From Asparagopsis taxiformis (Eukaryota > Rhodophyta > Florideophyceae > Bonnemaisoniales > Bonnemaisoniaceae): a stretch of DNA of 64,000 nt. Shown piece after piece: positions 1-64,000 of this stretch. The notes below the pieces were generated by a model. It made no database searches. It was not told the DNA's origin and saw nothing but the letters and a program-made list of their open reading frames with translations. The stretch is from positions 1-64,000 of the forward strand of contig JALQPE010002680.1 in the NCBI GenBank assembly GCA_030407315.1. Reading direction: 5' to 3'. The position numbers were made by a program, and so were the translations under genes. The first letter of the stretch is position 1. Every line of letters starts with the position of its first letter.

Positions 1-13
1 CACTACGGTGTTG
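1..13 (+). repeat. CACTA terminal inverted repeat (left, copy A)
   Basis: CACTACGGTGTTG. It is the exact reverse complement of 14415-14427 and identical to 6435-6447 and 60732-60744. Confidence 0.8.
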
Positions 14-364
14 AAAAGGGGGCCTCAGACAGTACTGCGAGACAGTGATTTTTACTGTCTGAGACAGTAAAAATCACTATGCGGCAAATGAAAATTAATG
101 CCACACTTGGAGACAGTGATTTGCACTGTCTGGCAGACAGTACGGAACACTGTCTGCAGACAGTAAAAAACACTGTCTCACAGTACTGTCTGAGGCAGTG
201 AATGGAGACAGTAAAAATTAATGATTTATTCAATAGTTGGATATGATGTAATTTACTGTACTGGGCAGTGTTGGCGGATAGTGTTTTGTATTGGCCAAGG
301 CAACATGGCCGGATAGTGAAATACGCTGCCTGGGACAATAGATGGAACCAACACGGTGCACTGT

Positions 365-669
365 CCTGGGCAGTACCTGGAGACAGTGATTTTCACTGTC
401 CTGGGCAGTACCTGGAGACAGTGATTTTCACTGTCCCTGGGCAGTACCTGTAGACAGTACTTTGTGCTGCCCTGGGCAGTACCTGTAGACAGTATTTCGT
501 GCTGCCCTGGGCAGCACCTGTAGACAGTACTTTGTGCTGCCCTGGGCAGCACCTGTAGACAGTACTTTGTGCTGCCCTGGGCAGCACCTGGAGATAGTAC
601 TTTGTGCTGTCCTGGGCAGCACCTGGAGACAGTATTTCGTGCTGCCCTGGGCAGCACCTGGAGACAGTA
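365..669. repeat. 35-bp subterminal tandem repeat, copy A
   Basis: About 8.7 units of a 35-bp repeat built on CCTGGGCAGYACCTGGAGAC followed by an AGT..ACT core. Unit variants drift along the array from GTGATTTTCACTGT to GTACTTTGTGCTGC. Open frames through this block (for example 253-732 minus) only read the repeat and are not genes. In CACTA elements, subterminal repeats are transposase binding sites; that role is inferred here. Confidence 0.85.
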
Positions 670-1367
670 AAAGTAGTGTCCTGATATAGTAAAATTCGGT
701 GTCTGGGAGTGGTGGATGAGATGGAGCGTCACGCTGTCGTGGGCATCTTTCTGGGGTAGAGGAAGGCAGTTCTAGCGCTATGAGGATGGGGCATGGACGG
801 TATTCATATGGGAATGGACAGAATAGTACGGCTAGGAATTTTTATTTCGTAGTGACTATGAGCTAGCGAGAGGTATACGCGGTAGGATAGGTAGCAATCT
901 AAGAGGGTGCGATATGGGAAGCTTCACTCTGGATTTGTTTATTTGCGCAGGCTACATTGAGAATAAACAATCCCTATGTTAAAAATGCTACTACAACTAA
1001 CACTATTCCGACGAGTAAAACTAAAACTACTAGAAAAGTCTAGAAATCTATCAACTGATTGAGCTGCATGAATAAGCTAGGAAATGAAGAGAAGAAAAAA
1101 TGATGTATAGAAAGGAAACAAGTTAGTGACGTTGAATTGGAGAGGGAAATTGATGGTGATTAGGAGACTAACGTACCTTAACAAATACCATTGCATCCCA
1201 AATTGAGATATGTACTCACAGGCAGAAAAGAAAATTAGTGGAGAAGTGGTAAGAGAGAAAGATAAATGAAAGTAGAAGTGGAACACTCACCGACTGGAAA
1301 CCTGAGAAAGAGAAAACGAATAGAAAACTGGGTTAGTGGCGTGAGTTGTGGAAACGTACCATCATGG

Positions 1368-1508
1368 TTCATATCCGTCGGAGACAAAGCAACAACTTTG
1401 GCCTTGGAAGCCGTATTGATGATCTAAAACTTACGCTTTGGAAGCAGTTTAGATGATCTATACGGCTTCCACGGCCAGGGTTGTTGCTTTGTTTCCGACG
1501 GATATGAA
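1368..1508. repeat. Long hairpin (about 62-bp arms)
   Basis: The left arm beginning TTCATATCCGTCGG pairs with the right arm ending CCGACGGATATGAA. The arms have a few mismatches and a short AT-rich loop. The same hairpin recurs at 62171-62311 in copy B, so it belongs to the element. No coding potential is visible. Confidence 0.75.
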
Positions 1509-2545
1509 GATGGAAACAGGGATTTCCAGAATCTTTCGTTTAAGTAGTACTCTACGGGCGGAAATGACGTGTAGGAGAACAATAGAGGGATGAGTTTGAA
1601 ACGGAGCGGTGCGATGGGAGGCCCAGAAAAACGATACCTAGGCTGCGAATTACGCTTGGAAGCACATGATCTGGCAGAGGAGGCGCACATTATCGTATCT
1701 TCTACCGCCTTTTATTGTCTAGAATGACGTCATCACTACAGAAATATAGGAAAAACACTAGCATATGGGGCCTACAGGACAGGCGGAGGTGAAGAGTAAG
1801 AAAAATGGCGCACTTTCCTGGACGAGGAGTCCGCGCTTCCAGTGATGATGTGGATGGTATATATCGATAACGTCATTGTATGCTCCGAGTACACTTGGCA
1901 GGCAGTCAAAGCGGGCCACGTGGATGGTGGCGGTTAGGAAACAGCAGTGTCGAAGAATTTTTATAATTTTCATGTTTCAAGCGAGCAGTGAGTCTGCATT
2001 GCAATATAAAAATGTATCCTAATTTAAGATATCACACCGAGTACGATTCAACGAGACATCGTGTTTTCACCTTGTGAATAGGGCCGAGAATATGGTAGAG
2101 TATACGAGTAGGAACTACGTGCATGAGAAAATCAGATTCAGTATTAGTGCTTAGAGCATCACTGCGTAACAAACGGAAGTGGATACGTCTTGGCCAGGAT
2201 GGTGTTTAGGGAATGCGATACAAGATAGCAAAACGATATTGAGTAGGTCGAGCCCGGATGAAATAGCAATCATTGTGCATAAAGTAATGAGCATAGGAAA
2301 AATCATTGTGGTGAAACAGTTCATTGGATCGAATGAAAGCCAGGAAAGGTTTCTTAATGGTTGAATTTAGTGGCGGAGAAATATAATTCTGCACTATAGC
2401 GGAGAAGTAGCGGAAAAGAGTAAATCTCCTTCAGCAAGCGAGACATGCATCAATATTGCCCAGTATAGTTCGTCTGAAGTGCAAGTTGAACCTCGCAAAG
2501 TGAATATCAGAGGTCGTTGGCTAGTGGTTGAAGAAGTCTGCAACG

Positions 2546-2972
2546 ATGGAGCAATTCTTGAAAACGGATTTGGCTGCAGAAAACTATTCCGAACAGGCCA
2601 GAGTTCGTGCAGTTCTCTTCGACGGAGAATCTGGCTGGGTGTACGGTGAAATTTTTGTTCAACGGATCGTTTAGGGGTGCTCCGGACGTCCAAAATTGTG
2701 TCAACCTCGAGATGACGGCGTACTACACTTGTAGCCGTTGGTGGGCCGGGCTGAAACCGAACTCGGTTGGTACCATTGGGCAGGAATGGATTGCTGGTTT
2801 GTTGGAAATCTTCGGGTACGTGAAGGAGGTGGCCGAGTATTGGAACGTTTCGGATGTGTTGAGGATGCTGGATGGCTCCATTCCCAGCGTGGGTGACCCG
2901 AGCAAGAGCTTCGACATTCACTCACGCGTTGTCGAAGTTTTTGCGCTGATGGTGCCCAAGAAGGGGTTCTGA
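2546..2972 (+). pseudogene. Broken hypothetical gene in CACTA element, copy A
   Basis: An ATG at 2546 opens a 42-codon frame (starting MEQFLKTDLAAENYSEQ) that stops at 2672-2674. An overlapping frame from about 2607 continues to 2972 with protein-like composition, including CSRWWAGLKPNS and VSDVLRMLDGSIPSVGDPS. The two frames may be one gene broken by an indel. I recognise no family. The block is repeated without visible change at 63349-63775. Minus-strand frames over the same bases look like shadows. It could also be a non-coding part of the element. Confidence 0.4.
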
Positions 2973-3284
2973 GCGGACTTACATCCCAAGGAAGGCCCTC
3001 CCAATGGCTCCAAGTTTGAGAACATCTTTCCCAATCGGAAGTCTATGTTTTGAAAGGACGCCAGGAAAATGCTCCTGCGCGTAACTGGCTACCGCGACAT
3101 GTAAATGCGGAAACAATTTTACGTGGTGGACCCACACATCCCACATGCTGCGCTCCCAGTCACATGTGGTCATGATTCCGCCAACCCTTCCCCTTCCATT
3201 TCCCTGACCATCCCTTCATCCTCCATTCCTTTGCCTTTGAAGAATCCAATTTAGGTAGTACCACCTCAATTAGATTCTTCCAGC

Positions 3285-4740
3285 TATTCCGAGGCTGCCT
3301 CTGTTTCTGCCACTACCCCTGTCGTGTCTGCATCGTCCGGAGTGGAAACTTCTGGGAAAGTGATGCCCAAAAGGAGTACCTGCCTGAAAGAGAGTCGTTC
3401 CGGTCGTGGTGGAACAGCGACGGCGGGTGGTGCGAGCCCTGTTCAGGTCGTCGAGCTGGAGAGCGCACCCAAGGATGCGGGTAAAAGCTCCATCCTTGGG
3501 AAGCGCAACTGGGAAACCGCTTCTGCGACGCCCGAGCCCTCTACCAAATTTGGTACTTTTAAAAGAGGAAGCTCAGTGAGACTTCATCAAAGTCGTCGTC
3601 AAAGAAATCCAAGTCGGCTTCCAGAGGACGTTCTCGGGAGCCGATTCTCCAGTTCGACGACGCCCATGAAAATCCTATTCCCGACAGTATCGTCGATGAG
3701 AATGTGGCCGCCGTTCTCCCCAGCGCAATTGCGTCTGGTAGCCCGATGAAGTACTACATGGAAATTACGACGGTAGAGACGGTGCGGGCGGAAATAAAGG
3801 CGGCAGCATTCCTGGCAGCTGCATCGCCAGGTGCTGAGGACTCGGTGGTGGAATAGTACTTTGCGGTGAAGCGGCGTTGCTGGACAACATGGGGGTGGTT
3901 GTTGTGGAAGGCCTCTTGCAGTCGTCCACGGCTGGTAGCGCGACGCATGACCTCTTCAGTCACTTTTCTCGACAGTTCCAGCTGGTTGAGGAGGTTGAAA
4001 AGCCACAGAAACCCTCCCAGCAGTCTGATTCTGATTATGAAGACAGGAAACCACAGGACGAGCCCCCAGATTTCGCCAAGCCCGGTTTTGATCCTTCGCC
4101 GTGGCATTTCATCCACAACGTGGGTGCTGCGAAGGACCGCATAGATGGTGGTCGTGGGCGACTCCCCCTGCCGCGGTGTGAATTGTGCGACAAGCTGGAG
4201 GAGGGGAATTTGGATATGTACAGGAACAAGTTGGTGGCAGAGCTTGCTCTTGGTGTTTGTGCGGATTTCTTGAAGTTGGGAATGGAGGGTGAGGATCCTG
4301 TCTTTTTCCCGAAGACAGGATTACGGCTGCTTCTTAAAACAGATGGGGCTGCGGACCAGGATGGGCACACGGACTTCTGAGTATCCCAATTTTGAGGAGT
4401 CGGACCTACCCAATCCCCATCCTATTTCATGATGTCGAGCGGATCCGATGGGTTCTTTATAGTAGCTGCACCTTATAGTCATGTATGCCTGGTCCATACG
4501 GACGCCGACATGTGGAAGGTTCCCGTTAACCACTTTTATGTGCCACCCTATTCCGTCTTAGTTGATCGCGGTGACCTTTACCATTACGGGGTCGGCTTCA
4601 GGTGAGGAGATCTTCCTGTGGGAGCAGAATTTAGTCTATGGTCTGCCCACGCGCGGCCACATCTACTTGAAGACTGAGAAGGACGTCCTCACGGACCACA
4701 TCCACACCGTCGAATATTAAAAGTATGACAGGAGCAATAG
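3285..4740 (+). pseudogene. Decayed 2OG-Fe(II) dioxygenase gene
   Basis: This is a degraded paralogue of the gene at 36812-38263. Matching landmarks run in order: a Ser/Arg-rich nuclear-type N-terminus (ETSGKVMPKRSTC), SILGKRNWE, DPSPWHFIHNVG, FPKTGLRLLL, the metal-binding HxD (His-Thr-Asp, 4366-4374) and the distal His in the GDLYHYGVGF block (His codon 4582-4584). It is dead as written. Several frame changes, an in-frame stop where the intact copy has VVDRYFAV (here VVE then TAG), and a TGA right after the HTD-Phe break it. Its 3' flank matches that of the intact copy to about 4985 (36575 on the other strand). The frames at 3324-3749, 3866-4144 and 3877-4380 are its pieces. Confidence 0.75.
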
Positions 4741-5135
4741 ATAGCATACGAGAAGTATTAAAACCTATGCTATTGTTCCCTGCTATGAAGTTCTGTCTTT
4801 CTCATCTCAACATTATTCGCTTAGCCCACCTTTCTATTTTCATCTATACATCTGACCTTCATGTCATAGTTTAGTGCTACTAAGCCTATTGATTGCTACA
4901 TTTTTGTATTAGTCTACAACTTTACATGATTTCACTAGCTAGACCGTAGGGGGGACTAGTTTTAGACCTTGACAACCCGTGAGGTTCGACTATAAGAGAC
5001 GTTGCTGAGATAACACATGACACAGAATGCTCCTGGAAGCCACTCACAGCCGTACAAACGTTCTGCTGAGCCATGTTCCTGACTTCCCAATTCCTTGCTC
5101 ACCCTTCCCTAGGTGGGAGGGGGACGGAACTCTCA
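4741..5135. other. 3' flank of dioxygenase pseudogene, no gene
   Basis: Bases to about 4985 match the reverse complement of 36575-36811, the flank of the intact paralogue. This shows that a segment larger than the gene was duplicated. The rest leads into a hairpin cluster. No coding frame is visible. Confidence 0.6.
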
Positions 5136-5612
5136 GCCCCTTACAGCGGAAGCCGTTTACCGGGGATTCTTACAGCAAAGTCATCGTTACGATGACTTTG
5201 CTGTAAGAAAGCGTTTCCATTACAGTGGCCAAGAATTTTTTCACCGGGTAAAAAAATCATGGCAGCTGTAATGATTTATTTTCTTACAGCAAAGTCATCG
5301 TAACGATGACTTTGCTGTAAGGAAACGTTTCCATTGCAGTGGCCAAAGAAATTTTACCGGGTAAAAAATCAGCAAGAATTTTTACCGGGTGAAAAATCGT
5401 GGCTGCTGTAATGATTTATTTTCTTACAGCAAAGTCATCGTTACGATGACTTTGCTGTAAGAAAGCGTTTCAATTACAGTGGCCAAGAATTTTTTTACCG
5501 GGTAAAAAATCATGGCTGCTGTAATGATTTATTTTCTTACAGCAAAGTCATCGTAACGATGACTTTGCTGTAAGCATCCCTGGTAAATTGCTTCCGCTGT
5601 AAGCGGCAGGGA
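5136..5612. repeat. Foldback hairpin cluster 1
   Basis: Four 39-bp palindromes with arm TTACAGCAAAGTCATCG lie at about 5169, 5283, 5423 and 5535. Their centres alternate TTA, TAA, TTA, TAA. Spacers carry ACCGGGTAAAA/TTTTACCCGGT motifs. The whole block is bracketed by inverted flanks (TTACAGCGGAAGCC ... TTGCTTCCGCTGTAA). It is thus a hairpin of hairpins, best read as a foldback or MITE family. Related clusters lie at 6731, 7527, 9515 and 35872. Confidence 0.8.
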
Positions 5613-6434
5613 CTTCCGTCCTTTTCCGACCTAGGGAAGGGTGAGGAAGGAATTATGAAGTCAGGAAACAGGGTATAGGAATGGTATGGACGGCTGTAGG
5701 CGGCATTAGGTAACACATTGTGTTGTTTACACCCGGTTTGAGCTGGGTGTTGTGTCTAGTATGGTTGGAGGAGTGTACGAAATTTCTACCACGTGGTCGG
5801 AAATGGTTCAATTTTCTCACGACAGAGATTCTGACTTTCGAAATTCAAACTCGTTAAAGTGGGCTGGAGTTGGTGTGAACACCTCCAGGACCTCTGGGAA
5901 GGATCTGGTAACACATGTCCTGTGACTGCACGCGGTTATCCTCTCTGAAATCAACCATAGATTATCGGAGGGCAAAATCTACTCTTGGTGCCTTGTGGCA
6001 CATTGACAATACAAAACCGTCTGTTTCCAGTTTTTATATACTTTACTCTCGAGTAGATAGGATTTCAGCTGTCCAAGTAAAGAATGGGCCATATAAATGT
6101 TTCATTTCAACACAAGCATTGTGCAATTCAACCTCTTCCAGGTCCAAAAACTTGTCCAGAGTACACTTCCAGGCCATCGCCTGGGAGCGTACTCTGGACA
6201 ATTTTTTGGACTAAGTGCACTTTCAAGTGCATGCACTTGGAGGCATCCAGTCCAAATCTACGTCGTTCCGACAAAGTTGAATTTTGGCCATGGCCGAAAT
6301 TCATCATATCTGCAGTTGTGAGAATCTGATGACCAAAAATCGATGCATTCTGCCAGCCCTAATGCGCAAGCCAGAAGCTTTACGGACAGATAAAACACCT
6401 TTCTGTAATCCCCAGAGCCACTCCAGCCCTTATA
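5613..6434. repeat. Composite dispersed repeat with one satellite unit
   Basis: This is a non-coding block shared with 7880-8320 (for example TCTCACGACAGAGATTCTG and CACCTCCAGGACCTCTGG) and with 8640-8760 (ACTTGTCCAGAGTAC). It ends in one unit of the 175-bp satellite (about 6263-6434), cut off by the CACTA end at 6435. Small frames here are not convincing genes. Confidence 0.6.
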
Positions 6435-6500
6435 CACTACGGTGTTGAAAAGAGGGCCTCAGACAGTACGGTGAGACAGTGATTTTTACTGCCTCACTGT
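6435..6500 (+). mobile_element. CACTA-type left terminus, diverged
   Basis: The sequence carries the same 13-bp terminus followed by AAAGAGGGCCTCAGACAGT and the subterminal ACAGTGATTTTTACTG motif. It resembles copies A and B for about 60 bp and then diverges. It interrupts the 175-bp satellite. It could be the left end of a 7,993-bp element ending at 14427. The flanking trinucleotides (ATA and CAG) do not match, so that pairing is unproven. Confidence 0.55.
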
Positions 6501-6730
6501 ACAATGATCTTCAGGAAGTAGGATATTCTCTAAGCCTAGCACGGGAGAGAAAGATGGAAGCGTAGGCATGCAGAAGTATAGAGGCAATAGTATGTGTAGA
6601 CTATGGCAGTGGTAGAAAAGTATTTCATGCACGAAAAGGACTGGTAGAGTGACACTAGAGAAGTGATGCTTAGCAGGAAGGGATGTGGAGATGATGAAGG
6701 AGGACAACAGACATGAGATCGAGGGTTGAG

Positions 6731-6838
6731 ACCAACGGCTTACAGACGGAGCAGTTTACCAGGGATGTTTACAGCAAAGTCATCGTTACGATGACTTTGC
6801 TGTAAGCATCCCTGGTAAACTGCCTCAGCTGTAAGCGG
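6731..6838. repeat. Foldback hairpin cluster 2 (minimal unit)
   Basis: A single 39-bp palindrome is bracketed by inverted flanks: GTTTACCAGGGATG on the left, CATCCCTGGTAAAC on the right. Outer arms are TTACAG..GAGCAG and CTGCCTCAGCTGTAA. This looks like the basic unit from which the larger clusters expanded. Confidence 0.75.
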
Positions 6839-7526
6839 CTGGGAGCTTGGTCCCTCCCTCACCTTGGGAAGGGTGAGCAAGGAATTGTGAAGCCGTAAAA
6901 CATGGCAGAGGGATGGTTTGGACGGCTGTTAGCGGTGTTGGGGAGCACTCTGCGTCGTGCTAACCCAGTCTGGGCTGGGTGCCCTGCCTGGTACGGCGGG
7001 AGGAGTGCACAAAATTTCAAACACAATTTCCTCAAGAGTGAAATTCTGATTGTCGAAACTCAACCTCCCTAAAATGAACTAGAGCTGGCATGAGCACCTC
7101 CAGGACGTCTGGAAAGGTACTGACAGCACATTTTCGGAGCATTGGCGCAGCTGTTCTCTCTGAGATCAAGCATAGAGTATCCGTGGCCAGATTCTATTCC
7201 TGGTGCCGTGTGGCACAGTGACCACACCAAATCGCCCTTTTTAGCAGACTATAGATTTGAGTTATTAGGAATCTAGCTGCCTTCAATACCAACATAGTTG
7301 GTAAGTAGGCTAGCCTAGGATTGTAGGAAAATCAGGAAGGATGGGAGGGTAGGTATGCAGCAACATGAAGGGGATAGTATGAGTAGATTATGGCGGTGGT
7401 AGAGAAGGATTGCACTCACTGAAGGGTCGGCTGGAGTGACACCGGAGTCGACATAGAAGGGAGGTTGGGATAGGCTGGGATGAAGGAAGACAAGAGACAT
7501 GAGAGAGAGGGTGAAGCCAGACCGCT

Positions 7527-7876
7527 TACAGCTGAGGCAGTTTACCGCGGGTGCTGACAGCAAAGTCATCGTTACGATGACTTTGCTGTAAGAAAAGAAA
7601 ACATTACAGCAGGCACGATTTTTTACCCGGTAAAAATTCTTCGCCTACTGTAATGTTTCCTTTTCTTACAGCAAAGTCATCGTTACGATGACTTTGCTGT
7701 AAGAAAACGTTTCATTACAGTAGCCACGATTTTTTACCCGGTAAAAAAATTCTTGGTGATTTTTTCACCCGGTAAAATCCTTCGCCCACTGTAATGTTTT
7801 CTTTTCTTACAGCAAAGTCATCGTAACGATGACTTTGCTGTAAGCATCCCTGGTAAACTGCCTCAGCTGTAAGCGT
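7527..7876. repeat. Foldback hairpin cluster 3
   Basis: Three 39-bp palindromes lie at about 7560, 7668 and 7806, with TTTTACCCGGT/ACCGGGTAAAA spacers. The outer arms are the same as in cluster 2. Confidence 0.75.
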
Positions 7877-8760
7877 CTGGTACCTTGGTCCCTCTCTCAC
7901 TTTGGGAAGGGTGAGATAGGAATTTTGAAGTCGGGAACATTGTGGAAGGATGGTTTCGACGGCTTCGGGCGGCTTTGAAGAGCAATCTGTGTCTTGTTCA
8001 CCCGGGCTGAACTACCTAAAAAGTTCAGTATTGGGAGAGCAGCACGGTAAATTTCGACCACCATTTTCTCACGACAGAGATTCTGGCGGTCGAAATTCAA
8101 ACTCGTTAAAATGGACTAGAGTTGGTGTGAACACCTCCAGGACCTCTGGAAAGGTACTACCTGCACATTTTCCGAGGCTACAAGAAGCCGGTCTCTCCAA
8201 TATCAAGCATAGATTATCGGTGCGCAAAATCTACTCCTGGTGCTGTGTAGCACATTGACTATACAAAACCGTCCGTTTTCCGTTATAATAAACTATACTC
8301 TCAAGTAGGTAGGAATCTAGATATTCACCTTACATCGATGGTTATGAAGTAGGTTAGCCTAGGACTGAAGGACAGAAGGTAAAGGATAGGATGGTAGGCA
8401 TGGGGTAAAATGAAGGTGGTGGTATGAGTAGAATACGGAAGTGGTAGACAGGTATTTAATGCACAGGAGGGGCGTGTGAAGTGACACCAGAGGCGCGGTG
8501 CGTCACAGGAAGGAAGACTGGAATGATGAAGGAGAACTAGAGGCATGAGAGATAGGTTGTTGAGGCATGCTTCTAGCTCTATTATATAACTACATTGCTC
8601 CTCTATAGGCTACGCAATCCATTCCAGCAGTTCTAGTTAAAAATGGACTATATGAATGTTTCATTTCAATATCAGCATTGTGCAGTTGAGCCTCTTCAAG
8701 GTCCGAAAACTTGTCCAGAGTACGCTTCCAGGCCACTTGAAGGCATCCAGAACACTTGCA

Positions 8761-9440
8761 CTTCGTTCTTGCAAAGTTCAATTTTGGCTATCACATCTCC
8801 AGTTGTGGGAGTCTGGTGACCAAAAGTCGATGCATTCTGGAATCCCTACCACGCAATTCAACAGCTTTACGGACACATAAAACACTTTTCCGTACTCCCT
8901 AGAGCCACTCCAGCCCTTACGGATCACTTACACTTCGTTCCGACAAAGTTCAATTTTGGCCATCACATCTCCAGTTGTGAGAATCTGGTGACCAAAAATT
9001 AGTGAACTCCGGAAGCTGTACCTCGCAAGCCACCAGCTTTCAGGGCAAATAAAACCCATTACAGTACTCCCCAGACCCACTCCAACCCTTACAGACCACT
9101 TGCACTTCGTTCCGACAAAGTTCAATTTTGGCCATCACATCTTCAGTTGTGGGAATCTGGTGACCAAAACTCGATGCATTCTGTCAGCCCTAATGCGCAA
9201 GCCAGCAGCTTTACGAACTCATAGAACACTTTTCCGTACTCCCTAGACCCACTCCAACCCTTACAGACCACTTGCACATCATTCGGACAAAGTTCCATTT
9301 TGACCATCACATCTCCAGTTGTGAGAATCTGATGACTAAAAATCGATGAATTATACCAACCCTTCCACGCAAGCGAGAAAGCTTGAGTGCAATTAAAACA
9401 AGTTTTAGTGCTCCCTAGAACCACCCCAACCGTTTCAGAC
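8761..9440. repeat. 175-bp satellite array
   Basis: About four units repeat every 172-178 bp. Landmarks are CGTTCCGACAAAGTTCAAT, ATCACATCTCCAGTTGTG, TCTGGTGACCAAAA, TCGATGCATTCTG and CCACTCCARCCCTTAC. One more unit lies at 6263-6434. Short minus-strand frames (8928-9125, 9143-9424) read the satellite and are not genes. Confidence 0.8.
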
Positions 9441-9514
9441 CACTTTGCAGCCTTTTTCGCGAGGTCCGAAATCGTCTCCTTCTTCTTCCCGAGTGAGAAA
9501 CATCAGTCCCTCTC

Positions 9515-9900
9515 ATATGCTTACAGAGAAGTTGGTTTACCATGGTTTCTTACAGCAAAGTCATCGTTACGATGACTTTGCTGTAATGTTTTGTTTTCTT
9601 ACAGCAAAGTCATCTTAACGATGACTTTGCTGTAATGTTTTGTTTTCTTACAGCAAAGTCATCGTTACGATGACTTTGCTGTAAGCAACCGGGGTAAACT
9701 GCCTTTGCTGTAAGAAAACTGAATAGCAGTTCCGACAGCTTGTCCTGAGAAAGCAAATCCGCCTTAACGATGACTTTGCTGTAAGAAAACAGAGTACTTA
9801 CAGTTCTGACAGCTTGTCCTGAGAAAGCAAATCCGCCTTAACGATGACTTTGCTGTAAGAAAACACAGTAATTACAGTTCCGACAGCTTGTCCTGAAAAC
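9515..9900. repeat. Foldback hairpin cluster 4, partly broken
   Basis: Three 39-bp palindromes lie at about 9549, 9597 and 9645, spaced 48 bp apart. Two half-palindromes follow (about 9760 and 9837), repeated with the spacer CAGCTTGTCCTGAGAAAGC. The half copies show decay or local duplication. Confidence 0.75.
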
Positions 9901-12900
9901 CCGTCCTCCCACATAAGTTTATATTCTGTTACCTACCCTAGAGCTCTAATGACGTGCCCAGTCCCAAGTTTCGTACCTGGTGCTGGGCAGAATGGCTAAT
10001 TAGCGTACTTCATTCTAAGGATGAAGTCGACATTCTGTCGCGTCTGCAGCCATAACATGCTGTTGGCGCCGATTACAGCGGTGATTACACCGTTTGTGAC
10101 GTAGCCATCGGCGCCGATGATTTATGCGCCGTAACACTTCAACGCGCCTACCACACACGCAATGTACTGTCATATTAGGTTTTCTCAAATCCTCGTCCGC
10201 CCACACGCTCAATTCATGCATGCATTCCCTCACCGCCTTCCACTCGCGTCACACGCACCCTTTCGCCCGTCTAAATGCCCCCTTGCCTTGACATCCCTCA
10301 TATATCAACTGGTTCGACTCGCACCGCGTTGGTCCACTTAGCATGACCATAGTCGCCGCGCCCATTCTTCGACCACATTCGCCGTCCAGTCGCGCCCAAT
10401 CCCAACTGCCGCACACATACATAAACGAGCTTCCCATGATCACTTCCGCCCGGGCTGTCCCAACGGGCATACGATGCCATCCATACTCTGTCCGCAGATG
10501 AGCTCAACTCCCTTGTGCCAATCACTTGACGCCATTCGCACCTTCCACACACCCACCTCGCTGTTTCTTACTATCCTTCACACACACCTCGCTCCTGCCC
10601 AATCACATCTTCCAGTCTGTCACACTCGGTGATGCCAATCCGTCCCAGTAACGAGGTCGCAATATCGTCGACCTCGCTATTGAGACAATGTAAACAAAGA
10701 GGTTTTTCACCACACCCTGTGATCCATGACTTGACCAACTGAGACCGTGAGCCGGATAACGTTGAAATGTTTATTCTTGAACTGCATCTTGAGATGTATT
10801 GAACACTTGCACAGCAGTCCCCCATCCCTGGACAGCGAGCCAGTCGTTGCACTCGGGTGTCAATCAAGTGAATGCAGTGTGTCAACGTGCCTTGTACAAA
10901 AACTTGGACCGGCTCTTGCGCCCCTGCCACTGCTCAAGCGTATCCAGATACTTGAGTGTGCCAGTCCAGAGTCTTAATATTCAGGTTGATGCATGTGAGC
11001 TGCCAAAATAGTCCAAATGGAACATATGACGATTTACGCCGAACAAACATGTTGTCCTGCACAGCGTTGTTCTCTAGTGTTGCGCACTACACCATCTATC
11101 CCTTACTATCTAAACGAACAGCTTAAAAATGCTACATCTACAAGCACCAGTGGTGGACTGGGCTCGTCTGTCTTCCAAGAGTTTCCAGAATGGGATGTGG
11201 ATATGGTTATGACTTCAACGACAACAGCGTGTGGTGAATGATGAGCGAAAAGTTTGTTTACTCGTTGCTTTCACTCGCAGTCTGCCCTGCGTCATGGTGC
11301 AATGCGATACAAATTGCTACTGGGAAAGAAGCTTTACAGAGTGAGGCAATGGTAAGGTGTCGGATACATACCGACGCTTCTCATACAAAGCTATATTTGT
11401 AAAAGTCAGTAGTATACAGTGTACGTGAGCATTGCATTGCATCGCATCTAGTAAGCGCGCACACGAACGCACAAATACAGATGCACGCACTGGCGATTGA
11501 TTCACAACGAGCGCAACTAGTCCACAACAACCATTTGATTGAAGCTCTCCGGGTGATTCTAGCAGCAACGCATCTGCAATGGTTACGACACTAAGCTGTT
11601 GGAAAGGACCTGCAAGCAAGTTTCAAACACAAGGCCACACCAGCAGCAGAAAGAAAAAGTACATTTGTAATGAAATGCCACCGATATATTGCCTCCATCT
11701 TGGTTTCAGTGTTAGTTTGTGTAGAGCTGCCGCTGTGGTGAATAAGAGCGTTCCGTGTTTCAACAAGCGTATTAAGAAATACATATGTGACTGTGAGCGA
11801 CATGCGGTGGTATGTTGTTGCGTTACAGACGGTTAGATGATGATGTGAGGGAAGCAGCGATGCAAGAACTAGGCGCACATGTAACGCCAACAAAGATGCA
11901 CACTGTGTTGCATTGAGAGTGCTGCGCGATGTTGGGGCGAGAGAGGAGGTCGACGTGGTGCAGACATCACACATCATTCCATTCAATTATATTCCACCAA
12001 TACCCGTCAGGTGTATAGAAACTGTATGATTTCTCCCCAGACTCATCTCCCATCACTCCAGTAATCCCACTATCACCATTCCCACTCACGTTTCCATGGT
12101 ACTCATGTACGTCACACATAGCGTAACCCGTCATCTTCTTAGGACCAGGATTGGACAAAGCAGTGGCGTCTTGGAGTCACCGGGACACCATCTGAGAGGT
12201 AGGAGTCTCCCCGACTGGTACTGTGACGAATGTGAACCACATCGGGGGTCATCGTAGTTGACTGTGTAGAGCTCATCGCCATCCCCTCGCTTAGTATCGA
12301 GCATAGCTTGTGAAATTCTAGGAAGCTTACTTGAATTAGATACATTTTTCAGTCCTAATGTTTGTCCATAAAGCTAGGCTCCTCTTCGGCAGTAGGCACG
12401 AGACCGAAATGGGTGAATTGACTCGTGAGAAAGCGAGCAGACGTATCAATCTTTCCGTAACTAGTGACATCGTAATCATATCGTTGAAATAACACGTGTG
12501 AGATTAATGGTGTGACCAGTAAAGATGCATGTACAAACGGATTGCAATGACAGTTGGAAGAACTGCCGGGTCGCTCGAATAGGCCTTCCAGGCTTGCAAA
12601 AAGTGAGAACGGCACGCGCATTACGCAACGCCGCACGGTTGAGACAGGCGGGAAGATTGACATGCAAAATGGCCAGCATAAACAGGGAGGTCTGCAGAAC
12701 AACGTGGACATTTTGTGCACAAAAGCGGTGCAAAAGCTGTGTCTCGGCGTGTCGAAACTCGAGCACGACCGCCGACATGACGTGAAAAATGTGCACGTGT
12801 TCCTCAGAGAAGACGCGACGGAGGTCGAGCCACCTAGAGTCGCGCAGTGACGATCACACATTTGCCATCGCAAAGTGGCACGCGTGCGCGAAGAAAAAGA

Positions 12901-14047
12901 GCCCGGAGGTGGTGAAGGGGGAGCGCGAGCGCGAGAAGCGGGATTCAAAAGGCGTCAATGCGCTGTGCGTCATCGGTGAACATCAACCAATCGGTTTGGA
13001 AGCGACGATGCAGCGTGGTAGCGACGAACAGAAGCGCGTGTGGCGTCGCATTGGTGTCAATCAATTGCGTGCGTATGGACTGTGCGGATTGCCAACTACG
13101 CAAGGCGATGAGATAACGATCCGCTTGCGATACTTGTTTGCCACGGTCGAGTGTGGTCAATTGACCACACTAGCATTAATGCTACTTGCACATTGGCGAG
13201 AGTGAACTGATGATTGGTTGTCATGAATTGTGGTTGGCGGCTTGATCCATGAAATTTTTTGTTGGATATATTGTTGAAAGCGTGTGTTTTGTGGTGTGAG
13301 GCGTTTGGAAAATCTTGCAATCAGCCTTTCTGTGCGCCAGAAAAACCCATTTCCGAACAGCTGTCTCAACACACGTTCTGCTCGACAATTGGCTGTTTCG
13401 CATACCGGCGATGTTCACATTGTCAGCATCTCTCACACATGTACAAGTCGCAGGATTCAACATGGAGACGGCACCAGAGGAGATAACAGCTGTTTACGCT
13501 TTGGTTCACTCGGCGCATCGCGACTATGATCGCAAATAGCTCTCGAATTGAGAAAGTAATCAACTACGGAACACTCTTCCGTATCTGTTTCAGTTCCTTC
13601 ACGGAAGCCTCAGTGATTAGCTCGAAAAGCTCTTTCTGCACCAATTTTGTGCATCGCTGCTCCCATTCGTGAACTCCTATTTATTCCCAACTTCCGTTCG
13701 GAAATTGAGGAATATGACGTCACATTCCTCAGCGATTGCAGGCCCTTCAGCACGATTCTAATTGTCATCGCACTAAAATCGATAGTGTCATCTCCTATCC
13801 CAACTGACATAAACATGATTCTATTCTCTATTGGCAGAATAGGCTTCACTGAGACTAGAAACCTCAATCCCATTCTAGGTCGGTCGATCTGCTATCCTCT
13901 TTCATTTATCCTCCCTCGTACTAACTTCGCTACCTACAAATATCTGTAAAGCTCGACCACAATTACTATCTTCGTATACCACACACCATTACACCATTCC
14001 AATATTTACCTTCACACCAACACTATGCTCCATATTTCCTCTCAAGT
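9901..14047. other. 4.1-kb interval without a convincing gene
   Basis: No long frame with domain-like content is present on either strand. I see no hairpin clusters or tandem arrays. Composition is close to 50% GC. The best protein-like frames, at 12.55-13.2 kb, are listed separately. If a CACTA element spans 6435-14427, this would be part of its interior. Confidence 0.4.
12554..13205 (+). other. Possible remnant of a coding region
   Basis: Two adjoining plus-strand frames, 12554-12850 (MEELPGRSNRPSRLAKSENG start) and 12789-13205 (contains MQRGSDEQKRVWRRIGVNQL), have more balanced composition than their surroundings and could be pieces of one decayed gene. I recognise no family. An equally long minus-strand frame (12355-12948) is Cys/Ser-rich and looks like a shadow. 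Chance open frames remain a fair alternative. Confidence 0.2.
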
Positions 14048-14427
14048 CCACTCCACGAGACAGTGTTGTGAACCAATACACGGTACTACCCGCAGACAAT
14101 ACAATTTGCTATCTACACTACTGTCTACAGATTTACCCAGACAGTGCAGTAATACAATACAATGCACTGCCTCAGACAGTAAAATGTACTGTCTGCACAT
14201 ACTGTCTGGCGGCAACACTTCCGGACAGTAAAATTTACTGTTCTGGACAGTAAATTTTACTGTTTTTGGTACTGTCCAGATTTCGTGCCAGTTTACTGCT
14301 GCAGCAGTATTCTGAAATTTCCAGACAGTAAATTTTACTGTCTCCGCGCACTGTCTTGGCCAGACAGTAATTTTTACTGTCTCAGACAGTAAATTTACTG
14401 TCTTTTTTCATTCCCAACACCGTAGTG
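14048..14427 (-). mobile_element. CACTA-type right terminus with subterminal repeats
   Basis: A run of inverted ACAGTAAA..TTTACTGT motifs (for example CCAGACAGTAAATTTTACTG) ends with CAACACCGTAGTG at 14415-14427, the perfect inverse of the left termini. Flanking bases after the end are CAG. This is the only right end of this family in the window. Its left partner may be 6435 or 1, or may lie elsewhere. Confidence 0.65.
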
Positions 14428-14464
14428 CAGTTCCTGAGAACAGGAGTCTGGCCGGGTATAAAGT

Positions 14465-14835
14465 TGGGTGGGTGTAGACCAAGTGCACCAACCCCATTGC
14501 CTGGGGGTACTCCGGATAACCTCAGCCAATGGCGTTGGTGCACCTGGCTTTTGGGAGGCCAAAATAATACCCGGTATTATTTTGGGTCGGTATAGACCAA
14601 GTGCACCAACCCATTGGCCGGTGGTAGTCTGGACAACCTCGGCCAATGGCGTTGGTGCACCTGGCGTTTGGGAGGCCAAAATAATACCCGGTATTATTTT
14701 GGGTCGGTATAGACCAAGTGCACCAACCCCATTGGCCGAGGTTGTCCAAACTACCACCGGCCAATGGCGTTGGTGCACCTGGCTTTTGGGAGGCCAAAAT
14801 AATACCGGGTATTATTCCTAGTTTCTCAAGCCAGG
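14465..14835. repeat. 117-bp tandem repeat with internal inverted repeats
   Basis: Three units are phased by GACCAAGTGCACCAACC at 14477, 14595 and 14712. Each contains AATAATACCCGGTATTATT-like palindromes and an inverted partner GTTGGTGCACCTGG, so each unit can fold. Frames on both strands read it only because it is repetitive. Confidence 0.8.
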
Positions 14836-15282
14836 TGCAGTGCACTCATTGGCCGAAGCCCAATTATTCGTGGTTCATGTTGAATACAGATGCATTTGGT
14901 ATGTACGCATCAGCTCCACGAGTTGGTGCAAAATGCTGGGAAGTATGTGACTTCAGCATTATGTAGTTATTACTTGAGTGGTTTTGGGGTAATCACCATG
15001 ACCAACTCGTACCTGTTTAGCCACTTTGAGTATGAACTCGTCGTATAGCGATTGTATTTGGCCGCAGAAATTAACTGAATTTTGAGTATTACTCTTGATC
15101 TGAGTCAAGTGGTCTAGAAATAAACAAAAATTGAAATCAGAGTTGAAACGGATTGTTCACGTTTGATCCTTTATCAGACTGCAGTAGCGAAATAAATCTA
15201 TCTTAATCGTCTCTGTATCGTCGTTATCGGGGTCGTACACTCAATCAAGCTTCTCTCCATTCCTGCTTTCCCTCATCCTTCA

Positions 15283-16284
15283 ATGGCTCCTCGCACTCGC
15301 TCCAAACCCTCTGCCCCCGCCCCTGCTCGCGCTTCGACTCGCGGTCGGGCCTCCGCTCGCTCTCGCGCCCCTTCTCGCTCTCGCGCCCCTTCTCGCAGCC
15401 CTGGTCACGATAACTCTGTCACCGCCGAGGTTCAGTTGTCAGACTGTCCCAAAGCTGACCACAGGCTGTTTCCCTTGGATTTGCACAGACCTCCCCTATT
15501 CTCTCGTCATATTAGGGAAGGGAGAGTGCTTGAGCTGAAGGAGAAGTTCCTGAGGGAAGGATTCACCTCCTCAATCTCCCGAATCCTTGCCTGCAAAATG
15601 CTCCTTCCTAGTGAAGGCAGCACAACCTCCACCCTTCAAACGTTCTACATCGATGGTGGCCATCGCGTTGCGGCTCTCCAGAAGTGCATTCGTGAAGACC
15701 CGGAAGGGCAACATCCGTATGCTGCTTCATTCAGGAACATCGATGTGGCTTTGATCAGGCGCCCAGGGACAGAAGAAGTCTCCGATGAGTACTTCACACC
15801 TTTTGAAGTACTCGGGCAGTCCATTCAAGCAAACACACTCACACAAGATGTTGCCCTTGTTTCTTTGGCAGACCGAGTGTGTTCTGTGGTCCAACTGCTC
15901 ACGACCAAGGACATGCTGGGTGAACCGAATCGGAAGTGCATTCAGGTCATCATGGACAGCCAGTTGTCGATATCAAAACTGGGCTACCAAGCCATCAACA
16001 AGCACGTGACTGCTGCGAAAGGCTTCCGGACTGTGAACAACAAAGCGCTTGAGTTCTGGAGTTCCGTACCGAGCATGTTCACCAAGGAAATTCTCGCTGC
16101 GGAACAGGAAAGGGCCGTTAAAGAAGGCCGTGACATCAACGACGATGTCTTCAAGCAGTCCGTAGACATGTATGGCTGCAACATGGATCTCGTTTTCATG
16201 GCAGACTTCCGTCGCGGCTCGGAGTATCAACAAAGGTTCACGTCTGTGTTCTCGGAAATGGACGCGGACGTCCACAACCTCTAG
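15283..16284 (+). CDS. ParB/sulfiredoxin-like domain protein
   Basis: This is a 333-aa protein starting at an ATG. Residues 1-45 are Arg/Ser/Pro/Ala-rich with repeated SRAPSRS, probably disordered and nucleic-acid binding or nuclear. The core holds LDLHRPPLFSRHI, then IDGGHRVAAL at about 122-131, which matches the ParB N-terminal motif (xDGxHRxxA). In bacteria and phages this domain binds DNA and, in ParB, nucleotide. The chain stops just as GGACGTCC repeats begin, and other ParB-like proteins here are far longer, so it may be 3'-truncated. No methylase or SET part is present. A truncated 2OG dioxygenase gene lies 3.2 kb downstream on the other strand. ParB fold likely; function unknown. Confidence 0.7.
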   Translation: MAPRTRSKPSAPAPARASTRGRASARSRAPSRSRAPSRSPGHDNSVTAEVQLSDCPKADHRLFPLDLHRPPLFSRHIREGRVLELKEKFLREGFTSSISRILACKMLLPSEGSTTSTLQTFYIDGGHRVAALQKCIREDPEGQHPYAASFRNIDVALIRRPGTEEVSDEYFTPFEVLGQSIQANTLTQDVALVSLADRVCSVVQLLTTKDMLGEPNRKCIQVIMDSQLSISKLGYQAINKHVTAAKGFRTVNNKALEFWSSVPSMFTKEILAAEQERAVKEGRDINDDVFKQSVDMYGCNMDLVFMADFRRGSEYQQRFTSVFSEMDADVHNL

Positions 16285-16460
16285 TACACCTAGTATTACT
16301 AGGCGGACGTCCATGTTCTCCAGTATTTTTGGATGTCCGCCTAGAACCGGACGTCCATGTGGTCTAGTACGTCTAGTATTACTAGGGCGACATTCATTGT
16401 TTCTAGTACCACGGATGTCCCCCTCGGGATGGACTTCCGCCATGTCTATGTCCACCTAGG
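16264..16460. repeat. GGACGTCC palindrome cluster with short tandem repeat
   Basis: GGACGTCCA occurs at about 16268, 16303 and 16348. Two 45-bp repeats (CTAGTA..CTAGTATTACTAGG) start at about 16282 and 16370. The cluster overlaps the 3' end of the ParB-like gene. The same GGACGTCCAT motif recurs once per unit in the 388-bp satellite at 17.9-19.3 kb. Confidence 0.6.
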
Positions 16461-16559
16461 ACGGGCGCCGGTTCAGAAATTCAAAAATTTCGAGCCCAGA
16501 AATTTCTGCCGCCGTGCTCGACATGGATGTCCGCATCCATCACGGCGACCACTCTATTT

Positions 16560-17540
16560 TTCCTTGTCGGTCGACTCCAATTTCGTCTTTAATTTTTTCA
16601 TCCTCTCGCTCACACCCCCTTCCAGTTGGTGCTCACCTCCTCCGTACTGTACCTCAAACACCCCCAATACCACTCTAGCACGCATTTTTAGCTACCTATC
16701 CCCGCTTCCACGGTGCACACCTCCATTCCATACCTACTTTTCTGCTCTACCGTACAGATTTCGTATAACCAGTCCTCATACTACCTCAGAATAGGGCAAA
16801 AACACCCCCTATCTCCTCGACCATGCTCTCCCCCATCACCTTTGCAACGTATTGTTCTTCAATACCCTCTCTCCTCTACCTTCAACCCCTCTCCTTCGCC
16901 CTCTCCACAAACTTCCCCTGCAGCTTACTCTTCCAAAACCTCTCAGTCCCCATCCCGTACCCGACCTGCTCCACCCCTCCCTCCCTCAGCTGCTCCATGC
17001 CCCCACGCCATCCGCATCTTCGATACCGTATACACCACCACAACTGGCCCACGCTCCCGCTCCCCCCGCCGTCTCCCCAGAAACCTCCCCGCTCTGAAAC
17101 ACATATCAACCCCCACTTCGCACCCTTCCTCCCACTCCCCTCCCTCCCCAAATACAATAACCCCCTTCTTCTCCATCACATCCCCACTCACCACAGCCAG
17201 AACAGACCTTCCCGCCTCTTTCTCCTCACTTTCCTAAAAACCCCCTCCTCTCGGCGCCTTCAACCGCACCCTCCTACGGTCCCACCTAACAACCTCCTCC
17301 GCCCTCACTACCCCAACACCCCGCAGCGTCTCCCAAATCCCCATAATATGCTTTTCGGCACTCCTCTCCGAATCACACTCCATTCTAAACCCGCACTCCG
17401 TACATTTCCACCTCCCCCTGTACCATCCCAGGATTCCATCCCCCCTTAGAACACATCCTCATACCACAGAAGAATTTTCTTCCTCTCATACCTCATCCTT
17501 GAAACCTCCATCTCCTCCATGTAAATTTCGATGTAAATAT
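16560..17540. other. Pyrimidine-rich low-complexity tract
   Basis: The plus strand is strongly C/T-rich and G-poor for almost 1 kb. Long frames in it (16713-17237, 16823-17449) are Pro/Ser/Leu-rich, without domains, and result from composition. No gene is called. Confidence 0.6.
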
Positions 17541-17879
17541 TTTCTCCACTATGCAATCTCAAACATGTATGAGCCTATGACTTTCCGCTTTGTCAACCCT
17601 GAATATTGGTACTCATGTATTCATAAAATAGGGCCACCCACATCCCTATCCCGTTCTGCAAGCTTTACAAACCACTAGACGCATACTCCAGAACTATACA
17701 ACAAACACTACTCGCTATTTCAGACGACGCGGTACACAAGTAGCGTAGTCTCAACCTTCCGTGCAGCCTTCCCTGATGCGTACAAGTGCGAAACACGTCT
17801 AGACTACTACTACTACGATATAGTATATCAGAAGTGACTGCTGGAATTTTCGGCACAGGAGATGCTGGGCCACCAAATT

Positions 17880-19260
17880 GATTTTTCGGAAATTTTAGAA
17901 TTTCTGGGCTGGCCAGCAATGCAATCGAGCTGGACATCCACCGGACGTCCATTTCAGGTTGGTCGTGAGAGAGCGGGGCGGGACCATGATGGAACAAGGA
18001 CCAAGACCTGTCCCTGGCGTATTGAGCCTGAAATTGACCCTTCGTCAGACGCCATTTAGCCTTACAGTTGGTGCTTACAGAAGCCAGTGATGACCCCGCT
18101 CGGGGCGGCGGTCGGTTCCTGGGGCCGTTGTGGCCAAATTAGACACCCTGATTTGAATTAAAATTTGGGCTATTCTCAAAAACATGCACATGTGAACATG
18201 TTTTTGAGATGGGGGTGTGCCGTACGGCACAATCGACCGCCCAAATCGATGTTTTTTGCAATATTTTTTTGTGCCCGAAATTTTAGAATTTCTGGGCTGG
18301 CCAGCAATGCAATCGAGCTGGACATCCACCGGACGTCCATTTCAGGTTGGTCGTGAGAGAGCGGGGCGGGACCATGATGGAACAAGGACCAAGACCTGTC
18401 CCTGGCGTATTGAGCCTGAAATTGACCCTTCGTCAGACGCCATTTAGCCTTACAGTTGGTGCTTACAGAAGCCAGTGATAGCCCCGATCGGGGCCGGTGG
18501 CCGGTGCCTGGGGCCGTTGTGGCCAAATTAGACACCCTGATTTGAATTAAAATTTGGGCTATTCTCAAAAACATGCACATGTGAACATGTTTTTGAGATG
18601 GGGTGTGCCGTACGGCACAATCGACCCGCCCAAATCGTTGATTTTTGCAAGATTTTTTGTGCCCGAAATTTTAGAATTTCTGGGCTGGCCAGCAGTGCAT
18701 CTGAGATGGACATCCACCGGACGTCCATTTCAGGTTGGTCGTGTGCTGCCTACATCCACGCATTGCAGCAACTAAGCAGGCGAGTTCACTACTCATACAA
18801 AGTGCACGGAATACGAGTAACGTGATGGGTGAGTAGTGTTTGTCGTGGAGGAGTAAGGCAGGACCATGATGGAACAGGGGAAACGATGTCACCCTAGCAT
18901 AACTTAGGCTTGAAGCCTGGAATCGACCCATCGTTAGGCGCCATTTAGCCTTACAGTTAGTGCTTACAGAAGCCAGTGATGACCCCGCTCGGGGCGGCGG
19001 TTCCGGTGCCTGGGGCCGTTGTGGCCAAATTAGACACCCTGATTTGAATTAAAATTTGGGCTATTCTCAAAAACATGCACATGTGAACATGTTTTTGAGA
19101 TGGGGGTGTGCCGTACGGCACAATCGACCGCCCAAATCGATGTTTTTTGCAATATTTTTTTGTGCCCGAAATTGTAGAATTTCTGGGCCGGCCAGGAATG
19201 CATCTGAGTTGGACATCCACCGGACGTCCATTTCAGGTGATCGTGTATCGTGCACGTCCA
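17880..19260. repeat. 388-bp satellite, about 3.5 units
   Basis: The landmark TTCTGGGCTGGCCAGC recurs with GGCCAG at 17911, 18299, 18687 and 19190. The spacing is 388, 388 and 503 bp, so the third unit carries about 115 bp of extra sequence (near 18740-18860). Each unit contains CATCCACCGGACGTCCATTT, the palindrome GTGCCGTACGGCAC and AACATG..CATGTT inverted repeats. Small frames repeated on both strands are satellite reading frames. Confidence 0.85.
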
Positions 19261-19512
19261 GCCATTACCAGAAGCAAGTTGGCGATGAAGCACGTATAAA
19301 CCCAATTGTTCTGCTATTTCTAGCATAGACCATCGAGTCTAGAGATGTGAGGGAATCGTCCTGGAATCATGCTCCAACCCACTAGGGAATGGACAATCTA
19401 GTTTGAAAGCATGGAACGGAAGTGCATTATAGTAGGTTCATAGATTGAAAGTGATAAAGGAGATGATTATATTCTCGATAATTGTTTGCTAAAGTAGTTG
19501 TTGTTAAGATAT

Positions 19513-20334
19513 CTAGCCGTCGGAAAACTGTTCTTCCTCTTCGTCCTCACTATGATAGTGAACTAGATATCCAGGTTGTCCCGGCAGAAGAGGCACTATC
19601 GGGGCCCCACTCCGTGTGTGCATTACATCCTTGCGAGGTTCTGTCGTCTTCATCCGCATCATTCGGAGCTGCCCTGTCTTCGGCCTACCATCTTTCTTGA
19701 CCGGGATGGGAACAACTGTCTTGTGGCGAACATTGACAGGTGCCGGTTGACTTTGCCTTGCAGACCGGCGCGGAGCATTGGCGATGACTTCTTCTTCGAA
19801 TCCCAACCGCCTGATGAAACCAAACGAAACATTGTCGGGAATCGGATACGACGCATTCCTGAAATACGTGTGATACCTCGTTGTCGTGTGTGACACAACT
19901 CTGTCGACATGCCCTGCCCCGGCATGTTGTACATGGCCGTGACCGATGAAGACTGAACGTGGCGGAACGATTACCTTCTTCAGCTTCATCGTCTTGGCGT
20001 ACATATCTAATTCCAGCGCTTTGGAAAAGACGTACTTGTGGGACCCTGGACACACCCAGATAGGGAATGGGTCATCTCCGTTGGCAATAACAAAGTAACC
20101 CGGAAGTTGATCTTTGCGGTCGCGAGGAGGAACAGGGAAATCATTGTGTGGGACCTGCCGAGGACACCCCTTTCCCGTTATCAAAAACCGTCCCCCAGAT
20201 GCCGGCATGACAAGTTTTTCTCCCGGTAAACCGCACTCCTCCAGCCCTATCAGCCGGACAAGGATTCCCAACCACACATCCAGCAGGGCTCGCCGCGTCA
20301 CAAACTTGAACCGGTCGATATGCGTCTCATCGTT
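19513..20334 (-). pseudogene. 5'-truncated 2OG-Fe(II) dioxygenase gene
   Basis: The frame remains open to 20646, but everything beyond 20334 is retrotransposon LTR, so only 19513-20334 is gene sequence. It has the HxD pair (His-Asn-Asp, 20148-20140) in RQVPHNDF, PIWVCPGSHKY, and the distal metal His in VQHAGAGH (His codon 19926-19924). A possible 2-oxoglutarate-binding Arg lies in TTTRYHTYF. The acidic tail HSEDEEEEQFSDG ends the chain. Alignable parts match the dioxygenases at 36.8-38.3 and 58.4-59.4 kb. The N-terminal half of the domain is absent; across the retrotransposon lies a Tudor-like fragment instead. The substrate could be DNA bases or protein; this is not determinable here. Confidence 0.7.
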
Positions 20335-20972
20335 TGTAGTATACGTGGCAATTCCGAAATTGTAAATATTTACGTTTTTCCGCGGAATTCGAATCCCGGC
20401 GGACACGACCGGCGACAGCAATGCACGAACATTGCTGGCGCATGCGCGCGCGCAACCGGCACACGTGTGCAACGAACGTACTGGCAACGGCCAACGGACC
20501 AACGGGTCCCTACGTGTGACCCACAAGGTCCTTTCCCATTCGGGGACGTTACGAACAGTGTTTACACTGTAAAGCGATGCCATCGTGGCCATATAGGTAT
20601 TGGCATCGTGCCGGGAGGGAAAGGGGACAAGACAACGATCGAGCAACGGCTCTAGTCTACGACTGACTTCTACGTTTACGTTTGCCTAACGAGGCTTCGT
20701 CTCCGTCGAGCTGCGTACTCCCTACCCATCGCCGCACGTAAGGCTGATTGCGTGTAGTGCCTCCGGGCTTGGTCGAGAGCGCCTCCGGTGACGTACCACC
20801 TCGTGTGCTAACGTAATCCTCGCGTGGATTGTTGCGTCGTGACGCTCGTGTCTACTCGCTAACCACTCTACCTTCCTACCTAACAATACAGTCAAAACAC
20901 CAGCGGGTGGACTGCTCGTTTCGTTTCGTTAAGGACAGCGTGTCCGTAGCTCGTACCAGCTATCTAGAACTA
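20335..20972 (+). repeat. 5' LTR
   Basis: It begins TGTAGTATACGTGG and ends ...GAACTA. It is highly similar to 30387-31039, differing by a few substitutions and short indels (for example one fewer ACGTTT unit near 20690). It starts with TG but ends TA rather than CA. The end is set by the TCGTT target duplication, not by canonical termini. Confidence 0.8.
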
Positions 20973-20975
20973 ACG

Positions 20976-20993
20976 TGGTTCCACACTGGTCTC
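20976..20993 (+). other. Candidate primer-binding site
   Basis: TGGTTCCACACTGGTCTC starts 3 bases after the LTR end and begins with TGG, as expected for pairing with a tRNA CCA end. A second candidate starting TGGTCTCTCGACC lies at 20987. The tRNA is not identified. Confidence 0.35.
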
Positions 20994-21089
20994 TCGACCT
21001 AGAAGTTGCTACGAGCATTACGACAACCAACGAGGTTGAGCTCTTTTACGTTAACGAAAAGCTACGTGCTACGCTACAGACGACGGTCT

Positions 21090-23495
21090 ATGAATTACGC
21101 TGTGTCGAATTCCAGCGCGTCGCCCAGGCAACCGTTGCCAACGTCAGCGGACGCCGAAGCCGACGTGGCCTTGTCAGCAGAAGCGATCTTCGCGACTGAT
21201 CGATCTATCCCGCCGGATATCGAGGCGATCGGCCAGCTACCACGTACGGTAAGCCCGTTTGAGTCCGTGAGTATGGACCCCGCAACGCGCGGTCAGCTCA
21301 ACGAAGGGAACGTGACTCCCACGGCACTACGTGTAGTGTACGAAGACCTTCGAGGTCACATCGAAAGGGCGAGCGACGCGGCCGTCGACGAAGCCGTAAG
21401 GCAGAGACTCGGAGTCTCGGAGCGCGAAGCTCGTGCGTTACGTGAACGCTCAGCGACCCTCGAACGGGAAAACGAAGATTTACGAAACCGCCTCTCCGCC
21501 GTGGAGGGAAGACTCGACTCGTTTGTCGTAGTATTCAACGAAATCGTCGCCGGACGTTCCGCTCCGCCGAGCGGAAGCGATCCGAATTACGAACAAGGCT
21601 CGCGCGCCTATAACTCGCAATCCTCCCCGGCCGTTCCGGGAGGATACCCACCAACACCCGGTCCGACGACCCCGACAACGTACGGAAGGGGGGCGACAGT
21701 GCAACGAGCCATCGCCAACCCCGACGAGACGCCACGAAGGCAATTACGTTTTAACGATACGCCAGACCACGCGCGGTCGGCGGACGCAGCACGTGCTGCG
21801 CAATTCGATACGAGAGCTCCCCCGCCACGTGAAACGTACATTCCGTGGCTGGGAACGTTCGGCACGACGGACACGCGAGTCCACGAAAACGAACGTGCCG
21901 ACGCGGTACGCTTACCAGGGAACGCCCTCGGACCCGTTTGCCACGCGTTGGCAGAGCACACGACAATGCTCGACGCATTTGCGAACGTGGTGTCGTACCG
22001 CATGTACCGACTTAACGATGTACGTGAACATCTCTACGTGAACGAGAGTCAAAGCGTACATAAGCTCAAACGTGAGCTGGAGGGACTTTTCCCTACGTTA
22101 AAGCCGTTCTCCGGCCGGAATCCGATTACGTTACTCGGATTCCTCGCCCAAATACGTGATGGGTTCAGCACACTCGGAGTGTGCGAGGGAGTGGCAGTAC
22201 GTGCGCTGCACTTCTTCCTCGAAGGGGACGCCCGACGGTTCTACGATTCCCAGTGTACGACTGGTGTGATCACGACTGATCCGACGAAGAGGTTCTCGTG
22301 GCCTCACGTAATCAACGCGTTGATCAAACGATATCTGCAAGACGACGTGCTGCAGGAGGCCTACGAAAAGGTCACGATGATCACGCAGAGTCCTAACGAG
22401 GACGAGAATCAGTACGCTGATAGACTCGACACCGCCACGCGGGCGTGTAACTACGTGTTTACGGATCGACTCCTCGTTCACCACTACGTGCGTGGTTTGC
22501 TGCCCTCGACGCGGGCAGCCGTGACGGAACGACTCCGGTCACTCCCCGAACGAGAGAGGAACGACCTCACCGTTGTGAGACGATTGGCGACGGCCGAAGG
22601 AACGACCTTCCGTGCACGTACGGCAGCTGTCGCGTCAGCCGCGAAACCGAAAGTGCGGTTTCCGGTGAAGCCTACGTTGGCTATTTCCGACCACGAGTCG
22701 AGGAAGTTCGCGGACTACGATGAGTCCGTGTACTTACGTAATGAACGGGCTAACGAGCCCAGTTACCACGATGGTAACCTGAACATCCCCGCGAGGGACG
22801 ACGACGACGTGTCGCTCGCTGCGGTTCACGTTGCCGAGAATTTGGAGGCGATCCTCTTCACGAACGGGCCGCCGCCCAACGATACGAAAACGGCAAACGA
22901 AAAGCCGGACGAGCTCGAAGCTCGATTGAACCGTCCATGCGAGGACGTGCCGAAGCTCACGAGCGAGCAGACGCAATTGGCGCACTCCGTAATCCCGAAT
23001 GATTACTGGACGCTGTCGTGTTGGTCATGCCGCGAAGATGGCCACTCGACGTTTACGTGTCCGCGTCTGACGCCAGATCAACGGATCTTTTTCGCGTACA
23101 AGTACTACCTCTTCCACGTGAAGAGCAACCCACGTCAGGCTGAGTACTTCCGCCAACGAATGGCTAAACGTAACCAGGAACGACCTGGCGAGCGAGGGAA
23201 CGTGACCCCGCGGAGGTACGGCACGCCGCCTACGATACTCCGAAACCCCAATCGTGACGGGGGAAGGCCCTTCGACAGGCGCCGCGGCGATTTTCGTAAT
23301 GACCGACGTGACCCCCGCCCGTGGGCGAACGAACGGAATGGCCAGCGTAATGGCCGCAGCGGAGTCTACGTGACGACCTCCGCTGACGAAACGCCACTCG
23401 AGGCGGAAACGAGTCACGATGACGAACGAGCTTCGTGGGCTCACGACGACAACGTGTCGAGCGGCCCCGCGCCGGGAAACGACCAGGCGATGTAG
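21090..23495 (+). CDS. Gag polyprotein of the retrotransposon
   Basis: This is the structural protein of the retrotransposon particle, 801 aa from the first in-frame ATG (the frame is open upstream from about 21006). A Ser/Pro-rich N-terminus is followed by a coiled-coil-like stretch (EREARALRERSATLERENED) and a Ty3-type capsid region (FLEGDARRFYDSQ, YADRLDTATRACNYVF). The zinc knuckle CWSCREDGHSTFTC (CX2CX4HX4C) is at about 23018-23060. An Arg/Gly/Asn-rich tail follows. The frame overlaps the pol frame by about 60 bases in the -1 register, which could be programmed frameshifting. Confidence 0.85.
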   Translation: MNYAVSNSSASPRQPLPTSADAEADVALSAEAIFATDRSIPPDIEAIGQLPRTVSPFESVSMDPATRGQLNEGNVTPTALRVVYEDLRGHIERASDAAVDEAVRQRLGVSEREARALRERSATLERENEDLRNRLSAVEGRLDSFVVVFNEIVAGRSAPPSGSDPNYEQGSRAYNSQSSPAVPGGYPPTPGPTTPTTYGRGATVQRAIANPDETPRRQLRFNDTPDHARSADAARAAQFDTRAPPPRETYIPWLGTFGTTDTRVHENERADAVRLPGNALGPVCHALAEHTTMLDAFANVVSYRMYRLNDVREHLYVNESQSVHKLKRELEGLFPTLKPFSGRNPITLLGFLAQIRDGFSTLGVCEGVAVRALHFFLEGDARRFYDSQCTTGVITTDPTKRFSWPHVINALIKRYLQDDVLQEAYEKVTMITQSPNEDENQYADRLDTATRACNYVFTDRLLVHHYVRGLLPSTRAAVTERLRSLPERERNDLTVVRRLATAEGTTFRARTAAVASAAKPKVRFPVKPTLAISDHESRKFADYDESVYLRNERANEPSYHDGNLNIPARDDDDVSLAAVHVAENLEAILFTNGPPPNDTKTANEKPDELEARLNRPCEDVPKLTSEQTQLAHSVIPNDYWTLSCWSCREDGHSTFTCPRLTPDQRIFFAYKYYLFHVKSNPRQAEYFRQRMAKRNQERPGERGNVTPRRYGTPPTILRNPNRDGGRPFDRRRGDFRNDRRDPRPWANERNGQRNGRSGVYVTTSADETPLEAETSHDDERASWAHDDNVSSGPAPGNDQAM

Positions 23496-24148
23496 GTCAC
23501 GAGCCACCCACATCGCCTGAACCCTTACGTAAAAGGGGGACGACCGACGTCGATGATTGGTCCTCCGCAGGCTCACCGATGAACGAGAGCTACGTAAAGC
23601 TCACGGCCGCGAAGGCCAACTCGAGTCACACGACACCCGACGTGGGGGAAGAAACGAAGTCCGACGGGACGAACGAACCTCACACGAAGAGGAAGCCTCG
23701 CAGACGAGCGAGACGCGCTACCCGGAAGCACGACGCTTCCGAGCGCGAGAAAGCCAAACACGCGGCTTATACGAAGCGTGTCGACGCAAAAGAAGCCATA
23801 CGGGCTCACACGATGAAGCGACGAACCGCTAGCGAAGACGTAGACCGCGCGCCGGTCAGGACCGAACCGTTGGTCCTCGACGGGCATACGTGCCTACTTG
23901 CGTCGAAGCATTATATCGTGTCCGGAACGATCGGACTAGACCTCAACGTGATGAGGGCGATTACCATCGCGATGGATACGTGCAGCGGCTACAACTTGAT
24001 ACGAACAAGTTACTACCCTACGACTGGGTCGACCGCTGTCTACGTGACGAAGAGCTGCCGAAGCTCGGAGACGCCAACGGGCGACGTTTGCCTATCGAAG
24101 GCGCCATCCTGCTTCGTGTCAGGCTGGGGAACTCGCTGTTCCGCGTAA
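23435..24148 (+). pseudogene. Pol segment 1: N-terminal pol and start of protease
   Basis: The frame overlaps gag in the -1 register; the first ATG is at 23579. A basic linker is followed by LVLDGHTCLLASKHYIVSGT and the protease active-site region AMDTCSGYNLI (Asp-Thr-Cys-Ser-Gly at 23974-23988). Retropepsins normally read Asp-Thr/Ser-Gly, so a Cys sits where the Gly is expected. After about 24015 the homology passes to the next frame, and the remaining codons here are out of frame. Confidence 0.65.
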
Positions 24149-25803
24149 AATTCTTCGTAGCCAACACGCTGGCTGTTCCCGTTATAATGGGCACGTCGTT
24201 CATGTCGAAGCATGTCGATGCTATACGCTGTCGAGCGCAGACAATCGACCTCCATCGGGGGGATACGATACCCATTATCGCGGAGGGCGATACGACGACT
24301 CCGTACGAGGAGGGGGAAGAGACGAATCCAAACGTGGAACACCCGAAACGCCGCGAGCGTAACGCGGCCTCGAATAGGCCGAGCCGAACGTTCTCGGTTC
24401 GCCTGACGAAGTACACGCGTGTACCGGCGATGTCGCAGCGGACCGTCAACGTGACGACGGATGCGACCGGACTCGTGTTCCTCGAGCCGAAAGCGTCGGT
24501 GCAATTCCGGCATGGGCTGCGCATAGCCAACGGAGTGGTCGACGTAGGACCGAGAGAGACGTTCTCTATTATCGTATCTAACTTCACGAAGAAGGACCGC
24601 GAATTGCCGAAAGGCGCGACGATTGCGTACGCGGTACGCTCCCCGTTGGGAATCGTCCCACTCAAGCGTGAGGGCGGCGAAGCCCTCGCGAAGGTTTTGA
24701 ACCTACCGCTAGTCGACGCGACGACGCGGACAACTACGAACGGGTTGGGCGACGCAACGCCAGACCCGTTGGTCAACGAAAAGGGGAACGACCCCGCCAC
24801 GGATTGGCAGTCGACAATCGATTTGTCGCACCTCGACGACGAGGATTTACGAAAGCGCATCAACGAGATGCTAGCTACACATTCGTCAATGTGGACGAGC
24901 GGACGCCTCGGCGAAATCAATGCTACGGAGCATCGAATCGAACTCGAACCGGGCACGCGGCCCATACGTTCAATGCCCTATCGTCAGGGTCCGGCTCTAC
25001 GTACGATAGCCGAGGAGCAGATCACGAAGATGCTCAACGAAGGGGTTATCGAACCCGCGTCCAGCGAATGGGCGTCACCAATCGTGTTGGTGCCGAAGAA
25101 GGACGGATCCTTACGTTTCTGTGTCGACTACAGACGTTTGAACGCGAAAACGATCGCTGATTCGTACCCGCTTCCTCGTATGGAAGACTGCCTCGATTCG
25201 TTGGGCGACGCAGCCATCTTCACGACACTAGATTGTAACGCCGGTTACTGGCAAGTGCCCGTCTCCGCCGAGGACCGTGATAAGACAACGTTTACGTCTT
25301 TCATGGGAACGTATCGCTACGTGCGAATGCCATTCGGGCTACGAAATGCCCCCGCTACGTTTCAGCGGACGTTGGACATCATCCTCTCCGGAGTACGTTG
25401 GCAATCGTGCCTGGTCTACTTAGACGACGTAATCGTCTTTTCGAAAGACCTCGAGTCTCACCTGGGTCACGTTGACCAGGTGCTTTCCCTGCTACGCGCA
25501 GCGGGAGTAACGTTAAAGCTCACGAAGTGCTCGTTCTTTCAACCACGAGTTGACTACCTGGGGCACGTGATTACCCCAGGGAAGCTGCACGTTGCAGCAC
25601 GGAACAAGGAAGCCTTTCGTACGGCTACGTTCCCACGCGACAAGACGCAATGTCGATCGTTTTTGGGCGCGGCCAACGTTTACCGCCGTTTCGTAAAGGC
25701 GTATGCCGAGATCGCTCGGCCACTCAACACGATGTTGAAGAAGGACGCTTCCCCGATTGGACGAACCCAACGGACGCGCAAACGAATGCGTTCGAAACGT
25801 TGA
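23890..25803 (+). pseudogene. Pol segment 2: protease end and reverse transcriptase
   Basis: This frame is -1 relative to segment 1 and carries the real sequence from about 24010. It includes the protease tail (VPVIMGTSFMSKHVD), a linker, then Ty3-type reverse transcriptase: RPIRSMPYRQGPA, SPIVLVPKKDGSLRFCVDYR, TLDCNAGYWQVPV, FGLRNAPATFQR and the catalytic YLDD (25417-25428). It copies element RNA into cDNA. The frame leaves the homology near 25750, after FVKAYAEIARPLN. The first 40 or so codons are out of frame. Confidence 0.85.
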
Positions 25804-26228
25804 AGACAATACTGGTGTCGCCACCAGTATTGCACCTTCCGAAGGCGGGACGTCCGTTCATGATCGATACCGACGCGTCGGCGTATCAGCTGGGAGCTAC
25901 GTTGCTCCAGCAGCAGAACGAGGACAAGCCCAACGAATGGGTGCCGATTGGGTACTGGTCGAAGACCCTCAACGAAACCGAACGCGGTTACTCGGCAACG
26001 GAGCGCGAGTGTTACTCCGTCGTCTGGGCGATAACGTCGCTCCGACCCTACGTAGAGGGTCAGCGATTTACCGTACGTACGGATCACGAAGCCTTACGTT
26101 GGCTGATGACGTTAACGGACGCGTCCGGACGACTACTACGATGGAGGCTACGCGTTGCCGAATTCGATTTCGAAGTACGTACAGGCCTGGGCGCGTGCAC
26201 CAGGTACCTGACGCTTTATCACGTGTGA
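25650..26228 (+). pseudogene. Pol segment 3: RNase H
   Basis: Another -1 step. It is homologous from about 25755: FPDWTNPTDAQTNAFETLK, PFMIDTDASAYQLGATLLQQ (first catalytic Asp), YWSKTLNETERGYSATEREC (catalytic Glu) and FTVRTDHEALRWLM (Asp). This is the RNase H of the Ty3/gypsy RT-RNase H pair. It leaves frame near 26190, just before the conserved PDALSR motif, which is found in the next frame. Confidence 0.85.
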
Positions 26229-28021
26229 TATCTACGTATGACGACGGTCGACCCGTCGACGATGACGTACCATCGTACGGGGACGCAGTCCTCGTGACGA
26301 CTCGCAGTCGGCGACAACCCACACGAAATGGGCAAGGACGAACGACGTCCGTACGTAAAAAGGCAACGAATGCCAGGGGTCACGACGACCCGTCGAACGA
26401 GACTCGTGATGAACGAACATCGGCCACGACGGCTGGCCACGATGGCTTCGAGTTCAACCGCGACGCGACGCTCGATGACGTTCTCGACGAGGAACCGGAT
26501 TTCCTCGACGAACAGCGCGCTGCCGAAGACGATTCGGCACGCGTGCCACCAGCTGACGTCCAGCTTCCCATTACGAGGGACGAGCTTATCGAAGCTCAAC
26601 GCGAGGACGCGTTCTGTCAAACGATACTGACACGACAGTCCGAGACGCAGGACGCTGCATTCTTCGAAGGCCACGATGGCCTACTCCGACGCCGGAACCC
26701 TCACGATGAGGAACGTACACAAATCGTTGTGCCGGCTTCGTTACGGCCGCGGCTGCTGGAGTTAACGCACCACCACGTCCTCGCTGGACATCCCGGGCAA
26801 ACGCGTATGTACTATACCCTACGGAGGACGTACTACTGGCCCGCGATGGCCGCCGACATCCATGCAACGGTACGAAACTGCGTTGGATGTGCGAAGAACC
26901 GCGTGAAGCTTCGCAAACGGACGAACCCGTTACGTTTATTTCCGGCTACGGAGCCGCTGCGAGACCTATGTATCGACATACTAGGTCCGCTTACGAAGAC
27001 CACGCGTGGTAACCGATTTATCCTCGTGATAACGGACCGCTTCACGAAGCTGACTAGAGTCGTACCTCTACGAAATATCGATTCCGCCAACGTGGCGAGC
27101 GCGTTCGTCAACGCGTGGGTCTTCTCGTATGGACCCCCACGGACGCTCATAAGCGACAACGGAAAGCAGTTCGCTGCTAAGTTTTTCCAGCGCGTCTGCA
27201 ACGAAATCGGCGTGACGAACGTCTTTACGTCGACGTACCACCCCCAAACGAACGGGCAGGTGGAGCGCTACAACAGGACGATCCTGGCGATGCTACGCAA
27301 TTACGTGAACGAAAACCAGAACGACTGGGATCGATACGCATCGGCGTTAACGTTTGCGTATAACACGCATGTGCATTCGAGCACGGGCACGACGCCCTTC
27401 GATTTGATTCTCACGAATCCACCGCCACCGTTGGCGCTACACACGTCGGTAACGAACCGCGAACTACCCGACGGGGGAGGGCGAGCCACTTACGTTCGTG
27501 AGCTCGCCACAACGATGGATAACGCGTATCGAACGCTGAAGGCCGAGCAGGCACGTTACAAACGAAATTTCGACAAGCGAGTCCGTGTCTCGAATCGAAA
27601 CATCCGCGCGGGAGAATACGTATTCATCGACCCGACGGACGGGACCACGAAGGGCACGAAGCTCGGCAACCACGCGTTGGGACCGTTCCGCGTACTACGT
27701 AACGACGTACGAACGTTCGTCATCCAACGAGGAGACGTAGTTGAACGTGTCAACTCGGACCGCGTTGCGTACGCGCCAACGCCGGCGAACGCGCCCCCGC
27801 CGGAGCCATACGATGCCACCGAGGCAGACCTCGACAAGAACCGCGATGGTCCGGCGTATGTAGTAGACGACCTACTAAACCATCGCGTAAACGATGACGG
27901 CACCCTAGACTTCCTCGTGAAGTGGGTCGGGTATCGTAACCCTACGTGGGAGCCCCGCCGGAACGTATCTGAAGAGAGCGTCTCTCGATACTTCGCACGC
28001 GTGCGACGAGCAACAACGTGA
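25757..28021 (+). CDS. Pol segment 4: integrase with chromodomain
   Basis: The frame carries the true sequence from about 26190 (RVHQVPDALSRVIS). It includes an acidic linker, the HHCC zinc site (LTHHHVLAGHPGQ ... NCVGCAKNR), and the integrase core with Asp in CIDILGPL, Asp in LISDNGKQF and Glu in HPQTNGQVERYN. A GPF-like region (LGNHALGPFRVLR) follows. The C-terminal chromodomain (VDDLLNHRVNDDGTLDFLVK, WVGYRNPTWEPR) is complete. In chromoviruses this domain targets insertion to modified chromatin. Codons before about 26190 are out of frame. Confidence 0.85.
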   Translation: MDEPNGRANECVRNVEDNTGVATSIAPSEGGTSVHDRYRRVGVSAGSYVAPAAERGQAQRMGADWVLVEDPQRNRTRLLGNGARVLLRRLGDNVAPTLRRGSAIYRTYGSRSLTLADDVNGRVRTTTTMEATRCRIRFRSTYRPGRVHQVPDALSRVISTYDDGRPVDDDVPSYGDAVLVTTRSRRQPTRNGQGRTTSVRKKATNARGHDDPSNETRDERTSATTAGHDGFEFNRDATLDDVLDEEPDFLDEQRAAEDDSARVPPADVQLPITRDELIEAQREDAFCQTILTRQSETQDAAFFEGHDGLLRRRNPHDEERTQIVVPASLRPRLLELTHHHVLAGHPGQTRMYYTLRRTYYWPAMAADIHATVRNCVGCAKNRVKLRKRTNPLRLFPATEPLRDLCIDILGPLTKTTRGNRFILVITDRFTKLTRVVPLRNIDSANVASAFVNAWVFSYGPPRTLISDNGKQFAAKFFQRVCNEIGVTNVFTSTYHPQTNGQVERYNRTILAMLRNYVNENQNDWDRYASALTFAYNTHVHSSTGTTPFDLILTNPPPPLALHTSVTNRELPDGGGRATYVRELATTMDNAYRTLKAEQARYKRNFDKRVRVSNRNIRAGEYVFIDPTDGTTKGTKLGNHALGPFRVLRNDVRTFVIQRGDVVERVNSDRVAYAPTPANAPPPEPYDATEADLDKNRDGPAYVVDDLLNHRVNDDGTLDFLVKWVGYRNPTWEPRRNVSEESVSRYFARVRRATT

Positions 28022-30386
28022 AAGGCCACGACGGCCCCCGAAAACGCACACGAGCGTCGGGTTAAGCGCACGCGTGCGCGACGTTGCACGATGCAACAAA
28101 CGAAGGCGACGAGCCGCACGAAAGAGAAGCGAAGGCACAACGAGTGGCCGGGACGTCCACCCTTGCGTTGGGGGGCGCGATGCGTGCTAGAGCCGTCGCT
28201 CTTTTCGTTTTCGACACCATACGATGGTGGAGGCACGAGCGCCAACGAAAGATTGGACGACGAGTCCACGCGCGGACGATTCACACGATGTGAAGAGCCA
28301 CGACTGGCTCGACAGTGTTGACCGTCCCACGGGCAAAGGTGACGACACCACGGGCCACGGACGGACAACACGTCAGATTTTTCGCGCGAAAAATTATACG
28401 TGGGCCAGCGGGCCATGGACGCACGGTACGAAAAATCGGGCCGATTACAGTGCGCTAATCCGGCCAAATCTCGGGACACGCGTGCCCCGAAAATTTCGTA
28501 ATTTCGGCATGTCACGTGAGCCATCGTACGTCCCCGTGGACAACCGCTGACAACGAGTCGCATCGACCAACGAGGTCAACGCCAAACAGCTCGCGAGCTA
28601 ACGGCAACGTGACGCCGGAAGGCGGAGAAACGACGTAGGACGGACGCGTCCCCAACGAAGATGGCAACGGCCTCGTTACGAAACTCCCCGCACGAAGCGG
28701 AACGAAGCTATACGTTAGCCGACGAATTAGACCAACGGGTCTCAGCGCACGAAACGCGCGAGTAAAGCGTGCGAACGACGAGCCAACGAGGCCGCGACGA
28801 CGGGCGGCGAACCGTATCGCCACCGTGAGGCACGACGCCGAACGCGGTAGCCACGTACGGCAACCACGGAACGACACAACGGTGTCCTGCCACGCGGGCA
28901 TAGCGAATGACGCGCGAAAGCGAAAAGCCCGCCGGCTAGTCGAGACGCACGAGCAAACCCGAAAGGGGTTGACCACGTACGGTCACGAAGGCTAAGACGC
29001 GCACGTCCGCATCGCAAAACGAGAAGCTAACGAGCTTAGACCCCGTTCGAATTCGAAGGCGCGCGCGGCACCGGCCACGTCGGCCAGGATACGAGCGCGT
29101 ACGCGGACGTCGCTAACGATAACGACGCACGCCAACGGGCCGAACGTACGAAACGAATACGAATACGCAACGGCGTACAAGCTGGTAGCCAACGTAAACG
29201 GCACAGCTGAAGGCAACGTCTGCCGACGAACCTGGCTCACGTAACAGCCTCAAACGCCCGCGGGCGTGCGAAACGACTTCGTCAATCGCGTCCCCGTCGG
29301 GTTCGCAAGTCGAATAAACTAAATTACGCAACGGCGTAGAGGGCGAGCATTACGTATGCCCAGGTGCACGTCGCACCACATAACGGATGAGCTAACGAAA
29401 CGCTCCTCGGACGCCGCGGCGAACGACGCCACCACACGAAGCGGACTAGCGCAACGATTGCGCCACCGGCTAACGTGAAGCCGCGGGAACGTGAAGCGCG
29501 ACGGCGCTAACGGTGTTAACGGCTATACGAAAAGCCAAGCCCGCCGGCAAAGACGTTGTCTACGGAACCGCGACGCGCCACGACGCACTGCCGCGTACAC
29601 GCAACGGCGTGAAACGTCAAGCCAACTCACGCGCGAGTCGGCCTGACGCTTAGCGAATTTTTCGTCCGGCTCACCGGAGCGAATTAAATTGGCACCGACG
29701 TGCTACGTGCCAGAGAGCTCGAATGCTCAACGGAATTCGACACCCGACGGGGTTATCCGGACGAGGAACGACGGCGGAAACGATTCCTGAGTTAGTTACT
29801 AATGATACGCACGCCAACGGGCTCTAAGATCGAGGTTAACGTACCACTCGCAGTGAAAAGCCGCCGCTACGCGCCGCCGCTTTGCCGAATAATTGCGTGT
29901 GTTACGAACTTGCCAACGGGCACGCATCGCCGCGAACTCGAAGCACGGGCTACGTAAGCCGTACGACACCCGACGGGGTAGACGCCACAACAAAAAAATT
30001 GTGGGGAGGGGCTTAACGCTAACCCCTCCCCCGCTGCAGACGACCTGCCAACACGTATTACGAAGCTCAACGGAGCCATGCGATTACGCAAAGAAACAAA
30101 CGAAAGTTTACGAAGCAGCTCGATGCTAAAAGCCTACGAGGCCTACGACTAACCACGGAACGACGCCAACGGGCGGGCCGCGATGATTACGAAGAGTCGG
30201 AGCGCGCGCGCACTCCGGCGCCGTGGCGAACCAATCAGCCAACCGGGCCGCGTACGTTTAAACGAGATTTTTCGGGACAACTGCCACGTCCGCAGTTGTA
30301 CCCGAAAAGGCGCCACGGCCCCGTGTCTCAGGCGCGTCCTAACGGGCCTCGCGTGGCCGGGACGTCCACGTGTGGGGGTGGGGCTG
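28022..30386. other. Long non-coding 3' segment of retrotransposon
   Basis: 2.4 kb between the pol stop and the 3' LTR. Composition stays ACG/CGT-rich, like the coding part. Open frames on the minus strand (for example 27556-28563) are mirror frames of a CpG-rich text without domain features. No env-like or antisense gene is recognised. Confidence 0.6.
30371..30386 (+). other. Candidate polypurine tract
   Basis: The G-rich run TGTGGGGGTGGGGCTG directly abuts the 3' LTR start, the expected position for plus-strand priming. Confidence 0.45.
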
Positions 30387-31039
30387 TGTAGTATACGTGG
30401 CAATTCCGAAATTGCAAATATTTACGTTTTCCGCGGAATTCGAATTTCGCCGGATACGACCGGCGACAGCAATGCACGACCATTGCTGGCGCATGCGCGC
30501 GCGCAACCTGCACACGTGTGCAACGAACGTATTGGCAACGGCCAACGGACCAACGGGTCCCTACGTGTGACCCACAAGGTCCCTTCCCATTCGGGGACGT
30601 TACGAGCAGTGTTTACACTGTAAAGCGATGCCATCGTGGCCATATAGGTATTGGCATCGTGCCGGGAGGGAAAGGGGACAAGACAACGATCGAGCAACGG
30701 CTCTAGTCTACGACTGACTTCTACGTTTACGTTTACGTTTGGCCTAACGAGGCTTCGTCTCCGTCGAGCTGCGTACTCCCTACCCATCGCCGCACGTAAG
30801 GCTGATTGCGTGTAGTGCCTCCGGGCTTGGTCGAGAGCGCCTCCGGTGACGTACCACCTCGTGTGCTAACGTAATCCTCGCGTGGATTGTTGCGTCGTGA
30901 CGCTCGTGTCTACTCGCTAACCACTCTACCTTCTACCGTTCTAACAATACAGTCAAACACCAGCGGGTGGACTGCTCGTTTCGTTTCGTAAGGACAGCGT
31001 GTCCACTGGCTCGTACCAGCTACTACGTCTAACGAACTA
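30387..31039 (+). repeat. 3' LTR
   Basis: It begins TGTAGTATACGTGG at 30387 and ends AACGAACTA, followed by the target duplication TCGTT. It matches 20335-20972 along its length with scattered differences, so insertion is not brand-new or one LTR has been altered. Confidence 0.8.
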
Positions 31040-31044
31040 TCGTT

Positions 31045-31583
31045 CCACAGAGTGCTCGGATTTCGTCATCCGGAGGGAGAGGGGCTTGTCTGTGTACACA
31101 CCAAGCTTCTGAAACAGAATGCTACATACAGTCAGAGCAGAGGAGGTCATGGAACTGTTGGAATCGAATGGAGGGGGTAGAGGATGTTTGGCAGCTGACT
31201 CCAGCTTTTCCAATCTTGCCAGCATTTCTGCTACGGTCTTCTTCATTTGATCCGCAGTGCAATCTTGAAGGATGCCGCGGTGGCGGTGGCGAGTGTGGTC
31301 AATGCCGTAGTCCGGGTCTCTCTCTGCTGGGGATGCAGGTGAGTCCATACTGCGAAGCTCACCACTTCGCCACGGGAGAACCCTTCCGGAATCCTTGTCG
31401 ACGAGCTCGTTACGATCTGAAATCTTGACTTGAGAAAGGGTAGAGTCGAAACCATATTCAGCTTTGTATTCGAGCAATGCATGGAGGAATGGGTCTGTTT
31501 CAGTCTTGACCTGAGTAATTTCCTTGACGATTGCAGACCACCACACAATTTTTCGTTTCCTCCCAAACGGCCGAAGTTCCCAT
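31045..31583 (-). pseudogene. Truncated Tudor-like/coiled-coil gene
   Basis: An ATG at 31583 starts MGTSAVWEETK. One extra A in the run at about 31548-31552 shifts the frame into IVWWSAIVKEIT. The W..WW.A.V.EI pattern matches the Tudor-like module of the protein at 45789 (VWFQVGDDAIWWKATVVEI). A polar region, PWRSGELRSMDSP, then a short coiled coil (MKKTVAEMLARLEKLES) follow. The frame is cut at 31045 by the retrotransposon after KSEHSVE. It is thus a 5' fragment with one frame break. Both the domain call and the relation to 45789 come from by-eye comparison. Confidence 0.55.
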
Positions 31584-32133
31584 TGAACTTATATAACGTC
31601 GTTTGGAGCGAGAGGAAGCATGTTGGGATAGCTATGGAATAGAATTGTTGTATTAGTGAAAGCCTAACCGTTACCTTCTGCTAAAGAGTAGTATATACTA
31701 GGAGGATTGGAAAGGTCGAGAAGAGATGTTTAGGTGGTGTAGAAATAGAATGGACAATTGACAAAATTGACACGTCAGTGTGGATGATGTCTGCCATGAA
31801 CTGATTGCAGCATAAAATTTGATGTGAATAATCGTTCTAGAAGTGAATGTCGGATGCATATGATTGGACTACAAAGATACGTTTAGAGATGTTACGGGGC
31901 CCAATAAATTGCATGGAAAAATATTTTGAGTATTACTTTAGTATTACATTGATTATTGAGCTAACAGTCGATGTAGTTATCTTGTAAAGGTTCGGACAGG
32001 GTGGAAAGGAAACAGCCACCGAAGTGCTACCACTCGCTGACACTTTGTTTTAAACAACCAACTTCTGCTTTGCGCCACCCTGGTCAAGCAGCAACCTACT
32101 ATTCCTTTCTTAAAAACTCTACCTTTGTTCGCC
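31584..32133. promoter_or_regulatory. Intergenic region between divergent genes
   Basis: AT-richer than the genes. It must hold the promoters of the truncated Tudor-like gene (minus) and the methyltransferase/SET gene (plus). A TATATAA lies about 10-15 bases upstream of the 31583 ATG on the minus strand. No repeats of the listed families occur here. Confidence 0.4.
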
Positions 32134-35100
32134 ATGGAAGGAACGTTCCACAATCACGGTGAAAAGCACGACGGATGGGTGTTCATCGACCCCAATCAAG
32201 TCAGCAAATTCGTATCGATTCGCGATGTTGATGGAAGTCATGTGGAAGCGCTCATGGAGAGCATTCGCAACAGCGGTTATGACACAGCTCATCCCGTGAC
32301 TGGCAGGTTTCGAGAAGGCGTTCTGGAGATATTGGATGGAGCGCACCGCTGCATGGCAATTGTACGTGGAATGGAAAAGGGCGTCTTTCCTCCTGGCGTT
32401 ACGATTCCTATGCGAGAAGAGTCTATCGTGGCGGACACCAACAGCAGTACTGCTGTTGTGCTGGACCGTGTGAGAGCGACGACATCCAACGACATTGCAG
32501 GCCTGCAAAGGCGCATGATGTTTGTTGAGTATCTGATGATCGCCGTTGATCTCAGAGACGAGTACTGGGTCCAAAACGGAAAGGACAAGTACGCTCACAT
32601 TTCGTCTGTGAGGATGGCTGATGTGTTGGGATGGATCAAATCCTGCGATCCAAGCGGCCAAATTGCTTCAAGCCTGAGTGGTAAACCGCAGTACAGCTCA
32701 TGCATGTCTATTCTGGCTGTGCTTCGGCCGTATCACCGAGCAGAAGATTCGAGTTCGATTGATTTGCGTCTGTGGCAAATGTTTTGTCATGTATGGGGAC
32801 TCAATGCAGAGATGGGTGATTCTCCGAGGATGGTTGAGTTTCCGAAACAGGTGGGGGTGACTAGTTGTCGTGCCGTCGAAATGTTTGGCAAGACACCCCG
32901 CGGAGAATTGTCCTCTCCACTGAACCGCGAACTGCTTTCGAGCAGGTACTTTCTGGACGGCGCTACATCCGACATGCAAGATTCTTTGCAGGCTAGCCAG
33001 AAGCGATTCAGGAGGCTGATGGTTATGATGTGCCAGTGTATCTTGGCTATTCGCAGTAAGGAGATGGGCAGTGTGCCATCTAGGCGGGCCAGAGCCACAT
33101 CCGGGGCCATTGGTGGTGGTGGAATGGTTGGAATTGCAACATCCAGTGCGCAAGCCAACCAGCTTGGATTTGTTGTCGACCGTGTGTTAGCTGCATGGGA
33201 TACCGGGGCAAGAGTGTTGGGGTATGAGGATGTTGAATCGATGTGCTGGCCGTTCATGGTATTCGATCCCGCGAGCCTTTGCTTCAGGTCACTCCCGAAT
33301 CGGTCTGATGGCTGTGCGGTCGAGGAGCATCGGAAAAACCTGACCATTGTCCCGAAAACTGTAGACAGTGAAAACGGGTTCTGTGCCGACCTTCCAGTGG
33401 CTGTGGATGCAAGGCTGCGATCATTGACAAGCGCCTTCCTGCTGTCGATACGCCAATGTGTCACTGAGGTGAATGTGTTCGCCGAGCGTGGTCAGCTGAT
33501 GCAGAGACTTCGAGCCTTGCTTTTCGACACTCCTGACAAGTTCGGCTTGAACTCGTTCATGCGAGCCAAGTTGAACACGTCTCATGCCCTGGATGGTCAG
33601 AGGAGGCTGAAGGCTTGGTTATTGCGAACCCGAGAGCAACGAAAGCTTCCTCTGACCATGGATGAGTTACACAGTCTTGAGGATACGCCCGAGCCTGGCA
33701 TCCTTGAAGGTGCACCTGCGCAGATGGAAATATCCGCAGCAGTGCCAAACAATGGCAGCGAGGATATAGAAGAGGATAGTCTGGAGCCACAGAGGAAGAA
33801 GGCTAGGCTGGAGTGCGGTGGTGGAGAGGACGATAATGCGGCGGTTGCTAGCGAAACAGCAACAAGAGAAGGTGCGGAAGAGGATGACGCTATGGAGGTT
33901 GACACTGTATCGCCTACAGAAGCACCGCTCGTTGACGTCGGAAAGGAAACCAAGCCAGAATACGTCACCAAGCTGGAAGCTGTGATGGGGCGTTACATTC
34001 ACACTGTGAATTGTGACGCCACTGATGTAGCCAAAGAGGTGGAGGACAAAATTAGTTTCCTGGAAGATGGCGTGTTGGAGGACAGTGTTCAGCTTGTGCT
34101 CACTGATCCTCCATTCAACACGAGGCGGGAAGGCGGCAGAGAAAACTCGGAGTACGATATTCTGGAGCCGGAAGAGTTGGCGAGTGTTGCGTGTGAAATA
34201 GTTCGAGTTCTTCGGCCTGGCGGCCATGCTCTGATCTATTCCAGCGTGCGCCAACTCGTGGCATGGATGGATGCAATCAGAAATGCCGAGCCTGGCAAGA
34301 TGATTGTGGACAGTGTTCCAGTCGTGCTATCTCGCCGACCACACAGCTTTACGTCCAATCCATCGACGAAAACGTGCACACTGCATAATATGCACGATTT
34401 CGTTATCCATGCGTATAAGCGGGGGAAGGGTATGGCTGCATACGATATGGTGGATTACAGGTTGCACAATCCGGACATATCGAGGCACCCTGGGTTCACC
34501 AACGCGATTGACAACGTTCCGAGGTTGTCGGCTGGTGAAGCTCAATACGATGGGCAGAACAACCGACTGCGCCATGAGCAGAAGGCGTTGACCACTCTTC
34601 GTGAGCTTCTGGAACGATTTTCGAAGCAGAACGATATCGTGATGGATTTCTTCTCGGGAACGTACAGCACAGCCATAGCGTGTATGACGTTGAGGGATGG
34701 TACGTATCGTCGGTTCATTGGGTGTGAGAAGGAAAAAAGGTGCCACGATGCATCGCAGGAGTGGATACTGCATGCTTTCGTCAGTGAGGTGAAAGCCGGG
34801 CGATATGGGGGGATCTTGCAGCGTGAGGTGGAGAGTATTCTTGGGGACGAGTCGGTACCGGTCACAGGAAAAGCTCCAAGGATTCGTCAGAAGCACATCT
34901 CAGATGCACCAGAAGGATTCCCTGCTGTGACAGCATTGCCGAACCATCTGCTTGTGTTCGTTGCGTCAATGAAGAAGGACGGGTCTATGCTTCACAGATT
35001 GAGCGGGGTGCCTATGGACCAGTGGCCGGCCGAGGACATGCACTCGTTTTGGAGCATAGACCCGGACGCGATTCTGGCTGCCGATGCCGCATTCTACGGT

Positions 35101-35601
35101 GTCTATGTTTCGCAATCGGAGGTAAGAGGTGGTGGGTTTGGCGTATTCGCGGCGAAGAAACTGAAGAAGGGGACGGTCATTGGCTGGTACAACGGGACGA
35201 TTTTCTATGCGAAGATTCGAGACTCGGAACCGCAGAGATCAGTGATGTACGGCCCGGAAGGATTTGGGTGCACAGGAGAGAGGTTCCAGGACTACAACAT
35301 GGAATTGGAAACCACGTACATAGGGAGGGGTGCACCTGTTCGGAAGGTTTGGCTCGTTCCAGCGGTCTATAGTTGTACCAGCTACCTCAATGATTGTCGG
35401 GTCATTGACGGAACGGAGAAAGCGACCGAGGTGAGTCGAACACAGTCAGCCGAGTTTCGACAAGGCGATGCCATAGACAAACCGGACTTTGCTTCAAATA
35501 TCAAGAATCCCCATGCTGTCAAGGTCGTTCTGACCAGAGACGTTGAAGCTGATGAGGAGATATTTGCTGACTATGGTAGAAAATATTGGCCAGCTAACTG
35601 A
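32134..35601 (+). CDS. ParB-like/DNA methyltransferase/SET fusion protein
   Basis: This is an intact 1,155-aa protein. The ATG at 32134 (context GCCATGG) is preferred over an in-frame TTG at 32125. Residues 12-90 are ParB-like (VFIDPNQVSKF; ILDGAHRCMAI at about 66-76). Residues 90-550 are shared with the paralogue at 50.7 kb (VLAAWD block) and end in an acidic linker with QRKKARLE. The DNA methyltransferase has catalytic LTDPPFNTRR (Asp-Pro-Pro-Phe 658-661) before the AdoMet motif MDFFSGTYSTAIAC (about 837) and FIGCEK, the beta-class order of N6-adenine/N4-cytosine enzymes. The C-terminal SET domain, about 985-1155, has GGGFGVFAAKKLKKGTVIGW and EEIFADYGRKYW. The usual NHS motif reads SYLNDC. 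Predicted to act on chromatin in the nucleus. A convergent dioxygenase gene lies 1.2 kb away. Confidence 0.85.
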   Translation: MEGTFHNHGEKHDGWVFIDPNQVSKFVSIRDVDGSHVEALMESIRNSGYDTAHPVTGRFREGVLEILDGAHRCMAIVRGMEKGVFPPGVTIPMREESIVADTNSSTAVVLDRVRATTSNDIAGLQRRMMFVEYLMIAVDLRDEYWVQNGKDKYAHISSVRMADVLGWIKSCDPSGQIASSLSGKPQYSSCMSILAVLRPYHRAEDSSSIDLRLWQMFCHVWGLNAEMGDSPRMVEFPKQVGVTSCRAVEMFGKTPRGELSSPLNRELLSSRYFLDGATSDMQDSLQASQKRFRRLMVMMCQCILAIRSKEMGSVPSRRARATSGAIGGGGMVGIATSSAQANQLGFVVDRVLAAWDTGARVLGYEDVESMCWPFMVFDPASLCFRSLPNRSDGCAVEEHRKNLTIVPKTVDSENGFCADLPVAVDARLRSLTSAFLLSIRQCVTEVNVFAERGQLMQRLRALLFDTPDKFGLNSFMRAKLNTSHALDGQRRLKAWLLRTREQRKLPLTMDELHSLEDTPEPGILEGAPAQMEISAAVPNNGSEDIEEDSLEPQRKKARLECGGGEDDNAAVASETATREGAEEDDAMEVDTVSPTEAPLVDVGKETKPEYVTKLEAVMGRYIHTVNCDATDVAKEVEDKISFLEDGVLEDSVQLVLTDPPFNTRREGGRENSEYDILEPEELASVACEIVRVLRPGGHALIYSSVRQLVAWMDAIRNAEPGKMIVDSVPVVLSRRPHSFTSNPSTKTCTLHNMHDFVIHAYKRGKGMAAYDMVDYRLHNPDISRHPGFTNAIDNVPRLSAGEAQYDGQNNRLRHEQKALTTLRELLERFSKQNDIVMDFFSGTYSTAIACMTLRDGTYRRFIGCEKEKRCHDASQEWILHAFVSEVKAGRYGGILQREVESILGDESVPVTGKAPRIRQKHISDAPEGFPAVTALPNHLLVFVASMKKDGSMLHRLSGVPMDQWPAEDMHSFWSIDPDAILAADAAFYGVYVSQSEVRGGGFGVFAAKKLKKGTVIGWYNGTIFYAKIRDSEPQRSVMYGPEGFGCTGERFQDYNMELETTYIGRGAPVRKVWLVPAVYSCTSYLNDCRVIDGTEKATEVSRTQSAEFRQGDAIDKPDFASNIKNPHAVKVVLTRDVEADEEIFADYGRKYWPAN

Positions 35602-35871
35602 GCTACTTTGATAGATTTGATAAAACACGCATTGACAGAGACAATAGACTGTGCATCATCTTCCAAGAGCGCTAGATATTATAGACTACACTACAACAAT
35701 CGTGACATGACTGCAGGAAGGCATCTGCGGTCTGGAGTGCAAACTATCCACTTTTCTACTGCTATACCTATGGATACGAAAAGGAGAGAAACTAGAAAGA
35801 TGTGAGTGAGAAATTGTGTAGCAACGCAGCATGTAGAACACCAGTAAGAGAGCGATGTAGGAGAAGCAGTC
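35602..35871. other. 3' flank of the fusion gene, no gene
   Basis: No coding frame or recognised repeat before the hairpin cluster. Confidence 0.5.
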
Positions 35872-36345
35872 ACCCCATTACAGTGCGGGCCGTTTACCGG
35901 GGATGCTGACAGCAAAGTCATCGTTACGATGACTTTGCTGTAAGAAAACAAATCATTACAGCAGCCACGATTTCTTTACCGGGTAAAAAATTGTGGCCGC
36001 TGTAATGAAACGTTTTCTTACAGCAAAGTCATCGTAACGATGACTTTGCTGTAAGAAAGCAAATCATTACAGCGGCCACAATTTTTTTACCCGGTAAAAT
36101 TTCTTGCTGATTTTTTACCCGGTAAAAAATTCTTTGGCCACTGCAAGGAAACGGTTCCTTACAGCAAAGTCATCGTTACGATGACTTTGCTGTAAGAAAG
36201 CAAATCATTACAGCGGCCACAATTTTTTACCCGGTAAAGAAATCGTGGCTGCTGTAATGTTTTCTTTTCTTACAGCAAAGTCATCGTAACGATGACTTTG
36301 CTGTAAGGAACCCTGGTAAACGGCTTCGGCTGTAAGCAGCAGGGA
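35872..36345. repeat. Foldback hairpin cluster 5
   Basis: Four 39-bp palindromes (about 35905, 36017, 36158, 36269) have centres alternating TTA, TAA, TTA, TAA. TTTTACCCGGT/ACCGGGTAAAA spacers and inverted outer flanks (GGCCGTTTACC ... GGTAAACGGC) complete it. It lies downstream of a dioxygenase gene, at a distance similar to cluster 1 from the decayed paralogue. Confidence 0.8.
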
Positions 36346-36811
36346 ATTTCGTCGTTCTCCCATCTTAGTAAAGGTGAGAAGCGAAGTGTGAAGTCGGGAA
36401 AATTGCTCAGCAAAGGTCTGTACGGCTGTGAGCAGCTCGCAGGAGTATTTTACCTCACGTGGTCTCTGTTCTGGGTATACCCTGTATATATATAGGTAGC
36501 CTAGTGTAGGTGGGAAGATAGACGAAAATTCTACCAATAATTTATCACAGTGACGGCTCTCGTAGTCGAAATCTGCGCGTTGTCAAGGGTTGAAACTAGT
36601 CTCCCCCTACGGCCTAGCTAGTAAAATCATACAACGTTGTAGACTAATATTAAAAAGTAGCAAGCAATCTGCTGAGTAGCACTAAACTATGAGATGAAGG
36701 CCAGATGTATAGATGAAAACCGAAAAGTGGGCTAAGATAACAATGTTGAGATGAGAAAGACAGAACTTTTTAGCAGGGAACAGTAGTATAGGTTTTAATA
36801 CTTCTGGTATG
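36346..36811. other. 3' flank of dioxygenase gene
   Basis: About 36575-36811 matches the reverse complement of 4741-4985. The rest is unique. No gene is visible. Confidence 0.55.
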
Positions 36812-38263
36812 CTATCTATTGCTTCTATCGTACTTGTAATATTCGACGGTGTGGATGTGGTCCGTGAGGACGTCCTTCTCCGTCTTCAAGTAGATGTGGC
36901 CGCGCGTGGGCAGGCCATAGACTAACTTCTCGCCTGCAGGAAGATCTCCTCGGCTGAAGCCGACCCCGTAATGGTAAAGGTCACCGCGACCAACCAATAC
37001 GGAATAGGGTGGCACCCAAAAGGTGAGAGGGGGAACCTTCCACATATCGGCGTCCGGATTGACCAGGCATACATGACTATAGGGGGCAGCTACTATAAAG
37101 AACCCATCGGCTCCGCTCGACATCATGAAATATGATGGAAACTCGGTAGGTCCTGCAACACGACTCGTTGATACCTTGAAGTCCGTGTGCCCATCCTGGT
37201 CCGCAGCCCCATCTGCTGTAAGAAGCAGCCGCAATCCTGTCTTCGGGAAGAAGACAGGATCATCACCCTCCATTCCCAACTTCAAGAACTCCGCACAAAC
37301 ACCAAGAGCAAGCTCTGCCACCAACTTGTTCTTGTACATCTCCAGATTCCCCTCCTCCAGCTTATCGCACAACTCACGCCGCGGCAGAGAGAGGCGCCCA
37401 CGACCACCATCTATGCGGTCCTTCGCATCACCCACGTTGTGGATGAACTGCCACGGCGAAGGATCGAAGCCGGGCTTTGCGAAAGCTGGCGGCTCGTCCT
37501 GTGGCTCCCTGTCGTCATCGTTAGAATCAGACTGCTGGGAGTGTTTTTCAACCTCCTCAACCAGCGGGAACTGCCTAGCGAAGTGACCGAACAACTCATG
37601 CGTCGCATTACCAGCCGTGGACGATGCCAACAGGCCTTCCATAACAATAACCCCCAAGTTTTCCAACAATGCCTTCTTCACCGCAAAGTACCTGTCCACC
37701 ACCGTATCCTCAGCACCCGGCGATGCAGCTGCCTGGAATGCTGCCGCCCTCATTTCCGCCCTAACCGTCTCCACCGTCGTACTTTCCATATAGTACTTCA
37801 TCCGGCTGCCAGACGCAATTGCGCTGGGGAGAACGGCGGCCACATTCTCATCGACGATACTGTCGGGAATGGGATTCTCCTGGGCGTCGTCGAACTGGAG
37901 AACCGGCTCCCGAGAGCGACCTCGGGAAGCCGACTTGGATTTCTTTGACGAAGACTTCGAAGAAGTCTCACCGAGCCTTCTCTTTTTGGTAGAAGGCTCG
38001 GGCGTCGCAGAAGCTGCTTCCAAGTTACGCTTCCCGAGGATGGAGTTTTCACCCGCATCCTCGGGGGCGCTCTCCAGCTCGACGACCTCCACAGCACCAC
38101 CCGCCGTTCCACCACGACCGGAACGACTCGCTTGCAGGCGGGTACTCCTTCTGGGCATCACTTTCCTCCCAGAAGTTTCCACTCCGGGCGGTGCAGAATC
38201 ACTGACTTCAATGATATCTTCGTCAGGATCTGCACCGTCCTTCGCACTGCTGCCCTCGACCAC
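36812..38263 (-). CDS. 2OG-Fe(II) dioxygenase with nuclear-type N-terminus
   Basis: The frame is 483 codons long, starting at a GTG. The first in-frame ATG is at 38158 (MPRRSTRLQASRSGRGG), and the frame stays open upstream to about 38450, so the true start is uncertain. The N-terminus is basic and Ser-rich (TKKRRLGETSSKSSSKKSKS), a probable nuclear signal. The C-terminal half holds the double-stranded beta-helix features: FPKTGLRLLL, HxD (His-Thr-Asp, 37189-37181), YFMMSSGADGFFIV, and the distal His in GRGDLYHYGVGF (His codon 36973-36971). Arg or Lys in GEKLVYGLPTRGHIYL may bind 2-oxoglutarate. Such enzymes hydroxylate or oxidise bases or residues; the substrate is unknown here. It is the intact paralogue of 3.3-4.7 kb. 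Confidence 0.75.
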   Translation of the reverse strand: MVEGSSAKDGADPDEDIIEVSDSAPPGVETSGRKVMPRRSTRLQASRSGRGGTAGGAVEVVELESAPEDAGENSILGKRNLEAASATPEPSTKKRRLGETSSKSSSKKSKSASRGRSREPVLQFDDAQENPIPDSIVDENVAAVLPSAIASGSRMKYYMESTTVETVRAEMRAAAFQAAASPGAEDTVVDRYFAVKKALLENLGVIVMEGLLASSTAGNATHELFGHFARQFPLVEEVEKHSQQSDSNDDDREPQDEPPAFAKPGFDPSPWQFIHNVGDAKDRIDGGRGRLSLPRRELCDKLEEGNLEMYKNKLVAELALGVCAEFLKLGMEGDDPVFFPKTGLRLLLTADGAADQDGHTDFKVSTSRVAGPTEFPSYFMMSSGADGFFIVAAPYSHVCLVNPDADMWKVPPLTFWVPPYSVLVGRGDLYHYGVGFSRGDLPAGEKLVYGLPTRGHIYLKTEKDVLTDHIHTVEYYKYDRSNR

Positions 38264-38640
38264 ATTCTCGGGAGTAGGGCCCTCCGTCGAAATCCTCGCA
38301 GCCGTCTTCTGTTCAACCCCACCGGATGGTGAAGGGACGAAACTGTCATCGCTGGAGCTTCCCGAACTGCTAGCAGATGCAGAACGGGAAGCTTCGACAG
38401 CGGGGCCGGAGCAGCAGGGTGCTGCTCGGCAGCCGGAGTCGCAGGCTCAGCTGCGAAGCCGGTGAGACCTGCTCCTGCGCGGCTTGGACAGGGCGGTTGG
38501 GGGTACCAGTCCCGGCGTGGGAAACTGGACCAGAGCGTTCGCTGCCATCCTGGGGACCACGCGCAGTCGGCTTGACCGGGGTCACCGCAGGGGAGGATGC
38601 CGACACGGCAGCACAGGATAAGCAAAAATAGAGAATATTC
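38264..38640 (-). other. Frame-broken 5' extension of the dioxygenase gene
   Basis: Three successive minus-strand frames read a Pro/Ala/Ser-rich text: MSASSPAVTPVKPTARGPQD (from 38606), then EPATPAAEQHPAAPAP, then AVEASRSASASSSGSSSDD, which is in frame with the main gene. Each step is -1. This suggests a longer original N-terminus with two lost bases; introns are an alternative. Near 38615-38640 the leader GCTTATCCTGTG is shared with the transposase gene. Confidence 0.45.
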
Positions 38641-39360
38641 CATGGAAAATGCCGTATCGTACAGTAGAACTAGTCACCATATTTTAGCGGAACGCCCATC
38701 CCCAACGTTTGGATGAGGCCCATCGAAAAAATGTAAAAAATCATGGGCTGAGACCAGCACGGCGATTTTGTTTTACAGTAGGCAGGAACCAAGCAGAACT
38801 ATGGTGTGGCCGTGAGGTGATGGCTGAACCATGTACGGAAGGACACGTAGGGATGGAAATGAACCACGTCGATATATGAGCAGGACGGCGGGTTGACTAG
38901 AACGGGCCAAGTCACGCAGGCACGGACTGTTGGAATGGAACCAGTACTGTATATGGGTATAGTTAGATATGGGGTGCACCGTGACTGCGATATGTGGTGG
39001 AAGGTGCAGAGCGATTCGTAGAAATAAACTATAAAATATAATGGGCACACCGTGACGGTCCGGTGTCTGAAACCAGGCGTAAGCAGCACTCGCTGAATGG
39101 ACGGTGACCAAAGTATGATTATTGTATTCATTGGAATAATTCCAGAGTAGGTGACTTTTTGCTTATGGGACGTGACCAAGCTGACTTGTGGAACTGGTCA
39201 AACGATAATCTGGAAAGGGACCATTGACTGGGCATGTACGGCCCAAGGCAAAGCGCGGTTAGTTTCCAAACTACAGTACTGTGTAAAGCCCGGATATATT
39301 CTATTATCACACCTGCTCGTGACACTGGAATTATTCCACCGTGGAGCACTGTAATGGGTA
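38625..39360. repeat. Subterminal-like region with GGAATA/ATTCC motifs
   Basis: Repeated TATTCCA/TGGAATA motifs in both orientations (ATATTCCATGG, GGAATAATTCCAG, GGAATTATTCCAC) and CCGTGAC words also occur at 44.8-45.3 kb next to the transposase gene. It resembles the subterminal repeat region of a CACTA-like element. No gene is visible. Confidence 0.4.
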
Positions 39361-39382
39361 CGGTTCACTTCCACTGGATGTA

Positions 39383-39590
39383 GTGGTTGTACCGTCGGGT
39401 GGGCGTGGACCATGTCCACTGGGTAGAGTGGTTGTACCGTCAGGTGGGCGTGGACCATGTCCACTGGGTAGAGTGGTTGTACCGTCGAGTGGGCGTGGAC
39501 CATGTCCACTGGGTAGAGTGGTTGTACCGTCGAGTGGGCGTGGTCCATGTCCACTGGGTAGAGTGGTTGCACCGGTGGGCGCTCTGGGTA
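39383..39590. repeat. 45-bp minisatellite
   Basis: About 4.5 units are phased by GTGGTTGTACCGTC at 39383, 39428, 39473 and 39518, with a degenerate last unit. Frames on both strands (Gly/Arg/Pro or Trp/Val repeats) come from the array. Confidence 0.85.
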
Positions 39591-39599
39591 GAAACTGAA

Positions 39600-40340
39600 A
39601 GGTAGAATGGGCGGCACATCGCACTTTTGCGGAGAAACTGCAGGACGGATAGGTCTGACTGAAACGATATCTAGGTAGAATGGAAATCGGCATAGGGACA
39701 ATGAATTAGACTAGGTTGCAGCCAGTAGCGGGTACGCAAGATTTACGATATAGTGTAGTGGATATGGAATAGGTAAATGGGCAGCTAACGCCAAAATTTT
39801 AACGACATGAAGATCATCTGTACACTGCACTACGGAACTATGAACTATGCCACCATGGCAGATACTAAACGGCAAAACACTAGCTCTACATAAAGTAACT
39901 ACAAATACATATAGGCATAAAAAGAGAGATGAGGGGAAGCCAGAAATTTCTGTTGGCACCTGGAAGGAAAAGAATAGATGAATCAATGGTTAGTGCTAGG
40001 AATGTAATTTCATCAACGCTAGAAGCATGGTTAGAAGCGAGAGAACATACCGTTGATAGTGGAGCCAGAGCTTGAGTAAGCGGATTGTAGAGAACCCAGA
40101 AACTTCTGCTGGCACATAGATGGAAAGAAGTGGATGACACAGTGGTTAGTGCTGGAAACGGTATGCCAAAAGCTCGATTAGAAGTGAGAAAACGTAGTAA
40201 TGACAGTAGCCCTGGAGAAAGACGAAACAGAAAGTACGAAAGGCAGAAAAGTATGTTAGCAGAAGAACAACGAAGAACCGCAGAAAAAGATAATGGGAGG
40301 AATGGCTAAAAGACTAAATGAGCTGGAAAACCTTATCGTA
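39600..40340. other. No gene seen
   Basis: Mixed composition. A degenerate duplication (CCAGAAAYTTCTG..TGGCACCTGGAAGGAAAA versus CCAGAAACTTCTGCTGGCAC) is present at about 39940 and 40095. Frames on the minus strand lack domain features. Confidence 0.4.
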
Positions 40341-40404
40341 GGATGGAGGCGGCGGGGCACAATCACATCCGTAGGGATGTGATTGCACTCCGCCGCCCCA
40401 TCCT
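40341..40404. repeat. GC-rich hairpin
   Basis: Imperfect inverted arms of about 30 bp (GGATGGAGGCGGCGGGGC ... CGCCGCCCCATCC) flank a 4-bp loop. A single copy occurs in this window. Confidence 0.65.
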
Positions 40405-40624
40405 GCGTAGGTGGTGTGCTCCGAGCGACAGGTGCTGGCGATGTTGCCCGGCGTGACGCAAGGCTTAAATACTGCTGCAGAGTGAGCCCAGAGGTCGCGT
40501 ATTTCACTTGCGTAGTGAGAAAGCGCGCGCTTTTCGTACTGAAAAATCAGAAACAAATCATCGATGATCTATGAACACGTCATGGACACGTCATGGACTC
40601 GAGATGGACTCGTCATGAATACGT

Positions 40625-40662
40625 AATGAAATAGAACACTAAGTAGTGTTCTATCTCATTAC
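40625..40662. repeat. Short hairpin
   Basis: AATGAAATAGAACACTA pairs with TAGTGTTCTATCTCATT around a central AG. A small palindrome GCGTGCAGCTGCACGC follows at about 40669. Confidence 0.5.
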
Positions 40663-40748
40663 AGCTGGCGTGCAGCTGCACGCTTGTGAGCGGAAACGTG
40701 TATTGCAGGCTGAGGAGCCAATGATGAAAAATTAGAAAAAATGACTAG

Positions 40749-40858
40749 TTACTGCAGTAAAAAGTGATCTAGGAAGATGCATTTGGTAGATCACTTTTTA
40801 CTGCAGTAAGAAGTGATCTAGGAAGATGCATTTGGTAGATCAGTTTTTACTGCAGTAA
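40749..40858. repeat. Variant of the CTGCAG palindromic MITE, doubled
   Basis: Two overlapping palindromes share TTACTGCAGTAAAAAGTGATC arms (here with GGAAGATGCATTTGG loops). They lack the outer AAATTTGGTAATTTTT arms of the other copies. Confidence 0.65.
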
Positions 40859-40860
40859 AA

Positions 40861-41144
40861 GAAACCTAATTTTACTTTAATTTTATTGTGGTACGTTCCG
40901 CCCTGAGGATGCTGGTTCATGCTTGAGGCAGTTCAAGGAAAGGATAAGCTCTGGAAGAAGCATGAATGGTATAGACGAGGAATTAGAGATTGTTACATAG
41001 AATAGAACATAGTGTCTCACAGTTTTTGGGACAAGGGACTTAAGTATGGCCAATGTCAAGGTGGATGTATGTGACGGAAACGCTACAATATGAGGAAGTT
41101 TGTTTACGGGAAGTAATATGGTAGAAAAGCTTATGTACTAGACC
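40861..41144. other. 3' flank of the transposase gene
   Basis: No gene or repeat recognised between the MITE variant and the transposase stop. Confidence 0.4.
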
Positions 41145-43253
41145 CTAGAGTATCATGCAGTCCTTGGCGGATATCCATCTGCTCTTGAAAAAAATAGAGA
41201 AGGAACCACCATCCATAAACGAAGGACCTCCATGCGTAATTCCTCTATTCGAAGTGCCTTGCTCCACAGAACATAATGAAGGGCTACAATTGTGGAGGAG
41301 ACCAACCTTACGAACCCCTGAAGTGAGAGGGAGAAACCAGGAGCCGGAATCGGTGTTCGGAGCAAACGTAGTGGGGGAGGACTTCTGCTTGATAACTGGA
41401 AGAACAATAGCGTGTGGTGGAGACAGGTTTTCCTGGTGAGATTCGTGTATGCAAACGTTTCCCGGTGAAGCAATGTTTCCATCAATAGTCAGGTCAAACA
41501 CGGTGGTAACAGCCCAAAAAGAAGGCGAACAGGTCTTCTGTAGAATTCTAGAAGACGGGGAAGCTGAGTAGCAAGCTTGTACTACACAGCCAGAAGCTAT
41601 TTCTTGTGGCTTTGAAAAGTCCCGAGACGCAGCAGAGGGCGAAGCTGCACAGGCAGGGTGGGCAGAACTGAGACGTGCTCCCTTGCATGGTTTTCCACGA
41701 AGCATGACTGCATCCGAATTCTGCCCACAGGAAAAATCCTGCTGTGGTAATGAAGAGGGAACTCCTGTCCACGAGTAATATGAATATGGAGAAGAGAAGA
41801 ATGGTAAAGAAGACCTATTCAAATGTTCGAGAAGGGGTTCTTGACAGAGGTCATGCAGCGTACTAGCCGGGAGGTTCTCCATGGATTTACAGTGCTCCCG
41901 TCCGAATAGAACACGAAGGAGAAACCGTTTAGAACGTTGTCTCTCCACAGATGCTGGAGTAGAATTGGAGAAACTTTTCAAAGCAAGATGGAGGCTTCCT
42001 TTCCAATAGTTTCCGAGTGCCGCTAACATAGCATCCAACTGTCTGTCAGCACCTCCGGAATGCTCTAGACCTCGTTTCATTTGTTGATGTGTTGCTTCGA
42101 ATGATAGCTCAGCTACCTGGCGAGCGTGTCCGAGCAGAGGAACAGTGTGTTCAAATGCCTCAATGAGACGGTGCAAGTTTGGCTTATTGTGGAGAATCTT
42201 CCTTGCCCGGAATCCAGCAGTCTTGTTTTCCATCTCAATGTGGTCATTATCATTCGTTACTATACCTTCTGTCTGCATCTTCCGTTTCTTCGAGACCGCT
42301 GTGCTCCGCTGTCTGGTAGGAACAGTCTTGAGCAGGTCATCCACTAGAGTAGCATATTCTTTCGATAGCTGCTGCAGACGACGGAGACTGTTGTGCGCAG
42401 AATTCCCTGTAGCTCTCTGTACTGCCTCAGAACCGTCGATATTTTTTCGTGGTAGGAAGTATGTAGCTGCAGATATAGAGGACAGGAGACGAAAAAGTTC
42501 TAGAGACAGATGGCGTTGCTCTTCAGAAGCCTGGAGTGACCTTGAACCGCTACCTTTGGATGACCTTGTAGTCTGCGATTGGAATTTCAGAGAAGACCTG
42601 AAGCAGTGTTCGGCGACGAGGAGAACTGCAAATCTGTCCGAGATTCCCATTGTATGAGTTTCACCTGCGTTGAAGTTATATATCTTGTTCTGATTTGCGA
42701 GACCCAATACACGGAGGGCATCCACCATGAACCTGTCGGCCAGCCTTCTCACACCATCATTAGGCAAGCTTGAAAAAGCATTGTCCAGAGCATCCTTTGC
42801 CAGTCCGTGGAGGAGATGGTCAATTCCAACAAACGTCGAACGGTATGGGTCCAGAATAGCAGGCACGACAGGGATTCGTAGACCATCGTTTCCGAGTGGT
42901 GTCCCGGTTGGAACCAGCCCTTTGGACCTAGCTTCATGAAGTAGTCTTTCAATGAGATGCAATGGAGTGTCTGTGATATTTTGCACTGTTCTCAAACCCA
43001 GATACTTCAAGATGTTTGCAGAACTTTCCGATGACTGAACAGCAGCTGTTCGCTCGGATGTGCGAAAGTGTGTATCAGAGCTCGAATGTAAACGGGTGTC
43101 GTAGCCAAACTGCGAGTTCTTCCCATATTTCCCCCCTCTTACAAAGAAACACAAATGGCATGGGCAGTCTGCGTTGTGCCCCATGACATCCAGCACATGA
43201 GAACAGGCAGGATAATCCGATACGAAACAATAAAGTCCAGGAAAATTATACAT
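41145..43253 (-). CDS. tnp2-like transposase, C-terminal part
   Basis: 702 codons from an ATG overlapping the upstream frame by 8 bases. It starts with FVSDYPACSHVLDVMGHNAD and a CPCHLC cysteine pair, the region holding the second catalytic Asp in tnp2/KDZ-type DDE transposases. FVGIDHLLHGLAKDAL (Asp 145) and ELSFEATHQQMKRGLEH (Glu 386) resemble the later acidic positions. SKKRKM at 321 is a possible nuclear signal. The last 200 residues look disordered. The enzyme would cut element ends and move them. A TGA sits just before its ATG, so it was probably the back half of one protein with the frame upstream. The superfamily call is by motif pattern only. Confidence 0.6.
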   Translation of the reverse strand: MYNFPGLYCFVSDYPACSHVLDVMGHNADCPCHLCFFVRGGKYGKNSQFGYDTRLHSSSDTHFRTSERTAAVQSSESSANILKYLGLRTVQNITDTPLHLIERLLHEARSKGLVPTGTPLGNDGLRIPVVPAILDPYRSTFVGIDHLLHGLAKDALDNAFSSLPNDGVRRLADRFMVDALRVLGLANQNKIYNFNAGETHTMGISDRFAVLLVAEHCFRSSLKFQSQTTRSSKGSGSRSLQASEEQRHLSLELFRLLSSISAATYFLPRKNIDGSEAVQRATGNSAHNSLRRLQQLSKEYATLVDDLLKTVPTRQRSTAVSKKRKMQTEGIVTNDNDHIEMENKTAGFRARKILHNKPNLHRLIEAFEHTVPLLGHARQVAELSFEATHQQMKRGLEHSGGADRQLDAMLAALGNYWKGSLHLALKSFSNSTPASVERQRSKRFLLRVLFGREHCKSMENLPASTLHDLCQEPLLEHLNRSSLPFFSSPYSYYSWTGVPSSLPQQDFSCGQNSDAVMLRGKPCKGARLSSAHPACAASPSAASRDFSKPQEIASGCVVQACYSASPSSRILQKTCSPSFWAVTTVFDLTIDGNIASPGNVCIHESHQENLSPPHAIVLPVIKQKSSPTTFAPNTDSGSWFLPLTSGVRKVGLLHNCSPSLCSVEQGTSNRGITHGGPSFMDGGSFSIFFKSRWISAKDCMIL

Positions 43254-44805
43254 TCATTGCCGTCTGGATCGACATCACGAAACCCGACGTACATCCTTGA
43301 ATAATGTCTCTAGAGATATGTCGAAGGATATGGTTTGTACTAACACCAGGACCTGTGACACCGATAACGCGCACAGCAGAACTGTTCCGGCGACAGTCCA
43401 GCGGAAGACCCATTGGGAGCATATAGCATCCTCCAGCACTCCCTTTCTTACCAGAGGCTTCATTGAAGTCATCGCAGTATAAAAGAAATGGATAGACGTA
43501 GTATGTGGTACCGCAGCTGAGAACCCCACGGAGATGTGTAGGATGAAAGGGGCTGGAGCTCGTGCCTGGTTTCAATAACTTGACATTATTGATTGCACGA
43601 GTTCCGCCGACAACTTTGTAATGCCCTTCAGAGTTGACGAGAAAGAGCAGTTTTCGTGATGGGCCTGGCGGTCCGGGAGAGCTGACGACAAGCCCAATGA
43701 AGAACTGTATACCACAATTTTGAGTAGGGTTACACTCAGGACTGGGTGATAAAACTGTCAGGTGATCACCCGGCCGAGCATATTCCCGGAACGACTCTTT
43801 CTGAAGGATGAAGGCGGACCCATATGAATGCGGGGAGACCGAAAGCCTACTATGAAATGTGGCACCGGAGTTTATCCATGAAGAAGATGTGATAGCTTTG
43901 AACGACTCATGGCTGGAAGATAGTGATTCATGTTGGAAAAGGGAACTGAGAGTAGGATCTAGAGAAGAGGCGTGCTGCCCTGATGTGACATGCAGTTCCA
44001 CAATACTACCACCGAAAGCAGAAACGGGAAAGCCGTCTTTTACCACCTCCGCCCTCATCGTGTAGTTTTGTCCTTTTGAGGAGTACTCTCTGAATTTTCC
44101 TATCTTCGACTTGCACACGTTACCATGTAAACTTAGTATGTCATCCGAGTCGGAAGCATCCAATTGTGTGTTATCACGCCACGCAAGGTCGAATATATGT
44201 GGTGCAGTAATGTCTGCTCGTGCATATTCGCTTGGTGGAACGATAAGTACAGGTGCTGATTGACTAGCTTTGTTTTGTTCCACCTTGCTTCTTCGTAGAA
44301 TTGCAGAAGAGGCAACACGAGCTGCACTACGCTCTGCGTTTACAGGGAAGTATACGGTTTCCGAACGTAACCATGCGTTGAAGAACAGCCACGGTCTTAC
44401 CTTACGCACTATTGTCGAATAATGGGGTAGACTTCGCTGAACGTGTTTGTTCGTGGAACCTTGTCTAGCGAAATCGAACAACACGCGATCTTCCTGAAGG
44501 TTTGCTGCGGTGCATTTCGTCGACCCTGTCAGTTTGGCGACAGCGTACAACGTTGTCCATTCTGTCATGTAATTGCGAGCTTTGTCTGGATTGGACGTGT
44601 TCATGATAAAGGGAGAAGAGATTAGGAGCTTCGCTTCTGCTTCCTCCTGTAGAAACAGGTCGTTGTCATCCGAATCGGGGTCGTTTGTTGCGGTGACGTT
44701 CTCATGATGGTCGGAAGCAGCGGGATGGCACAGTTCAGGAACTGTCGCAGCAGAAGTGACGGGGTCTCTGCCGGAGGATAGTACAATATCACACAGGATA
44801 AGCAA
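43246..44805 (-). CDS. tnp2-like transposase, N-terminal part
   Basis: 519 codons opening with a TTG; the first in-frame ATG is at 44604, yet acidic coding-like sequence (NDPDSDDNDLFLQEEAEAKL) precedes it, so the start is uncertain. The end carries TYYVYPFLLYCDDFNEASGK and GCYMLPMGLPLDCRR, matching the first catalytic Asp region of tnp2-like transposases (DDF followed by Gly/Ser and a Leu-Pro). The frame stops at 43246-43248. Reading the other two frames in turn (VDPDGNECIIF, then PGLYCFVSDYPA) bridges smoothly to the next segment, implying two lost bases near 43250-43280. The middle is unrecognised. Confidence 0.6.
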   Translation of the reverse strand: MLILCDIVLSSGRDPVTSAATVPELCHPAASDHHENVTATNDPDSDDNDLFLQEEAEAKLLISSPFIMNTSNPDKARNYMTEWTTLYAVAKLTGSTKCTAANLQEDRVLFDFARQGSTNKHVQRSLPHYSTIVRKVRPWLFFNAWLRSETVYFPVNAERSAARVASSAILRRSKVEQNKASQSAPVLIVPPSEYARADITAPHIFDLAWRDNTQLDASDSDDILSLHGNVCKSKIGKFREYSSKGQNYTMRAEVVKDGFPVSAFGGSIVELHVTSGQHASSLDPTLSSLFQHESLSSSHESFKAITSSSWINSGATFHSRLSVSPHSYGSAFILQKESFREYARPGDHLTVLSPSPECNPTQNCGIQFFIGLVVSSPGPPGPSRKLLFLVNSEGHYKVVGGTRAINNVKLLKPGTSSSPFHPTHLRGVLSCGTTYYVYPFLLYCDDFNEASGKKGSAGGCYMLPMGLPLDCRRNSSAVRVIGVTGPGVSTNHILRHISRDIIQGCTSGFVMSIQTAMNV

Positions 44806-45310
44806 TTTTTTGAAAAACCAGCAAATTTCATGGTCTGGACCATTAGAAATTAGTGGAATAACAAACCATCAAAAAATCCCAGAAATTACCGGCGCCGTGC
44901 CATAGATAAGTAGTGGAAATACCGTAAAGAATATAGTGGAATGAAACTGCGCCGTGGGAGTGGGTATAAGCACCGTGACATGGTGGAATTTTCCAGTACT
45001 GTACGGAAAAATAACAATGGAAAGGACAAGGACACGTCGCGTTGGTCATGACAGTGACCGGAGGTGGCATATTCCACGATTTTTATAATTTCCATGCTGG
45101 AATGACGAAACGAGGGAACCATATGTGTGACAGTACCATGTTGGACTCGAACCATGAACTTGGATGGTTACGCCGGTCTGTAGTACAGATGGCATTCGTA
45201 GCAGTGTAGTGAGGCTAGAGTGATGGACTGGTACTGACTGTTCCAACGCGCCATACCCTTCGATAGCGTCACGTTTTGGGCGTCCATGAGGAATAATATA
45301 TCATATGGAA
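44740..45310. promoter_or_regulatory. Transposase leader and subterminal-like region
   Basis: Read on the minus strand, GCTTATCCTGTG at about 44795-44806 is followed by a pyrimidine-rich stretch and GACCCCG. The same order occurs at about 38565-38635 upstream of the dioxygenase gene. The flank to 45.3 kb is rich in TGGAAT/ATTCCA words, as at 38.6-39.4 kb. Probable promoter plus element end; exact termini not found. Confidence 0.4.
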
Positions 45311-45788
45311 GAGGCGAAATGCAGAGTGTATGACGTTAACTAGCTAATCTCGATATGGCCATTGTTGTACCATAGGTAGGGTACGGTCGAAAGAGTAGAT
45401 AATTGTACTTGAGTTTAGTTTCTGTAGTATTACTTAGTAAAGAATGGCACCATCTATGTTGATTTTTAGCACAGATACTACGGCATAGTTACTGTCGAAG
45501 TCGCTAAATTTTGTAATAAAGTCACTCCTGCATACACAAGATTGACCTGAATAGTGAGTTCCGGCCTGGCTTTAAGCGTGACTAGTATCTTGAACGCAGT
45601 AGTAGAGTGTTTGACAACTTGTATGGCAGTAGGGAACAAGGTAGTGATTTCGTATCATACTATAAAAATGAAAAAATTGGACGTTACAGACATGGGTGAA
45701 GTAGTATCTAGTGAAGAAGTCGACGAAGACTTGTCCTAAACAAAATTGCAGATAGTGCGTTGTAGTATCTTTATTTTGTGGAGCAACT
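45311..45788. other. Upstream region of the Tudor-like gene
   Basis: AT-rich, no repeat of the known families. It presumably holds the promoter of the gene at 45789, divergent from the transposase. The small frame 45554-45739 has no support. Confidence 0.35.
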
Positions 45789-47483
45789 ATGACTAGGCGT
45801 GAATCATTGCGAATTAGGCGACAGAGCGAAAAAGCGAAAGCTGGCCGTGAGCGTGAGCGAGCAGCGGCCGTAGATGCACTTCCCTGTGTCGGCTCGCAAA
45901 TAGACGTATGGTTCCAAGTGGGTGATGACGCAATATGGTGGAAGGCTACTGTTGTGGAAATCAAACTTCCTGAGCAGTATCCTGTCTGCAGTGGTAAGCC
46001 GTCAGTGGGAGACCGCATCGATGTAGACAGAGGAGATGGCGTGTACACGCCTGGTGTGGTGGAGCACAATGGACAGGATGTGGGTGATGCAATTGTGAGG
46101 TTGACGACGGAGGAAAAGGATATTGCAGTGATGGAAGTATCAAAGTGGCGGTACTCGGATGCTGTGAAGCCAAGGCACGATGAAATGGTGGTTGCGGAAG
46201 GCAGATTGTTATATGATGCTATCCCTGAAAGGAATTACCCTTGTGTTTCCTACGAACATGTAAAATTTCTGATGGGAAGTAAGTTAATGTCCGGGGGTCA
46301 GCCACCGACACAGTGGCGAAGGAGCAACAGAGAGGTTGTGGACTACGAAGCGGTGGGAGTAGAATTTCATGAACAATCAGATGGAGAATCTGAAGCGATA
46401 TCACCGCATAGGAAGAAGCAAAAAGTGGAATCAGCACTTGACGCCAACACATACGGTAGTATGGAGACAAGGCTGAGAACACTAGAAAATATAATGCTTT
46501 CTGGAAATGGTAGCGAGTGTCGGCTTGGTTGGAGCGGAATGGTTCGAAATTGTGGATCAACAGTATCAGCTGGTAAGGTTTTATTGATGCTCTTACAGCG
46601 TGCGGTAGAGAAAGTTGTGGAACAGGTTAATCGAAGCACTTTGTCAAACTCAGGTGGCGGCTACCCACATAGTGAGATTGACGGTGCATGTACAAGTGGA
46701 ACGGCTATTAGCGGACCGGTGCAGATTCCCATCTCATTGAGCACTGAGTTATTCCGGGAAATGCTAAAGGGAACAGCAGAAATCTATGGAGGGGGGTATT
46801 ACAAAGTGTACCCAGGGCTTCACGCGGCAGTAGCTGGAACTGGTGGGGAAGCTTTGAACATTACGTGTTCCAGTTTTGCAACACTATCAGATCTGCTAGG
46901 ATTAGGGCACCGATGGCGAACCGAGTGTCTGGTTCAAAGGCGTAACATCAGCAACTCGGAAGTGGAGGACAATGAAGAGTGTAGTTACATGAACGGTTCG
47001 GCGAGGTCATGTGGTTTGCGGTTGTTTGGTACGATATTGTGCTCGGGAATGATGGAAGCACAGTCGACATCTGTTGCAATTGGCAGTAGCTCATTCTGCA
47101 GTGCGGAAACAACATCAAACGTGTGGTGTCTAATTCGAAAAAGTAGTGCTGTGGTCCAAGGTGAATACGTGCACGGAATGGAGCTGCAGAAATGTCCTTT
47201 GACATGTGATGTGCACGGGAGGAGCGACGGTGAAGGGAGTCTGGAAGGGTGGAAAAGCGAAGGAAAGAAATGTTTCCGTATAGAATGGGAGCCTGCGATG
47301 CAAAGAAAGCGAGGAAAGGCGGGGGATGTACTGTGGGGATCTCTGAGAGTTCATATGCCGTACGTCGTATTCCGTGGTGTGGAAGAACCTTGTCGTATAG
47401 ACAAGTTGATAACAGAAGATGTAGTGAACGACGTGGTAGGGTATAGTGCGTCAGAGAAAAAGGCAGAGGAGTACATTAAATGA
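45789..47483 (+). CDS. Tudor-like domain protein, probable element accessory factor
   Basis: A 564-aa protein from an ATG. The N-terminus is strongly charged and helical (RIRRQSEKAKAGRERERAAA). Then comes a Tudor/Agenet-like module at about 37-60 (IDVWFQVGDDAIWWKATVVE) and perhaps a second (GDRIDVDRGDGVYTPGVVEH). HRKKQKVES at about 205 is a nuclear-type signal, followed by a short coiled coil (SMETRLRTLENIML). The C-terminal half is unrecognised. Tudor-like folds bind methylated residues or DNA-associated tails. Related truncated sequence lies at 31.0-31.6 kb. Divergent to the transposase and convergent with the next gene, it could be a TNPA-like helper; that role is inference. Confidence 0.55.
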   Translation: MTRRESLRIRRQSEKAKAGRERERAAAVDALPCVGSQIDVWFQVGDDAIWWKATVVEIKLPEQYPVCSGKPSVGDRIDVDRGDGVYTPGVVEHNGQDVGDAIVRLTTEEKDIAVMEVSKWRYSDAVKPRHDEMVVAEGRLLYDAIPERNYPCVSYEHVKFLMGSKLMSGGQPPTQWRRSNREVVDYEAVGVEFHEQSDGESEAISPHRKKQKVESALDANTYGSMETRLRTLENIMLSGNGSECRLGWSGMVRNCGSTVSAGKVLLMLLQRAVEKVVEQVNRSTLSNSGGGYPHSEIDGACTSGTAISGPVQIPISLSTELFREMLKGTAEIYGGGYYKVYPGLHAAVAGTGGEALNITCSSFATLSDLLGLGHRWRTECLVQRRNISNSEVEDNEECSYMNGSARSCGLRLFGTILCSGMMEAQSTSVAIGSSSFCSAETTSNVWCLIRKSSAVVQGEYVHGMELQKCPLTCDVHGRSDGEGSLEGWKSEGKKCFRIEWEPAMQRKRGKAGDVLWGSLRVHMPYVVFRGVEEPCRIDKLITEDVVNDVVGYSASEKKAEEYIK

Positions 47484-47620
47484 TGCCAGCAGTTGGATGA
47501 ATCAGAAATACTTTAATGCAGATGATGCATGCATTGCAAAGCAGAACTAGTTGAGCGTTGGGACTTTTCCTAGAACTACTAATGAACCATACCGATATAA
47601 AGTTTCTAATCAAAGCAGTA

Positions 47621-49303
47621 CTACACATCAATTAGAGAAATACCAAGCTCGTCATCCTCCTGTAGAGGGACGCAATCAGGATTGGAAACGCGCCTGTCTG
47701 CCGTGTTTTCAAAGGAAAGTTCGGTTTGTACGATGCTTGAATCGAAACGTACAGACTCATATTCTTCAGCAGTGAGATTTCTCTTCTTTCTGATGATTCC
47801 GAACAGGCAATCACCTCCCATGAGGTAGTCCCGCAGCTCTAGATGCCCCCATGCAACTCGCAAAGGGAATCCATCTTTCCCGAATTGAGGTGTAGGTATC
47901 TTGCTGAGGGCCGCATTGAATAAACCTTGGAGACATATTGCTATCTGATAACAAGCTTGAATGGCATGGGGCTCATGACAAAGCATCTCCAGTTGTGTGC
48001 ATTGACAGAAACTGCATAACAATATCATAGCTAAAGTAAGAAAAGAGAATGAACATACAGCCAATTTCTCCACCGGATTCTGCGCAGTTGTAATGTTTCC
48101 ATTACCGATACCGCCGCTTACCTGAACTTTGTAAGTAACCTGAACGTGGAGCTCGGGACGGCTGAGAATGAAATTTGAGAAGATGGAATCATTTTTTGAA
48201 TACACTTTCAGAGCGTCTTCTCCTGTTCCGTAAGCTTTCGACGTTGTCGGAATCGAGTCAGGTGGACACATGTCCGACGTTGACACATCAGAGTCGAGTG
48301 GAACAGCAATAGTTGCCTTCATATCTCGGTGGATGAGGAAGAATGCTTGCTTGACCAATTCCATTTTCATTTGCTTACGGGAACTGTTGAAGAACTGGGT
48401 GAGCTGCCGTAGAGCAGAGGTAATGATCGGAATGGATTGTATATCAGACGGTGACAGGTTGGGCATAGCGGAAGACGAAGAGGAGGACGTAGATGCACGG
48501 CGTGCTTCTCCTTTTGAACCAGACAGTCGCCGACGCTTCGAAGATCCAACCTGCAAACTCGTGGTCTGTTCTATGTTGCGTTCCGCCTCCGTGGGCATCG
48601 AAATATCCATAGCATGCAAAAGAGCGCGCTGCGAAATGTGCAGCCAAGATGGTTTATCGATGGGCACAATTGTTGCATTCCGTAGTGCATAATCTCTCGA
48701 GATAGTATTGCTGTTCAAGTCCTCTTCTTCGCCGGGGTCCAGGATGCCGGCATTCCTGGTGGCCGAGTCCTTCCATCGTACAATTCTGTCATTCGCCATC
48801 GAAATAAATGCTGTTCCGACAATAGAGCGTTTTAAGAATATATGCCGTTTCCCAACCGCAGTGCCAATTAGAGATTTCTTGGATTGTCTTACCTCTGCAT
48901 TAGAACTGGAAGTCTGCGAAAACGACAATGCAGCAAGTAGCAATGTTGTACAGGACTTCACTTGCGCGGTTTCGTCAGACCTTGCATTCAAGTTCCTGAA
49001 CAAACTGGGATCCACTGAAGTTTTGGTAAGCTCTGCAACGGTTCGGAAAGCGACGAATCTAGATGTCACATGCCTATTGTTGAACAAAGAGGACACTAGA
49101 GTGGTAATTTGACCTGATCTTCTTGATCTCTCCTCGAGAACTACTGAAGGTACAGTGTTTGTCCCTGCAGCAGCCGAGGTCATGTACCGAATGCAAGCAA
49201 GCTCCATTTCAATGGACGAAAGGGAGTCGCGCATATACTGTTCGAGGGATGCAAACTGTTCCTCAAACTTTGCAAACCTTGACAATGATAATTCATCTCG
49301 CAT
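47621..49303 (-). CDS. Unknown nuclear-type protein
   Basis: A 560-aa frame from an ATG. No family is recognised. It begins with a coiled-coil-like stretch (FAKFEEQFASLEQYMRDSLS), reminiscent of the coiled coils in the Tudor-like proteins. A basic signal (SSKRRRLSGSKGEARR) and a Ser-rich run follow near residue 265. A hydrophobic, Cys-rich segment near 415-435 (FSFLTLAMILLCSFCQC) could be a buried helix or a membrane segment. It lies convergent with the Tudor-like gene, 137 bp apart. The frame is open without an ATG for some codons upstream, so the start may be incomplete. A gene is likely from its length and composition. Confidence 0.5.
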   Translation of the reverse strand: MRDELSLSRFAKFEEQFASLEQYMRDSLSSIEMELACIRYMTSAAAGTNTVPSVVLEERSRRSGQITTLVSSLFNNRHVTSRFVAFRTVAELTKTSVDPSLFRNLNARSDETAQVKSCTTLLLAALSFSQTSSSNAEVRQSKKSLIGTAVGKRHIFLKRSIVGTAFISMANDRIVRWKDSATRNAGILDPGEEEDLNSNTISRDYALRNATIVPIDKPSWLHISQRALLHAMDISMPTEAERNIEQTTSLQVGSSKRRRLSGSKGEARRASTSSSSSSAMPNLSPSDIQSIPIITSALRQLTQFFNSSRKQMKMELVKQAFFLIHRDMKATIAVPLDSDVSTSDMCPPDSIPTTSKAYGTGEDALKVYSKNDSIFSNFILSRPELHVQVTYKVQVSGGIGNGNITTAQNPVEKLAVCSFSFLTLAMILLCSFCQCTQLEMLCHEPHAIQACYQIAICLQGLFNAALSKIPTPQFGKDGFPLRVAWGHLELRDYLMGGDCLFGIIRKKRNLTAEEYESVRFDSSIVQTELSFENTADRRVSNPDCVPLQEDDELGISLIDV

Positions 49304-49533
49304 TTCAGCTCGAAATGATGGGATGTTCCACGTCCGGGAGAGGAGAATTGAGGTGCACGAGCAAATTGATTATCCAACGGGAAAGATAAATAGAAAGACT
49401 CGAGGGAAATGTCTGTCGTAAGCAGACCAATCATGTAACGGACAAGTGCAATGGTAGTGCCGTTACGAAATATGAGGGCTGTAACGGTCCTCGGCATACT
49501 GAGAAGCAGTGAAACCAGCAATGTAGGCTCGAG

Positions 49534-49655
49534 TTGAAATTTGGTAATTTTTATGGTCTGAAATTGCTGCAGTAAAAAGCGATCTACCATTGTGCACTTT
49601 GCTAGATCGCTTTTTACTGCAGTAATTTCAGGCCGTAAAAATTACCAAATTTCAA
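49534..49655. repeat. CTGCAG palindromic MITE, copy
   Basis: Outer inverted arms TTGAAATTTGGTAATTTTT / AAAAATTACCAAATTTCAA enclose inner arms GCTGCAGTAAAAAGCGATCT / AGATCGCTTTTTACTGCAG. About 122 bp; nearly the whole element is a hairpin. Confidence 0.8.
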
Positions 49656-50204
49656 CTGTACAAACCATGACGGCCAACAATACATGACGTAGTATTTTAC
49701 CACCGCTTATTCTGCTCAGAGACTGTGAAGGTGCGGCACTGGGAAACTCGGTGAGCTATTCGGCCGTATACTTTGGTAATACACGACCGGGAATTTGTAC
49801 GTAGCAGAGCACATTGGTGCCCCGCAATGTTAACGACAGCAAAGCTAACTTTTTTGCTCTGTGCATTCCAATATGCGCAGAGTGCAATAAGCAGAGCAAG
49901 TGATAGCCCCCTTACTCTGCAGCACACATGTATAACATTGCGCAATTTTACACACTAGTGCACTTGTCAGCATGCTGAACAGCAGTACGACGCCATCATC
50001 ATGCGCTGGAATGTATCGTAGGACGTAGGACGTCCGCGAAGTTAGTTAAAAGTCTAGACTAGTTTAACGATCGATATCCAAAACTAGGAATTCCCAGCAA
50101 GATTTATTCGTAAAAGAAGAATCTGATGATTATCGTTCCATAAACTAGTCAGACGTTTCAGTTGGTTAGTTCTGGAATAAAGCATGAACGATTAGAGCGG
50201 TGCT

Positions 50205-50324
50205 TTAAATTTGGAAATTTTTCATTCTGAAATTACTGCAGCAAAAAGTGATCTAGCCAAGTGCACTTTGCTAGATCACTTTTTACTGCAGTAATTTCAG
50301 AGCGAAAAAAATTACCAAATTTCA
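50205..50324. repeat. CTGCAG palindromic MITE, copy
   Basis: Same structure as 49534-49655, with AAATTTGGAAATTTTT on the left arm and inner GTGATCTAG/CTAGATCAC. About 120 bp. Confidence 0.8.
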
Positions 50325-50681
50325 ATTGTGAATCGAGAACGAGTCTTGCTACTATTATTTCTCTACTATCTCCTTGCCATTCGCGCTCGTTGAAGTTAGT
50401 TTACTGGCACAGAGTGCAAGCGACTTACGCACCCCTTCCAAACTAGTACAAACCCCTACTCTAATCCCTGCAATACAACTCTGGCTTCTGTCGCCATCCT
50501 CACGTCCCCTCGCGAGATATCGGCGGCGTGTCGGTTCCAGAATTTCCGATTTCGAATTTATTGGCGCCGCGTGGACTTTGGAGGGCGTGGACTTCCAGTC
50601 CGCCCTTTGATCGTCGAAAACTTTCCCCACTCATCTTTTTCCATTCTCCCTGCTCTCCCTTTTCTCTTCACCTCACAAGTA

Positions 50682-53600
50682 ATGGCGGAAGTACGACGGC
50701 GACATGGGCTCGTCGTAACACGCAGCGAAAATGGACCAACAGAACCGCATGATTTGTACGGAGACGGAACAATTCTCTGGGTGGATCCGGCGCGCGTTGT
50801 TTCAATTCCAGCGATTGAAGGGGCTGCCACTCCTGCCTCTGATATTCCCCGCGGAACGCACCTAAACTTCGATGCTCTCTATCTGTACGGTACCATAGCG
50901 GAAAACGGGGACGTTACCCTGGTTGGAGGTATGGACGTGTGCGAAGAGGTATTGTCACGCCCCCGAACCAAGACTTCAAGGTATTTACTCCGCATGTGCT
51001 ATGAGTCTATTTCCACGAAACCGCATACGCTTGCCTTGATTCTGTATCACATTCTGGAGAGCGAAAGGACAATTCCGTTCTACGAAAGTGTGTCAATTGT
51101 AGCTTACATGCGGGACTGCTGGCATAATAGAGAGAAGGACGAAGATAACGTTCCACTCGAAGAACGTTCACTCTCAGCGTTCCGAAGGGCTGTGGGCAGT
51201 CTGTACAGATTCAATCTACCATCTCTAGAAGCCATCGTAATCGTTGACAGGTGGTTTTCATATGCGTACCACCGCCACACGTTTAACATTGTGCAATCAG
51301 TGCGGAACTTCACGAGTACTGGTGATGATGGCAATACAGAGCTTGATACTAGAGTATGGGATCTGTTTCTTACCAGCTGTGGGATGCAGGATTTGTCGGT
51401 ATCGTTCTTTATTCCGGTGTACATCAATGAGCGTGATGAGCCAAGGGGTGTAGAAATTTCAACGAAAACCTCCCAGAGTCCTCGTCCCTCAGGTCCAGTG
51501 TTCTATGAATACCAAAACCATAACACACAGGAAAGGACAGCTATTGGACGAGATGCGTACTCCAGGCAAACTCTGGCTTGTCAATTCTTTGTTTCACACG
51601 TTCAGGAAAGGGCTACAGATCATGGTAACTGGGCAACTCCAAGATATTCCCCGTCTTTCCGGAAAGTTGTATTTCTCATGGGATTGATTCAGATGGATCG
51701 AGACTGGAAGTTGCGAGTAGAAACGCGCCCACGACAACGGACAAGAACCAGGTCTGCGGCTAGATTGACAGCGCTAATCAAAAAGGACAGTCCTTTTACG
51801 GCACAGCGTCTGGGATATGGGGTTCATCAGGTTCTGGCAGCATGGGATGAGTTGGCAAAATCCTTGGGGTCAGGCGGTGCAGAAGAGCTCCTACAACCTT
51901 ACCTTCTTTACGACCAGAGACTGTTTACGTACCACGTCCTGGACTCGGAAAATAGGGGCTTTTCACCGCTTCGAGAGCTGAAGACCTTGTTGCATGGCAG
52001 AGGAGCTGTTCGAAGAGTGCAACACTCGGCAAGCATTTCAAGTGCTGCTGTCCATCGTACGCTGCTGCAAGACGCTCAGATGCGCCTCTGTGCAAAGTCA
52101 TTCTGGGAACACTTAATGGCAATATGTCGCAATGACAAATTGTTCGACCTATCTGTCTCGGCTCCGCAAGATATACCGTTCATACAGAGCTTCCAGCCGT
52201 CCCCCGGTTCCCCGGTTTCCGGGAGGTTCACGACTATTCCGGCACTGGCGATGGTGGAAAGGCAGCTCACAGCGTTCAGCCTCACAGAAGAGCCGCAATC
52301 AACGCCCGACCCAAATGAGGAGCTGTTCAGAGAAATGGAGACGACAGCTTCTCCAGTGCGGGAATCTTCGGTAACCCGACAGGTGTCGGAAGCCGTGGCC
52401 GCGAACCCGAATAAGCGTAGGCGTCTAGAGGTCAGTACGATCGGTGCAGCAAGCTCAGGGGCTAACCCGGCTAGCAGCAGCACCGGTCCAAACGAAGCTG
52501 ATGTGAACTCCATGCGGGTCGAAGAGGAAGTGTTAATTCCTGCGGAACTGGAGGACATGAAAGGATGTTTCCTACATACATTCAACTGTAGTTTCCGAGA
52601 CCTTCTGAAAAACTACGACGCCGTTGACAATCCTGGTAAGCCGCAAATCCGGGAAGGTGCTCAGTTGGTCCTCACTGACCCGCCGTACAATACTAGGCGT
52701 ATGTCCGGCAGAGGAAACTCTGGTTACGATGTCCTCCGTCAGGAAGAAATCGAAGACACGGTAGCTGAAATTTCCAAGGTGACGCGCAAGGGTGGTCATG
52801 TTCTCATATTCACATCTGCTGCTCTGTTCTACAATTGGGTTTACGAGCTCCGCAAAGTGAAGTACTCTGCCGGCTATCCTATGTTTGCCGTTGATTCGCA
52901 GCCTATTGTGTGTACTCGGAGTCCGACACATTTCACATCCCCCCGTATCGTATCACGACAAGTTTGTTGAATATGGTGGAGTTGGTCGTACATGCCACCA
53001 AGCTCGGCAAGGGGAGAGAAGGCTGGGGGATGGTTAATTACCGAAATGCCGGATACATACCTTCTAGATTCAAGGCTTGGACAAATGTCATCGACAACAT
53101 CCCGCGGATCACTGCGTCGGAGACGGTGAAATATATGGACAAGGACAAGAAGAAGGTTACGTTGCGCCCCGAGCAGAAGACCGTCGCTCTCATGCAAGAG
53201 CTCATTGGGCGTTTCTCAAACCAGGGCGACCTGGTTGTTGACATGTTTGCTGGAACTTTCTCCACTGCTGTTGCATGCCTGACAATGCACCATGGTCAGT
53301 ACAGGAGGTTTGTCGGGTGTGAGAAGTTCAAGGATTGCTACGAACTGTCTCTTCCTAGAGTCAACGTCGCATTTCTCCACCAGGTCTCTATTGGGAACTT
53401 TGCCCAGCAGTCCACGACTGCCCTACAGCAGCTGGCTTCTGCTCGTCTGGGAACTTCGGAAGAGAGTTCATCATTGAAGACAACCTCAAAAGTGCCCATT
53501 TCAACCAAACTTCCGCCCCACCTCATCAGCTTTCTTACTGGCATCTGGTGCATTCCGGACCAGCACAAGGAGTTGACAGACCAACCCATTGATAAGTGGC

Positions 53601-54166
53601 CACAATCGCTGCTGGGTTTGTTGTCTACCGTGGATATTAAAACCCTGCTGTCAATAGACGCGATGGCACACAATGTATACGTCGCAGCGTCAACGATTCC
53701 TTCGGCTGGTGACGGTCTGTTTGCAAGAGTGGATATTGATCCTGGAGATATCGTAGGGTACTATTTCGGGTCTGTGGTTTACAAGGATTTGTACAAGGCG
53801 AAGTTGAAGACTTTCGGTACTGGACCTACTTCCTTCTCGATTGAGCGTTTCCAGAAGTACGCTGTTCAAATTAAGGATGCAAATGTGAAATGTCTGATGC
53901 CATCCACGTCTGCAAGTCCAATCTTCATTGTTCCATTCGAGTATTGTGCGGCATCGAAAATCAACGACCCAACGTTTGTGGACCCAGCGGAGGGAACTGA
54001 GCGTCCGTCGCGTTCTGCTAATGTTAGTTTCTCTTCCCCCATACAAGAAGTTCTTGATGAGACCTCTGTATCAACCTATCAAGTTGTATGCGTCACTGCC
54101 AATGTGCCCATTTCAGCTGGCTCAGAGTTATTCATCGAGTACGGACACGAATACTTTTCCGTATAA
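50682..54166 (+). pseudogene. Second methyltransferase/SET fusion gene, one frame break
   Basis: Paralogue of 32134-35601. The ATG at 50682 is preferred to an in-frame GTG at 50571. The N-terminus keeps a ParB-like beginning (TILWVDPARVVSIP), but the DGxHR motif reads GGMDVCEE, so that site looks lost. The mid-domain VLAAWDELAKSLG matches the paralogue. The methylase has LTDPPYNTRR (Asp-Pro-Pro-Tyr from 52677), VVDMFAGTFSTAVACLT and FVGCEK. The SET domain has GDGLFARVDIDPGDIVGYYF and ELFIEYGHEYF, with KINDP where NHS is expected. The frame changes at about 52940, in a six-C run; the shift is the one expected if one C was lost. With the break, the first frame stops at 52970. It may be a sequencing error. 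Confidence 0.75.
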
Positions 54167-54596
54167 CCAGTACCCTGTCTGGAGAAATGTTGAGAAGTAA
54201 ATGTTTTCCCATCTTCCTTTAAACTCTGTTCATAGAATTGTAGTTCAAGTACGTGTATGTGAGCCAGGAGGGAAATCCTTGCACAGGTCCCCTAAACGAC
54301 GTAAAATACGAGCGTAAAATTTGGTAATTTTTTTGGCTGTGAAATTACTGCAGTAAAAAGCGATCTAGCTTGTGCACTTAGGTAGATCGCTTTTTACTGC
54401 AGTAATTTCAGAGCCAAAAAAATTACCAAATTTTACAGTATAGCTTGTGGCGCCTGTGGTGCCTTTTCGGCGACTGCTCTAGTCTGAGCTCTAGTCTGCA
54501 CTCAACACGACCGTTGCTTCAATGATGTCATTAAGCAAAATGGTATGGCTTACGTTTACTTTCTACAATAAACGGTCTTTGACGCAGCTCGACTGT
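54078..54596. repeat. Segment duplicated in inverse order downstream (parts A, b1, B2)
   Basis: Part A (54078-54313: 3' end of the SET gene and flank), a MITE, then b1/B2 (54437-54596). All recur in inverted orientation between 54878 and 55325, but in the order b1', A', B2'. Confidence 0.6.
54314..54436. repeat. CTGCAG palindromic MITE, copy
   Basis: Outer arms GTAAAATTTGGTAATTTTTT / AAAAATTACCAAATTTTAC and inner TTACTGCAGTAAAAAGCGAT arms. About 123 bp. Confidence 0.8.
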
Positions 54597-54877
54597 GTAT
54601 GATGGTTCTGTACCACACCTTGTGGGTGTCACGATTGTTTGCTCGCAAGCGCAAGTAGCTCCACTAAGGGAGGGACAGACCAGAACATGTATTCGTGGTC
54701 ATGCTTCGTGCATTACCATACGGTGCATTTAGATTAGTTCATGTACATCCGGGTGAATATAGCGATGGAAAAGTAGAGGAACAACTACATTGCATTGCTC
54801 GCTGGCTTCCGTTCCGATGGTTGAGATGCCCGAAACAGAGGGTATTGGTCCGCGGTATGAGGGGAGATGTGCAAGGC
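54597..54877. other. Unique spacer between inverted copies
   Basis: No supported gene. The frame 54695-54919 runs into the MITE remnant and lacks domain features. Confidence 0.4.
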
Positions 54878-55325
54878 AAGTGCCACAGGCGCCACAAGCT
54901 AGACTGTAAAATTTGGTAATTTTTTTGGCTGTGAAATTACCAAATTTTACGCTCGTATTTTACGTCGTTTAGGGGACCTGTGCAAGGATTTACATCCTGT
55001 CTCGCATACACTTATTTGAATTCTATGAACAGGGTGTAAAGGAAGATGGGAAAACATTTACTTCTCAACATTTCTCCTGACAGGGTGCTGGTTACACAGA
55101 AAAGTATTTCGTGTCCGTACTCGATGAATTACTCTGAGCCAGCTGAAATGGGCACATTGGCAGTGACGCATACAACTTGATAGACACAGTCAAGCTGCGT
55201 CAAAGACCGTTTGTTGTAGAAAGTAAACATAAGCCATTCTGTTTTGCTCAATAAAATCATCGAAGCAACGGTCGCGTTTAGTGCAGGCTAGAGCAGTCGC
55301 CGAAAAGGCGCCACGGGTCAGCTCA
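54878..55325. repeat. Inverted, permuted copy of 54078-54596
   Basis: b1' (54878-54905), a MITE remnant (54906-54950), A' (about 54950-55182, containing the reverse complement of the last SET codons) and B2' (about 55183-55320). A simple inverted copy would read B2', b1', MITE, A', so this one is circularly permuted. Confidence 0.6.
54906..54950. repeat. MITE remnant with inner arms deleted
   Basis: Only the outer arms remain: GTAAAATTTGGTAATTTTTT..GTG.. AAATTACCAAATTTTAC. The CTGCAG core is missing. Confidence 0.7.
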
Positions 55326-55333
55326 AGATGCGC

Positions 55334-55456
55334 TTAAAATTTGGAAATTTTTTTCGCTCTGAAATTACTGCAGTAAAAAGTGATCTACCTAAGTGCACAA
55401 AGCTAGATCACTTTTTACTGCAGTAATTTCAGAGCGAAAAAAATTACCAAATTTAA
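55334..55456. repeat. CTGCAG palindromic MITE, copy
   Basis: Left arm TTAAAATTTGGAAATTTTTT, core TTACTGCAGTAAAAAGTGAT, right arm AAAAATTACCAAATTTAA. About 123 bp. Confidence 0.8.
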
Positions 55457-55599
55457 TGCCCATCCTCCATTCTCTCCATGACCGTTCAATATGAGTTCTG
55501 ATTGATTAGGACGCAACCGGCGGATATTATGCGCATTAGTTGTTATATTGCGCTGTCCCACGGTCCTGTTTGGACAACCTTCAAGTGCATACCTTACAC

Positions 55600-55959
55600 G
55601 ACCATCCACTTCTTCTTTCTCGGCTCCTACTCATCTGCTACTCTCTCTGCTTCTTCTGCACCTGAAAAGCAATCCCGATCGAGGACTTCCCCCTACGAGA
55701 CGCACTGTTCCGCTCTCTCTCTCTCTCTTTCTCTCTTTCACTCCCTACACCAATCTCTCCACCTCTACCTGCCTCTCTCTGCCAACCTTTCAGAGATCCT
55801 CTCTACCACTTCATTGCCAATCTCTCTGGCACTATCCACCACACTCTCCCTCACACTGTCTCTCTAAAGCGACAGTCTATCTCTCCTCAACCATCTCTAT
55901 TCTCCTATCCCCCTCTCTTTCTCACTACACTTCCGCGCTACCCACTCGGCAAAAACAAC
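55600..55959 (+). promoter_or_regulatory. Pyrimidine-rich leader of the ParB/zinc-finger gene
   Basis: A long C/T-rich plus-strand tract, including a (TC)n run near 55720, ends at GGCAAAAACAACATG. This is likely the promoter/5' leader. Frames within it (55502-55867, 55548-56087) are compositional. Confidence 0.45.
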
Positions 55960-58362
55960 ATGCCTCCGCGTACTATCCCTCTGTCGACCACCAGTGCAGC
56001 TCGAGAGCTCACCATCCCTGCCATGTCCCGCACTGGCACCTCGCTTTCGAACTACCTGTTCAGGGAAACGAAACTTCCGATCGCTGACATTCATGTCACG
56101 GAAGAAACATCCCGCGAGGTTGATGTCTCTCATGTTGAAGTGCTGTTCCAGAAGATGGTTCTCGAAGGCTTTCAGACCTCTTCTGTGGGCTCCATGACTG
56201 TGGTAAATCTACCATTTGGGCCCGATGGAACACGCTACTACATAGCGGACGGTCTTCATCGTCGTGGAGCTCTGGTGCGGGCGAAGGAGGAACAGGTTGA
56301 GCGTTTAGCTTCCGTTGTGGACAACGTTCCTGTCCAGGAAGCCTTGAGGCCGGATGGTGCGCCAATGACTATGGAGGATGTCCTTTACCTCAGTCAGCGG
56401 TTGAATGAGCTTGTTCACACTGTTTTGCCAACCACCATCCGGGATCGTATACATGCTATCATTAGCATATACAATTGCAACCTCAAGTACGCTCAACCTG
56501 GGGATAGGAATCTGGCCAACATGACGGCTTCGCAGCTGTCTAATTGGTTCTTCCAACGTCATTTTTCTGGCATCCTCCGGAAGAGTACCGTGACGTCCAT
56601 CGTCAATGTAGCTATGAATATGCGACGTTCGCCTCGCACGTACGCAGCCTACAAGATGGCTTCCGGGAGGAAGGAGAACGAGGTCGGCATCAGCCTTCTG
56701 GTCCTAAAAGACACAGCATTCACGAAGGCTGAAGACCGTGCTAGTGAATTGACGGTCAAATGCCTTCACTACCGGTCTGTGCTGCTGATGCATTCGTTTG
56801 GACGTATCCCAGGTCTCCAGCTCCGTACATATCTCAATGTTAGAGATTTCTACGAGGTCATCCGTGAACTAGCACCCATGGTTGACCTCAGTACGGAGCA
56901 ATTGGCAGACCTGGAAGACCTTGAACCGGATGGAAAGGAAATGATCCCGACCTGGAAATCCGTGTTCAAGCGTATGGTTCAGTACGAGGAGGAGCCGGTG
57001 CCGAAGAGAACGGAGAACCAAGATCTTCGTATAGAAGATTTCCGTTCGGTCATCCAGCATCGTTTCAATGTTGCACCGAAGCAACAGAATCCTCCTCGTA
57101 CTGAGCCGTTGGACTCTGCTGCGAATACCACTCCCGCCAATGACGTGGTAATGGAGGAGGGTGCGAGGGCTTCAACGAGTGCTCCTCCTGCACCTGTCCC
57201 TCCGCCAGGATCACCATCGCAAGTGCCTGGCAAGGATCGTTCTCCGACACAGTTCGGAGAAACTATCATCGAGCCTCTCCCTGTCCCCCTTCCCTCTGAG
57301 CCCCTCCCAGAGGATGAAACTGGTCCCTTGGACATTTCTGCTGCTGTTCCACCTGAACAAACGCAGCAGAATGCTCCCGGGTCCTCAGGCAATCCCACCA
57401 CCCCTCCTGCCAATCCCACCACCCCTTCTCCTCATCCCTCCCCCTCTCCTCCCAATCCCACCACCCCTTCTCCTCATCCCTCTCCTGCTCAGTCTCCCAT
57501 GGCTGTCTCAACCCCCTCCGCTGCCCGGGTTCCATCTTCTCCCCCCAAGTCTCCTATGGCTGTGTCACCACCCTCCCCTGCTCCAGTTCCCCCCACACCT
57601 ATGGGGGAACAGCAGAACCCCGAAATTGCGGAAGTCTCTGAACCGCTGGGGGGTGGTGCGGAGTATCCCGTTTCGCGTGCCATTCGCATTCCGGCCGACG
57701 AAACTACTCCACGCCCCTTCCCTTGCTCTCTTGGACCGCACTGTCGCTTTCCCGGCTCTGCCGCTGTGCACAAATGCACAGCGTGCAACTCTAAGCCAGT
57801 TCACAATCTGTGCGACTATCCCCGCGTCCACCATCTCATCCCCATCAAGTACCTGAATCAAGGTGAGCGAGACATGGTCTTCGTCTGCTCCCGTCGGTGC
57901 TATGATGGTCGTCAACCCAATGACGCCCCTTCTTGGACCCCTCCTGCAGGGGTCACGTTACAAGAAGCGTGGGATGGCGATGAGTTCAATCCTTTTCGCA
58001 AAGGAGGCTCAACGACCGAGTCGGTGGAACAGGACAAGGGTGAAGCGGGTGTCAAGGACAAGAGGAGCACCGTAGGAGAGAAGACTCCCATATCTCTGGG
58101 CAAGGTCAAGAAGCCCTCCAAGAGTACCCGCCGAGGGGAAAAGAGGAAAAGGGACGATACCTTTAGTCCGCTTCCGGCCCGGGTTACTCGGTCGAAGACC
58201 AGAAGTGCTGCCGTTGCAGAGCAGCTCATCGCTCTTGGCAGCACTTCTTCCCCTCCTCCCTCCCTTCCGCTTCCTGGTCAACCCCCGTCTTCGGGTGAGA
58301 AGGAGCGTGACAATGAAGGTGAGAGTGAGGAGGAGGAAGAAACCCCACGAAATCGAAGGTGA
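55960..58362 (+). CDS. ParB-like/zinc-finger protein
   Basis: An 800-aa protein with a good ATG context (AACAACATGCC). The ParB-like domain, about 20-130, has VDVSHVEVLFQKMVLEGF and IADGLHRRGALVRAKEE (Asp 97). An alpha-helical middle spans 130-390. A Pro-rich linker of about 400-560 contains tandem NPTTPSPHPSP units. A Cys/His zinc-binding module at about 588-650 shows CSLGPHC, CTACNSKPVHNLC and VFVCSRRC, PHD/treble-clef-like. A basic tail follows (KKPSKSTRRGEKRKRDD). It stops just after the next frame (dioxygenase) opens, in the -1 register. A fused ParB/zinc-finger/dioxygenase protein is likely if one base is missing or an intron is present. Function unknown, probably chromatin binding. Confidence 0.7.
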   Translation: MPPRTIPLSTTSAARELTIPAMSRTGTSLSNYLFRETKLPIADIHVTEETSREVDVSHVEVLFQKMVLEGFQTSSVGSMTVVNLPFGPDGTRYYIADGLHRRGALVRAKEEQVERLASVVDNVPVQEALRPDGAPMTMEDVLYLSQRLNELVHTVLPTTIRDRIHAIISIYNCNLKYAQPGDRNLANMTASQLSNWFFQRHFSGILRKSTVTSIVNVAMNMRRSPRTYAAYKMASGRKENEVGISLLVLKDTAFTKAEDRASELTVKCLHYRSVLLMHSFGRIPGLQLRTYLNVRDFYEVIRELAPMVDLSTEQLADLEDLEPDGKEMIPTWKSVFKRMVQYEEEPVPKRTENQDLRIEDFRSVIQHRFNVAPKQQNPPRTEPLDSAANTTPANDVVMEEGARASTSAPPAPVPPPGSPSQVPGKDRSPTQFGETIIEPLPVPLPSEPLPEDETGPLDISAAVPPEQTQQNAPGSSGNPTTPPANPTTPSPHPSPSPPNPTTPSPHPSPAQSPMAVSTPSAARVPSSPPKSPMAVSPPSPAPVPPTPMGEQQNPEIAEVSEPLGGGAEYPVSRAIRIPADETTPRPFPCSLGPHCRFPGSAAVHKCTACNSKPVHNLCDYPRVHHLIPIKYLNQGERDMVFVCSRRCYDGRQPNDAPSWTPPAGVTLQEAWDGDEFNPFRKGGSTTESVEQDKGEAGVKDKRSTVGEKTPISLGKVKKPSKSTRRGEKRKRDDTFSPLPARVTRSKTRSAAVAEQLIALGSTSSPPPSLPLPGQPPSSGEKERDNEGESEEEEETPRNRR

Positions 58363-59363
58363 CTTCGAAGGGGTTTCTGGTCCACCGGTACGAGGACGAA
58401 CAGCCGAGTCCACCTCCCCACCTCCTCGAGAATACTTCCGTGGCCGAAGCTGAATCGTTCGTCCGTTCAGTTTCGAGCCTACTTCATCCTGAACACCGCT
58501 CTGGGTTCTACTTGACGGAAGGGGAGGTGGAGGAACTGAGGGAGGATATTGACTCCATGGCTGGTTCTTCGTCCATCGAGAGGGCTGTGTATTTCGAGCG
58601 GGCAAGGGCTAGTATTGATTCTGATGGATATGTTGTCCTGGAGAACATACTAGGAGCTAAGGAAGTGCGGTCTAGTATCCACGACCTTCTGGCAGCCTTT
58701 GCGAAGAAGTTCTCGGAAGACGAGGAAGGTGCGTGGATTTCGATTCTCAATTCCGGTTCTACAGCCAAGGATGCAGAAGGGGGGCCGTCTCGGCAACGGT
58801 ACATGACCCCCTGCAAGGCCGTTGTCGAAGACCTGGACACGCTTGCGTCTGGTCCAATCGCTCACGATAAGGTTTCTGTGGATGTTCTGCTCGCTATTAT
58901 AGCAGAAAAGCTCCACTTAGAAGATTCCGTTTCTTCATTGAAGGGATTCAAGGAAGGCTCCAAGCTCAGGTTTGGCAGAACAGGTCTTCGGATGCTGCTC
59001 ACAGGGTCGGGCTGTGATCGTCAGATACCTCATCTGGACTTCACATACCCCGGTCCACCGCCAGGGGAACCCAACCGATACTACGGTAAACCTGCACCAG
59101 ATCCTGACTATGTATTCATTGCAACTGGTGCAGCGGGTTCCCCGATTCTGGTACGACCTCGCAGCCATACCTTCCTCAACTCCCCAAGCAAGGCCTTCGT
59201 GGACGTCTGGCCCCACCTCCTTCCCAAGCTGGTCTGGATACTTCCGTTCTCTGTTTTTGTCTCTCGTGGAGACTTGGAACATGCAGGTCCAGGATGGCAG
59301 GACCACGATTTCGTGAAGACCAGGCTTTCCAACACTGGAATGCCGTATGGTCACCATATTTGA
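58359..59363 (+). CDS. 2OG-Fe(II) dioxygenase
   Basis: The frame opens at about 58329 without an ATG. The first ATG is at 58557 (MAGSSSIERAVYFE), giving 268 aa. ASIDSDGYVVLENILGAKEV is the typical N-terminal start of PhyH-like/2OG dioxygenase domains. RFGRTGLRMLLTGSGCDRQ leads to PHLDF, the metal HxD (59031-59039). FVSRGDLEHAGPGW carries the distal His (codon 59280-59282). Arg in FVKTRLSNTG may contact 2-oxoglutarate. The upstream codons VHRYEDEQPSPPPHLLENTS look coding, supporting fusion to the preceding gene. It ends at TGA 59361-59363, after which the same frame continues open. Substrate (DNA base or protein) unknown. Confidence 0.7.
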   Translation: MTSKGFLVHRYEDEQPSPPPHLLENTSVAEAESFVRSVSSLLHPEHRSGFYLTEGEVEELREDIDSMAGSSSIERAVYFERARASIDSDGYVVLENILGAKEVRSSIHDLLAAFAKKFSEDEEGAWISILNSGSTAKDAEGGPSRQRYMTPCKAVVEDLDTLASGPIAHDKVSVDVLLAIIAEKLHLEDSVSSLKGFKEGSKLRFGRTGLRMLLTGSGCDRQIPHLDFTYPGPPPGEPNRYYGKPAPDPDYVFIATGAAGSPILVRPRSHTFLNSPSKAFVDVWPHLLPKLVWILPFSVFVSRGDLEHAGPGWQDHDFVKTRLSNTGMPYGHHI

Positions 59364-59372
59364 GTCCACACA

Positions 59373-59540
59373 ATGGCTGCGCGTGTCTCCTCCGAGCTCG
59401 TCAACGACCTAGTTTATGCGCCAGGGCTGGGTGACGACCCCAATGCTCTGCCGGAGCCCTACGATTTCGATCACGACTACGTGTCGGATAGTGATAAGGA
59501 AGAGGAAAGTAGTAGCGAAGAGTATATTACAGTTGAATAG
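59373..59540 (+). CDS. Small acidic ORF, probable dioxygenase tail
   Basis: A 55-aa frame from an ATG in the same reading frame as the dioxygenase, just after its TGA. It ends with DHDYVSDSDKEEESSSEEY. The truncated dioxygenase at 19.5 kb also ends in an acidic tail (HSEDEEEEQFSDG). It is thus probably the original C-terminus cut off by a nonsense change; an independent small protein is possible. Confidence 0.4.
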   Translation: MAARVSSELVNDLVYAPGLGDDPNALPEPYDFDHDYVSDSDKEEESSSEEYITVE

Positions 59541-59771
59541 ATAGCATATGAACTATAACTTGCTCCTTGCTCTAAACTGATATTTCTCTTGTTTCCATGT
59601 TCTCCCACATTCCTATAGTCTACTTGTAGTTTGTCAGAATCTCCTTCCGTTGATAGTCCTCTGCCCTCTCCCCTTCTGGTGCATGGCAAAGTAAAGAATG
59701 GTAGTATACTAGTTGCAACCAGTGTGCCTTCGCAAGTCGCGAAGGGCGCTGGACCCCTGGCGTTGAGGTCC
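59541..59771. other. 3' flank, no gene
   Basis: No coding or repeat features recognised. Confidence 0.4.
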
Positions 59772-59894
59772 TAAAATTTGGTAATTTTTTTCGCTCCGAA
59801 ATTACTGCAGTAAAAAGCGATCTAGCAAAGTGCACCAACCTAGATCACTTTTTACTGCAGTAATTTCGGAGCGAAAAAAATTACCAATTTTTTA
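59772..59894. repeat. CTGCAG palindromic MITE, copy
   Basis: Left arm TAAAATTTGGTAATTTTTTT, core TTACTGCAGTAAAAAGCGAT ... AGATCACTTTTTACTGCAG. Loop AGCAAAGTGCACCAACCTAG. This complete copy shows where the copy at 60662 is interrupted. Confidence 0.8.
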
Positions 59895-60660
59895 CATCTC
59901 CCGTTCCATGGACACCGCGTTTACAGACGTGCTCAAACCAGGGAACCTGGCCACGTAAGCACGGTTGAGCTATCACTGTTTCAACAAAGTTAGTCATGTT
60001 GCAGCACTTCACAGAGCACAACATTATTTTGAAATCACTAGTTTGTACAACATTCCCATAGGTAAACGACCCATTCCGAATTCTGACTAGACATAGCAGC
60101 CACTAAACATACGTGTAAGACTTTTGAATTCCTGCTGCGGCTGGAATGCAATATGCACTATCCAAGTCTTTCCAAATAGGAGCTATCCCATACGTAGGGT
60201 ACATGAAGTGAAGCTTTAAAGAAGTTTGGTCTATTTTACCTGGTAGTTTGTCTCGTCGACTTCACTTCCTAGATCATCTATATATAGACATGTAGTATAC
60301 CGCGGAATGGGTCCTATGACAATAATACTCCTAATGACCTATTGAGATTACCCTGTACGTACCTTCCCCTCTCGATATAACACATTAGAGTCGTATACGA
60401 CTAAAGCTACAACTATGATTACAGAAAAGCATAAATGATGCCCACGGAGTACAAAGTACAGCATACACCTTGATGTTAACGCGTTCAATGTGCTCGCAGA
60501 ACTTCCTCTCCAAGGTTGGGAAGTGAACGTGCGTGTATAACAGCCTCCGAGGAGGTGATGTCCCGAGCGCCCCAGGGAACTCAAGCGCTGCATATGGGGC
60601 TAATTCCGGTGCAGGTTGTTGGAAAAGCCCAAGTTCGGCGCCCGGAAGCTCAGGGAGATG
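59895..60660. other. Intergenic, no gene seen
   Basis: No domain-like frame; the 81-codon minus frame 60348-60593 has no support. Confidence 0.35.
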
Positions 60661-60661
60661 T

Positions 60662-60731
60662 ATAAATTTGGTAATTTTTTCACTCCGAAATTACTGCAGT
60701 AAAAAGTGATCTAGCAAAGTGCACCAACCTA
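60662..60731. repeat. CTGCAG palindromic MITE interrupted by CACTA insertion
   Basis: It matches 59772-59894 through ...AGCAAAGTGCACCAACCTA and then breaks at the CACTA terminus. The remaining right arm would lie beyond the window. The last three bases CTA are the expected 3-bp target duplication. Confidence 0.8.
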
Positions 60732-61095
60732 CACTACGGTGTTGAAAAGGGGGCCTCAGACAGTACTGCGAGACAGTGATTTTTACTGTCTGAGACAGTA
60801 AAAATCACTATGCGGCAAATGAAAATTAATGCCACACTTGGAGACAGTGATTTGCACTGTCTGGCAGACAGTACGGAACACTGTCTGCAGACAGTAAAAA
60901 ACACTGTCTCACAGTACTGTCTGAGGCAGTGAATGGAGACAGTAAAAATTAATGATTTATTCAATAGTTGGATATGATGTAATTTACTGTACTGGGCAGT
61001 GTTGGCGGATAGTGTTTTGTATTGGCCAAGGCAACATGGCCGGATAGTGAAATACGCTGCCTGGGACAATAGATGGAACCAACACGGTGCACTGT

Positions 61096-61469
61096 CCTGG
61101 GCAGTACCTGGAGACAGTGATTTTCACTGTCCTGGGCAGTACCTGGAGACAGTGATTTTCACTGTCCTGGGCAGTACCTGGAGACAGTGATTTTCACTGT
61201 CCTGGGCAGTACCTGGAGACAGTGATTTTCACTGTCCTGGGCAGTACCTGTAGACAGTACTTTGTGCTGCCCTGGGCAGTACCTGTAGACAGTACTTTGT
61301 GCTGCCCTGGGCAGTACCTGTAGACAGTATTTCGTGCTGCCCTGGGCAGCACCTGTAGACAGTACTTTGTGCTGCCCTGGGCAGCACCTGGAGATAGTAC
61401 TTTGTGCTGTCCTGGGCAGCACCTGGAGACAGTATTTCGTGCTGCCCTGGGCAGCACCTGGAGACAGTA
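61096..61469. repeat. 35-bp subterminal tandem repeat, copy B
   Basis: About 10.7 units of the array described at 365-669. Confidence 0.85.
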
Positions 61470-62170
61470 AAAGTAGTGTCCTGATATAGTAAAATTCGGT
61501 GTCTGGGAGTGGTGGATGAGATGGAGCGTCACGCTGTCGTGGGCATCTTTCTGGGGTAGAGGAAGGCAGTTCTAGCGCTATGAGGATGGGGCATGGACGG
61601 TATTCATATGGGAATGGACAGAATAGTACGGCTAGGAATTTTTATTTCGTAGTGACTATGAGCTAGCGAGAGGTATACGCGGTAGGATAGGTAGCAATCT
61701 AAGAGGGTGCGATATGGGAAGCTTCACTCTGGATTTGTTTATTTGCGCAGGCTACATTGAGAATAAACAATCCCTATGTTAAAAATGCTACTACAACTAA
61801 CACTATTCCGACGAGTAAAACTAAAACTACTAGAAAAGTCTAGAAATCTATCAACTGATTGAGCTGCATGAATAAGCTAGGAAATGAAGAGAAGAAGAAA
61901 AAATGATGTATAGAAAGGAAACAAGTTAGTGACGTTGAATTGGAGAGGGAAATTGATGGTGATTAGGAGACTAACGTACCTTAACAAATACCATTGCATC
62001 CCAAATTGAGATATGTACTCACAGGCAGAAAAGAAAATTAGTGGAGAAGTGGTAAGAGAGAAAGATAAATGAAAGTAGAAGTGGAACACTCACCGACTGG
62101 AAACCTGAGAAAGAGAAAACGAATAGAAAACTGGGTTAGTGGCGTGAGTTGTGGAAACGTACCATCATGG

Positions 62171-62311
62171 TTCATATCCGTCGGAGACAAAGCAACAACT
62201 TTGGCCTTGGAAGCCGTATTGATGATCTAAAACTTACGCTTTGGAAGCAGTTTAGATGATCTATACGGCTTCCACGGCCAGGGTTGTTGCTTTGTTTCCG
62301 ACGGATATGAA
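62171..62311. repeat. Long hairpin, copy B
   Basis: Same as 1368-1508. Confidence 0.75.
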
Positions 62312-63348
62312 GATGGAAACAGGGATTTCCAGAATCTTTCGTTTAAGTAGTACTCTACGGGCGGAAATGACGTGTAGGAGAACAATAGAGGGATGAGTTT
62401 GAAACGGAGCGGTGCGATGGGAGGCCCAGAAAAACGATACCTAGGCTGCGAATTACGCTTGGAAGCACATGATCTGGCAGAGGAGGCGCACATTATCGTA
62501 TCTTCTACCGCCTTTTATTGTCTAGAATGACGTCATCACTACAGAAATATAGGAAAAACACTAGCATATGGGGCCTACAGGACAGGCGGAGGTGAAGAGT
62601 AAGAAAAATGGCGCACTTTCCTGGACGAGGAGTCCGCGCTTCCAGTGATGATGTGGATGGTATATATCGATAACGTCATTGTATGCTCCGAGTACACTTG
62701 GCAGGCAGTCAAAGCGGGCCACGTGGATGGTGGCGGTTAGGAAACAGCAGTGTCGAAGAATTTTTATAATTTTCATGTTTCAAGCGAGCAGTGAGTCTGC
62801 ATTGCAATATAAAAATGTATCCTAATTTAAGATATCACACCGAGTACGATTCAACGAGACATCGTGTTTTCACCTTGTGAATAGGGCCGAGAATATGGTA
62901 GAGTATACGAGTAGGAACTACGTGCATGAGAAAATCAGATTCAGTATTAGTGCTTAGAGCATCACTGCGTAACAAACGGAAGTGGATACGTCTTGGCCAG
63001 GATGGTGTTTAGGGAATGCGATACAAGATAGCAAAACGATATTGAGTAGGTCGAGCCCGGATGAAATAGCAATCATTGTGCATAAAGTAATGAGCATAGG
63101 ACAAATCATTGTGGTGAAACAGTTCATTGGATCGAATGAAAGCCAGGAAAGGTTTCTTAATGGTTGAATTTAGTGGCGGAGAAATATAATTCTGCACTAT
63201 AGCGGAGAAGTAGCGGAAAAGAGTAAATCTCCTTCAGCAAGCGAGACATGCATCAATATTGCCCAGTATAGTTCGTCTGAAGTGCAAGTTGAACCTCGCA
63301 AAGTGAATATCAGAGGTCGTTGGCTAGTGGTTGAAGAAGTCTGCAACG

Positions 63349-63775
63349 ATGGAGCAATTCTTGAAAACGGATTTGGCTGCAGAAAACTATTCCGAACAGG
63401 CCAGAGTTCGTGCAGTTCTCTTCGACGGAGAATCTGGCTGGGTGTACGGTGAAATTTTTGTTCAACGGATCGTTTAGGGGTGCTCCGGACGTCCAAAATT
63501 GTGTCAACCTCGAGATGACGGCGTACTACACTTGTAGCCGTTGGTGGGCCGGGCTGAAACCGAACTCGGTTGGTACCATTGGGCAGGAATGGATTGCTGG
63601 TTTGTTGGAAATCTTCGGGTACGTGAAGGAGGTGGCCGAGTATTGGAACGTTTCGGATGTGTTGAGGATGCTGGATGGCTCCATTCCCAGCGTGGGTGAC
63701 CCGAGCAAGAGCTTCGACATTCACTCACGCGTTGTCGAAGTTTTTGCGCTGATGGTGCCCAAGAAGGGGTTCTGA
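63349..63775 (+). pseudogene. Broken hypothetical gene in CACTA element, copy B
   Basis: No difference seen from 2546-2972: same ATG, early TAG and second frame. Identical breakage in both copies shows the damage predates the duplication, or that the segment is not coding. Confidence 0.4.
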
Positions 63776-64000
63776 GCGGACTTACATCCCAAGGAAGGCC
63801 CTCCCAATGGCTCCAAGTTTGAGAACATCTTTCCCAATCGGAAGTCTATGTTTTGAAAGGACGCCAGGAAAATGCTCCTGCGCGTAACTGGCTACCGCGA
63901 CATGTAAATGCGGAAACAATTTTACGTGGTGGACCCACACATCCCACATGCTGCGCTCCCAGTCACATGTGGTCATGATTCCGCCATCCCTTCCCCTTCC

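Follow-up and report, generated by a model that had tools for sequence, protein, structure and literature searches.

Proteins that combine a ParB-like domain with an N4C/N6A DNA methyltransferase have been reported from algal transposons, including the 1104-aa protein of Sola1-1_Ec32 in Ectocarpus (PMC12477816, citing Petroll 2025 and Iyer 2011). The same report cites red and green algal relatives of this accessory protein, and its authors proposed self-marking for the ParB-like/methyltransferase protein. Red algae are known to have giant EnSpm elements that carry several accessory genes (Petroll et al. 2025, as cited in PMC12477816). Additionally, TET/JBP genes occur in 11 fungal DNA transposon lineages, including EnSpm and KDZ, and the HarbingerS and MuDR DNA transposons of Phytophthora carry SET genes (PMC12730594). 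In bdelloid rotifers, N4CMT joins an N6_N4_MTase to a chromodomain (PMC8885841).

The window, the whole 64-kb stretch of DNA analyzed here, contained a protein (MTS) that resembles the Sola1-1_Ec32 protein, as outlined in the main text of PMC12477816, in its ParB-like domain, its N4/N6 DNA methyltransferase, a length of about 1100 aa, and its location in a giant DNA transposon. Unlike that protein, MTS has a C-terminal SET domain, its carrier (element A) is EnSpm/CACTA-like and not Sola1, and it is accompanied by ParB/2OG-Fe(II)-like partners and arrays of a 37-bp palindrome. The elements of Petroll et al. 2025, as summarized in PMC12477816, share the transposon superfamily of element A and probably its host group. 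The fungal TET/JBP elements are likewise DNA transposons with a DNA-modification enzyme, there a dioxygenase; the available text of that report names no DNA-methyltransferase/SET fusion and contains 0 occurrences of 'ParB' (PMC12730594), whereas the dioxygenase-like domain of element A lacks any Pfam match. HarbingerS and MuDR are also similar in holding a SET gene within a DNA transposon, with no methyltransferase or ParB-like fusion mentioned in the same text (PMC12730594). N4CMT, as portrayed in the available text of PMC8885841, is a beta-type amino-methyltransferase of bacterial or phage kind that a eukaryote took up and joined to a chromatin domain of eukaryotic kind, as probably in MTS, but it is an allelic gene pair with a chromodomain reader in the sequenced bdelloid, whereas MTS is a multicopy transposon gene with SET and ParB-like domains.

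The initial annotation knew of no characterized protein with this domain order. This needs some qualification, as ParB-like/DNA-methylase proteins are already known in algal transposons; 'SET domain' occurs 0 times in the main text of PMC12477816. In the literature searched, to which Petroll 2025 and Iyer 2011 did not belong, we found no earlier description of the SET fusion, the dioxygenase-like partners, or the palindromes. MTS is a real variant of the known proteins and not a new host chromatin protein. The features of the window are as follows.

1..14427, minus strand: full 14.4-kb element whose inverted ends are those of element A
15283..16284, plus strand: ParB-like ORF with DGGHR, related (E 6e-32) to the ParB half of ParB/2OG gene 2
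19513..20646, minus strand: 2OG-Fe(II)-like ORF, overlapping the gypsy left LTR
20335..31049, plus strand: Ty3/gypsy-type retrotransposon (gag, RT, integrase; chromodomain present), adjoining the MTS element
31049..31621, minus strand: remnant (residues 1-191) of the element A 453-aa ORF
31050..38611, plus strand: partial copy of element A, 96-99% match to element A on five other contigs
32134..35601, plus strand: MTS (ParB-like / N6_N4 DNA methyltransferase / SET protein), 1155 aa, intact
32167..32436, plus strand: ParB/sulfiredoxin-fold domain with DGAHR, residues 12-101 (PHROGs, structure model)
34087..34758, plus strand: N6_N4_Mtase domain (DPPF ... FSGTYSTA), residues 652-875 (Pfam)
35134..35577, plus strand: SET domain, residues 1001-1148 (Pfam)
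35907..36306, no strand: four 37-bp palindromes TTACAGCAAAGTCATCGTNACGATGACTTTGCTGTAA (hairpin), between MTS and the next gene
36812..38263, minus strand: element A ParB/2OG-Fe(II)-like gene 1, C-terminal part (HxD ... H ...), motif-level label
41145..44805, minus strand: transposase of element B, in overlapping frames of 519 and 702 aa
47621..49303, minus strand: 560-aa ORF, relative of the element A 508-aa ORF (E 7e-10)
50571..54166, plus strand: diverged second MTS gene, of element B, two overlapping frames (799 + 418 aa)
55960..59363, plus strand: two element B frames, one ParB-like (DGLHR, 800 aa) and one 2OG-Fe(II)-like (334 aa)
60732..64000, minus strand: right end of a further copy, running off the window

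The translated MTS reading frame had zero internal stops across its 1155 aa. In the source genome, 40 copies out of 3823 candidates were scored, and all 40 were likewise free of internal stops, with ~99% match over residues 1-1155 (1-1154 in one copy). All three parts were also present in full-length relatives, one at 43% identity and one at 30%. Because the scored copies are open and the relatives keep the three parts, the frame is not a product of chance. The pN/pS ratio was 0.12 among 8 copies and 0.15 among 6 copies, and the sequence is under purifying selection among the copies examined. The initial annotation had described ParB-like, beta-class DNA methyltransferase, and SET domains in a single intact frame; Pfam matches to the latter two, both above cut-off, and a ParB-fold model bear this out.

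N6_N4_Mtase (PF01555) matched residues 652-875 (E 2.3e-16, 60.9 bits; Pfam cut-off 26.7). As previously claimed, DPPF (658-661) lies upstream of FSGTYSTA (840-847), which is the beta-class order, and DPP[FY] and F[SA]GT were present in 5/5 MTS members examined. In sequence, this part resembles phage and bacterial beta-class enzymes. The nearest solved sequences were those of adenine enzymes, namely DpnA (1.8e-11), MboIIA, and CcrM, which is suggestive only of a putative DNA-methylating activity (6mA or 4mC).

ParB proper has an HTH that binds parS and a CTPase clamp. Pfam gave no ParB match for MTS up to E 1, and the ParB-like assignment comes from PHROGs and a structure model. Residues 23-104 matched phrog_4272 (E 2.3e-5) and residues 30-78 matched phrog_1033, 'ParB-like partition protein' (E 0.0068). 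The N-terminal model (pLDDT 65-88 per ten-residue block, residues 11-100) resembled ParB/Noc/sulfiredoxin structures in structure comparison, and MTS shows both the fold and the (D/E)G-x-(H/R)R box (DGAHR) that define the ParB/sulfiredoxin superfamily. The helical part beyond residue 105 had low model confidence, with one structure row (8qa9_B) covering 13-192.

SET (PF00856) matched residues 1001-1148 (E 4.2e-6, 27.6 bits; Pfam cut-off 22.4), and P0003, P0004, and element B were also above the cut-off. Canonical SET motifs are NH-x-C-x-PN and a catalytic Tyr. The segment retains Asn in the MTS family, but with Asn-Asp in place of Asn-His, and the end motif is DYG in P0001, P0003, and P0004 and EYG in element B.

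EnSpm/CACTA (CMC/CMCT) transposons have 5'-CA..TG-3' (CACTA..TAGTG) TIRs, a 2-5 bp target duplication, and a DDE transposase with C(2)C between the second D and E. MTS is carried by a giant DNA transposon whose ends and transposase motifs are of this type, and it is not a host chromatin gene. Element A is ~25 kb long, with 13-bp inverted ends starting CACTA (CACTACGGTGTTG...CAACACCGTAGTG, in 13 end pairs inspected). The left end was common to 5/5 contigs and the right end to 3/5; in the exceptions, similarity stopped at +7.6 kb (C1833) or the contig ended first (C931). Genome-wide, the end patterns, exact except for two free positions on the left and one on the right, occurred 468 (left) and 889 (right) times, against 0 for reversed control patterns. 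A 2-bp target duplication matched at 6/10 end pairs (C436, C19, C117, C192, C104, and C215, not C101, C21, C1561, and C390), a length picked after a 3-bp match had failed at the end pairs. C174, C183, and C59, which share one right flank and show no match, were set aside; including them gives 6/13. The chance of these counts is 1e-5 to 7e-5. The target-site duplication is probably 2 bp.

The element A transposase (1267 aa) has D, D, C(2)C, and E motifs. The first D, the D of D-x-PA, C-x-x-C, and E were found in 16/16 rows with data at each block (17 rows aligned). The transposase had no Pfam match, and its class label is therefore motif-level; it also had no match among PDB sequences, and none of 21 relatives had a Pfam domain or specific name. 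Exact 32-33-mers from MTS occurred 403 (ParB), 415 (MTase), and 384 (SET) times in the 141-Mb genome, and there are shorter elements that share these ends but lack the genes. In the assembly, nine full-length phycobilisome matches lay on one contig, two of them perhaps representing one gene at both contig ends; the source is thus a phycobilisome-bearing eukaryote, most likely a red alga.

The window copy of element A is truncated in its left part at the gypsy LTR (the two LTRs are 95.5% alike), and its similarity to other copies stops at 38611. Besides MTS, element A has another two ParB-like genes, in which a 2OG-Fe(II)-like motif occurs. For these partners, Pfam gave no match and PDB profiles gave none below E 0.6; only the H-x-D...H pattern was kept, in 4/4, a motif-level label by which membership in the dioxygenases (TET/JBP or PhyH-like) is not claimed, and the partner model (pLDDT 33) was too low for fold comparison. 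The 37-bp palindrome occurred 15 times in the window against 0 expected, with 98% pairwise identity between copies versus 31-47% in the flanks. In the stretches around five element copies it was confined to gaps between genes, at most three of them, and exact 33-bp cores numbered 8,326 genome-wide. The 14.4-kb element, with no MTS or transposase match, contained 11 palindromes (5170-9684) and a ParB/2OG-like gene relative in pieces in several frames (about 2407-4671); positions 359-3197 and 61160-64000 were 99.6% identical. Element B repeats most of the element A gene set in diverged form, and its MTS retains DPPY, FAGTFSTA, and SET but not DGAHR. The ParB-like ORF at 15283..16284 had no PHROGs match of its own.

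Since MTS belongs to a transposon with hundreds of copies, its likeliest target is the transposon itself, and since this ParB/MTase/SET protein lies beside palindrome arrays, the transposon may recognize and mark its own DNA and chromatin. We give roughly even chances to self-recognition and self-marking through ParB-like recruitment to the palindromes, with methyltransferase and SET writers and 2OG-like erasers. The ParB-like domain would bring MTS to transposon DNA, most simply via the palindromes, by analogy with bacterial ParB on parS. There, the beta-class domain would place 6mA or 4mC by methylating an exocyclic amino group, and a lysine, probably of a histone or the transposase, would be the substrate of the SET domain. 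Transposon copies would thereby acquire an element-controlled chromatin state, which might serve escape from host silencing or the timing or limiting of transposition. Drawn to those same sites, the ParB/2OG-Fe(II)-like proteins would take marks off or oxidize them. More tentatively, the palindromes could be parS-like addresses in a partition-like self-recognition, read by several ParB-like proteins with opposed enzymes (a DNA-methylase/SET two-mark writer versus dioxygenase-like erasers), which would set a two-layer epigenetic state on hundreds of the element's own copies, independent of host silencing. The initial annotation inferred that a captured phage-type methylase gained a SET domain and now marks DNA and chromatin; the phage- and bacterial-like methyltransferase is consistent with such a capture, but the gene sits in a multicopy transposon. 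The reading as a host chromatin protein was rejected, as the gene belongs to a multicopy EnSpm/CACTA-type transposon.

The palindromes may instead not be ParB sites, a reading we hold as possible but doubtful. They could be bound by the transposase or the product of the 508-aa ORF, in the way that TNPA occupies repeats of CACTA elements in plants, or act as hairpin terminators between genes, with the ParB-like domain serving otherwise (nucleotide-dependent clamping or protein contact). However, near the left end of element A the repeats have another sequence, GACAGTAAATTTACTGTC with its variants, and conservation over the full 37 bp in contrast to the flanks exceeds the needs of a terminator hairpin. 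MTS could also be a captured modifier repurposed to act on host chromatin, as a trans-acting anti-silencing or host-manipulating factor, and not on its own element. The available text of PMC12730594 offers precedents in transposon-borne epigenetic enzymes (TET/JBP, SET), but the ParB-like domain and conserved palindrome arrays in one element favor self-targeting, and we consider action on host chromatin unlikely.

Somewhat less improbable is a non-catalytic SET part, as a scaffold or decaying fusion. Its Pfam scores are weak, with P0005 under the cut-off (17.1 bits) and without the G-x-G and DYG-like motifs, and Asn-Asp occupies what is generally known as the SAM-binding position of SET; on the other side, G-x-G, Asn, and the D/E-YG end are retained in the other four members examined, and SET variants among 8 copies were 1 nonsynonymous versus 3 synonymous. 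Finally, the size and the phage-like MTase and ParB-like genes of element A could recall an endogenous giant virus fragment. We regard this as highly improbable given the precise CACTA ends, DDE-type transposase motifs, hundreds of copies, and gene-less shorter elements; additionally, of two pattern-based IMG/VR scans, the one with P0001 turned up no relative and the one with the alignment six weak loci, in the MTase part.

If the transposon does recognize and mark itself, DNA amino-methylation and lysine methylation would be coupled in a single transposon protein that has address sites of its own. Whether mobile elements have their own epigenetic identity or merely escape the host would become testable in a seaweed, and this would help to explain the high copy number of 25-kb elements in a 141-Mb algal genome.

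The 1155-aa MTS (window 32134-35601, +; P0001), which joins ParB-like, N6_N4 DNA methyltransferase, and SET domains, is a real protein of a real family. Four relatives were identified among the best 7992 candidates scored in one protein search, and an alignment-based search recovered P0002 (99% identity to MTS) only. P0003 (43% identity) and P0004 (30% identity) are full-length and contain SET above the cut-off, and the 742-aa P0005, without the N-terminus, did not reach the SET cut-off (17.1 bits). The DPP[FY] and F[SA]GT motifs were present in P0001, P0003, P0004, P0005, and a second, diverged MTS copy in the window (50571-54166, +), that is, in 5/5 members. Of these, P0001, P0003, and P0004 retain DGAHR; the second window copy has lost it, and it is absent from P0005. 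All three parts of MTS are found in P0003 and P0004.

The proper context of MTS and its family is a giant EnSpm/CACTA-type transposon (element A), a partial copy of which lies at window 31050-38611. The following gene set was read from contigs C1561, C390, C436, C931, and C1833 of the source assembly.

Gene order of element A, from left to right
(+) 508-aa ORF
(-) 453-aa ORF
(+) MTS
(-) ParB/2OG-Fe(II)-like gene 1, uninterrupted over 1253 codons in C436
(-) ParB/2OG-Fe(II)-like gene 2
(-) transposase, 1267 aa, uninterrupted in one frame in C1561 and C390

Individual copies carry disrupted versions of some of these genes; MTS was open in 5/5. We found 21 relatives of the transposase, in none of which Pfam domains were detected. 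A 17-row alignment shows four conserved blocks, namely an initial D, the D of D-x-PA, a C-x-x-C pair that begins 19 residues further on, and an E preceding a conserved His; each is present in 16/16 rows that have data for it.

The window belongs to contig C2552 of the 141.5-Mb source assembly, in which 40/40 MTS copies (the best 40 of 3823 candidates in a protein search) were scored as open and were ~99% identical. Exact 32-33-mers from the ParB, methyltransferase, and SET parts occurred 403, 415, and 384 times, respectively. In ten plus-strand contigs hand-picked from these match lists, the spacing was approximately as expected in 10/10, being exact in five and off by 1-2 bases in five; such shifts would break the MTS frame unless they are assembly errors. 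On one contig of the assembly, nine full-length phycobilisome matches were identified, although a single gene lying across the two contig ends may account for two of them. The host is accordingly an alga with phycobilisomes, most simply a red alga.

The left end of element A, ~4.58 kb upstream of the MTS ATG, was common to 5/5 fetched copies, and the right end was found in 3/5, at 14.8 to 20.3 kb downstream; similarity of C1833 to the other copies ends at +7.6 kb, and C931 is too short to reach it. The ends are CACTACGGTGTTG and CAACACCGTAGTG. Extended end patterns, otherwise exact, matched 468 times genome-wide for the left (two free positions) and 889 times for the right (one free position), and reversed control versions of both gave 0 matches. 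A putative two-base target duplication was found at 6/10 end pairs, or 6/13 including three pairs with a common right flank (chance probabilities 1e-5 and 7e-5, uncorrected for the 3-base length tried first). C20 (85041/85192) and C214 (6108/6259) share an arrangement in which 151 bp separate a right end from a left end; this points to an insertion nested close to an end or to a duplicated site common to both contigs. At window 20335-31049, a Ty3/gypsy-type element with a chromodomain showed no 5-6-bp target duplication, and the sequences flanking it on the left and on the right match separate stretches of other contigs, which either inter-element rearrangement or an assembly join would explain.

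Among eight MTS copies, mean divergence was 0.38%, and 26 variants were synonymous and 11 nonsynonymous (pN/pS 0.12; departure from neutral, ~1e-9), and the window copy with five further copies gave 25 and 13 (pN/pS 0.15; ~2e-8), all these copies being drawn from the 40 best-scoring, which biases ratio and divergence downward. The pN/pS values of the 453-aa and 508-aa ORFs were 0.18 (5 copies) and 0.36 (4/5 copies, C436 being left out for stops in the given frame). The low divergence among these element copies indicates their recent spread.

The element at window 1-14427 is complete and shares its ends with element A but has no MTS or transposase matches; at six loci in other ~14.5-kb end-to-end elements, no element-A protein was found within the 3.7 kb tested. 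The 14.4-kb elements contain, inside their right end, a 35-nt tandem repeat (window 359-805 and 60991-61605) whose array length is unequal between the window's two copies, and a 172-nt tandem repeat in four copies (window 8733-9548) adjoins palindrome arrays in the 14.4-kb element.

The diverged second gene set of the window (element B) comprises an MTS and a transposase relative, each in two frames, together with an ORF related to the 508-aa one and with frames of ParB-like and 2OG-like type; its ends were looked for and not found. If these genes form one element, the gene combination predates the present burst. The MTS and ParB/2OG-like genes of element B run on in an overlapping second frame (window 52910-52970 and 58359-58362), which may reflect decay, a short intron, or programmed frameshifting. 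An 800-aa ParB-like frame (window 55960-58362) contains a Cys/His-rich stretch, PCSLGPHCRFPG...HKCTAC...HNLCDYPRVHHL...CSRRCYDGRQP, which by eye resembles a zinc finger, and a similar ORF crosses the C1561 element's right end and continues past it (L026, the stretch fetched around it, 8727-9998). Around the element B genes, a ~70-120-nt repeat family, TAAAATTTGG...CTGCAGTAAAAAG, occurs in both orientations (window 49534-50322, 54314-55454, and 59772-60731) and is perhaps element B's own site array replacing the 37-bp palindrome.

That palindrome, TTACAGCAAAGTCATCGTNACGATGACTTTGCTGTAA, occurred in 15 copies in the window, against an expectation of none; in a search that allowed 3 mismatches, no copy had more than 1. 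Mean pairwise identity was 0.98 within it, 0.47 and 0.42 over the 30 bases next to it, and 0.32 and 0.31 further out. In stretches fetched around five copies (31-base core, up to 2 mismatches), palindromes were confined to element gaps: downstream of MTS in 5/5, between the two ParB/2OG-like genes in 4/5 (C1833 ends early), and before the 3' end of the transposase in 3/5. The exact 33-base core was found 8,326 times genome-wide (controls, 0), in equal counts on both strands because it is its own reverse complement except for the middle base. As a single strand, it forms a 17-pair hairpin. The palindrome is the type of site suited to a sequence-specific dimer, and we infer that it is a candidate site for binding by the ParB-like proteins.

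Four domains at the C-termini of the partner genes are mutually related (BLAST) and share H-x-D, a downstream H, and adjacent residues. Neither Pfam nor PDB profile searches supported a dioxygenase, nor did structure prediction (pLDDT 33); '2OG-Fe(II)-like' is a motif-level label only, for a weak, putative dioxygenase call.

PMC12477816 describes a 1104-aa ParB-like and N4/N6 DNA methyltransferase protein of the Ectocarpus transposon Sola1-1_Ec32 and states that similar proteins have been reported in green and red algal transposons (crediting Iyer 2011 and Petroll 2025), as have giant EnSpm elements with accessory genes in red algae. The initial view that no characterized protein with this domain order is known has to be qualified: the combination of ParB-like and methyltransferase parts is on record for algal transposons, and the term 'SET domain' is absent from the main text of that paper. 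The SET fusion, the ParB/2OG-like partners, and the palindrome arrays were not seen in the passages covered, which come from papers other than Iyer 2011 and Petroll 2025. The broad self-marking idea is not new here, because the authors of PMC12477816 propose that such proteins mark their own transposon. The boldest reading, tentative and rather unlikely as it stands, is testable: element A may carry a partition-like self-addressing and dual-marking system.
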